Shown: piece by piece, positions 1 through 34,345 of the stretch | Layout of the letters: every line of letters begins with the position of its first letter | Numbering within the stretch: position 1 is the first letter of the stretch | Assembly (NCBI GenBank): GCA_009772895.1 | Contig: WOUP01000030.1 | Span: forward strand, 1-34,345 | Source: Puniceicoccaceae bacterium 5H | Lineage (GTDB): Bacteria; Verrucomicrobiota; Verrucomicrobiia; Opitutales; Oceanipulchritudinaceae | Reading direction: 5' to 3' | DNA length: 34,345 nucleotides | Position numbers and translations under genes: made by a program | Notes under the pieces: generated by a model | Seen by the model: only the letters and a program-made list of their open reading frames with translations | Database searches by the model: none | Told to the model about the DNA's origin: nothing

Positions 1-91
1 AGTGATAAAGCGATGCAAATGGCTCACGCCTCACTCAGTTTAGCGATCTACCGCAGAGTACAAGCTTATTTTGCGAGTTTTGAAACCGCTT

Positions 92-169
92 CTAGGAGGT
101 CGTGCAACCCGTCAGGACCAGGAGCAGCGCCCCGCAGAGCAGGAATCCGATACGCTTGAAAGTATTCAT
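92..169 (-). CDS. very short lipoprotein (25 aa), candidate
   Basis: A 25-residue reading frame starts ATG at 169 and stops TAG at 92-94. It reads as a basic N-terminus (MNTFKR), a hydrophobic stretch (IGFLLCGALLLVL) and a lipobox LTGC, then only TTS before the stop. This is the layout of a prolipoprotein that matures to about four residues on a lipidated cysteine, reminiscent of entericidin-like small lipoproteins, although I cannot assign it to that family. It lies 62 bp downstream of the glycine-zipper lipoprotein on the same strand and could be co-transcribed. No good Shine-Dalgarno sequence is visible. It overlaps a longer unrelated frame that looks like chance. The compact signal-plus-lipobox pattern supports a real gene, but the length leaves substantial doubt. 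Confidence 0.45.
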   Translation of the reverse strand: MNTFKRIGFLLCGALLLVLTGCTTS

Positions 170-182
170 GGTAGATAAGGAA

Positions 183-200
183 GGGGACCTGGAGGCCCCC
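183..200 (-). terminator. weak hairpin between the two lipoprotein genes
   Basis: GGGGACC (183-189) pairs with GGCCCCC (194-200) around a four-base loop with one A/C mismatch. It lies just after the stop of the glycine-zipper gene on the minus strand. No T-run follows, so it could be a weak terminator or an RNA-stabilising hairpin. Confidence 0.25.
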
Positions 201-231
201 CGATGGTTGGATAAGGTTTAGGCGTAGTCGC

Positions 232-822
232 TCAGCTGCCGCTGCTGGTGGAGCCGGCCGTGCCGTTGAGCTCGGCCTCGAGTTCCGCCGCGCGGCGCTC
301 GGCTTCTTCCTGTCGACGCTGGGCGGCTTCGAGCTGCTTCTGGCGCGCAATGGCGGCATCGCGCTCAGCTTCGAGCTGCTTCACGCGGGCTTCGGCCTCG
401 CGGGCGGCTTGCTCGGCTTCGAAGACCTCGCGGTCGGTCGTCTGCTGGCCTTTGGCGATGGTCATCTGGCGCTCGTATTCGCGCTGCTGGGCTTCCTTCT
501 CCTTCTGGATCCGGGCCATTTCCATATTGAACTCGCGCTGCTGGGCCAGCTCTTCCGCGCGAGCCTTGTCCTTGGCGTCTTGCGACTGGCCGACGGTGCC
601 GCCGAGCAAGGCCCCGACAGCCGCACCGATGGCGGCCCCGGCCGCGCCGTTGCCCGAGCCCGAGTTGTTACCGATGGCGCCGCCGATCAGCGCACCACTG
701 GCCGCCCCGACCCCGGCACCGCGGGTGGTGTTGGGATTATTGGCCGTGCTGGAACAACCGCCGATGAGGGCGGCGATCAGGGCCAGCGGCAGGATCTTGC
801 GGGTGCAAAGAGTCAACTTCAT
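232..822 (-). CDS. glycine-zipper outer-membrane lipoprotein with coiled coil
   Basis: The 196-residue protein opens with a lipoprotein signal peptide ending in a lipobox (LIGGC, Cys23). It then carries a glycine-zipper segment at about residues 35-78 with repeated GxxxG-type spacing (for example GAAIGAAVGALLGG), of the kind seen in YMGG/Rick_17kDa-like envelope lipoproteins. Residues 80-185 are charged and rich in E, Q, R, K and A, and should form a long helix or coiled coil. The C-terminus is a short Gly/Ser tail. The likely place is the outer membrane or periplasmic face, with the zipper packing into membrane and the helix reaching into the periplasm. The ATG at 822 has GGAG at a usable distance upstream. 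The exact role is not predictable from sequence. Confidence 0.8.
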   Translation of the reverse strand: MKLTLCTRKILPLALIAALIGGCSSTANNPNTTRGAGVGAASGALIGGAIGNNSGSGNGAAGAAIGAAVGALLGGTVGQSQDAKDKARAEELAQQREFNMEMARIQKEKEAQQREYERQMTIAKGQQTTDREVFEAEQAAREAEARVKQLEAERDAAIARQKQLEAAQRRQEEAERRAAELEAELNGTAGSTSSGS

Positions 823-975
823 GGTCTGTTCTCCGAGATTGGGCTGCGTTTCCCTGGAGGGGGAGTGATCAAGTTGGAATCAGTAAACGCTATCTACACC
901 TTCCAAAGAACGCAACTGACTCCCCAATTCAACCCCGCCGGGAGTAAAGGGTTGCAGGGCGGATGAACGGTGCCG

Positions 976-1530
976 TCAGCTGTCCGTCAGCGCGTGTACA
1001 CGCGAGGCAAAAGTGCGGAATCCATCCACCTGACGCTGCAGGCGTTCGCGCAATTCTTCCTCCAGCGGCACACCCTGGTCGTCCAGCGTCTGATAGGTGG
1101 CGGGGATGAAAACCCGGCGGTTATAGGCGTAACCGTTGCGATAGGCCATGATCTGCTGCATCTGCTCCACCGGGCGCATACCGCCCGAGCTGCCTGCCGA
1201 AAGCCCGGTGAAGGCGGCCGGGCGCGAGTCGTAAAAATCGGGGAAGGGCAAATGATCGATCAGCAGCTTAAGCGCGCCGGGAAAGCTGCCGTTGTATTCC
1301 GGTATAATCCAATGCGTCCCGCGCGAGGCCAGCAGGGGCTCGCTGAACTGTTCGACGAAATCGGCCGGCTTCTGCCCGTAAGACAGGGGCGAAAGCAGCT
1401 CCGGCGGCAACTTGCTCAAGTCGAGCAATGTGATTTTTTCGCCGCGTTCGCGGTACAATTCAGCGATGTAGGTCGCCAGCTTCAGCGTCTTGCTGTCGGC
1501 TCGATTGGTCCCTGCAACGATTGAAATCAT
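976..1530 (-). CDS. NADPH-dependent FMN reductase-like flavoprotein
   Basis: The 184-residue protein begins MISIVAGTNRADSKT, matching the N-terminal strand and phosphate-binding loop (GTNRxxSxT) of the NADPH-dependent FMN reductase/flavodoxin-like family. A central IIPEYNGSFPGALKLLID segment (about residues 74-91) matches the family's conserved PEYN..pg.lKn.iD motif. A later GLSAGSSGG stretch (about residues 108-116) fits the flavin-contacting loop. Such cytoplasmic proteins reduce FMN, quinones or azo and nitro compounds with NAD(P)H; the substrate here is unknown. The frame extends upstream to 1611, but the ATG at 1530 is where family similarity starts, and GAGGGG lies ahead of it. The flavoprotein family is secure, the physiological role is not. 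Confidence 0.85.
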   Translation of the reverse strand: MISIVAGTNRADSKTLKLATYIAELYRERGEKITLLDLSKLPPELLSPLSYGQKPADFVEQFSEPLLASRGTHWIIPEYNGSFPGALKLLIDHLPFPDFYDSRPAAFTGLSAGSSGGMRPVEQMQQIMAYRNGYAYNRRVFIPATYQTLDDQGVPLEEELRERLQRQVDGFRTFASRVHALTDS

Positions 1531-1799
1531 GCCGCAGCTTGGCCCCTCAAAACCGGTAAGGCAACCCCGAGCTGCAGGAGCCTGCCCTTCGCACCCTAAC
1601 AATATCAACAAACTAGGGTTACCGAGGCAGGAATCCTACCATTCAGAAGCCTCCATCCTGTATTAATGATTCTAATATACGAAAGCCTTTTCGTGTGTCA
1701 CATTTGCCCAATCCAAAGACGCTAATAGCCAGCATAAGTCTCTTTATACCAGTTTTTTAATTTGACCGCCTAAACATTAACGCTTCTTATGACGATAAG
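1531..1799. other. intergenic region between divergent genes
   Basis: This AT-rich 269-bp stretch separates the FMN reductase gene (minus) from the cbb3 operon (plus), so both promoters should lie here. A perfect inverted repeat ACGAAA-GCCT-TTTCGT occupies 1679-1694. A TTGACC element near 1763-1768 followed by TCTTAT 17 bp later (about 1786-1791) could be a -35/-10 pair for the cco operon, but it is not a strong match. I see no FNR-type TTGAT-N4-ATCAA box, although such a site might be expected for a cbb3 oxidase. No further gene is evident. Confidence 0.4.
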
Positions 1800-1970
1800 A
1801 TGGAAGTCATCCTATTGACGGTCTTCTGCAGCGTGCTGCTGGCCGTCCTCTTCGGGATCCTGTTCTGGCACGAACGCCGCCACCGCGGCTTCGGCAGCGC
1901 GGAGCGGGAGGCCCTTCGCCCCCTGGAAGAGGATAGCGGCCAACGCTCTGCCCGCGACCACCACTCATAG
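1800..1970 (+). CDS. small single-span membrane protein heading the cbb3 operon (CcoS-like position)
   Basis: A 56-residue frame starts ATG at 1800 and stops TAG at 1968-1970. It has one membrane segment (about residues 3-23, MEVILLTVFCSVLLAVLFGI) followed by a short polar tail rich in Arg, His and acidic residues. It sits 49 bp before ccoNO on the same strand. Small one-span proteins are usual partners of cbb3 oxidases (CcoS, CcoQ, CcoH). The tail lacks the aspartate-rich WAVxxGQFDDL pattern of textbook CcoS, so I do not give that name. The segment REALRPLEED resembles the C-terminal RANLPLEDQD of CcoQ here, which may reflect a shared binding surface. It is likely real because of the membrane-protein composition and operon position; its function is inferred from context only. 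Confidence 0.6.
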   Translation: MEVILLTVFCSVLLAVLFGILFWHERRHRGFGSAEREALRPLEEDSGQRSARDHHS

Positions 1971-2019
1971 CGTCCCACCTAGCTTCGTTACACGTCTCCG
2001 TTACTTTTTCTCGAGCGCC

Positions 2020-4383
2020 ATGAATCAAGGCAACTCCCCTACCACGACCATCGAATACAATGACCGCGCGGTCCGCTACTTCATGTTGGCGGGCATCATC
2101 TGGGGTCTTGTCGGGATGGGCGCCGGCCTTTTGGCGGCCTTCCAGATGTATTTCCCGCAGCTGAACCTGGGGCTGTCCTGGATCAGCTTCGGCCGTCTGC
2201 GGCCCCTGCACACCAACGGCGCCATCTTCGCCTTTGTGGGCAATATGATGTTTGCGGGCATCTACCACAGCACGCAGCGCCTGTGCAAGACGCGCCTGGC
2301 GAGCCGCGCCCTCACCTGGTTCCACTTCTGGGGCTGGCAGGCCATCATCCTCGGTGCGGCCGTCACCCTGCTGGCCGGCTACACGCAGGGCAAGGAGTAT
2401 GCGGAGCTCATCTGGCCGCTCGACATCCTGGTGACGCTCACCTGGGTGGCCTTCGCCATCAATTTCTTCTGGACCCTCGCCCGCCGTAACGAGCCGACGC
2501 TCTACGTGGCGATCTGGTTTTACATCGCGACGATCATCACCGTGGCGCTGCTGTATGTGGTGAACAACCTGCAGCTGCCCACGAGCGCCCTGCACAGCTA
2601 CTCGATCTACGGGGGTGTGAAAGACGCGCTGGTGCAATGGTGGTACGGCCACAACGCCGTGGCCTTCTTCCTGACGACGCCGATCCTCGGCATCATGTAT
2701 TACTACGTGCCGAAGGCGGCCAATCGCCCGGTCTACAGCTACCGCCTCTCCATCGTGCACTTCTGGGCCCTCGTGTTTATCTACATCTGGGCCGGTCCGC
2801 ACCACTTGCTCAACACCGCCCTGCCCCACTGGCTGCAGGCGCTGGGCATGATCTTTTCCCTCATGCTGTGGGCACCGTCCTGGGGCGGCATGCTCAACGG
2901 CCTGTTGACCCTGCGCGGCGCCTGGAACCAGCTGCGGCGCGACCCGGTGCTGAAGTTCTTCGCCGCCGGCGTGACCTTCTACGGCATGGCCACCTTCGAG
3001 GGCCCGCTGATGTCGATCCGCGCGGTCAACTACCTCAGCCACTATACAGACTGGACGATCGGCCACGTGCACGGCGGCACCCTGGGCTGGAACGGCCTGA
3101 TGGCCGCCGGCATGTTCTACTTCCTGGCCCCGCGCCTGTGGAAAGCCAAGCTGTGGAGCCAGAGCCTGGCCAACCTGCACTTCTGGGTCGCCTTCGTCGG
3201 CATCCTCTTCTACGTCGGCGCCATGTGGGCCAGCGGCATCACCCAAGGCCTGCACCTCAACGCCGTCTCCGACGACGGTCTCTCGCTGAAGTATCAGTTC
3301 CTCGAGACGGTGCAGACCATCCGCCCGCTGCTGCTCTTCCGCGCCATCGGCGGCTCGTTCTACCTGTTCGGCTGGGGCCTGCTGATGCTCAACATTTTCA
3401 TGACCATCCGCGGTGCGGAACCGGTCAACGGCACGGTCGAAGTCCCGGCTTCCGACGTGGAGGCGACGCGCCAGACCGAAGGCACGATCGGCTGGATCGG
3501 CACCGTGTTCAACTGGCCGTTCATCTACAGCGCTTTCTTCATCTTCGGCTTGCTCGGCTGGATCGTGGGCCAGGGCCTCGGCGACGCCGGCGACATCATC
3601 CAGGTGCTCGGCATCGGCGTGCTGACCCTCACCACGCTCACCTGCATCGTGCACTTCCAGGTCACGGGCCGCAAATGGGGCGAATGGTACGAAAAGCTGA
3701 TCGGCAACTGGATTCCCTTCACCGTGCTGACCTTCCTCGCCGTCTTCATCGGCGGTGCGATCCAGATCATCCCGACCCTGGCCGTCCAGCGCGTGAAGAA
3801 CCTCGAAGACCGCGTGCAGGTGCCCTACACGCCGCTCGAGCTCGCCGGCCGCGACATCTACGTGTCCGAAGGCTGCTACAACTGCCACAGCCAGATGATC
3901 CGCACCATCGTGCCGGACGTCCGCCGCTACGGCGACTACAGCCGCCTGGGCGAGTCGATCTACGACCACCCCTTCCAGTGGGGCTCCAAGCGCACCGGCC
4001 CGGACCTCGCCCGCGAAGGCGGCGTGCGGAACAACATCTGGCACTACGACCACATGCACAACCCGCAGGAGATCAGCCCGGGCTCGATCATGCCGCCCTA
4101 CCCGTGGCTGCTCGAGCAGGATGCCGACTACGCCGCCATCCCCGGCAAGCTCAAGGCACTGCGCGTGCTCGGCGTGCCCTACCCGGAGATGACGCCGGAA
4201 GAAGTCCAGGCCCAGATCGACGAACAGGCCCAAGGCATCGTGGACAGTCTCCACGAGGAATACCGCACCGCCGACAAAGACAAGAAGATCGTGGCCCTGA
4301 TCGCCTACCTGCAAAAGCTCGGCACCTACGAAGACGTCGACGCCGCGCAGGCCCGCATCGAGTCCAGCAAGGTCCTCGAATAA
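2020..4383 (+). CDS. ccoNO: cbb3 cytochrome c oxidase, fused catalytic and mono-haem subunits (CcoN-CcoO)
   Basis: The 787-residue membrane protein joins CcoN and CcoO. Residues 1-460 are the haem-copper oxidase core with about 12 membrane spans. The expected ligands are visible: His64 in RPLHTNG, His211 in WYGHNAV, His261-His262 in AGPHH, and His349/His351 in GHVHGG, for haem b, CuB and haem b3. Residues 490-590 add linking membrane spans. From about 590 the CcoO part carries a haem c motif CYNCH (619-623) and a likely methionine ligand in SIMPPYPWL. The enzyme passes electrons from c-type cytochromes to oxygen at low oxygen tension and pumps protons across the cytoplasmic membrane. ccoN and ccoO are separate genes in Proteobacteria; fused forms occur in some other phyla, including Verrucomicrobia. 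No Shine-Dalgarno sequence precedes the ATG; the leader is pyrimidine-rich. Confidence 0.97.
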   Translation: MNQGNSPTTTIEYNDRAVRYFMLAGIIWGLVGMGAGLLAAFQMYFPQLNLGLSWISFGRLRPLHTNGAIFAFVGNMMFAGIYHSTQRLCKTRLASRALTWFHFWGWQAIILGAAVTLLAGYTQGKEYAELIWPLDILVTLTWVAFAINFFWTLARRNEPTLYVAIWFYIATIITVALLYVVNNLQLPTSALHSYSIYGGVKDALVQWWYGHNAVAFFLTTPILGIMYYYVPKAANRPVYSYRLSIVHFWALVFIYIWAGPHHLLNTALPHWLQALGMIFSLMLWAPSWGGMLNGLLTLRGAWNQLRRDPVLKFFAAGVTFYGMATFEGPLMSIRAVNYLSHYTDWTIGHVHGGTLGWNGLMAAGMFYFLAPRLWKAKLWSQSLANLHFWVAFVGILFYVGAMWASGITQGLHLNAVSDDGLSLKYQFLETVQTIRPLLLFRAIGGSFYLFGWGLLMLNIFMTIRGAEPVNGTVEVPASDVEATRQTEGTIGWIGTVFNWPFIYSAFFIFGLLGWIVGQGLGDAGDIIQVLGIGVLTLTTLTCIVHFQVTGRKWGEWYEKLIGNWIPFTVLTFLAVFIGGAIQIIPTLAVQRVKNLEDRVQVPYTPLELAGRDIYVSEGCYNCHSQMIRTIVPDVRRYGDYSRLGESIYDHPFQWGSKRTGPDLAREGGVRNNIWHYDHMHNPQEISPGSIMPPYPWLLEQDADYAAIPGKLKALRVLGVPYPEMTPEEVQAQIDEQAQGIVDSLHEEYRTADKDKKIVALIAYLQKLGTYEDVDAAQARIESSKVLE

Positions 4384-4523
4384 GCCCACAACCCACCGCA
4401 GGAAACGAAGAGAGAATGGAGGCATAGCATTCAGGCAAAAAGCACTTTCCCTGTTTCGACCCCAGTCCGAGGGTCCTTCCACCCACTTCGTTACCCGCGG
4501 TTAAAATCCCCTTTGTTTTTCCC

Positions 4524-4706
4524 ATGTTCAAACGCGTCACCTTCGAAGACTGGCAGACGATCGTCACCCTGATCGCCTTCGTCCTCACCTTTGCCGCCTT
4601 TGTCTTCTTTACCGTCCGGGCGTTCTTCATGAAGAAGCGCGACCTCGACCAGCGCGCCAACCTGCCGCTCGAAGATCAGGATGGCGAAAAGTCCGACCGT
4701 TCCTGA
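4524..4706 (+). CDS. ccoQ: cbb3 oxidase small subunit CcoQ-like
   Basis: The 60-residue protein has a single membrane helix (about residues 12-34) followed by a positively charged MKKRD stop-transfer and a soluble tail containing RANLPLED. This matches the CcoQ/FixQ pattern of one span plus a short cytoplasmic tail with a conserved LPLxD ending. CcoQ stabilises the assembled cbb3 complex in other bacteria. It lies between ccoNO and ccoP on the same strand, 140 bp after ccoNO and 30 bp before ccoP. The ATG follows a C/T-rich leader without a Shine-Dalgarno sequence. The assignment depends on position and pattern because the family is poorly conserved. Confidence 0.85.
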   Translation: MFKRVTFEDWQTIVTLIAFVLTFAAFVFFTVRAFFMKKRDLDQRANLPLEDQDGEKSDRS

Positions 4707-4736
4707 CCGACCACCCTTCCCTGCTTCGACCACACC

Positions 4737-5315
4737 ATGAGCACTCCCACCCAAGATCCCAACGAGCCGCCGAAGCGCCCGCACGTCTACGACGGCATCG
4801 AGGAGTACGATAACCGCCTGCCCAACTGGTGGCTGTGGACCTTCTACCTCGCCATCATTTTTGCCGTGCTCTACTGGTTTACCTGGTACAGCGCCCATTA
4901 CGGCACCTCCAACGAGGAGCACGTAAACAAGGCCATGGCCCAGCTCGAGGAAGCCCAGCTCGCCGCTCTCAGCGAGATCAACAACGAAACGCTGTGGCAG
5001 ATGAGCCAGAACGACGGCTTCGTCGCCAAGGGCGAGGAGATCTTCATGAGCACCTGCGTCAGCTGCCACGGGGCAGACCTCAAGGGCGGCATCGGCCTCA
5101 ACCTCGTCGACCACGAGTGGAAGTGGGGCAACACCCCGATGAGCGTCTTCACCGTCGTGACCAACGGCTCGCCGGACAAGACCTCCGGCATGCAGAGCTG
5201 GAAAAGCCAGCTGGGCCCGGAAGGCATCAGCCAGGTCGTCGCCTTCGTCCTGAGCCACCATACACCCGAGGAGATGGCCTCCGCCACCACCCTGAATACA
5301 CCGATCGGCCAGTAA
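4737..5315 (+). CDS. ccoP: cbb3 oxidase subunit CcoP, short one-haem form
   Basis: The 192-residue protein starts with a proline-rich cytoplasmic stretch and the CcoP N-terminal domain (YDGIEEYDNRLPNWW, residues 18-32). One membrane helix follows (about 33-50), then a linker helix and a single cytochrome c domain with haem motif CVSCH (107-111). Met152 is a candidate axial ligand. Canonical CcoP is about 300 residues with two haem c motifs; only one CxxCH is present here, so this is a natural short form rather than an obvious truncation. It docks to CcoNO and carries electrons from the soluble donor. It stops 14 bp before ccoG. Confidence 0.93.
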   Translation: MSTPTQDPNEPPKRPHVYDGIEEYDNRLPNWWLWTFYLAIIFAVLYWFTWYSAHYGTSNEEHVNKAMAQLEEAQLAALSEINNETLWQMSQNDGFVAKGEEIFMSTCVSCHGADLKGGIGLNLVDHEWKWGNTPMSVFTVVTNGSPDKTSGMQSWKSQLGPEGISQVVAFVLSHHTPEEMASATTLNTPIGQ

Positions 5316-5329
5316 GGGGGGCCGACACC

Positions 5330-6727
5330 ATGAGCAGCAGCAGCACCAAAAGCCCGAACCTCAACACCGTCACGACCATCAATCGCGACGGTTCGCGCTT
5401 CTTTATCCACCCGGCAGACGTCAGCGGCCGCTTCACCACGTGGCGGCGCTTCAGCGCCATCCTGCTCATCGTCGTCTACGTCGCGCTGCCCTGGATCCCG
5501 ATCAACGGGCACCCCGCCGTCTTCCTCGACGTCGCCCACCAGCGCTTTCACCTCTTTGGGCTCACCTTTGCCGCCCAGGATGCCTGGATGATGTTCTTCG
5601 GCATCACGGGCCTCGCCTTTCTGCTCTTTTTCGTCACCGCGCTCTTTGGGCGCGTCTGGTGTGGCTGGGCCTGCCCGCAAACCGTCTTCCTCGAGCATGT
5701 CTTCCGCCGCGTCGAACGCTGGATCGAGGGCGACGCCACCGCCCGCCGCAAGCTCGACCGGGCGGACTGGACCCCCGGCAAGGCAGCCAAACGCGTGGCC
5801 AAGCACGCCATCTTCGTCGTCTTCGCCGCCGCCATCGCACACATTTTCCTCAGCTATTTCGTCTCCATCCCGGGCCTCTGGGGCATGATCCTCGAAAGCC
5901 CGCAGGAGCACTGGTCGGCCTTCCTCTTCATGGCCGCCGCCACCGCCCTCATCTACGGCAATTTCGCGTGGTTCCGCGAGCAGCTCTGCATCATCATCTG
6001 CCCCTACGGCCGCTTCCAGAGCGCGCTGATCGACAACCACACCTACAACGTTGCCTACGACTACAACCGCGGCAACCCGCCCGGCAAGCCGCGCGACCCC
6101 AACGCCGGCGACTGCATCGACTGCCGCCGCTGCGTCCAGGTCTGCCCCACCGGCATCGACATCCGCAACGGCCTCCAGCTCGAGTGCATCGGCTGCGCCA
6201 GTTGCATCGACGCCTGCGACAACGTGATGGACAAGCTCAAGCGCCCGCGCGGCCTCATCCGCTACGCGACCGATGAGCAACTCGAGGGCCGCCAGAGCAA
6301 GCTGCTGCGTATCCGCACTCTGCTCTACATGCTCTTCGGGCTCGTGGGCCTCGTCGTAGCCGGCTTCTCCTTCGGCAATTACGAGCCGCTGACCGCACGG
6401 GTGGTGCGCATGAGCGGCTCCCCCTTCTACGTCACGGAGACCGCGGTGCGCAACCAGTACCAGGTGCGCCTGATCAACAAGTCCGAAGAACCCATGCGCG
6501 TGCACGCCGAGATCACTGCCGGCGATCAGCCCGTCGAGCTATTGGGCCTCGTCGATGCCGTGGAACTCGCGCCCCAACAGGAGACCTCGGCCACCGCCGT
6601 GGTCGTGGTGTCGCGCGAGGATTACGAAGGCAGTTTCCGCTTCGAGCTCGTCGTATACAACGACAGTGGCGCAGAGATCCGTCAGCAAATCGAGTTCCTG
6701 GGACCGGAGCCGCAGCTGCTCAAGTAA
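5330..6727 (+). CDS. ccoG: cbb3 oxidase assembly iron-sulfur protein CcoG
   Basis: The 465-residue membrane ferredoxin begins at the ATG at 5330, preceded by a G-rich GGGGG element. It has an N-terminal span (about 40-57), CGWACPQTVF (111-120) and CIIICPYGRF (220-229), which are hallmark motifs of the CcoG/RdxA/FixG family. Two 4Fe-4S ferredoxin clusters follow: C262, C265, C268, C272 and C286, C289, C292, C296. The C-terminal 120 residues form the FixG Ig-like periplasmic domain. In other bacteria CcoG reduces copper (Cu2+ to Cu+) during cbb3 oxidase assembly. The usual partners ccoH, ccoI and a standard ccoS are not next to it and may lie elsewhere. The ORF is open further upstream, but that part is antisense-like shadow of ccoP. 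Confidence 0.95.
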   Translation: MSSSSTKSPNLNTVTTINRDGSRFFIHPADVSGRFTTWRRFSAILLIVVYVALPWIPINGHPAVFLDVAHQRFHLFGLTFAAQDAWMMFFGITGLAFLLFFVTALFGRVWCGWACPQTVFLEHVFRRVERWIEGDATARRKLDRADWTPGKAAKRVAKHAIFVVFAAAIAHIFLSYFVSIPGLWGMILESPQEHWSAFLFMAAATALIYGNFAWFREQLCIIICPYGRFQSALIDNHTYNVAYDYNRGNPPGKPRDPNAGDCIDCRRCVQVCPTGIDIRNGLQLECIGCASCIDACDNVMDKLKRPRGLIRYATDEQLEGRQSKLLRIRTLLYMLFGLVGLVVAGFSFGNYEPLTARVVRMSGSPFYVTETAVRNQYQVRLINKSEEPMRVHAEITAGDQPVELLGLVDAVELAPQQETSATAVVVVSREDYEGSFRFELVVYNDSGAEIRQQIEFLGPEPQLLK

Positions 6728-6737
6728 AAAGGTAGTT

Positions 6738-6753
6738 AAGTTTAACTAAACTT
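6738..6753. promoter_or_regulatory. perfect palindrome between ccoG and the DUF4336-like gene
   Basis: AAGTTTA-AC-TAAACTT is a perfect 7-2-7 inverted repeat in an AT-rich 64-bp gap that stands out from the GC-rich surroundings. It lies 38 bp before the next start codon. It could be an operator for that gene or a weak hairpin at the end of the cco transcript; there is no T-run. Confidence 0.4.
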
Positions 6754-6791
6754 TAACTTGTCAAACGCGCCTTTACTGGGAGGATACGCTG

Positions 6792-7481
6792 GTGTCTTCC
6801 CAGAGTTCATCGAGCCGACTGGAGCCGCTAGCCCCCACCCTCTGGGCACATGAGATCACCCACCAGCTGTTGGGCCTGAAGCTGCCGCGACGCATGATCG
6901 TCGCAAGACTGCCCAACGGCACCCTCCAGCTGCACAGTCCCAACCCCATCACGCCGGACCTGCTCGAAAACCTCCACCAGTTGGGCCGCGTTTCCTCCAT
7001 CGTCGCCCCAACGCTCTTCCACGACACCTTTCTGGCCGACACCCTTCGACTCTTCAGCGAATGCCGCCTCTACGCGCCGGAGAGTCTCCACTTGCGGGGC
7101 GACCTCGCCAACGAGCGCTGCAGCTTTGAGGCGTGGCCAGAGAACTGGGCCACCAGCCTGCGCCCCCACACCCTGCAAGGCTGCAAAGTAGAAGAGACCG
7201 TCTTCCTCCACGCCCCCAGTCGCACCCTCCTGGTCAGCGACCTGGTGATGAATATCGGCCCCACCGAGCCCTTCGCGACCCGTCTGTTTTTCAGGCTCAA
7301 CGGTGCCTACCAGCGGCTCACGCCCACCCACATCTTCCGGCAGACCATCACCGACCGCCGCGCCTTTCGCGCCAGCGTCGACCACATCCTTTCCTGGGAC
7401 TTCAACCGCCTCGTCATGACCCACGGCGCCATCGTCGAAACCGGTGCCAAGGAACGCCTCATCCGCGAACTGCGCGTGTAG
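6792..7481 (+). CDS. DUF4336-like protein (metallo-beta-lactamase-fold relative)
   Basis: The 229-residue protein matches the general pattern of DUF4336: an N-terminal PLAPTLWAHE strand, a RMIVARLPNGTLQLHSPNPI segment (about residues 33-52), and an IVAPTLFHDTF segment (about 69-79) where related proteins carry the metal-site histidines. Only His76 is kept there, with Asp in place of the second His, so metal binding is doubtful. The frame starts with GTG at 6792 behind a good GGGAGG ribosome-binding site, one of the few clear Shine-Dalgarno sequences in the window. No signal peptide is present, so it is probably cytoplasmic. No biochemical role is known to me. It follows ccoG on the same strand but has its own likely operator. 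Confidence 0.7.
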   Translation: MSSQSSSSRLEPLAPTLWAHEITHQLLGLKLPRRMIVARLPNGTLQLHSPNPITPDLLENLHQLGRVSSIVAPTLFHDTFLADTLRLFSECRLYAPESLHLRGDLANERCSFEAWPENWATSLRPHTLQGCKVEETVFLHAPSRTLLVSDLVMNIGPTEPFATRLFFRLNGAYQRLTPTHIFRQTITDRRAFRASVDHILSWDFNRLVMTHGAIVETGAKERLIRELRV

Positions 7482-7486
7482 CGTTA

Positions 7487-8077
7487 TCAGGCACGCATGA
7501 TCCGCTGCTTACGCAGTCTTTTCACCCGTTCATTGCACAAGGAGCCCAGACGCTCTTCAACCAAATCTCCCCCATCTGGCAGATACCGCCATCTCAACTT
7601 CCTATAACCTGACGGGCATTCCGGCGCGTCAGAATCAGTCGGGCGCCAGTTATAGACCTGATCAGCATGGTAGCGCAAAAAGGGCACGAGCGGGCCTCGT
7701 TTATCGGTTAATGAACTCAAGGGCTCCGGCACCAGAACGAGGTTGGCGAGGTTGGTATACGACGACACATTGTCCGCATCTTCCCACACATGCGCTACAA
7801 CCCAACCGGATGGATGGCCGGTTGCAGAGTAGCCGTGCGACCACAACAACGCCCACCGTGGAGTTGTATTGTCGTCAAGCATGACACCATCGACCTCTTC
7901 CAACCGCTTACCTCGACGAGCGCGCGCCCGAACCGAGGGAAAAACGGGGCCGCTTCGTCGATTGACAACATCAGGATGCGGAAATCTAAAGGTTTCCGCC
8001 GCAATTTTGGCAAAATACAGGCCTACGGAATCTAGAGAAGGTGGTGGCGGAATCTTCGGCATTAGCGCATTCTCCAT
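7487..8077 (-). CDS. unknown protein with an HNH-like signature
   Basis: The 196-residue protein is not one I can name. It contains WVVAHVWEDADN (about 92-103) followed by SYTNLANLVLVPEPLSSLTD (106-125). A histidine (His96) in a strand, then Asn112 in a short helix leading to a hydrophobic strand, resembles the spacing of HNH or His-Me finger nucleases. No second metal-ligating His is certain. The C-terminus is basic (RVKRLRKQR), which would suit nucleic-acid binding. The gene is more AT-rich than its neighbours, stops 5 bp from the end of the convergent DUF4336-like gene, and begins beside a decayed transposase, all suggesting acquired DNA. An inverted repeat lies just ahead of its ATG. Met6 (8062) is an alternative start. 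A nuclease role is only a suggestion. Confidence 0.6.
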   Translation of the reverse strand: MENALMPKIPPPPSLDSVGLYFAKIAAETFRFPHPDVVNRRSGPVFPSVRARARRGKRLEEVDGVMLDDNTTPRWALLWSHGYSATGHPSGWVVAHVWEDADNVSSYTNLANLVLVPEPLSSLTDKRGPLVPFLRYHADQVYNWRPTDSDAPECPSGYRKLRWRYLPDGGDLVEERLGSLCNERVKRLRKQRIMRA

Positions 8078-8079
8078 CT

Positions 8080-8094
8080 AACATGAGACATGTT
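8080..8094. promoter_or_regulatory. inverted repeat upstream of the HNH-like gene
   Basis: AACATG-AGA-CATGTT (6-3-6, perfect) lies 2 bp before the ATG at 8077 and at the truncated edge of the IS630-type remnant. It could be an operator, a start-site hairpin, or part of the insertion junction. Confidence 0.35.
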
Positions 8095-8097
8095 GAG

Positions 8098-8432
8098 CGT
8101 TATTGAAGAGAGTTGGGCAGAGTTGCTCGAAGGTCAAGCTAGGCTCCGCTTCGATCCAGCTGCACAGCCGTGGCTCGTGCGGGCTTAATAACGGCTTCAC
8201 ATTGCCGCCACGGCGCTTCGCACCTAAATCACCCTGTTCTTCAAAACGCTTGAGGATGCGAGATACCGTCGCCCACGCGCAAACGCTGCGACACTTCCGT
8301 CGCCGAAAGACCCTCTTGCCGCACCGCCACGACTCGGCGTCGTAAATCGTTACTCAGGCTTCGTATCCCGAGCTTATGACACGAAAGATACTTCATGTAC
8401 AGATCAAACGCCCCTGACCAAATGAAAAACAC
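8098..8432 (-). pseudogene. IS630-type transposase N-terminal remnant, frameshifted and truncated
   Basis: Read on the minus strand, the first frame gives a helix-turn-helix segment, SNDLRRRVVAVRQEGLSATE, typical of the N-terminus of IS630-family transposases, and then runs into a stop after RLRVGDG. Near 8265 the homology moves to another frame, which continues SRILKRFEEQGDLGAKRRGG and then SWIEAEPSLTFEQLC before ending at about 8098. One extra base (or two missing) at the junction explains the shift. The catalytic DDE domain is absent, so the element is dead. Terminal inverted repeats and target duplications cannot be recognised. It sits between the HNH-like gene and the HxlR gene and marks this stretch as mobile or rearranged DNA. 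Confidence 0.8.
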
Positions 8433-8549
8433 CCTAATATGTAGGCTCTATGCTTGCTGGTGCAGGTGATGTTCCTGCGAGCGAGCATCTGTAACTAAGC
8501 AAAAGGCTGCCCAATCTTGGGGACAAAGCAAGTGATACCAAGCCATCCG
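8433..8549. other. intergenic, no gene seen
   Basis: This stretch between the transposase remnant and the end of the HxlR gene holds no convincing reading frame. It contains a short inverted repeat (CCCAA-TC-TTGGG, about 8508-8519) that is too weak to call a terminator. It may contain the lost end of the insertion sequence. Confidence 0.3.
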
Positions 8550-8912
8550 CTACCCCTGCTTCCGGCGGATGAGCGCTTCCTTAATCGTGTCCTCGTTTTT
8601 TATCCCCCAGTCACATAGCGGCCTTAAAGCTTCTGCTAAAGTCAGCCCGAGCGGGGTTAGCGAATATTCCACGCGAGGTGGGATTTCCTTATAGTCCTTG
8701 CGCGACACAATTCCGTCGGACTCGAGTTCCTTCAACTGCTGAATCAGCATTTTATGGGTGACGCCGCGAACACAACGCTGGAGCTCTCCATACCGCCTGG
8801 TTTCATGGTACAAGAAATACATTATCAACGGTTTCCACTTACCTGAAGTTATTCGAAGAGTAGCATCGAGACCACAGGTAAAGGTCGGTTGTTCAGCTTT
8901 TCGGGAAGCCAT
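8550..8912 (-). CDS. HxlR-family winged-helix transcription regulator
   Basis: The 120-residue protein fits the HxlR family in length and layout: a Cys near the N-terminus (CGLDATLRITSGKWKPLI, 13-30), the SGKWKPLIMYFL helix, RRYGELQRCVRGVTHKMLIQ as the DNA-recognition helix-turn-helix (about 39-58), LKELESDGIVSRKDYKEIPP as the wing, and VEYSLTPLGLTL near the C-terminus. The family often senses quinones, aldehydes or thiol stress through its cysteine (here Cys13). It is divergently transcribed from the SDR oxidoreductase with a 93-bp shared gap, so it probably controls that gene. Base composition is more AT-rich than the flanking core genes. Confidence 0.92.
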   Translation of the reverse strand: MASRKAEQPTFTCGLDATLRITSGKWKPLIMYFLYHETRRYGELQRCVRGVTHKMLIQQLKELESDGIVSRKDYKEIPPRVEYSLTPLGLTLAEALRPLCDWGIKNEDTIKEALIRRKQG

Positions 8913-8916
8913 TTAG

Positions 8917-8967
8917 ATACTTACTAAAAGGTGCATACTTGTTTTTTATAAAGCGACTGTGTATTCT
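8917..8967 (+). promoter_or_regulatory. divergent HxlR/SDR control region with repeated ATACTT and sigma-70-like promoter
   Basis: ATACTT occurs at 8917-8922 and 8935-8940, 18 bp apart (about two helical turns), as expected for a dimeric winged-helix operator. TTGTTT (8939-8944) and TATTCT (8962-8967) form a -35/-10 pair with a 17-bp spacer reading toward the SDR gene. The second repeat overlaps the -35 element, which would let HxlR block the promoter. The SDR start follows an AAGGGGG ribosome-binding site. The operator role is inferred. Confidence 0.5.
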
Positions 8968-9005
8968 GGAGCCCACCAAGTCAACGAACGAAGGGGGACA
9001 AAAAA

Positions 9006-9740
9006 ATGAACAGACTCGCAGGCAAGACAGCAGTGATAACGGGCGGGGCCAGTGGGATTGGCTTTGCCTCCGCAAAGCGTTTCATCGAGGAAGGTGCATT
9101 CGTCTACATATCGGGCCGGCGCCAGGACATGCTCGATTCAGCGGTCGCAGAACTAGGCCACAATGCGCGTGGGATTCAGACTGACATCACCAAGCTTGAT
9201 GAACTCGATCGACTATTCGAGGCTGTAAGGAAAAACCACGACAGCCTCGACATACTCTTTGCCAACGCCGGCGTGGGAGAGTTTGCTCCGCTGAAGGAGA
9301 TCACGCCCGAGCATTATGACTATGCCTTTAATATTAACGTTAAGGGCACTCTATTTACCGTGCAAAAGGCATTGCCGATGCTCAAGCCCGGTAGCTCCAT
9401 TATCCTGACGGGATCTACGACTGGGAGCATGGGAACACCTGCGATGAGCGTTTACAGCGCGACCAAGGCAGCAGTTCGCAATTTCGCAAGGAGCTGGGCT
9501 TTAGACCTCCGGAGCACCGGCATCCGAGTAAACATTTTGAGTCCTGGACCCACGAAAACAGATAAGCTAACCGATCTTGTAAACCAGGATACATTGGAAG
9601 ACTTCGCCAAAAACGTGCCGCTGGGCCGCTTGGGCGACCCGGTGGAAACGGCAGCGGCAGCGGCGTTCCTCGCCTCAAGTGATAGCAGCTTCATGACTGG
9701 CAGCGAACTATTCGTGGACGGCGGCTACGCCCAAATATGA
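9006..9740 (+). CDS. short-chain dehydrogenase/reductase (classical SDR)
   Basis: The 244-residue protein is a full-length classical SDR. It has the nucleotide-binding motif TGGASGIG (12-19), the structural motif NAG (87-89), a conserved Asn111, and the catalytic residues Ser137, Tyr150 and Lys154 (YSATK). The C-terminus has the usual GSELFVDGGYAQI ending. SGRR at the end of the second strand suggests NADPH preference, because the arginines can hold the 2'-phosphate. It is cytoplasmic; the substrate is unknown. HxlR/SDR pairs like this are common and often respond to toxic aldehydes or quinones, which is a guess here. It has a good AAGGGGG ribosome-binding site and more AT-rich codons than the surrounding core genes. 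Confidence 0.93.
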   Translation: MNRLAGKTAVITGGASGIGFASAKRFIEEGAFVYISGRRQDMLDSAVAELGHNARGIQTDITKLDELDRLFEAVRKNHDSLDILFANAGVGEFAPLKEITPEHYDYAFNINVKGTLFTVQKALPMLKPGSSIILTGSTTGSMGTPAMSVYSATKAAVRNFARSWALDLRSTGIRVNILSPGPTKTDKLTDLVNQDTLEDFAKNVPLGRLGDPVETAAAAAFLASSDSSFMTGSELFVDGGYAQI

Positions 9741-9761
9741 CCAAACACGCACAAGCGAACA

Positions 9762-9851
9762 TGGCGGAGAGAGAGGGATTCGAACCCCCGGTACCCTTGC
9801 GGGCACTTCTGATTTCGAGTCAGACCCGTTCGTCCACTCCGGCATCTCTCC
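9762..9851 (-). tRNA. tRNA-Ser (anticodon CGA)
   Basis: The reverse strand gives a complete 90-nt serine tRNA. The 7-bp acceptor stem pairs GGAGAGA (9845-9851) with TCTCTCC. The D-arm is followed by an anticodon stem TCTGA/TCAGA around the loop CTCGAAA, giving anticodon CGA, which reads UCG. A long variable arm (CCCGCAAGGG) is typical of tRNA-Ser. The T-arm contains GGTTCGAATCC. The discriminator base is G and CCA is encoded. Its 3' end faces the AT-rich accessory patch at 7487-9740, the usual side for island insertion. Confidence 0.97.
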
Positions 9852-9935
9852 GTGGGCAGTGATGCAGCCACATGACTTGCACCAAAACGGAAAGTGTCGA
9901 CATTATGGGCTGAGTTTGCAAGCAAAACCCTGCAC

Positions 9936-9952
9936 GAGAACGAAAAGTTCTC
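9936..9952 (+). promoter_or_regulatory. perfect hairpin upstream of the first GNGPSL-motif gene
   Basis: GAGAAC-GAAAA-GTTCTC is a perfect 6-bp inverted repeat with a GAAAA loop, ending 9 bp before the GTG start at 9962. It could be a leader hairpin or an operator for the gene; it also lies upstream of the divergent tRNA-Ser. Confidence 0.4.
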
Positions 9953-9961
9953 CTGATCATT

Positions 9962-10774
9962 GTGATTCAGTTTCTGCGTCAGCTAAAGCACCAATGGAAC
10001 CTCCGCCGCCAGGAGCTAGGCCGCGAGGTGGAACTGCAGCAGCGGCGTAACTGGCAGCAGCTCAATGCGTTGAAGGGCCTGCATCGCGGTCGGCGGGCGT
10101 TTGTGATCGGCAACGGGCCGAGCCTGCGCATCGCAGATCTCGAGCGACTGGAGGGCGAGATCACCTTCGCGACCAACGGCATCGTCAAGGCTTTCGACCA
10201 GACGGCCTGGCGCCCGACCTACTACGTGATGGTCGACCACCTCAACGCCGCCAATTTCCGCCCGCTGGTCATGGCTGCCGAAGGGCCGCGCAAGCTATTC
10301 GCGCTCGACCTTTACGAACACTATCGGGACGACCCGCATGCGCTGTTTTTTCGCAAGAGCCCGCCCTTGGACGACAATACGCCCCCGCGCTTTTCCTACC
10401 AGCCGCAGGCGCGCGTCAGCACGGGCTGCACCGTCACCTACGACTGCCTGCAATGGGCCGTTTACATGGGCATCAAAGAGATTTACCTGCTGGGCGTCGA
10501 CTGGGATTACGCCTACGCCAACGACAAGGTAGCACGCCAGGTAGAGGGCTATACGATCCGCGAACAGCAGGATTCGCAAAACCATTTCCTGCCCAACTAC
10601 TTCGAGCCCAACCAGCGCTATCTGGAGCCGCTGGTGGACAAGCAGTATGCAGCCTATCAGGCGGCCCGTCGAGAGATGGACCGCCACGACTGGACGATCG
10701 CCAACGCGACCCGGGGCGGCAAACTCGACGTGTTCCCGCGAGTGGACTTCGACGCGATTGCGCCGGCACCGTAA
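9962..10774 (+). CDS. GNGPSL-motif surface-polysaccharide protein (DUF115/MptE-like or GT42-like), copy 1
   Basis: The 270-residue protein has RRAFVIGNGPSLRIADL (44-60), FATNGI (69-74) and EIYLLGVDWDYAY (173-185). These motifs place it with the DUF115/MptE-like and GT42 sialyltransferase-like proteins often found in capsule and LPS clusters. The GNGPSL loop binds a nucleotide, probably a CMP-sugar in glycosyltransferase relatives. The C-terminus IANATRGGKLDVF is shared with copy 2 at 11796-12641. No signal peptide or membrane span is present. The start is GTG at 9962, with a hairpin just upstream and a weak ribosome-binding site. It ends 5 bp from the end of the convergent deacetylase gene. 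The likely job is adding or tailoring a surface sugar, but the substrate is unknown. Confidence 0.75.
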   Translation: MIQFLRQLKHQWNLRRQELGREVELQQRRNWQQLNALKGLHRGRRAFVIGNGPSLRIADLERLEGEITFATNGIVKAFDQTAWRPTYYVMVDHLNAANFRPLVMAAEGPRKLFALDLYEHYRDDPHALFFRKSPPLDDNTPPRFSYQPQARVSTGCTVTYDCLQWAVYMGIKEIYLLGVDWDYAYANDKVARQVEGYTIREQQDSQNHFLPNYFEPNQRYLEPLVDKQYAAYQAARREMDRHDWTIANATRGGKLDVFPRVDFDAIAPAP

Positions 10775-10779
10775 CTGGG

Positions 10780-11589
10780 CTACTGCCCGGCGTTGGCGAC
10801 GGACTTCGCTTCGGCCTGCTTTTGCGTCAGGTAGTCCATGGCCTCGCTGAAGGTCGTGACCCAAATCTCGTCTTCGTGCGCGTGCAGGTAGGCGAGCAGT
10901 TCCTCATGCGCTTCGGCCGGGACGATCAGGTAATCGCCACCCACCCCGTGGAAACCGAAGACCTGCAAAGCGCCGGTGCCCTGCACATCCTTCACCGCGT
11001 CGATCAGCTCTTCGCCGGTCACGTCTTCCGGGAACCAGATGCTGGGCACGCGGAAGGGATCGATCTTGAGCGGGTCCGCGATGGGGCTGTCGATGGCGCG
11101 CGCATACGTCACCGAGCCCGCCGTCCGCAACTCGTCCACGTAATCCTCTCCCCCCACCACAGTCTGGCCGCAGGGCATGGCGTAGGAGTGCACGCGCTTG
11201 CCGTCGATGGCCGCGAGCAGGGTGTTCATCACATCGATCTCGGCCAGCATGGTCTGGATGCTGTAGTTCTCGTTGTAATACTGCGGCGGCATCTCGAAGC
11301 TGCCTTCCGCGCACGGGTGGAAGACCGAATGGTTACCCAGTTCGTGGCCCTCCGCCGCGACGTCGCGCCAACGGTTCAGGTCTGCTTCGGGCAGGGTGCC
11401 GGTGAGGAAAAACGTGCCCTTGAGCCCTTCCGCATCCAGCGCCGGCACGGCTTGCGAGAGGTGGGATTCGAGCGCGTCGTCGTAGGTCAGGACGACGGCG
11501 GCGTGACGGTGGCCGGGCCACTCGAAGGTTTCGGCCGAGGCGAACGCGCTCACGCACGTCAGCAGGGATAGCAATAAGGCGGTTTTCAT
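10780..11589 (-). CDS. secreted polysaccharide deacetylase (NodB fold, CE4-like)
   Basis: The 269-residue protein has a cleavable signal peptide (residues 1-19, ending ASA). The NodB motif 1 is LTYDDALESH with the Asp37-Asp38 pair. Motif 2 is GNHSVFHP with the metal histidines His87 and His91. Later, FRVPSIWFP matches the conserved Arg/Pro motif. Such enzymes use a metal to remove N- or O-acetyl groups from polysaccharides such as chitin-like, peptidoglycan or exopolysaccharide chains; this one should act in the periplasm or outside. Its frame extends to 11691, but the ATG at 11589 is where the signal peptide starts. It lies between two paralogous GNGPSL-motif genes in opposite orientation, suggesting a shared role in glycan modification. 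Confidence 0.88.
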   Translation of the reverse strand: MKTALLLSLLTCVSAFASAETFEWPGHRHAAVVLTYDDALESHLSQAVPALDAEGLKGTFFLTGTLPEADLNRWRDVAAEGHELGNHSVFHPCAEGSFEMPPQYYNENYSIQTMLAEIDVMNTLLAAIDGKRVHSYAMPCGQTVVGGEDYVDELRTAGSVTYARAIDSPIADPLKIDPFRVPSIWFPEDVTGEELIDAVKDVQGTGALQVFGFHGVGGDYLIVPAEAHEELLAYLHAHEDEIWVTTFSEAMDYLTQKQAEAKSVANAGQ

Positions 11590-11795
11590 CGTGGGGAGGA
11601 ACAGAAAGTTCGATTCTTTACGATCCGGCCAAGAGGGTAAACATCGAATTTGCCGTCCGCGCGCCCCACCAAGCTCAACGTTGCGCCCCAATCAACTCGC
11701 GCGGCAGATTCGCTGCACTGGCCGATTGCCAAGGCTGAATGGGGCGCTATGGTAGGGACGTCTCCTCTGGCTGAACCTCGATCCCAACGCTTCCC

Positions 11796-12641
11796 ATGCG
11801 CAATCCTACGATGGCCCCCTGGCGCTTCGGCTGCCGCGTAATGCGGGCAGGAGCGCGTCGCATGGGGCGGGCAGGCGACGGCCTCCATCGTTCGCTGCAA
11901 CAGGCCGGTATCCCTTTTTCGGAAAACGACTTCCGGCTCTACGATCTCAAGGGCAAGCACGCAGGGCGGCGGGCCTTCATCATCGGCAATGGGCCGAGCC
12001 TGCGCATCGCAGACCTGGACCGTTTGCAGGGCAAGTTGTGCTTCGCCGCCAACAAGATCTTCGTCGCCTACGAGCAGACGGCGTGGCGCCCGAGTTACTA
12101 CTTCGTGGCCGACGAGCTATCGGCGCTCAACTGCATCCGCGAACTGCCCCACCTGCAGGAGCCGCGCTTCTTTCCCTTCGACCTGCTGCACCACATCCCG
12201 CGTTACCCCGGCGCGACATTTTTCAATCGCCTGCAGCCCCGTGAACCGCGCGACGACACCCCGTTTTCGGACAACCTGCTGGCGGGCTCCTGGGAGGGGC
12301 AGACCGTGACCTACCACATGATCCAGTTTGCCGTGTGGATGGGGGCCACGGAGATCTACCTGCTGGGCGTCGATTTCAATTACCCTGCCCCACCGAAGAC
12401 GAACGACACCCAGCGCTTCGGTGATTACGAGATCCACGTCGCCGCCGGCCAACAAAGCCACTTCAGCAAAGACTATTACCGGCCGGGCGACATCTTCAAA
12501 GGCCCCCGTCTGGAAGAACAGGAGATCGCCTACCGCCACGCCCGCACCTACTGCGAACGCCACGGCATCCGCATCGCCAACGCCACCCGCGGCGGCAAAC
12601 TCGAAGTCTTCGAGCGCGTGGACTTCGAGGGGCTGGTGTAG
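11796..12641 (+). CDS. GNGPSL-motif surface-polysaccharide protein, copy 2
   Basis: The 281-residue protein is a paralogue of the one at 9962-10774. It carries RRAFIIGNGPSLRIADL (58-74), an AWRPSYY segment, and EIYLLGVDFNYP, with a matching C-terminus IANATRGGKLEVFERVDF. Its N-terminus is longer and basic. A 23-bp DNA block over the GNGPSL codons (11991-12013) is identical to 10115-10137 in copy 1, unexpected for proteins that differ so much elsewhere. The function is as for copy 1: a possible nucleotide-sugar-dependent glycosyltransferase of surface polysaccharide. The ATG at 11796 is used; Met6 (11811) is an alternative. No clear Shine-Dalgarno sequence is present. It ends 18 bp from the end of the convergent TonB-like gene. 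Confidence 0.75.
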   Translation: MRNPTMAPWRFGCRVMRAGARRMGRAGDGLHRSLQQAGIPFSENDFRLYDLKGKHAGRRAFIIGNGPSLRIADLDRLQGKLCFAANKIFVAYEQTAWRPSYYFVADELSALNCIRELPHLQEPRFFPFDLLHHIPRYPGATFFNRLQPREPRDDTPFSDNLLAGSWEGQTVTYHMIQFAVWMGATEIYLLGVDFNYPAPPKTNDTQRFGDYEIHVAAGQQSHFSKDYYRPGDIFKGPRLEEQEIAYRHARTYCERHGIRIANATRGGKLEVFERVDFEGLV

Positions 12642-12659
12642 GGAGGCTGTAACGCCCCC

Positions 12660-13391
12660 CTACTCCGTGGGCTTGAAGACGAAGCGTTGCTCGGCGCGGA
12701 CGATCATGGGCTTGCCTTTGACGGTCGGGGGTTCGAAGCGCCATTGGCGCACGGCGTCATAGGCGGAGGCGGCGAGGTTGAGGTCGCAATTCAGTTCGGT
12801 CACGACGGGCATGCGCACCTTGCCCTCTTCGTCGATGTAGAAACTGACCACGGCGTCACCAGCTCCGGCATCAGCGTCGCCTGAATAGCCGGCGGGCTCG
12901 ACGATGTGCACGGGCTCAGGCATCTTGTCGAGTTGCGAGATGTTCGCGACACGAGAGCGCATGCGCTGATCGAGATTGGTGATATGGTTGATGAACGCGC
13001 TTGCCATCTCGCCGGTCGTGAGACTGGCGACAGAGTTGTATTCAAAGCGCACCTCGATCAGCAGGGCTCCGTAAACCGGTTCGCCATTCTGGGTCGCAGG
13101 CGTAAAGCGCCATTGCGCTATGCTGCGGGTCAGGTGGCGCACAAAACCGTCGTGGGTGGCGGACAGGGTCAGCCAGTCCTCGACGTTGCCCTCCGGATCG
13201 GTCTCGACCTGGATCAGCACGGTGCCTTCCATGATGCCCTGGCCGGTGAGGTATTCCGGGTAATTGAGTGAAGCGCGCTTGAGGATCTTCGGCGGCTCGT
13301 AGTTTTCCTGAGCCTGGAGTTGGACGGCGGGACCTGTTGCGAAGACGAGGCCGAGCAACGCAGCCGTAAAGCGGATAAGGGATGTTTTCAT
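12660..13391 (-). CDS. exported protein with two TonB C-terminal-like domains
   Basis: The 243-residue protein has a signal peptide (about 1-27, ending QAQ) rather than the usual long TonB anchor and proline-rich stalk. Residues 33-115 and about 155-240 each resemble the TonB C-terminal fold. The first has GTVLIQVETDPEGNVEDW and AQWRFTPATQNGEPV; the second has DAVVSFYIDEEGKVRMPVV and RQWRFEPPTVKGKPM. Paired domains without a transmembrane anchor suggest a periplasmic scaffold or a TonB-like adaptor rather than a classical energy transducer. The frame is open to 13418; the start at 13391 gives the signal peptide. It is divergent from the anti-sigma-like gene, with a 128-bp gap. Confidence 0.8.
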   Translation of the reverse strand: MKTSLIRFTAALLGLVFATGPAVQLQAQENYEPPKILKRASLNYPEYLTGQGIMEGTVLIQVETDPEGNVEDWLTLSATHDGFVRHLTRSIAQWRFTPATQNGEPVYGALLIEVRFEYNSVASLTTGEMASAFINHITNLDQRMRSRVANISQLDKMPEPVHIVEPAGYSGDADAGAGDAVVSFYIDEEGKVRMPVVTELNCDLNLAASAYDAVRQWRFEPPTVKGKPMIVRAEQRFVFKPTE

Positions 13392-13519
13392 GGTGGAATG
13401 ATGCGGATTACCAAGCACTACACCACCAACGCGCTCATCCCTTCACTTCCCACCGGAAGATTATTTTGAAGTAGTGCGGACGGCAGCGGTGTATTATCCT
13501 GCGAACAGACACGAAACCG

Positions 13520-14251
13520 ATGAACGACGAACGCAGCATCCGGGAGAAACTCGCCACCTGGCAGCCCGAAACGACGCCCGACCCCTACCTGAAGCAGCGG
13601 GTGCTCAACCGGGTGGCCGCCAGCGGCGAGACCGAGCGCGCGTGGTTTCGGCGTCTCTGGCCGCAATGGGGCCGTTTCTCCCTGGCCGCCGTGGCCGTGG
13701 CGCTGGTGCTCGCGCTCGCCAGCTTCTGGGTCTTGCCGTCCGATACGCATCACCTCGACGGGCAACTCACCGCCCAACGTACCCGCTATTTTCTGCGTAT
13801 CGACCCAGTGGCGCGTCTCGACGCCGAGGGTGCTCGAGCCGAGCCTCAGGCCGACCCATCCCTGATCGACATGCTCGATTGGATGCGCACCAACTTCGAC
13901 CTCACGCAAGACCAGTTCGTGGAACTGGTAAAGGTGCACCAGACCTATTCCGGCGATCTCGACTCCCTCTACGATCGCCTCGTCGAGCTCCAGCACAGCT
14001 ACGAGGGCTTCGAGTCCCAGCGCCTGCACGACCAGAGCATCGACTTCATCGCGCTCTATCAGCTGCTGCAACGGCGTGATGCCGTGCGCGAGGACGCCGA
14101 GAAAACCTCGATGGCCCTCGTCCGCCAGATCCTGCACGTGTTGCGCCCCGAACAGCGCGACCGCTTTATCCTACTCCTCAACCAGGCCCATACCCCTTCA
14201 GTGGCCGCCGCTACCCCATGGACGCCTCCCCCTACACCGATGCCGACCTGA
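13520..14251 (+). CDS. anti-sigma/periplasmic metal-sensor-like membrane protein
   Basis: The 243-residue protein has a cytoplasmic N-terminus (1-50), one membrane helix (about 52-73, LAAVAVALVLALASFWVL) and a helical periplasmic part rich in Leu, Gln, Glu and Arg (about 110-225). The periplasmic segment, with LTQDQFVELVKVHQTY and LRPEQRDRFILLL, resembles the heavy-metal sensor/CnrX-Spy-like four-helix fold. The N-terminus could be the sigma-binding part. It overlaps the ECF sigma gene by 34 bp, a strong sign of joint control. The reading is that it holds the sigma factor at the membrane until an envelope signal, perhaps a metal, releases it. No metal-binding residues are obvious, so the signal is unknown. 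Confidence 0.65.
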   Translation: MNDERSIREKLATWQPETTPDPYLKQRVLNRVAASGETERAWFRRLWPQWGRFSLAAVAVALVLALASFWVLPSDTHHLDGQLTAQRTRYFLRIDPVARLDAEGARAEPQADPSLIDMLDWMRTNFDLTQDQFVELVKVHQTYSGDLDSLYDRLVELQHSYEGFESQRLHDQSIDFIALYQLLQRRDAVREDAEKTSMALVRQILHVLRPEQRDRFILLLNQAHTPSVAAATPWTPPPTPMPT

Positions 14252-14871
14252 TGCAGCAGTTGGCGGCGGGTGACGATGCCGCCCTGGGACACTTGATCGA
14301 CCGCTGGCAGCGCCCCGTGCTCGCCTTTGCCTACCGCTATGTGCAAGACCACGACGCCGCGCGCGAGCTGACACAGGAGACCTTCGTCCGCCTCTATCAG
14401 GCGCGGGGGCGGTTCCAGCCCGAGCGCGCCTTCCCGGCCTGGCTCTTCAAGATCGCCGCCAACCTCTGCCGAAACTACTTCCGCTGGAAGAAGCGTCACC
14501 CCGAGCAGCAGCTGGTGGATGCCGAGCCCGACCCGGCGCACCCCAGTGCCCCGGAGAGCGATCCCGCCGAGCGCGCCGCGCAACAAGACGACGCCGCTCG
14601 GGTAGCCGCAGCGGTCAAAGCTCTGCCCCACCGCCTGAAGGTGGCCGTGCTGCTGTATTACTACGAAGGCCGCAGCTACCGCGAGATTGCTGCCGTCATC
14701 GGCTGCTCCGAGCGCGGGGTCGAAACGCGCCTCTACCGCGCCCGAAATCTGCTAAGCGCCTCCCTCGGTCTTGAAGACGGAAAGGGCAAGGCGGGCGGCG
14801 CCCCGTCGAACTTTCCGCCCACGGCCGTAGCCCCCGCATTTACCACTCGCACCGCACAGAAGCAGTGCTAG
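14218..14871 (+). CDS. ECF-type RNA polymerase sigma factor
   Basis: The 217-residue protein has sigma region 2 (about 22-90), with AARELTQETFVRLYQAR (48-64) and AFPAWLFKIAANLCRNYFRW, and region 4 (about 133-185), with ALPHRLKVAVLLYYYEGRSY and a helix-turn-helix in EIAAVIGCSERGVETRL. A 30-residue low-complexity tail follows. ECF factors redirect RNA polymerase to stress or envelope promoters. Its ATG lies inside the upstream anti-sigma-like gene (34-bp overlap), so translation is probably coupled. The order, regulator before sigma, is the reverse of many ECF operons. Its stop abuts the cytidylyltransferase start, suggesting co-transcription. Confidence 0.93.
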   Translation: MDASPYTDADLMQQLAAGDDAALGHLIDRWQRPVLAFAYRYVQDHDAARELTQETFVRLYQARGRFQPERAFPAWLFKIAANLCRNYFRWKKRHPEQQLVDAEPDPAHPSAPESDPAERAAQQDDAARVAAAVKALPHRLKVAVLLYYYEGRSYREIAAVIGCSERGVETRLYRARNLLSASLGLEDGKGKAGGAPSNFPPTAVAPAFTTRTAQKQC

Positions 14872-14881
14872 GGTGCCCTCC

Positions 14882-15562
14882 ATGCGCGTGGCGGTAGAGA
14901 TCCCCCTCAAGGCCCGGTCGAGCACCCGGGTACCCAACAAGAACTTCCGCGATCTGTGCGGCAAACCGCTTTGCTGCTGGCTGCTGGACGAGCTCACACG
15001 CTGCGCCCCGGCGGAGTGGGACCTGTTTATCGACTCCGAGAGCGCGAGCGTGATGGACAATTTCGAGGAGCGCTACGGCGAGCGCCTGCAGTTCCACCAA
15101 CGCCTGCCGTGGTTTGCCGGGGATCAGGCCAACGGCAACCACCTCATCCACCAGTTCGCGCTGCAACACCCGGACTACGACGTCTACCTGCAGCTCTTTG
15201 TCACCGCCGTCACGCTCAAGGGCGAGATCGTCCTGGAGAGCGTCACGCAGTTCCTCAACTGCCTGGACCGCTACGACTCGATGTTTCTCGTCACCCAAGA
15301 GCCCGGCTGGATCTGGTATCAAGGCCAGGCCGTCAACTACGATCCGCACCGCCCGGACGGACTGCCGCGCTCGCAGGACGCCCAGTATCTGCTCGAGACG
15401 ACCGGCCTCTACGCCATCACGCGCGACGCGGTCTTCCGCACCGGCTGCCGCATCGGCAACCAGCCCTTGCTCTACCCCGTGGAGCCCCAATACGCCCTCG
15501 ACATCGATACCATGCACGACCTGCGCGAGGCAGAACGTATCCTGGGCCTGGACCGGGGATAA
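14882..15562 (+). CDS. cytidylyltransferase (CMP-sialic/KDO-type sugar synthetase-like)
   Basis: The 226-residue protein begins MRVAVEIPLKARSSTRVPNK and continues NFRDLCGKPL, which matches the nucleotide-binding loop of NeuA/KdsB-type enzymes (IPARxxSxRxPxKNxxxxxGKPL). These enzymes couple CTP with an acidic sugar such as sialic, legionaminic or KDO-type sugars to give the CMP-sugar donor used by glycosyltransferases. Further segments, LQLFVTAVTLKG and YALDIDTMHDLREAERIL near the C-terminus, fit the family's middle and end. The ATG at 14882 is preferred because it begins the family match; a GTG at 14873 is in frame. It follows the sigma gene by 10 bp. Together with the nearby GNGPSL proteins it points to a local CMP-sugar glycan pathway, which is inference. 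Confidence 0.85.
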   Translation: MRVAVEIPLKARSSTRVPNKNFRDLCGKPLCCWLLDELTRCAPAEWDLFIDSESASVMDNFEERYGERLQFHQRLPWFAGDQANGNHLIHQFALQHPDYDVYLQLFVTAVTLKGEIVLESVTQFLNCLDRYDSMFLVTQEPGWIWYQGQAVNYDPHRPDGLPRSQDAQYLLETTGLYAITRDAVFRTGCRIGNQPLLYPVEPQYALDIDTMHDLREAERILGLDRG

Positions 15563-15596
15563 AACAAAACGGCCCGCCAGCGAGCACCGCGGGCCG
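15561..15596 (-). terminator. rho-independent terminator of the esterase gene
   Basis: CGGCCCGC (15570-15577) pairs perfectly with GCGGGCCG (15589-15596) around an 11-base loop. On the minus strand the stem is followed by TTTTGTTTTA, a good T-rich tail, so it ends the 15610-18384 transcript. It lies in the 47-bp gap between two convergent genes; the plus strand lacks a T-run. Confidence 0.85.
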
Positions 15597-15609
15597 CGAA
15601 AAACAGGCC

Positions 15610-18384
15610 CTACCGCACGGCAGACTGGAAGTTGAGCCGGAAGTAGACCGGTGCCGCGACCTTTGGGCGCACATGGAGGGTTGCCGGACCCACAAAGCCT
15701 TCCTCCGGCACAACCTCGGCGTAGGCACTCGCGTTGGCCAGCGCCCAGGACCGCGTCACCGGATCGAAGACCAGCTCGCGCGTCTCCCAGTTCACGAGGT
15801 CGGTCGACGACTGGAGATCAAACGTGCCTTGCAGCGACGCATCGGTGCTCAAGGGCAAGCCGACGGCCGCCCCTGCCGGGCTCACGGCCACAGTCGCAGG
15901 CTTCCACCCCTGCTCCGCCGGAGACAGGCCAAACAAGTATTCTTCATAATCCGTCAGGCCGTCGTGATCGAGATCGGCGTCGTCAGCATCGCCGGCCCCG
16001 AGAGACGCATACAGGGCCGACCACGTGCTGAAGTCCACCCCCATGGCCGGAGCGGCGAGACCGTCCACCGGTTCGGCCTGCGCCGCGATCCCGTTGGCGC
16101 CGTTCACTACCTGCTGCCCCCAATCGGTCAGGCCGTCGGCAGTCGCCAGGTCTGAACCGTCCGTGGTATTCTGCCACGCCCAGGCCGTGCAGCCCACCTG
16201 GTTGTCCGCCAGGCTCTGCATCAGTGACGTCAGGTAATGCGACTGGTTGTCCAGACGCGGCAGCAATAGCGGCACCTGGTCCGCCCGCTGTCCGCTCAGT
16301 TCCTGTTCGATTTCTCCTGGATTCATCGCTTCGAGCGGCATGAATACGCCCAGCAGCAGATTGTGCTCGGGCTCCAGCCGCCGTAGCGCATCTCCAAAAA
16401 AGGTCAGGGAATCCCAATCGGCACTATCGAGCATCAGAGGCACGCGGATGCCGCCATGGCGCGTGCGTAAGGTCTCGACCGCCGCCAGATACGCGTCGGC
16501 CCATGCTTCACCGTAATGGGGCGCCGTCTCGTCGTAAATCTCGAGCAGCAGGGTGTCTTCAAAGCGACGCAACACGCTCAAGTAGGCGGGGTCGGTCAAC
16601 TTCTCGGCCAGGGCGGGCAGCCCGTCGTTGCTCTCGACGCGGAGCAGCGGCACCATGCCGAGGTCGAGGCAGCGCCCCAGCACCCGGCTCAACGCCTCCG
16701 CCGACCCATGGGCCGGCCAGTTGATCCGCACGAGGTTGCTCTGCGAGCGCTCATGGATCTGCGTCAGTTCCGCCATGTCGTGCGCGGGATCGCCCGTAGC
16801 CAGGCTGTTGACGCCATAGCCGCGAAACTCCTGTCCCGCACCGTCGAACAAGCGCCCCTCGCGCACGAAAAACCCACTGGCGCCCGAGTCGGAGGACCGC
16901 ACCGGCTGACCGAGGTTAGAGACCACGTAGTCCGCCGGTTGCGTGCGGAACGGTGCTGCGGGCAAATCGGCTCCATTGTAGAGGTCGCCCGAAGCCACCT
17001 TGGACCACGCGTAGCGCGCCTGGGTCGGTTCGGACACGGTCGGATGCGAAACCACCACCGTCTCGCCGGCGATCACCGCGTTGGCCGCCACAAATTCGCC
17101 GTCGCTGCCCGCGATCTCGAACCAGTCGAGACTGCCGTCGCCCGCCTTCAGGCCGGCGGCGTGGTCGAAGTGCAGGCGCAAGCTGCTACCAGCGCGTTCC
17201 ATCCAGCGATAGAGGGGACCGCTACAGGCCAGCTCGGCCTCGCCGTAGACCTGCGAACGCGCCCAGAGGGCCATGCGGTGCCCCACCGGCTCCTTGCGCT
17301 TGGGGTGGATGTTGGCAAGCTCGTCCGGGTCGACCAGATCGACGGTTACCGCCATGCCCGTTTGCGGCAGAAACAGCGCCGATCCCTGCGCCTCCCAGAG
17401 CTCCGGTTCCTGACCCGGCCAGTATTCGGACCAGGGTGCGAGGTGGGCGAAGCAGAAGGGAAAGTCGCCCTGGCCCCACGCTCGTCGCCAGCCCTCGATC
17501 ATTTGAGGGAAGAGCTGGCTCAACTCCTCCGCGCGGCCCATATTGGTCTCGCCCTGATACCAGAGCACGCCCCGCATGGAGTAAGGGACGATGGGGGACA
17601 GCATCCCATTCCAGAGCACGCTCGGCGTCTGGTTGTCCGTGCTGTCAACGGGAGCCCAAGGCCCCTCGCCATGATAGTTGGCCACGCGCTGCAGATCCTC
17701 CGGGCTGGTCCAGGCCTCGCAGCTCGAGCCGCCCCAGGCGCATTGGATCAGCCCCACCGGCACATCCAGCTCCGTCTGCAGTTCCCGGCCAAAGAAGTAG
17801 CCGATCGCGCTGAAATTGCCGACGGAGGTCGGGCTGCAAGGCGCCCATTGGCGCAACTTCGCATCCCAGTAGCTGGCGGTGTCGGCCTGCTCGGTCGCAG
17901 CATTGGCCTCCCCCACCACCATGAGGCGGAGCTCGGGATAATCCGCGCTGGCGATGGCCTCAGGACCGCCCTCGATCGGCGTCTCGGCGCCCCACCCTGC
18001 CAGCGGGAGCTGCATGTTGGACTGGCCCGAAAGCACCCACACCTCTCCGATCAGCACGTCGGTATAGGTGATGGTGTTGGTGCCCGAGACGGTCACGGTA
18101 TAGGCCGTACCATCCGTGCGGGCAGCAGGCGTCGACAGCTGCAGGCTCCAGTTGCCGTCGGTGTCGGCGGTGGCGGTCACGGGCTGGGCACTCCAGCTGC
18201 CAGAGACGGAAACCGTTTCGCCCCTCGAGGCAGTGCCCCAGAAGTTCACCTGGCTCTGCTGTTGCAGGACCATATGGCTGGCAAAGACTTTGGGCAGAGA
18301 GACCGTCCCAAAGACGGTAGGGGAGAGCGTTGCAAGGCACGCGCAGGCAGCGGCCCTGCGGAAAACAGGGAGTGAAGGCATCAT
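15610..18384 (-). CDS. secreted sialate O-acetylesterase-like SGNH enzyme fused to a degenerate GH5-like domain
   Basis: The 924-residue protein begins MMPSLPVF and has a signal peptide (about 1-26). Residues 28-480 are a DUF303/sialate O-acetylesterase-type SGNH hydrolase: GQSNM with nucleophile Ser122, WYQGETN (275-281), and NIHPKRK with His360. Residues 503-770 resemble a GH5 mannanase/cellulase barrel: FFVREGRLFDGAGQEFRGYG (505-524), an LEIYDE strand with Glu619 in the acid/base place, and AWAWQN (734-739) then GLTDWGQQVVNGANGI. The nucleophile place (usual GEF) reads LLLPRLD, with Arg710 instead of Glu. Residues 800-820 form a calcium-type loop (DADLDHDGLTDYEEYL), and the last 90 residues match a C-terminal domain common in Verrucomicrobia. 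It should act outside the cell on acetylated glycans. The frame is open to 18483; the double Met at 18384/18381 starts the signal peptide. Confidence 0.88.
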   Translation of the reverse strand: MMPSLPVFRRAAACACLATLSPTVFGTVSLPKVFASHMVLQQQSQVNFWGTASRGETVSVSGSWSAQPVTATADTDGNWSLQLSTPAARTDGTAYTVTVSGTNTITYTDVLIGEVWVLSGQSNMQLPLAGWGAETPIEGGPEAIASADYPELRLMVVGEANAATEQADTASYWDAKLRQWAPCSPTSVGNFSAIGYFFGRELQTELDVPVGLIQCAWGGSSCEAWTSPEDLQRVANYHGEGPWAPVDSTDNQTPSVLWNGMLSPIVPYSMRGVLWYQGETNMGRAEELSQLFPQMIEGWRRAWGQGDFPFCFAHLAPWSEYWPGQEPELWEAQGSALFLPQTGMAVTVDLVDPDELANIHPKRKEPVGHRMALWARSQVYGEAELACSGPLYRWMERAGSSLRLHFDHAAGLKAGDGSLDWFEIAGSDGEFVAANAVIAGETVVVSHPTVSEPTQARYAWSKVASGDLYNGADLPAAPFRTQPADYVVSNLGQPVRSSDSGASGFFVREGRLFDGAGQEFRGYGVNSLATGDPAHDMAELTQIHERSQSNLVRINWPAHGSAEALSRVLGRCLDLGMVPLLRVESNDGLPALAEKLTDPAYLSVLRRFEDTLLLEIYDETAPHYGEAWADAYLAAVETLRTRHGGIRVPLMLDSADWDSLTFFGDALRRLEPEHNLLLGVFMPLEAMNPGEIEQELSGQRADQVPLLLPRLDNQSHYLTSLMQSLADNQVGCTAWAWQNTTDGSDLATADGLTDWGQQVVNGANGIAAQAEPVDGLAAPAMGVDFSTWSALYASLGAGDADDADLDHDGLTDYEEYLFGLSPAEQGWKPATVAVSPAGAAVGLPLSTDASLQGTFDLQSSTDLVNWETRELVFDPVTRSWALANASAYAEVVPEEGFVGPATLHVRPKVAAPVYFRLNFQSAVR

Positions 18385-18542
18385 GTAGGATTGGGGATGC
18401 GGGCGGATCGGGCCCGAGGAGGTGGAGGGATAACCAGCTAACAGGGGTATTTCAGAGATGAGCGCCGCCGTTACGCTATTCAAGCCCTTTCTGGATGCTT
18501 TTACTTCGACAGTGGGGGCGCCGCGGTCTCATATAGCGATTC
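18385..18542. other. divergent intergenic region
   Basis: 158 bp separate the esterase gene (minus) from cutA (plus). TATAGC (about 18534-18539) lies 5 bp before the cutA ATG, but no matching -35 element is clear. I see no other gene. Confidence 0.3.
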
Positions 18543-18878
18543 ATGGCCGAGATCTGGATTGGTTTCACGACCCTGGACGATCAGGGCAAGGCGCGTGAAC
18601 TCGCGGCGCAGCTGGTCGAGCAAAAGCTCGCCGCCTGCGTGCAACTCGAGGGCCCCGTCACCTCGTTCTTCCGGTGGGAAGGCGCCGCACAGCAGGAGCA
18701 GGAATACCGGCTGACGATCAAGTTCCCGCGTGAACACCTGGTGGACCTCGAGCGCTTTCTGCAAAAGCACCACCCCTACGATACCCCGGAGTGGATGGCG
18801 TTGCCGGCGGAGCGGATCGACCCCGCCTATGCGCGCTGGGCCCGCCGTTCCTGCCTCTCGGAGCAAGAAAACGCTTGA
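18543..18878 (+). CDS. cutA: CutA-like divalent-cation tolerance protein
   Basis: The 111-residue protein has the CutA signature layout: an N-terminal FTTLDDQGKARELAAQLVEQ (8-27), KLAACVQLEGPVTSFFRWEG (28-47), QEYRLTIKF (53-61), and HHPYDTPEWMALP (76-88), which corresponds to the conserved HPYExPE motif. CutA forms small trimers and is linked to copper and other divalent-cation tolerance, although its molecular job is unclear. It is cytoplasmic. It is followed 70 bp later by the small basic protein gene on the same strand. Confidence 0.92.
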   Translation: MAEIWIGFTTLDDQGKARELAAQLVEQKLAACVQLEGPVTSFFRWEGAAQQEQEYRLTIKFPREHLVDLERFLQKHHPYDTPEWMALPAERIDPAYARWARRSCLSEQENA

Positions 18879-18948
18879 TCACGCCGCGAAGGCATGCTTT
18901 CCTGTCCGCTTTTCCACACTTTCAACCTCCACTTTCAAGGATTCCACC

Positions 18949-19110
18949 ATGTCCCAACATCCCAGTTTCAAGGCCGGCGGCAGCGGTAAAAAGAAGGCCC
19001 GCAACGTGCTGAAGCGCTTCGAACGTGTCGCGCTCCTGCGTCAACGCGGCGAATGGAAAGAAGGCGATCGCGTGCAAGGGCTGAAGAAGACCCTCGCAGC
19101 CGAAGCCTAA
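18949..19110 (+). CDS. small basic protein of the Chlamydiae/Verrucomicrobia/Planctomycetes type
   Basis: The 53-residue protein starts MSQHPSFKAGGSGKKKARNV and continues LKRFERVALLRQRGEWKEGD, then GLKKT near the end. This matches the small basic protein family known from the PVC superphylum, with its conserved SxHxSl, RNVLKRFER and GxWxEG elements. The protein is rich in Lys and Arg, so it may bind nucleic acid or ribosomes; its function is not established. The ATG at 18949 follows a pyrimidine-rich leader without a clear Shine-Dalgarno sequence. A strong terminator follows 18 bp after the stop. It is a useful taxonomic marker in this window. Confidence 0.88.
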   Translation: MSQHPSFKAGGSGKKKARNVLKRFERVALLRQRGEWKEGDRVQGLKKTLAAEA

Positions 19111-19128
19111 GACTTCCCGCTTTACCCG

Positions 19129-19157
19129 GCCTGTTCACGATGTGGACAGGCTTTTTT
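19129..19157 (+). terminator. strong rho-independent terminator
   Basis: GCCTGTTCAC (19129-19138) pairs with GTGGACAGGC (19142-19151) through 10 pairs including one G-T, around a GAT loop, followed by six T residues. It terminates the cutA/small basic protein transcript. Confidence 0.93.
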
Positions 19158-19189
19158 GTGTCTGCTGATTCCAGTTTCCCCCTTACCCC

Positions 19190-19984
19190 ATGGCATTCCT
19201 GCAGGTCAACTTCTACTCCGAGGTGCTCCAGATGGCGAGCAGCCTCAACGTGATCCTTCCCGAGCGCGCCCGTGGTCAGATCGGCCTCGAAGGCAAGGCC
19301 AAGAGCGGCCCCCACCCCACGCTCTATTTGCTGCACGGCCTGTCCGACGATCAGACGATCTGGATGCGCCGCACCAGCATCGAGCGCTACGTCTCGCCGC
19401 TCGGCCTCGCCGTCATCATGCCCAACGTGCACCGCAGCTTTTATACGGACATGGTGGCAGGGCCGGACTACTGGACCTACGTCAGCGAAGAAGTCCCCGC
19501 CGTTGCCCGCGAGTTCTTTAACCTCTCCGACCGCCGCAAAGACAACTACGTCGCCGGCCTCAGCATGGGCGGTTACGGCGCCTTCAAGATGGGCCTGCGC
19601 AACCCCGAGCGCTGGAACGCCGCCGTGAGCCTCTCCGGCGCGCTCGACGTCACCCGCACGCTCGAGGGCCAGTGGAAGCAGGAGATGGCGCTCGTCTTCG
19701 GCCATATGGACCAGCTCACCGGCTCGAAGAACGACCTGTTTCACCTCATGAGCGAGGCCGCCCGCAAGGGCATCGACCTGCCGCGCCTCTGGGCCTGCTG
19801 CGGCACCAACGACTTTCTGCTCGATAGCAACCGCCAGTTCATGCAGCGCGCGAAAGACCTGAAGATCCCGGTCGAATATACCGAGACCGACGGCTATTAC
19901 CACGAGTGGGGCTACTGGGACAAAATGATCCAGCCCGCGCTCAAGTGGATGCTGGCGGGGCGGGCGGAAGCAGCGGACGCCTGA
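19190..19984 (+). CDS. esterase D/tributyrin-esterase-like alpha/beta hydrolase
   Basis: The 264-residue protein has the family's oxyanion region TLYLLHGLSDD (44-54), the nucleophile elbow GLSMGG with Ser125, Asp208 in GTNDFLLD, and His238 in DGYYHEW, giving a complete Ser-Asp-His triad. The family includes tributyrin esterases, S-formylglutathione hydrolase relatives and acetyl-xylan esterases. No signal peptide is visible, so it is probably cytoplasmic; the substrate is not certain. The ATG at 19190 follows a C-rich leader without a Shine-Dalgarno sequence. Its last 44 bp overlap the end of the convergent membrane-protein gene on the other strand. Confidence 0.9.
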   Translation: MAFLQVNFYSEVLQMASSLNVILPERARGQIGLEGKAKSGPHPTLYLLHGLSDDQTIWMRRTSIERYVSPLGLAVIMPNVHRSFYTDMVAGPDYWTYVSEEVPAVAREFFNLSDRRKDNYVAGLSMGGYGAFKMGLRNPERWNAAVSLSGALDVTRTLEGQWKQEMALVFGHMDQLTGSKNDLFHLMSEAARKGIDLPRLWACCGTNDFLLDSNRQFMQRAKDLKIPVEYTETDGYYHEWGYWDKMIQPALKWMLAGRAEAADA

Positions 19985-20465
19985 GCTCCTGCGCCGCCCG
20001 GTGGTGCCACCACCCCATCACCGCGAGCTTGATCCCCAGCAGGAAGGTGAGCAGCAACAGGCTGAAGCGCCAGCTCAGCACCAGGTAGCCGAGCCCGGTC
20101 ATGCCAAACTGCGCCGTCGCCTCTTCCAATTGACGCTGCAACATCGGCGGTAGCTGGTCGTAGACGCCCCGTAAATCGAGGTGCCACAGCACGCCCACCG
20201 CGATGGCCCACAAAAAGAGGATCCACAGCTGGTGCCAGCACAGCGCTTGTGCACGCCCCGGGGTGGGATGGTCGCGCAGCCGTCGGCTCAACCACAGCTC
20301 ACCGAGCCCAATGATCACCGGCAGCAGGACGCCCAGCCACACGTACCACGACCGATCCTCCAGCAGGCCCACGATGCCGATCAACCCCAACACGAGGTAG
20401 CTCCAGCCCATGACGCGACTGGCCTGGATCGAACGCCTTACCTTGGGTCGCGACGAGAGCACCAT
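19941..20465 (-). CDS. unknown membrane protein, about four spans
   Basis: The 174-residue protein has hydrophobic segments at about residues 19-35, 41-58, 78-96 and 128-149, separated by short charged loops; the C-terminus is proline-rich and basic. I recognise no family. The frame begins at a TTG at 20486, but the ATG at 20465 is a more likely start. Its 3' end overlaps the convergent esterase gene by 44 bp, unusual but possible for tail-to-tail genes. A gap of about 108 bp with a hairpin separates it from the TonB-dependent receptor gene upstream on the same strand. Confidence 0.65.
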   Translation of the reverse strand: MVLSSRPKVRRSIQASRVMGWSYLVLGLIGIVGLLEDRSWYVWLGVLLPVIIGLGELWLSRRLRDHPTPGRAQALCWHQLWILFLWAIAVGVLWHLDLRGVYDQLPPMLQRQLEEATAQFGMTGLGYLVLSWRFSLLLLTFLLGIKLAVMGWWHHRAAQELRRPLLPPAPPAST

Positions 20466-20521
20466 AGCTCTCGATATAAACACCAAACCACGCCCGGAAG
20501 CAAGCGGGCGCGAAGCCCCCC

Positions 20522-20563
20522 TTAAAAAGCAGGGCGCGTGAGCGCAGCCGAAACCTCGCTCAC
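20522..20563 (-). terminator. possible terminator after the TonB-dependent receptor gene
   Basis: GTGAGCG (20538-20544) and CGCTCAC (20557-20563) form a 7-bp stem with a 12-base loop. On the minus strand a TTTTT run follows about 9 bases after the stem. It lies 10 bp beyond the receptor stop codon. The spacing before the T-run makes it a modest candidate. Confidence 0.45.
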
Positions 20564-20573
20564 ACGAAAGAGG

Positions 20574-23165
20574 CTAGAAGTAGCGCGTGACGCTGAGCTT
20601 CCAGCTGCGCGGCTCGCCGGGGATGATGAGGGTACCGGCCGAGAAAACCGGGTCCTGGCCCAGCCAGTAATCTTCGTCGAAGACGTTGTCTACGCGCAGG
20701 TTGATGCGCCAGTCGTCGTTTTCGTAAAAGATGGAGGCATCCCATACCCAGCTGGCTGGGATGTGCAGCTCACGGTTGATGTCGTGGTAATAGCCGCTGC
20801 GCCAGGTCGGCCCAAACGCGCCGCCCCAGCCTTGCTCGGTCTGATAGCGCGCATAGAAGTTGGCCGACAACTCCGGGAAGCCGCCATAGACGCCCTCGGG
20901 ATTGTTCGTCAGCTCGCGGTCACTGGCACCCTGCAGGATACCGCCGCCGAGCGCGTATTCCTCCTCGGTCTGCACCACCGCCCCGTAGCCGGCGGTCGCG
21001 TCCTTCTGGTAAACGCGCTGCGCCGTGAACGAGCCGAGCAGGACCAGCCGGTCCGACAGCGTATAGTTGAACTCGAACTCCGCGCCCTTGGCCCGCAGCG
21101 GACGCGCCTCGGCGTCGCGGCTGCTGATCACGGCCTGATCCCAATGGTAGGCGGCAAGACTCACAAACAGCTTGCGGTCGAGCAGGCTCGCCTTCAGGCC
21201 GCCTTCATACAGCTCCACATCGGTAAAGCTCTCCTTGCCCGCCAGCGTGCCGCCGTCGCCCGGCGAGAACGCCTTGCCGAGCTGGGCCGCGCCGTAGAGG
21301 TAGACATCGCGCCACAAGCGCAGGGTCGGGTTGATGGACCCGTTGAGGTAGGCCGTATTGTCCTTGGCGTATTTGTCCTCGCGGTCCGCCTCGGTCGCGT
21401 AGTCGATGTCCGCCGGCAAGCCCTTGATGAACCAGGCCTGCTCGGCGCGCAGCGCATAGTTGAGCGCCAGGCGGTCGGGGATGATCGCCGTGCGTGCCTG
21501 GGCAAAGGCGGCCAGTTGGTAGAGGTGCGAGTACTCGCTCGCTCCGCCGAAAGTCGACCACAGGTTGTTGCCGTCCGGATCGGTCTTGCCGCCCGCGAGC
21601 ACCACGGAGTTGTCGCTGATCGCATCGGCCGTCAGGTCGCGGCGCGAAAAGGGCTCGGCATCGAAGTCTTGGCGCATCTCCGCATAGGAGCCACGAAAGG
21701 CCACCCCCGTGGTCACATCGGTGTTCCAGTCCGGCAGATCGAGCTCCAGGCTCAGGCGTTGCCCAACCATGAACTGCTCGGTATTGTGGGCGTAACCGTA
21801 GGTCGAGCGCTTGCGCGTCTCCAGCCCTTCGGTCAGCATCTGATAGCGCAAGGTGGCGTCCGGCCCCAGCTCGTGAGTCAGTTCGGCGAAAAACAGGTAA
21901 TCGCGGGAATTGGCCGTATCTTCGGGGTCCGCCAGGATGTTGCTGCGGTCGATCTCCTGCGTCAGCGCCTCACCGCCCGCCGCGAAATACTCCGGCGTGT
22001 AGACGTAGGCGTCCTGCGTGTGCACATCCACCGTGGCCAGCGCGTCCGCCGCCGCGGTGCGTTCCTGTTCGTAGGTCTCGCGAAACTGCAGCCAGCTCCA
22101 GGCCGGGTCGGCCGCGATCTCCTCGTCGGTGCGCACCCGGTAGAGGTTGGCCACCTGATCGGGATCGTTGAGGTTGATCATCGTGCCCAACAGATCGGGA
22201 TCGATCTGCTCCCGCGCAACCTCGCCCGGGATGGCCAGCGCGTGCAGGCCCTGCTGCACGTAGCCAGTGTAGGGAAACACGACGAGCGGACGCGCCACCG
22301 TGCCGCCCCAGGCGCTCGAGGTAAGGTCCGGCGATTCGCCGATCACGTATTGGCCGTTGTCGATCAGCGCCTGCGTCGGGCGGTTGATGCCCGGGACTTC
22401 GCTGGAACGGAAATTGTAGTATTCGCCGCCGATGAAGAGGCGTGTGCGGTCGCTCAGCTTGATCTTCAGCGCACCGTAAACGCTCTCGTAGTCGTTCTGG
22501 ATGTTGTCGAAATAGCGATCCGCCCGCTGACCGGAGACAGAGACGCGGTAGGCCGCCGGCTTACCCGCCAGCAGGAAGGGCGCACCGTAGTCCAGCTGGG
22601 CGCGGTAGTAGTCCCAGCGCCCCACCTCGAATTCCACACTGCCGCGCGCCTCGTCGAAATAGGGCGACTTGGGCCGCATGTTGACGAAGCCGCCCACCAA
22701 GGTCGGTGAGAGGTAGGCCGGCGCGGGGCCTTTCACGAGGTCCAGCCCTTCGGTCGAACCGAAGGAGGTGGGCATCTCGTTGCGCTGGTAGAGGCGCAGC
22801 ATGCCGTTGTAGTAGAGCCCGGCCTTGGTCCCGCGCAGGGCGGGCGCGCCCGGCAGGCCGAAGTAGTCGATGCGTTGCGTACCGGCGCCGTAGCGCGGCA
22901 GGTCGCCAAAGTCGTCGAGGTCGAACGCCTCCATCGTCTCCGGCGTGATCTGCGTCACGGCACGTGGCAGCTCCACCAGACGACCTTCAAAGCCGAGGCT
23001 GTCCTCGACGGGCGTGGCGAGAGGCGAAAGCGAGTCTTGCGGCGAGTTGGCAGTTTCCTCGGTGATGAACTCTTCGAGCTCAAACACTTGATCCGAGGTC
23101 TGACCTCCCAGGCTGGTTGCTGTGAACAGCCCGACCACCGCAAGCGCGTAGTGGTAGGTTTTCAT
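20574..23165 (-). CDS. TonB-dependent outer-membrane receptor
   Basis: The 863-residue protein starts MKTYHYALAVVGLFTATSLG, a signal peptide cut near residue 21. QVFELEEF just after it looks like a TonB box, similar to those of verrucomicrobial receptors. Residues about 60-170 form the plug domain (LVELPRAVTQITPETMEAFD, then GLDLVKGPAPAYLSPTLVGG). The rest is a beta-barrel with many alternating strands, ending WKLSVTRYF, with the terminal Phe usual for outer-membrane insertion. It should import a large or scarce ligand using TonB energy, such as a siderophore, metal complex or glycan. Features of FhuE/siderophore-type receptors (VDNVFDEDYW near the C-terminus) are present. The frame is open to 23204; the signal peptide fixes the start at 23165. 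The ligand is unknown; the nearby zinc-type ABC importer makes a metal chelate plausible. Confidence 0.92.
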   Translation of the reverse strand: MKTYHYALAVVGLFTATSLGGQTSDQVFELEEFITEETANSPQDSLSPLATPVEDSLGFEGRLVELPRAVTQITPETMEAFDLDDFGDLPRYGAGTQRIDYFGLPGAPALRGTKAGLYYNGMLRLYQRNEMPTSFGSTEGLDLVKGPAPAYLSPTLVGGFVNMRPKSPYFDEARGSVEFEVGRWDYYRAQLDYGAPFLLAGKPAAYRVSVSGQRADRYFDNIQNDYESVYGALKIKLSDRTRLFIGGEYYNFRSSEVPGINRPTQALIDNGQYVIGESPDLTSSAWGGTVARPLVVFPYTGYVQQGLHALAIPGEVAREQIDPDLLGTMINLNDPDQVANLYRVRTDEEIAADPAWSWLQFRETYEQERTAAADALATVDVHTQDAYVYTPEYFAAGGEALTQEIDRSNILADPEDTANSRDYLFFAELTHELGPDATLRYQMLTEGLETRKRSTYGYAHNTEQFMVGQRLSLELDLPDWNTDVTTGVAFRGSYAEMRQDFDAEPFSRRDLTADAISDNSVVLAGGKTDPDGNNLWSTFGGASEYSHLYQLAAFAQARTAIIPDRLALNYALRAEQAWFIKGLPADIDYATEADREDKYAKDNTAYLNGSINPTLRLWRDVYLYGAAQLGKAFSPGDGGTLAGKESFTDVELYEGGLKASLLDRKLFVSLAAYHWDQAVISSRDAEARPLRAKGAEFEFNYTLSDRLVLLGSFTAQRVYQKDATAGYGAVVQTEEEYALGGGILQGASDRELTNNPEGVYGGFPELSANFYARYQTEQGWGGAFGPTWRSGYYHDINRELHIPASWVWDASIFYENDDWRINLRVDNVFDEDYWLGQDPVFSAGTLIIPGEPRSWKLSVTRYF

Positions 23166-23304
23166 CTGACAGTTTTGGTTCGGTGGGTGATTGACTAAAG
23201 CCAACCGACCATGGGACCCGCCGCCCGCAACGCAAGCTCAACTGGCGCGTAACTGCCACATAACCATGCGCGAATCTCAATCAACGTGGAGTGAGCAGCC
23301 AAAG
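23166..23304. other. intergenic region upstream of the receptor gene
   Basis: 139 bp between the vapC stop and the receptor start, both on the minus strand. It must contain the receptor promoter, but I see no clear -35/-10 pair or metal-regulator box and no gene. Confidence 0.3.
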
Positions 23305-23673
23305 CTACCCCAGGGAATAAGGGACGCGGACATCCGGCCATTCGCCACGAAAATCCTTCGTATTGCGCGTCACCAGCAGGCAACCTTCCACGCGCGCGGA
23401 GGCATAGACAATCGCATCGGAAATCTTGAGACGATGATCCTGACGCAACTTGACGCTCACATCGGCCACATCGGAGGAGAGTTCGCGTAGGGCGAACGAG
23501 CCCAGGAAGCCCCGGAGCACCTGCTCCTCTTCCGCATTTTTTGCCCCGACCAGAACCTCGATATAGGTGATGATGCTGATCAGCCGCGCCTCGTAGCGGC
23601 TCAATTCGTCCGCAGCCTCGCGATAGCCGTTCAGGTAATCGATCAGAATGTTGGTGTCGAAGACCGCCTTCAT
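23305..23673 (-). CDS. vapC: VapC-like PIN-domain toxin ribonuclease
   Basis: The 122-residue protein has the acidic PIN-domain residues: Asp6 in FDTNILIDYL, Glu39 in ITYIEVLVG, Asp86 in KISDAIVYASA, and Asp107 in TRNTKDF. These bind metal for single-strand RNA cleavage, usually of tRNA or rRNA in VapC toxins. The start ATG (23671-23673) overlaps the antitoxin stop as ATGA, so the two genes are translationally coupled. A longer frame from 23685 adds MGRC but loses that arrangement. It is a chromosomal type II toxin-antitoxin module and looks intact. Confidence 0.93.
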   Translation of the reverse strand: MKAVFDTNILIDYLNGYREAADELSRYEARLISIITYIEVLVGAKNAEEEQVLRGFLGSFALRELSSDVADVSVKLRQDHRLKISDAIVYASARVEGCLLVTRNTKDFRGEWPDVRVPYSLG

Positions 23674-23894
23674 GCATCGTCCCACTCACCGCGCAAGCGT
23701 TCCTGGTAAGACAGCCCATCCTCCGGTTGCTGCTTCCACAGGCCAAATGCTGCATCGGCTGCAGGTAACGACTTCTGGCGCAAGTAGCCATCAATCGCAT
23801 CCCGGATCAAGGCCGCCCGCGAACGCTTTTCACGCGCGCCAAGCTGGTCGAGCGAAGCAATGACCTCATCCGGAACTTCGATTATAGTGCGCAT
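23670..23894 (-). CDS. vapB: VapB-like ribbon-helix-helix antitoxin
   Basis: The 74-residue protein starts MRTIIEVPDEVIASLDQLGA, a ribbon-helix-helix N-terminus, with helix RSRAALIRDAIDGYL (24-38). The acidic C-terminus (QPEDGLSYQERLRGEWDDA) would wrap the toxin. It neutralises VapC and should repress its own operon by binding the repeated GTCATCATA sites upstream. Expression is likely leaderless, because the promoter -10 lies 8 bp before the ATG. Confidence 0.9.
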   Translation of the reverse strand: MRTIIEVPDEVIASLDQLGAREKRSRAALIRDAIDGYLRQKSLPAADAAFGLWKQQPEDGLSYQERLRGEWDDA

Positions 23895-23899
23895 CTACA

Positions 23900-23930
23900 G
23901 TCATCATATGTCGTCATCATACAGCGTCAA
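23900..23930 (-). promoter_or_regulatory. vapBC promoter with tandem operator repeats
   Basis: On the minus strand TTGACG (23925-23930) and TATGAT (23903-23908) form a strong -35/-10 pair with a 16-bp spacer. The 9-bp sequence GTCATCATA occurs twice on the plus strand, at 23900-23908 and 23913-23921, 13 bp apart; one copy covers the -10 element. This fits binding by two VapB dimers and self-repression. The ATG begins 8 bp after the -10, which predicts a leaderless or almost leaderless mRNA. Confidence 0.7.
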
Positions 23931-23993
23931 ATCAATCCGAACGTCGCTCGTGCCATCCACTGCGAACTGAAAGCGTGCACGCCGCGTTCCCTT

Positions 23994-24827
23994 CTACCGC
24001 CAGCGGGTGACGTGGGCGGCGAGGTAGAGCAGGCCGACGACGATGATGATCGTAGGGCCGCTGGGCCAGTCCGTCATGACGCTGAGGGAGAGGCCCGCCC
24101 AGCTACCGACCCAGCACAGCAACGCAGCCAGGCCCATCATCTGGCCGAGTGACTTGGCCGGGCGTTCTGCGGCGGCGGCGGGCAGCGTGAGCAGGGCGAC
24201 GACGAGCACGATGCCGACCAGCGACATCATCATGACGATCGTCACCGCGGTGAGCATGAGCAGCAGCGTGTACAGCCGCCCGGCCGGAATGCCGCGCAAA
24301 TCCGCCCAGGTCGCGTCGAAGCACAGCGCACGCAGCGACTGGTAGCCGCCGACCACCAGCGTCAGCACCACCACATCCAGCAGGCCGACCCACCAGAGGT
24401 CGCCGCTCGTGACCAGCAGCAGGTTGCCGAACAGGTAGCTCATCGGGTCCACCGAAGCCGGGGTCGCGGCGAGAAAGAGCAACCCGACCGCCATGCCGAC
24501 CGACCACAGGACGCTGATCAGGCTGTCCTCGCGGTCCGCGGCCCAACGGCGACCGGCGGCCAGCAGCGCCACCGCCAGCAGCCCGGCGCCCAGCGCCCCC
24601 AGGCGTGGATCGAGCCACGTCCAGCCCCATTTGTATTGGGCGAAGAGCGCAAAGCCGACCCCCGAAAGCACCGCGTGCGCGATCGCGCCGGCGAGGTAGC
24701 TGATGCGGCGCACGACCAGCACACTGCCGATCATGCCGAAGGCGGGAGATGCCAGCAGCGCCAGGATAAAGGCGAGGCGCAGGAAGCCGAAGCTGGGATC
24801 GCCCAGCAGCGAAAAGAGCTCACCCAT
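23994..24827 (-). CDS. znuB: zinc/manganese ABC importer permease (ZnuB-like)
   Basis: The 277-residue protein has about eight hydrophobic spans and the family's early VRRISYLAGAIAHAVLSGVG (39-58) segment, where SxxGdAiaHavLpGv is conserved in ZnuB/MntB-type permeases. Later LVGIVLVVALLTLPAAAA matches the conserved vG.lLv.alLi.PAa.A region. It forms the channel for Zn2+ or Mn2+ across the inner membrane. It overlaps the ATPase gene by 8 bp. The frame is open to 24884, but the ATG at 24827 removes a basic extension and fits the operon overlap. No separate promoter is visible. Confidence 0.93.
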   Translation of the reverse strand: MGELFSLLGDPSFGFLRLAFILALLASPAFGMIGSVLVVRRISYLAGAIAHAVLSGVGFALFAQYKWGWTWLDPRLGALGAGLLAVALLAAGRRWAADREDSLISVLWSVGMAVGLLFLAATPASVDPMSYLFGNLLLVTSGDLWWVGLLDVVVLTLVVGGYQSLRALCFDATWADLRGIPAGRLYTLLLMLTAVTIVMMMSLVGIVLVVALLTLPAAAAERPAKSLGQMMGLAALLCWVGSWAGLSLSVMTDWPSGPTIIIVVGLLYLAAHVTRWR

Positions 24828-25575
24828 GGTGGTGCCCTCCCCCCTCATGGTGGTCGTGGCGCACCGCGTGGACCGGGCCGCCATACCAGCGCTCGATTAC
24901 CTCGGGCGTCACTTCTTCCACCGGGTGCGATTCGGCGGTCCGCTGCACGCAGATCACGCGGTCCACCAGGTGGCGCACGAACGCGATGTCGTGGGAAACC
25001 AGGACCACCGTCAGGCGCTGATGCAGGTCGCGCAGGCGCTCGACCAGTTTGGCTTCGACAAAGGCATCCGTCATCGCCGTCGGCTCATCGAGCAGTAACA
25101 CCTCGGGCTCCACCGCGAGGGCGCGGGCGATCAATACCCGCTGCTGTTGCCCGCCGGAGAGCGAAGCGAAGGGCTGGCGAGCGATCTCGCGCAAATCCAG
25201 TTCGTCCATCACCCGCTCGACCTTCTGACGGTCTTCGCGAGTCGGCCAACCCCAGGCACGGCGCAGGCGCCCCATCTGCACGACCTCCTGCACGTTGATC
25301 GGCAGCTTGCGGTCGAAGTCCAGGCGCTGCGGCATGTAGCCCACGCGGCGGCGCATCTGCTTCGGACGACCACCGAGCAGGCACACTTCACCCGCATCCG
25401 GCTCCAACAGGCCCAGAAAGAGCTTCAGCAGCGTGCTCTTACCGCCGCCGTTAGGGCCGACCAGGCACACGGTCTCGCGCGGCTCGATGCGCAGGTCCAC
25501 ACCCTCTACGGCGTATTCGCGACCGTAGCTGTAGCTGACCTTACGACATTCCAGGGCAGGTTCACTGTGCGGCAT
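24820..25575 (-). CDS. znuC: zinc/manganese ABC importer ATPase (ZnuC-like)
   Basis: The 251-residue protein has Walker A GPNGGGKST (40-48), a Q-loop in GYMPQRL, the signature LSGGQQQR, Walker B VLLLDEP, and the H-loop in VLVSHD. It ends with a histidine-rich tail (HDHHEGGGHHHG) that may bind zinc, in keeping with the transported metal. It overlaps the permease gene by 8 bp and the substrate-binding-protein gene by 14 bp, so the three genes form one tight operon. The ATG at 25575 is used; the upstream open frame lies in the next gene. Confidence 0.95.
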   Translation of the reverse strand: MPHSEPALECRKVSYSYGREYAVEGVDLRIEPRETVCLVGPNGGGKSTLLKLFLGLLEPDAGEVCLLGGRPKQMRRRVGYMPQRLDFDRKLPINVQEVVQMGRLRRAWGWPTREDRQKVERVMDELDLREIARQPFASLSGGQQQRVLIARALAVEPEVLLLDEPTAMTDAFVEAKLVERLRDLHQRLTVVLVSHDIAFVRHLVDRVICVQRTAESHPVEEVTPEVIERWYGGPVHAVRHDHHEGGGHHHG

Positions 25576-26416
25576 GTTCCGCTTTCCAGTTCGTGGCCAG
25601 CTGTTCGGCAATTGCGAGCACATTCGCAAAGTAATCCGGGTCCAGCGGGTCGAGCTCCACCACTTGGGCGTCAAGGGCTTGCGCCACGCGCTCCGCCGCC
25701 GCCTCGGGATCCTGCGGCTGCACGTAGACGGTTTGCACCCCGGCCTCTTCAGCCTGCTGGATGATGTCGCGCAGCTGCATCGGGCTGGGCATGCTGGCCC
25801 CCGTCTCGATGCTCAGGGTCTCAAAATGATAGCGCTCGGCCAGAGCGCCATAGGCCGGGTGGTAAGACAGCATCAACCGCCCCTGATAGGGCTCCAGCAA
25901 GTGCCCCACCTGACGGTCCAACTCGCTCAGGCGCGCCCGCAAGGCGTCCGCCCGCTCGGCCACGTCGTCGACATCCACGCCCTTCAGTTGCTTGATGCCC
26001 GCCTCGATCAGGTCCACCTGTTCCAGCACCGCATGCGGGCTCATCCACGGGTGCGCCGCGTGCTCGTGATGCCCGGCATGGGCGTGCTCCGCGTGATCGT
26101 CCTCTTCAGCCAGGTCCACGATAATCGCGGCCGGGGCCAACTGGCGCAGCCGCCCCCGCCACGGGCGCTCGTAGTCCACCCCCGTCAACAACACGACCTG
26201 AGCCTTGGCCAGGCCCTGCAACTGCGAGGGCTTGGGCTGATAGGTTTCGCAACTCTGCCCCGGTGGCAACAGCACCTGCACCTCGGCGTCGGGCAAGATG
26301 GCCTCGACCAGCGCTTCGTACGGCGGCACGCTCACCACCACCCGGGTGGCGGCACCGAGGAGGTTCGTCAGAAAGAGCAGGCACAAGGTGCCCAGAAAAG
26401 TGGAAGCGAGGCGCAT
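25562..26416 (-). CDS. znuA: zinc/manganese-type substrate-binding protein (ZnuA-like) with altered first ligand
   Basis: The 284-residue protein has a signal peptide (about 1-22) and the cluster A-I binding-protein layout: PPGQSCETYQPKPSQLQGLA (51-70), a histidine-rich loop DDHAEHAHAGHHEHAAH (106-122) followed by PWMSPH, SYHPAYGALAERY (184-196) with His186, and an acidic C-terminal region. The first metal ligand, usually His in PHxYxP, is Glu57 here (CETYQP). The His-rich loop is typical of zinc-specific ZnuA. The protein captures metal in the periplasm for ZnuBC. The frame is open to 26491; the signal peptide fixes the start at 26416. The metal is probably zinc, but the substitution makes this less certain. 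Confidence 0.9.
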   Translation of the reverse strand: MRLASTFLGTLCLLFLTNLLGAATRVVVSVPPYEALVEAILPDAEVQVLLPPGQSCETYQPKPSQLQGLAKAQVVLLTGVDYERPWRGRLRQLAPAAIIVDLAEEDDHAEHAHAGHHEHAAHPWMSPHAVLEQVDLIEAGIKQLKGVDVDDVAERADALRARLSELDRQVGHLLEPYQGRLMLSYHPAYGALAERYHFETLSIETGASMPSPMQLRDIIQQAEEAGVQTVYVQPQDPEAAAERVAQALDAQVVELDPLDPDYFANVLAIAEQLATNWKAEHAAQ

Positions 26417-26423
26417 AACTTGC

Positions 26424-26452
26424 ACTATATCGAAGTCGTCAAGCAGGGGCAA
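26424..26452 (-). promoter_or_regulatory. candidate znuACB promoter, apparently leaderless
   Basis: On the minus strand TTGCCC and TATAGT form a -35/-10 pair with a 17-bp spacer. TATAGT ends 7 bp before the znuA ATG at 26416, so transcription should start at or within a base or two of the start codon. I see no clear Zur palindrome. Coordinates of the pair are approximate to within a base or two. Confidence 0.45.
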
Positions 26453-26501
26453 GCGAGCGGCGGGCTTGACCTGTCGGGCAGGCGCTTCCATATCCTATGC
26501 C

Positions 26502-27479
26502 GTGGGTCTCTTCCGCAATAACGACTGGTGGCAACGGCGTGTCTCGGATTACCGGCAAGACCCGACGCCCTATCACCTCGTGCTCTTTCTGCTCGGCCTC
26601 TCGGTGGTCGTCGTGGCCATCGTGGCCGTTTTTGCCAGCCAACAACCCGACTACTCCGAGCGCTACGCGACCGATACGGAGGCCTACCAATTGGGCCCGA
26701 AGGATGAAGCCACCATGCAGGGCGAAGTCGGCGAACTGGGCGACCTCGCGGGCTCCGTGGTCGAGCGTCGTCGGCAAATGCAGACCCTGATCGAGCGCGC
26801 CTACCAGGCTGCCGGCGGCCAGGCCCACCTCGAGAGCCTGCGCTCGCTGCGCAAGTCGGGCCAGTTGGAGCTGGGGGGCGAGACGGCCGAGACCTACTAC
26901 CAGTACAAGCGCCCCAACCGGATGCGTTTCACGCTCGAAAATCCGAAGGGCACTATGCGTATGGGCTACAATGGCCAGGAGGCGTGGCGTCAGGTCGTCT
27001 ATCAGGGGCATACGCTGCCGGCCGAGACGCTGGACATCGACGAGACCCACATGATGGCGGGCAACACCCAACTCGTGATCCCCGCCAACGCGTTTTTTGA
27101 AAACTGGGACGACCTGCACTGGCAGGAAAGCACCGAGGTAGCCGGCGATCCCGTCTACGTGATCCGCTACGAAGGCAAGCTCTGGCCGCCGCAGACCTTT
27201 TACATCGACCAGCGCACCTACCAGATTCGCAAGCGCGAACGCACCCACACCGACAGCAGCGGTCAGGAACACACCGTCGGCGTCATCCTGAGCGACTACC
27301 GCGACGTACAGGGCTACCAGCTGGCCTTCGAGGAGGACGTCTACCTCGACGGCGAACGCATCAACCGCTTCCACATCAAGAGCTTCGACGTCAACCTCGG
27401 CATTCCGGACTCCTTCTTCGACGCCCCGGAACCCGATCCCGAGCTCTTGCAGCGCTTGCAACAGAACGCCGCTCAGTAG
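26502..27479 (+). CDS. inner-membrane-anchored LolA-like envelope protein
   Basis: The 325-residue protein starts at GTG 26502 with MGLFRNNDWWQRRV, followed by one membrane helix (about 25-47). After a linker, residues 85-320 form a beta-rich domain with repeated short strands (YYQYKRPNRMRFTLENPKG, then IRYEGKLWPPQTFYIDQRTY, then GVILSDYRDVQGYQLAF). This fits an outer-membrane lipoprotein-sorting (LolA/LolB-like) or lipid-binding half-barrel fold. A role in carrying lipid or lipoprotein across the periplasm is inferred. The frame is open upstream to 26298, overlapping znuA on the other strand, so the later start is preferred. It is divergent from the zinc importer and 102 bp before the next gene. 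Confidence 0.65.
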   Translation: MGLFRNNDWWQRRVSDYRQDPTPYHLVLFLLGLSVVVVAIVAVFASQQPDYSERYATDTEAYQLGPKDEATMQGEVGELGDLAGSVVERRRQMQTLIERAYQAAGGQAHLESLRSLRKSGQLELGGETAETYYQYKRPNRMRFTLENPKGTMRMGYNGQEAWRQVVYQGHTLPAETLDIDETHMMAGNTQLVIPANAFFENWDDLHWQESTEVAGDPVYVIRYEGKLWPPQTFYIDQRTYQIRKRERTHTDSSGQEHTVGVILSDYRDVQGYQLAFEEDVYLDGERINRFHIKSFDVNLGIPDSFFDAPEPDPELLQRLQQNAAQ

Positions 27480-27581
27480 CGCTCCAACGATTGGAGTTGC
27501 CATTCGCTGGCACACACGCAATCACTCGCCCTGTAGCTGCTGCAGCCAGTTCTGTCTCTGTCCTTCAACAAAATCACGTTT
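27480..27581. other. intergenic with small hairpin
   Basis: CTCCAA-CGA-TTGGAG (27482-27496) is a 6-bp stem just after the stop codon of the upstream gene, without a T-run. It could be a weak terminator or mRNA-end stabiliser. No gene is seen. Confidence 0.3.
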
Positions 27582-28070
27582 ATGTCCGTAGCAAAAGTCT
27601 TTGCCTGGGGTTGCGGTATTCTTGTCCTGCTAGGCGTCCTGCTGGTTGGTGGCGGTATTGCCTTCGTGGCCTACGTCAGTTCCAGCGTCGAGGGAGTTAC
27701 GGTCGCGATCGACGTGCCGGACAAAGTCGCGATCGGTGAAACCTTTGATCTCTCGGTCTCCGTCACCAACGAGCGAGACAAAGTGTTTGCCTTGAGCGAT
27801 ATCGACGTTGCGGAGACCTACCTCGGCGGCTTTACCGTGAGCGAGGTTGCCCCGCCACCCGAAGAAAGCATGCACGTCCCGCTCGTGGAGGCCCAAAGCT
27901 TCACCTTTGATACGGACCTGCAACCTGGTCAGACCCGGACGTTTGTCTTTACGCTCAAGGCGCAACAGGCGGGCATGTGGCGCGGGGACCTCGATGTTTA
28001 CGAAGGGCTGCGCTCCATCACCAACCTCGTGCAGACGGTCGTCAACGAGCCGGAAGCCGCCGCTCAATAG
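27582..28070 (+). CDS. anchored protein with an Ig-like extracytoplasmic domain
   Basis: The 162-residue protein has one N-terminal membrane helix (about 7-33) and a beta-rich domain: VTVAIDVPDKVAIGETFDLS (39-58), then VSVTNERDKVFALSDIDVAE, and QTRTFVFTLKAQQAGMWRGD near the end. The pattern of a hydrophilic strand with TNxxD resembles bacterial Ig-like or CARDB-type domains. It should face the periplasm. No specific function is known. It ends 7 bp inside the end of the convergent oppF gene. Confidence 0.6.
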   Translation: MSVAKVFAWGCGILVLLGVLLVGGGIAFVAYVSSSVEGVTVAIDVPDKVAIGETFDLSVSVTNERDKVFALSDIDVAETYLGGFTVSEVAPPPEESMHVPLVEAQSFTFDTDLQPGQTRTFVFTLKAQQAGMWRGDLDVYEGLRSITNLVQTVVNEPEAAAQ

Positions 28071-28852
28071 CGCACGCGTTTGTCCGCGGCGGAAGCCAGC
28101 AGTTCTTGCGTGTAGGCATGTTGCGGACGCTGCAGCACCGCCTCGGCATCCCCCTGCTCCACCACTTCGCCCCGGCGCATCACCGCCACGCGATCGGCCC
28201 AGTAGCCGACCAGCTCCAGATCGTGCGTGATGAAGACGAAGGTCAAGTCCAGCTCCTGCCGCAGGGACTCCAGCAGGTTGAGGATCTGGGCCTGGATGGA
28301 GACGTCGAGCGCCGACACCGGTTCGTCGGCTACCACCACCTGCGGCTGCGGGATCAGTGCGCGCGCAATGGCGATGCGCTGACGCTGGCCACCGGAAAAC
28401 TCGTGCGGGTAGCGTTGGGCGGCATCCTTGGGCAGGCCCACCCGGTCGAGCCAGCCCTCGATTTCCTGCCGGGCGGCTTTGCCCCGCGGCCGCTGCGGGC
28501 GACAGCGCAGGGCCTCCGCCAGCGTTTCCCGGATCGTCAGACGCGGGTTGAGTGAGGCGTGCGGGTCCTGGAATACCATCTGGACGGCGTGGCGCTGACG
28601 GCGCAAAGCAGCCGGGACGAGCGTGCTCCATTCGGTGTCGTCGAGCCAGATGCGACCGCCGTCGATGGCCTGCAGGTGCAGGACGGAGCGCGCCAGGGTG
28701 CTCTTGCCGCTGCCGGACTCGCCCACAATGCCCAGCACTTCGCCGGGGTAGGCCTCGACCGACACGCCCTTCAGCGCCTCCACCGGCGCACGCCCCGCCC
28801 GCGCCGGAAACGTCACGCGCAAATCCTCGATGCGCAAACGCGGATCAGGCAT
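28064..28852 (-). CDS. oppF: oligopeptide/dipeptide ABC importer ATPase (OppF/DppF-like)
   Basis: The 262-residue protein has Walker [10 protein letters not shown] (44-52), FQDPHASLNPRLTIRETLAE (Q-loop and following region typical of Opp/Dpp ATPases), signature FSGGQRQR, Walker B VVVADEP, and H-loop FVFITHD. It powers peptide import together with OppD. It overlaps oppD by 8 bp. At its end, 7 bp overlap the convergent Ig-like gene. It is slightly shorter than many OppF proteins because the C-terminal peptide-family extension is reduced. Confidence 0.93.
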   Translation of the reverse strand: MPDPRLRIEDLRVTFPARAGRAPVEALKGVSVEAYPGEVLGIVGESGSGKSTLARSVLHLQAIDGGRIWLDDTEWSTLVPAALRRQRHAVQMVFQDPHASLNPRLTIRETLAEALRCRPQRPRGKAARQEIEGWLDRVGLPKDAAQRYPHEFSGGQRQRIAIARALIPQPQVVVADEPVSALDVSIQAQILNLLESLRQELDLTFVFITHDLELVGYWADRVAVMRRGEVVEQGDAEAVLQRPQHAYTQELLASAADKRVRY

Positions 28853-29852
28853 CGCGCACCTCCTCCCAGGCCGGCAAAACGGCTTCGCTCGCGCGCACCC
28901 AATGCCCTGCGCCCACCTGCTCCAACGGCGGACGCTCCGTGCGCCAGCGGTCGCCCCCCGTCACACCGGGGCGCAGCAACAGCGGGTCGCCCACCGGCGG
29001 CTCACGCAAATCCGGCGGGTTGCCCGGCAGCGCATAGAGCGGCTGCCCCCGCAGGCTCGCGCTGGGTCGGGCGCGCAACAGGGCCTGCGTGTAGGGGTGG
29101 CGCGGGGCTTCGCAAATCACCTGGCTGGGGCCGATCTCCATCACCTGCCCCGCATACATCACCATCACCCGGTGGCAACGCTGGGCCACCACCCCGAGGT
29201 CGTGCGTGATCAGCAGCACCGCAGTGCGCGCATCGCGGCACAGCGCCCCCAACTGATCGAGGATCTGACGCTGCACCGTCACGTCGAGGGCCGTCGTCGG
29301 CTCGTCTGCGATCAACAGGCGCGGCTGCAAAAGCAACATCATGGCGATCATCACCCGCTGGCGCATACCCCCGGAAAACTCGTGCGGGTGACTGTGAATG
29401 CGCTTGGCCGCGTCGGAGATACCCACCCGCTCGAGCGCTTCGATCGCCTGCTCGATCGCCGCACGCTTGCTCAGGCCATAATGCCGTCGCAGACCTTCCG
29501 TCAACTGCGTGCTCAACCGCAGGTAGGGATTGAGCGAAGTCATGGGGTCCTGAAAAATCATGCCGATCTCGCGCCCGCGCACCCGGCGGATTTCGCGCTC
29601 GCTCAGCTGCAGCAAATCGAGCGGCCCGCTTTCCGTCTGCAGCAGTGCCTGCCCCGCCGCGATCTGCGCGGGCGGCATGGGCAACAGGCGCAGGAGGCTA
29701 CTGGCCATGACGGATTTGCCGCTGCCGGACTCGCCCACCACGCCGAGCACTTCGCCCTCTTCCAGCACAAACGATACGTCTTCCACCGCGTGGACCGTTT
29801 CCCCGCGCATGGCAAAGCGGGTGGTGAGACCTTGGACGTCGAGCAGGGGCAT
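28845..29852 (-). CDS. oppD: oligopeptide/dipeptide ABC importer ATPase (OppD/DppD-like)
   Basis: The 335-residue protein has Walker A GESGSGKS (40-47), Q-loop [13 protein letters not shown], signature FSGGMRQR, Walker B LLIADEP, and H-loop LLITHD. It also has the C-terminal oligopeptide-transporter extension (HPYTQALL, then [11 protein letters not shown]), usual for OppD. Its ATG at 29852 shares one base with the oppC stop (TGATG), so translation is coupled. The frame is open upstream to 30275 inside oppC, but that extension is an out-of-frame shadow. Confidence 0.95.
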
Positions 29853-30739
29853 CAGTCGCGGCGGGATTGGGGGTCGAGGGCGTCGCGCAGGCCGTCGCCG
29901 AGGAAGTTGAGGCAAAAGAGCGTCACACTGAAGAACAGCGCGGGAATGATCAGCAAGTGCGGGGAAGTCGTCATCTGGTCGGCCCCAAACTTGATCAGCG
30001 AGCCCCAGGACGGCCGCGGCGCCTGCACGCCCAGCCCAAGGAAGCTCAGAAAGCTCTCCAGCAGAATGACCGAAGGCACGGTGAGCGTCGCGTAGACCAC
30101 GATGACGCCCAACACGTTGGGCAGGAGGTGGCGCCAGACGATGCGGTACCACGGCTGCCCCAGCATGCGCGCCGCGAGCACGAAGTCCCGCTCCTTGAGC
30201 GAGCGCACCTGCCCGTAGACCATGCGCGCCATGGTCAGCCACTCCACCGCACCGATGGCCACGAAGAGCAGCCACATATTACGCCCGAAAAACGTCAGCA
30301 GCATGATGACGAATATCGTGAAGGGCATCGCGTAGAGCACGTCGACCAGGCGCATCATCAGCGCGCCGAGACGCCCGCCGGCATAGCCCGCCACCGCGCC
30401 GTAGAGCACGCCAATGATCAGCGTGACGGCCGTGGCGGTGAGCCCGATGCCGAGCGAGACCCGCCCGCCGACCATGATGCGCACCATCTGGTCGCGCCCC
30501 AGGTCGTCGGTGCCGAAGGGGAATGCGCCGGAGGGATCGGCAAAGACGCGGGCGTAGTCCTGATCGTTGAAGCCGTAGCCGCGCAACCAGGGGCCCACGA
30601 CGCAAAACAGCGTGATGCCGACCAGCACCCACAGGCTGATCAGCGCCAGGCGGTTGCGCGCGAGGCGGCTCCAGGCATCGCCCCAATAGGAGCGCCCGGG
30701 CGGCGGCAGCTTTTCCGTAGGCGGGACTTGCTCAGGCAT
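29852..30739 (-). CDS. oppC: oligopeptide/dipeptide ABC importer permease (OppC/DppC-like)
   Basis: The 295-residue membrane protein has an N-terminal cytoplasmic part, about six spans and the OppC features: FGTDDLGRDQMVRIMVGGRV (75-94) and the EAA-loop LAARMLGQPWYRIVWRHLLP. It forms half of the membrane channel with OppB. It overlaps oppB by 8 bp and shares its stop with the oppD start. Confidence 0.95.
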   Translation of the reverse strand: MPEQVPPTEKLPPPGRSYWGDAWSRLARNRLALISLWVLVGITLFCVVGPWLRGYGFNDQDYARVFADPSGAFPFGTDDLGRDQMVRIMVGGRVSLGIGLTATAVTLIIGVLYGAVAGYAGGRLGALMMRLVDVLYAMPFTIFVIMLLTFFGRNMWLLFVAIGAVEWLTMARMVYGQVRSLKERDFVLAARMLGQPWYRIVWRHLLPNVLGVIVVYATLTVPSVILLESFLSFLGLGVQAPRPSWGSLIKFGADQMTTSPHLLIIPALFFSVTLFCLNFLGDGLRDALDPQSRRD

Positions 30740-31652
30740 GGTGGGAGCGCACGCGGGGATCGAGCCAGGCGACCGCGAGGTCGACCAGCAGGTTGGCCAG
30801 AGTGATGAGCGTCGCGTAAACGGTGACGGTGCCGAGCACGAGCGTGAGGTCGCGGTTGAGCGCCGCCTGCACGAACTGGCGCCCGAGGCCCGGAATCTGG
30901 AAAATCGTCTCGATCACAAACGAGCCGCTGACGATGCCCGCGATAGCCGGCCCGAGGTAGGACACCGTCGGCAACAACCCGCCCCGCAGGGTGTGGCGCA
31001 GCAGGATCTCCATCGGCGGCAGCCCCTTGGCCCGGGCGGTCTTGAGGAAGTCCTGCGAGAGCACTTCCAGCATCCCACCTCGCGTCACACGCGCGATGAT
31101 GGCACCGTAGACGAGTCCGAGCGTAATGGCGGGCAGGATGCGGTGATCGGCAGCAAACCACCCGCTGACCGGCAGCAGCCGCCACTGCACGCCGAAGAGC
31201 AGCTGGAAGATCGGCCCCAGCACAAAGGTGGGCAGGCAAATGCCCAGCATCGCAAACGACATCACGGTATAGTCGGGCCAGCGGTTGTGCTTGAGCGCCG
31301 CCGCCGTGCCCGCGCCTAGCCCGATAGCCAGTGCCACCAGCAGCGCCCACGCGCCCAGCTCCAGCGACACGGGCAGCGTCTGCCCAAGGATCTCGTTGAC
31401 CGAGCGCGTGCTGGTGTAGGATGGCCCGAAATCGCCGTGAAAGAGCCCCTCGAAGTAGCGCAGGTACTGGACCCACGCCGGCTGGTCCAGCCCGTAGTGC
31501 GCCTCCAGTTGAGCCAGCACCTGCGGGCTCAGGGCCCGCTCCGTGCTGAAGGGGTCACCCGGCGTGAGCTTGAGCATCACAAAGGCAATCGTGATGGTGG
31601 CCCACCAGACCACCACCGCCTGCAGCAGGCGTTTCAGCAAATAGCGCCCCAT
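30732..31652 (-). CDS. oppB: oligopeptide/dipeptide ABC importer permease (OppB/DppB-like)
   Basis: The 306-residue membrane protein starts MGRYLLKRLLQAVVVWWATI and has about six spans. TPGDPF near residue 31 and the EAA-loop LKTARAKGLPPMEILLRHTL are family marks; the ending IVSGSFVIETIFQIPGLG is also typical. It begins 3 bp after the oppA stop. Confidence 0.95.
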   Translation of the reverse strand: MGRYLLKRLLQAVVVWWATITIAFVMLKLTPGDPFSTERALSPQVLAQLEAHYGLDQPAWVQYLRYFEGLFHGDFGPSYTSTRSVNEILGQTLPVSLELGAWALLVALAIGLGAGTAAALKHNRWPDYTVMSFAMLGICLPTFVLGPIFQLLFGVQWRLLPVSGWFAADHRILPAITLGLVYGAIIARVTRGGMLEVLSQDFLKTARAKGLPPMEILLRHTLRGGLLPTVSYLGPAIAGIVSGSFVIETIFQIPGLGRQFVQAALNRDLTLVLGTVTVYATLITLANLLVDLAVAWLDPRVRSHHA

Positions 31653-31655
31653 ACG

Positions 31656-33287
31656 TCAGTCACTTGTGCGCAACGACACAAACTGGTAGGGGTGGTTGTC
31701 GAGCATCTTGTGATGCCAACCCTGTACCCGCTCGTCCTGCAGCCAGCGCCGCGAATAAAAATAGATCGGGATCAGCGGCATGTCCTCCATCAGGATCGAC
31801 TCGGCCTCGCCCATCTCCTGGTTGCGCTGCGCCATGTCGCCCTCGCGCATGGCCTGCGCGATCCAGGCGTCGTAATCGGCGTTCTCCCAGCCACTGTCGT
31901 TGTTGCCGCTTTCGCTGATCATGATCTCCAGAAACGTCAGAGGATCGTAATAGTCAGCAATCCAACCGCTGCGGCCAATCTGAAAATCACCCTGATCCTT
32001 CCGTTCGAGGAAAGTTTTCCACTCCATGTTTTGCAACTCCACCCGGATGCCCAGCTGCTCCTGCCACATGTGCGTGATCGCTTCACCGATACGCTGGTGT
32101 CCCTCGAGCGTGTTATAGGTCAGCGTTAGCGGCGGAAAGCCCTGCCCCTGCGGGTAACCGGCCTCCGCCAACAGGGCACGCGCTCGCTCGGGATCGAAAT
32201 GCACCGGCCCTTGGTAATCGTAGTCGCGAAAGCCATCGGGCACGAAGCGGTGGGCCGGCCGCTCGCCGCCGCGAGTCACTTGCTCGACGATCACTCCCCG
32301 GTCGATCGCCAGGCTCAGCGCCTGCCGCACGCGCACATCGTCCAGCGGCGGCTGATTGACATTCAGCAAGTAATAGTAGGTGCCGAGCTGCTGCCCCATG
32401 CGCAGATGGGGGTCGTCTTGCGCCACCCGCTGCTCGAACACGGCGCTGGGCACCGTGGAAGCAATGTGCAGCTCACCGCCGTCGAACATCCGGACGGCGG
32501 TATTGCTGTCCTCGATGGGCATAAAATCGATGCCCTCCAGCGCGACGGCGGCGTGATCCCAGTAATTCGGGTTCTTGCGCACGCGGATGCGGCTGTTCGG
32601 CTTCCATTCCTCCATGACGAAGGGGCCGTTGCTCACGATCGTGCCCGGCTGCAGCCAGTCGCCGGAACGATCCGTCAGGCCGCCCTCGCTCTCGATCAGC
32701 TGCACGGGCACGGGATACCACGCATAGTGGTTGAGCATGGTGAGGAAATACGGCGTGGGCCCGATCAGGCGCAGCTGCAGCGTGTGGGCATCGAGCGCGC
32801 GCACGCCCACCTCGCGAAAGTCGTCGATCTCGCCCCGGTGGTAGGCCTCGGCATTCTCGAGGCGGTAGAGCATGGTGGCAAAATCCGCCCCCAGTTCGGG
32901 CGTCAACATGCGGTGGTAGGAGCGCACGAAGTCCGAAGCCGTGACCGATCTGCCGTCCGACCAGCGGGCATTTTCCCGAATGTGAAAGGTCCAGACGCTC
33001 GCATCTTCGTTGTGCTCCCACGTATCGGCCACGCCGGGCAGCACCACGCCATCGCGCTGTGGGTGCGGGATCACCAGCCCCTCGAACAGCGCCGTGATCA
33101 CCCGGTGGGCGGGTTGACCGGTCGCCAGTTGCGGGTCCAGCGTCTTGGGCTCGGTGCCGATGTCCATCAACAGAATCCCCTCTTTGGCGGCACGTTCCAC
33201 CGGCGCCTCCCGTTCACCACAGCCCGTCAACCAGACGAGCAATCCCAGACACAGGCAGCACCAGGCGGTTCGGCATCTCCTTCGCAT
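31656..33287 (-). CDS. oppA: peptide-binding lipoprotein of an Opp-type importer (SBP family 5)
   Basis: The 543-residue protein starts with a lipoprotein signal ending in the lipobox LTGC (Cys23). IGTEPKTLDPQLATGQPAHR is the classical family 5 start. WTFHIRENARWSDGRSVTAS is the conserved family 5 motif, and later RQALSLAIDRGVIV and GWIADYYDPLTFLEIM fit the peptide-binding fold. It captures peptides in the periplasm for OppBCDF. It is the first gene of the oppABCDF operon; no riboswitch is seen in the upstream gap, which contains a small hairpin (GCCAC-CTC-GTGGC). Confidence 0.95.
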   Translation of the reverse strand: MRRRCRTAWCCLCLGLLVWLTGCGEREAPVERAAKEGILLMDIGTEPKTLDPQLATGQPAHRVITALFEGLVIPHPQRDGVVLPGVADTWEHNEDASVWTFHIRENARWSDGRSVTASDFVRSYHRMLTPELGADFATMLYRLENAEAYHRGEIDDFREVGVRALDAHTLQLRLIGPTPYFLTMLNHYAWYPVPVQLIESEGGLTDRSGDWLQPGTIVSNGPFVMEEWKPNSRIRVRKNPNYWDHAAVALEGIDFMPIEDSNTAVRMFDGGELHIASTVPSAVFEQRVAQDDPHLRMGQQLGTYYYLLNVNQPPLDDVRVRQALSLAIDRGVIVEQVTRGGERPAHRFVPDGFRDYDYQGPVHFDPERARALLAEAGYPQGQGFPPLTLTYNTLEGHQRIGEAITHMWQEQLGIRVELQNMEWKTFLERKDQGDFQIGRSGWIADYYDPLTFLEIMISESGNNDSGWENADYDAWIAQAMREGDMAQRNQEMGEAESILMEDMPLIPIYFYSRRWLQDERVQGWHHKMLDNHPYQFVSLRTSD

Positions 33288-33399
33288 ACGCCACGGTAGT
33301 GGAAAACGCCACCTCGTGGCAATGGCGGGAGCTTTTTTACCGTAAGCCGAACAACATTTTGCGGTTGCCCTGCCGCCACACGCGCCCTTGCTGAAAAGG
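33288..33399. other. divergent intergenic region between oppA and the methyltransferase
   Basis: A GCCAC-CTC-GTGGC hairpin (about 33309-33321) sits in the oppA leader on the minus strand. No clear promoter pair is visible on either strand, and no gene is seen. Confidence 0.3.
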
Positions 33400-34104
33400 A
33401 TGGATGCACCTTGGCGCGATATGCCCGTGGAACAACAGGAGGCCCTGACCGCCTACCTCGAGAAGTTTGCCACCGAGGAGCGCAAGACCCGGATGCGAGC
33501 CATGCTGGCCCAGCGCATCGGCCGTCTGCGCATTGTGCTGGAAGATATTCAGGACCCGCACAATGCCAGTGCCTGCGTGCGCACGACGGAGATCTTTGGC
33601 GTGCAGCACCTGCACAATATCCAGAACCGCCACAAGTTTTTCCTGAACCGCGACGTGGCGATGGGCGCTCACCGCTGGATGACCCTGCACCGCTACTCAC
33701 GCCGCGATCAGGACAACACGGCGGTGTGCCTGCAGGAGCTGAAGGACCAGGGCTTCCTCGTCGTCGCCACCGCCCTGCAGGAAGACACCGTCTCGCTCTA
33801 CGATTTGCCGGTCGATCGGCCCCTGGCGGTCTGCTTCGGCAACGAGAGCAACGGCGCCAGCCCCAAGATGCTCGAGATGGCCGACCTGACGATGAAGATC
33901 CCGATGTATGGCTTCACTCAGAGCTTCAATATCTCCGTGAGTGCGGCCTTGTCCCTGCAGGAGCTGACCCGTCGCATCCGTCTGCAGGAGGACGGTTGGC
34001 AATTGCCCGACGAGGAGCAGCGCGACGTCTACCTGCATTGGCTCTGGCGCACTATCGCCCGCCCGGAGCTGCACCTGCGCGTGTTTTTGCGCGAACACGC
34101 GTGA
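33400..34104 (+). CDS. TrmH-type tRNA/rRNA 2'-O-methyltransferase (SpoU family)
   Basis: The 234-residue protein has the three SPOUT motifs: motif 1 in DPHNASACVRTTEIFGVQHL (52-71) with Arg61, motif 2 in LAVCFGNESNGASPKML, and motif 3 in IPMYGFTQSFNISVSAALSL. These form the knotted S-adenosylmethionine site. It methylates the ribose 2'-OH of RNA; similarity is closest to TrmH, which modifies G18 of tRNAs. The start is uncertain: ATG at 33400 is chosen, TTG at 33388 and ATG at 33421 are alternatives. It ends 28 bp before the hairpin repeat. Confidence 0.88.
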   Translation: MDAPWRDMPVEQQEALTAYLEKFATEERKTRMRAMLAQRIGRLRIVLEDIQDPHNASACVRTTEIFGVQHLHNIQNRHKFFLNRDVAMGAHRWMTLHRYSRRDQDNTAVCLQELKDQGFLVVATALQEDTVSLYDLPVDRPLAVCFGNESNGASPKMLEMADLTMKIPMYGFTQSFNISVSAALSLQELTRRIRLQEDGWQLPDEEQRDVYLHWLWRTIARPELHLRVFLREHA

Positions 34105-34132
34105 GGCGGCGCGTTCACCAGACGCTGCGAAC

Positions 34133-34345
34133 GAACAAAGAGACACCTGTGGCACCTCTTCAAGGTGCTGGTTTGTTCCACGCGGGTTCCGGTGGTGTCG
34201 TCCGCAGAGCGGACTCAACCACCGGCTACAGGCTGTGACCCCTTCAGGGTCGCCGGGCAAGGCACCCGACCTCGGTTGGCAACAACCTCGCTACAGATGG
34301 GCCCTTCGTCATGTGTGTCTGTGCCGTCGCCACGAGCGGGCGACG
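34133..34345. repeat. hairpin-rich dispersed-type repeat, cut by the window edge
   Basis: A chain of inverted repeats fills this stretch. GAACAAA (34133-34139)/TTTGTTC (34172-34178) encloses GCACCT-CTTCA-AGGTGC (34152-34168). CCGGTGGT (34189-34196)/ACCACCGG (34218-34225) encloses GTCCGC-AGA-GCGGAC (34200-34214). GACCC-CTTCA-GGGTC (34237-34251), GGTTG-GCAA-CAACC (34274-34287) and CGTCGCC/GGCGACG (34325-34345) follow. Two separate stems use the same CTTCA loop. The style resembles interspersed palindromic repeats seen in Verrucomicrobia and Planctomycetes. It may terminate the methyltransferase transcript. It has no credible gene; a minus-strand open frame through it is chance. Confidence 0.7.

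Follow-up and report, generated by a model that had tools for sequence, protein, structure and literature searches.

What is the function of a glycosidase barrel that is joined to an esterase, if the barrel appears to lack the residue on which hydrolysis depends? This question is raised by a gene in the window, the stretch of 34,345 nt of Puniceicoccaceae bacterium 5H that we have analyzed. The original prediction described its product as a sialate O-acetylesterase fused to a GH5-like domain which would have lost its nucleophile. The frame of 924 amino acids and the residues named (Ser122, His360, Glu619, and Arg710) are all found at the places given for them. In the protein, the characteristic motifs start at residues 120 (GQSNM), 360 (HPKR), 612 (LLLEIYDE), 706 (LLLPRLD), and 734 (AWAWQN). 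The features of the gene, whose product is presumably secreted, are shown in Table 1.

Table 1. Features of the fusion gene. DG1235 and G003 are two other genomes which contain the fusion.
Feature	Positions	Strand	Basis or remark
Whole gene, 924 aa + stop	15610-18384	minus	Orthologues along its length in DG1235, to barrel strand 8 in G003
Putative signal peptide, residues 1-27	18304-18384	minus	Hydrophobic N-terminus by eye; helix 6-19 in the model
CE20-type acetylesterase, residues 28-486	16927-18303	minus	PF03629 1.3e-14; 9h4u 3.2e-84
GQSNM block and flank, residues 120-126, with catalytic Ser122	18007-18027	minus	Corresponds to the modified Ser in 9h4u; Ser invariant in relatives
Asn358-Ile-His360, catalytic His and Asn at the anchor place	17305-17313	minus	Corresponds to D-I-H in 9h4u
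GH5-derived (beta/alpha)8 barrel without nucleophile, residues 503-770	16075-16878	minus	PDB sequence matches, fold comparison, alignments
Asp618-Glu619, with the acid/base Glu retained and Asp in place of the Asn before it	16528-16533	minus	Alignments
Pro709-Arg710 replacing Gly-Glu (nucleophile)	16255-16260	minus	Alignments
Trp735-Ala-Trp737, strand 8	16174-16182	minus	Among the three fusions, kept only in the window
C-terminal domain, residues 771-924, with a DxDxDG-like stretch	15613-16074	minus	No Pfam match; 23% identity to DG1235, absent in G003

The first half of the protein resembles carbohydrate esterases of the CE20 family. The Pfam search places the SASA model over residues 114-351 (E 1.3e-14). 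Among solved structures the best match is 9h4u (E 3.2e-84 to 1.1e-83), followed by 9ega, 7kmm, and then by chains named as sialic acid acetylesterases. Ser122 aligns with the catalytic serine of 9h4u, 9ega, and 7kmm, and Asn358-Ile-His360 with an Asp-Ile-His block of 9h4u. Residues 28-486 are laid out as an N-terminal beta-sandwich, an SGNH domain, and a C-terminal beta-sandwich, as indicated by the strands of the full-length model (39-120 and 391-458 for the flanking sandwiches) and by the alignment with 9h4u, which extends over the whole length. The Ser-His site, the GQSNM motif, and the xIH block are common to the window protein and to Fl8CE20_II (9h4u), PpCE20_II (9ega), XacXaeA (7kmm), and mammalian SIAE (8f9q). 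These four enzymes also share with it the beta-sandwiches on both sides of the SGNH domain (PMC12313940). The solved bacterial CE20s have in addition an inserted ancillary beta-sandwich. It is missing in the window protein, so the alignment with 9h4u splits into two stretches. Unlike them, the window protein continues beyond the esterase, first into the GH5-derived barrel and then into another domain at the C-terminus.

CE20 members with the insert are described as using a Ser-His-(water-Asp/Asn) triad, and eukaryotic members without it are cited in the same paper as having a Ser-His dyad (PMC12313940). Having no insert, the window esterase is grouped by its layout with the eukaryotic-type members. 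The anchor place, two residues before the catalytic His, is occupied by Asn in the window and in DG1235, and by Ala in G003. The catalytic Ser is invariant in the eight rows of an alignment of esterases (A3, built from five of six loci, with L013 dropped and three ORFs of L009 taken), and so is the His. Ser122 and His360 are thus retained in the SGNH half, as had been proposed. The same two residues, and Gln121 as well, are shared by the three fused proteins, so the esterase half is likely to be active by the usual Ser-His chemistry.

The second half is related to beta-mannanases. When the full protein is compared with solved structures, residues 494-772 match these enzymes (3jug, 5.1e-10). 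The isolated barrel matches seven distinct solved chains with E values from 3e-11 to 1e-6 (3wsu is the best, 3.2e-11), all of them labeled as beta-mannanase, endoglucanase or cellulose-binding family II, so that a chance similarity can be set aside. The Pfam model for GH5, PF00150, does not match the isolated window barrel up to E 10, so ordinary annotation would miss this domain. The same model is above its cut-off in six of six free-standing GH5 relatives, and in none of the three fused barrels.

Residues 498-775 were modeled from an alignment of two rows. The model shows eight repeats of strand and helix, with a mean pLDDT of 58.6 and values below 50 in the last 50 residues. Foldseek finds weak and mixed matches for it, mostly TIM barrels, with TM by query of 0.22-0.45 and a best E of 3e-4. 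Eight matches have E up to 0.001, and no GH5_8-type mannanase is present among the best 50 matches listed. In a structural second look, 999 of Foldseek's chains were aligned to the barrel model and ordered by VIA Z. The top nine are beta-mannanases: 3wsu, 3jug, 2whl, 1wky, 2whj, 3man, 1bqc, 4y7e, and 4fk9, with Z from 12.4 to 13.5 and an rmsd of 4.8-5.3 over 202-218 residues. The next one is a designed protein, 8k7m (Z 12.0), tied with the lower mannanases by the rule of the tool, and other GH5 chains are found from 11.3 down. Most of the chains 3wsu, 3jug, 2whl, 4fk9, and 1bqc we take to belong to GH5_8, and the PDB chains nearest to the window barrel, both by sequence and by fold, are of this type. 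In PMC3526467, 2WHL is listed under GH5_8. Sequence matches and fold rank both agree with the proposal that residues 503-770 form a GH5 mannanase-type barrel, and its superposition on GH5 mannanases, which had been suggested as a check, puts nine of them first with an rmsd near 5. A different fold for this region was considered and rejected, given the eight-repeat model and the rank of the mannanases, with models of low to middling confidence. The full-length model (mean pLDDT 63.8) does not settle how the two halves are placed.

Glu128 and Glu225 of 1bqc, which we take to be its acid/base and its nucleophile, align with Glu619 and Arg710 of the window protein. Glu619 is thus at the acid/base place, as expected. 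Over their whole length, the GH5_8 beta-mannanases (1bqc, 3wsu, 3jug, 2whl, and 4fk9) are similar to the window barrel. They also share with it the acid/base Glu, the strand-2 Arg, and the strand-8 Trp. Compared with 1bqc, the window barrel sits behind an esterase and has Arg710 in place of the nucleophile Glu, Asp618 in place of Asn127, and Phe681 in place of His196. We have considered whether the apparent loss of the nucleophile could be due to chance or to misalignment. This was rejected: two separate alignments place Arg710 at this position, and strand 7 contains no gap, the gaps being found in the loop after it. The loss read from the LLLPRLD motif is also borne out by the relatives, since the nucleophile is absent in all three fused barrels and present in all seven intact members.

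These counts come from an alignment of the three fusions with 1bqc and with the six free-standing GH5s found in the searches with the barrels (G219, G011, G584, a second DG1235 gene, G701, and G1055), all six of which keep both catalytic Glu. In the seven intact members 21 columns are identical. The window barrel keeps 11 of them, the DG1235 barrel 8, and the G003 barrel 7. Besides the nucleophile, the ten losses in the window include the Gly which precedes it (now Pro709), the Asn which precedes the acid/base (now Asp618), and the His which follows strand 6 (now Phe681); among the residues kept are Arg553 (Arg50 in 1bqc), Glu619, and Trp735. As a control, each intact member was compared with the other six. 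These have 21 to 24 invariant columns, of which the member compared keeps 21. The exception is G219: in its case there are 31 such columns, of which it keeps 21 and the window barrel 18. By the extent of conservation, therefore, the window barrel is not far from the most divergent intact member; what speaks is the kind of residue that it has lost. With Arg710 as a substitute for the nucleophile, and the Asn and His of the catalytic site gone, the barrel would be unable to use the retaining two-Glu mechanism, and from these losses we consider it very probable that it does not hydrolyze glycans.

The clefts of the two orthologous barrels are more eroded than that of the window. DG1235 has lost Arg553, the acid/base Glu, and both strand-8 Trp. 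The Arg and both Trp are also lost in G003, whose acid/base residue is ambiguous: a Glu with a gap in one alignment, a Gly in another.

The distribution of the fusion was studied with a profile of the three barrels, which was run over overlapping samples of genomes from the class, the order, the phylum, and two families. For the class, 4 of the 384 genomes sampled have a match; for the order, 5 of 372; and for the phylum, 4 of 387. At the family level, a match is found in one of five genomes of the G003 family (G003 itself) and in 4 of 200 of the DG1235 family. The window barrel alone, when used as a query, matches 4 of 273 genomes of the order. Only three of the genomes sampled contain the fusion: that of the window, Verrucomicrobiae bacterium DG1235, and G003, each from a different family of the same order. 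All other matches are free-standing GH5s. The samples cover part of these groups, so more fusions may exist. No closer orthologue is found in the five genomes of the G003 family or in the 200 of the DG1235 family, and no barrel match in G055, the sole other genome of the window's genus in the samples. Viral contigs gave no barrel homologues. In DG1235 the frame has 913 amino acids. The G003 frame ends at strand 8 of the barrel, and no continuation is seen by eye in the next 120 residues of each frame. Single-sequence PDB searches with these two barrels find no GH5 chain up to E 10; their GH5 descent is deduced from the alignment with the window barrel and from their place behind homologous esterases.

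The esterases of the three fusions form a single clade (100/100) in a tree of 39 esterase parts, within which the window and DG1235 are joined (95/87). Of the 36 esterase places, all but five are in the tree, which also lacks L012, L013, and the fragment L007; two of the five are the further long frames described below. Identity in the SGNH part is 56% between the window and DG1235, 50% between the window and G003, and 47% between DG1235 and G003. The corresponding values for the barrel are 22%, 24%, and 22%. The barrel has thus diverged much more than the esterase.

Other esterases of the order end sooner or have other partners. In 26 of 28 non-fusion loci the esterase ends at most 402 residues past the GQSN block, and the two which continue contain a malectin (L028) or a sulfatase module (L035). 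A SASA-GH28 protein (L067) is found in the window's genus, and by eye another long esterase frame of the order resembles the malectin protein. Like the window protein, these fusions combine a CE20-like SASA esterase with a C-terminal partner which acts on glycans or binds them, an arrangement which therefore recurs in the order. Their partner families differ from that of the window; L028 and L035 fall outside the clade of the fused barrels, and L067 is absent from the tree. A barrel hidden behind other esterases was looked for in 31 non-fusion loci (L002, L026-L053, L067, and L068), in open stretches of at least 40 residues in all six frames. This possibility was rejected: the three-barrel profile has no match there up to E 10. 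The stops crossed by some esterase matches lie beyond the esterase, and in six loci no barrel is seen by eye after them. A former esterase-mannanase would be a natural source of the present protein. Such an ancestor is hypothetical, since no fusion of the esterase with an intact GH5 is found in the genomes sampled.

Of the neighboring genes in the window which Pfam recognizes, the nearest are one similar to cytidylyltransferases, in convergent orientation, and a PF00756 esterase, in divergent orientation. The first matches PF02348 at 1.6e-8 and the PseF model at 1.7e-8, the latter with 34.4 bits, where the cut-off is 205.7. Within about 6 kb there are also a gene similar to polysaccharide deacetylases and two MptE-like genes. 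No glycoside hydrolase model matches any of the other 29 ORFs scanned, some of which may not be real genes. A TonB receptor similar to siderophore receptors is found further upstream in the window. In the DG1235 locus (19 kb) the fusion is directly preceded by a LacI-type regulator gene in the same orientation; the other 11 ORFs picked include no match to a glycoside hydrolase. The convergent neighbor in G003 is an FkbM-type methyltransferase. There, none of the other 12 ORFs picked matches a glycoside hydrolase model, and the one product which looks active on glycans is similar to PcRGLX and encoded about 5 kb from the fusion. No cytidylyltransferase or MptE-like match is found among the ORFs scanned in the DG1235 and G003 loci.

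The nearest other CE20-like esterase in the window's genome is 43% identical to that of the fusion. Its locus contains GH26, GH2, GH1, an alpha-galactosidase, GH9, a TonB-receptor plug, and LacI/AraC-type regulators, a set of genes which we take to be of the galactoglucomannan type. Mannan is thus a plausible substrate for such esterases in this organism, and a conjectural one for the fusion itself. The name sialate O-acetylesterase is accordingly right as to the acetylesterase, but too specific for a CE20-like enzyme with such a paralogue.

The explanation that we favor, and consider rather probable, is that of a CE20 esterase with a GH5-derived non-catalytic barrel, the relic of a deacetylase-glycosidase, under relaxed constraint. 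The protein would be a secreted carbohydrate acetylesterase which carries a barrel derived from a GH5_8-type mannanase behind its C-terminal beta-sandwich. The chemistry would be done by the esterase half, which would remove O-acetyl groups from a glycan. In this, Ser122 would be activated by His360, and the third partner would be either Asn358 or a carbonyl of the main chain. The likeliest history would start from a bifunctional deacetylase-glycosidase, whose glycosidase half would have died before the three known fusions split; from then on the barrel would be a non-catalytic accessory under relaxed constraint. The window barrel, as the least eroded copy, may hold a glycan chain weakly, which is doubtful for the other two. 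Two observations count against a relic. Of 38 columns that are well conserved in GH5, the window barrel retains 24 (Arg553, Glu619, Trp735, and Trp737 among them), more than would be required of a free-running relic, and its G+C by codon position resembles that of the esterase part and of other window genes, as in a coding sequence which is still in use. The same residues argue for the module suggested in the original prediction, which would direct the esterase to mannan in its acetylated form or to some related beta-glycan. This module would also fit with Trp657, which follows strand 5 and has a Trp counterpart in 1bqc, and with the galactoglucomannan-type locus with its own CE20-like esterase. 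A dead GH5 module which interacts with crystalline cellulose is also on record (PMC3526467). The part of this suggestion which stands is that the window barrel retains residues which would allow glycan binding. The part which does not is their conservation: DG1235 and G003 lack the Arg and both strand-8 Trp, the latter frame stops at strand 8, and the barrels are only 22-24% identical. The ORFs scanned around the three fusions give no glycoside hydrolase match either, with the PcRGLX-like protein of G003 as the nearest thing to one. Since the orthologues have lost the binding residues, a tolerated relic fits better than a conserved binding module, and the pattern looks more like relaxed constraint than like a conserved binding site. 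A binding module is thus on the whole unlikely. A bolder version, in which the dead barrel of the window would grip mannan in its old cleft (Arg553, Glu619, Trp657, and Trp735), with Arg710 taking part in binding, feed the CE20 site, and replace the ancillary insert, seems to us clearly doubtful.

Two other readings appear to be still less probable. The fusion might act on a nonulosonic acid or some other glycan of the cell's own surface, unrelated to plant or algal mannan, as its position would suggest: the gene ends beside the cytidylyltransferase-like gene, with the MptE-like and deacetylase-like genes close by. The first of these neighbors is convergent rather than co-directional, the ORFs scanned in the DG1235 and G003 loci include no cytidylyltransferase or MptE-like match, and the ancestry of the barrel points to beta-mannan, so that we find this reading very unlikely. 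The barrel might also be an enzyme with a changed mechanism, which we regard as highly improbable. Glu619 is retained, and the alignments place Asp712 near the nucleophile and Glu584 near His86 of 1bqc, either of which might serve as a second carboxylate. The orthologues have Thr or Asn at 712 and Asp or His at 584, the equivalents of Asn127 and His196 are lost in the window as well, and two intact GH5s have an Asp at the 712 place beside their Glu, which indicates that this residue is not a new acquisition.

GH5 modules which lack catalytic residues are already known: GH5_30, an expansin-linked group from Xanthomonas, and a lipoprotein group near GH5_8 (PMC3526467). The same source mentions a non-catalytic GH5 module in a biosensor of Clostridium thermocellum, which interacts with cellulose. 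Like the window barrel, these modules have lost catalytic residues, are part of multidomain proteins, and have long branches. Unlike it, none of those in the passage on non-catalytic GH5 modules in PMC3526467 is combined with a CE20 esterase. We have not met this pairing in the titles and the opening lines of the abstracts of the literature searched. The three fusions appear to be three states of one event: the fused glycosidase has no nucleophile, its cleft is eroded to different degrees, and the esterase is much better conserved. They form a small natural series, in which it may be asked whether a dead glycosidase is first kept for binding or merely tolerated. They are also a warning against annotating such proteins as bifunctional, and an example of how an entire GH5 domain can escape profile libraries once it has degenerated. 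Relatives of the barrel are found in plasmid records as well: five match, with 22-29% identity over 91-93% of the domain, and two of them are annotated as cellulase family.

The best free-standing GH5 match to the fused-barrel profile in our search of the genome samples (1.8e-23) is an intact enzyme with a lectin domain in G1055. SASA esterases are also found fused to other partners, as listed in the table. The GH28 fusion is a candidate bifunctional pectin deacetylase. The reading frame of the sulfatase fusion extends past the edge of its locus, L035. A near copy of the malectin fusion gene, judged by eye, adjoins it on the same contig (L068).

Locations of the features described, by locus
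Feature	Location	Strand	Remarks
Intact GH5 with C-terminal ricin-type lectin domain	L065 964-2484	-	G1055
SASA esterase-GH28 pectinase fusion	L067 822-3626	-	935 aa; genome of the window's genus
SASA esterase-sulfatase fusion	L035 1-2964	-	PF00884, 1.9e-24
SASA esterase-malectin domain fusion	L028 100-2979	-	PF11721, 2.9e-16
Galactoglucomannan-type locus	L062 1677-18999 (G000:C13)		Same genome as fusion gene
Clustered genes	window 9006-15562		Short-chain dehydrogenase, two MptE-like (PF01973), polysaccharide deacetylase-like, cytidylyltransferase-like
PF00756 esterase	window 19190-19984	+	PF00756, 9.6e-19
TonB receptor (siderophore-receptor-like), ABC-3 permease, ABC ATPase, ZnuA	window 20574-26491	-
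C-5 cytosine methylase adjoining Eco29kI-type restriction endonuclease	L063 13404-15177	+	G003 locus

The source genome also has a locus, L062, whose gene content we take to be a galactoglucomannan-type set. Its enzymes are GH1, GH2 with mannosidase Ig domains, GH26, a SASA esterase, an alpha-galactosidase and GH9; a TonB-receptor plug, FecR and LacI/AraC-type regulators are also present.

In the window, the PF00756 esterase gene and the esterase-barrel fusion gene are divergently oriented, they might have a common promoter region. The clustered genes on the other side may make up a small set for nonulosonic acid or for glycosylation of the surface; the cytidylyltransferase-like gene shows a weak likeness to PseF. 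The TonB receptor gene and its ABC-3 permease, ABC ATPase and ZnuA neighbours are a metal-uptake set. Near the G003 fusion, the methylase and endonuclease genes form a restriction-modification pair.
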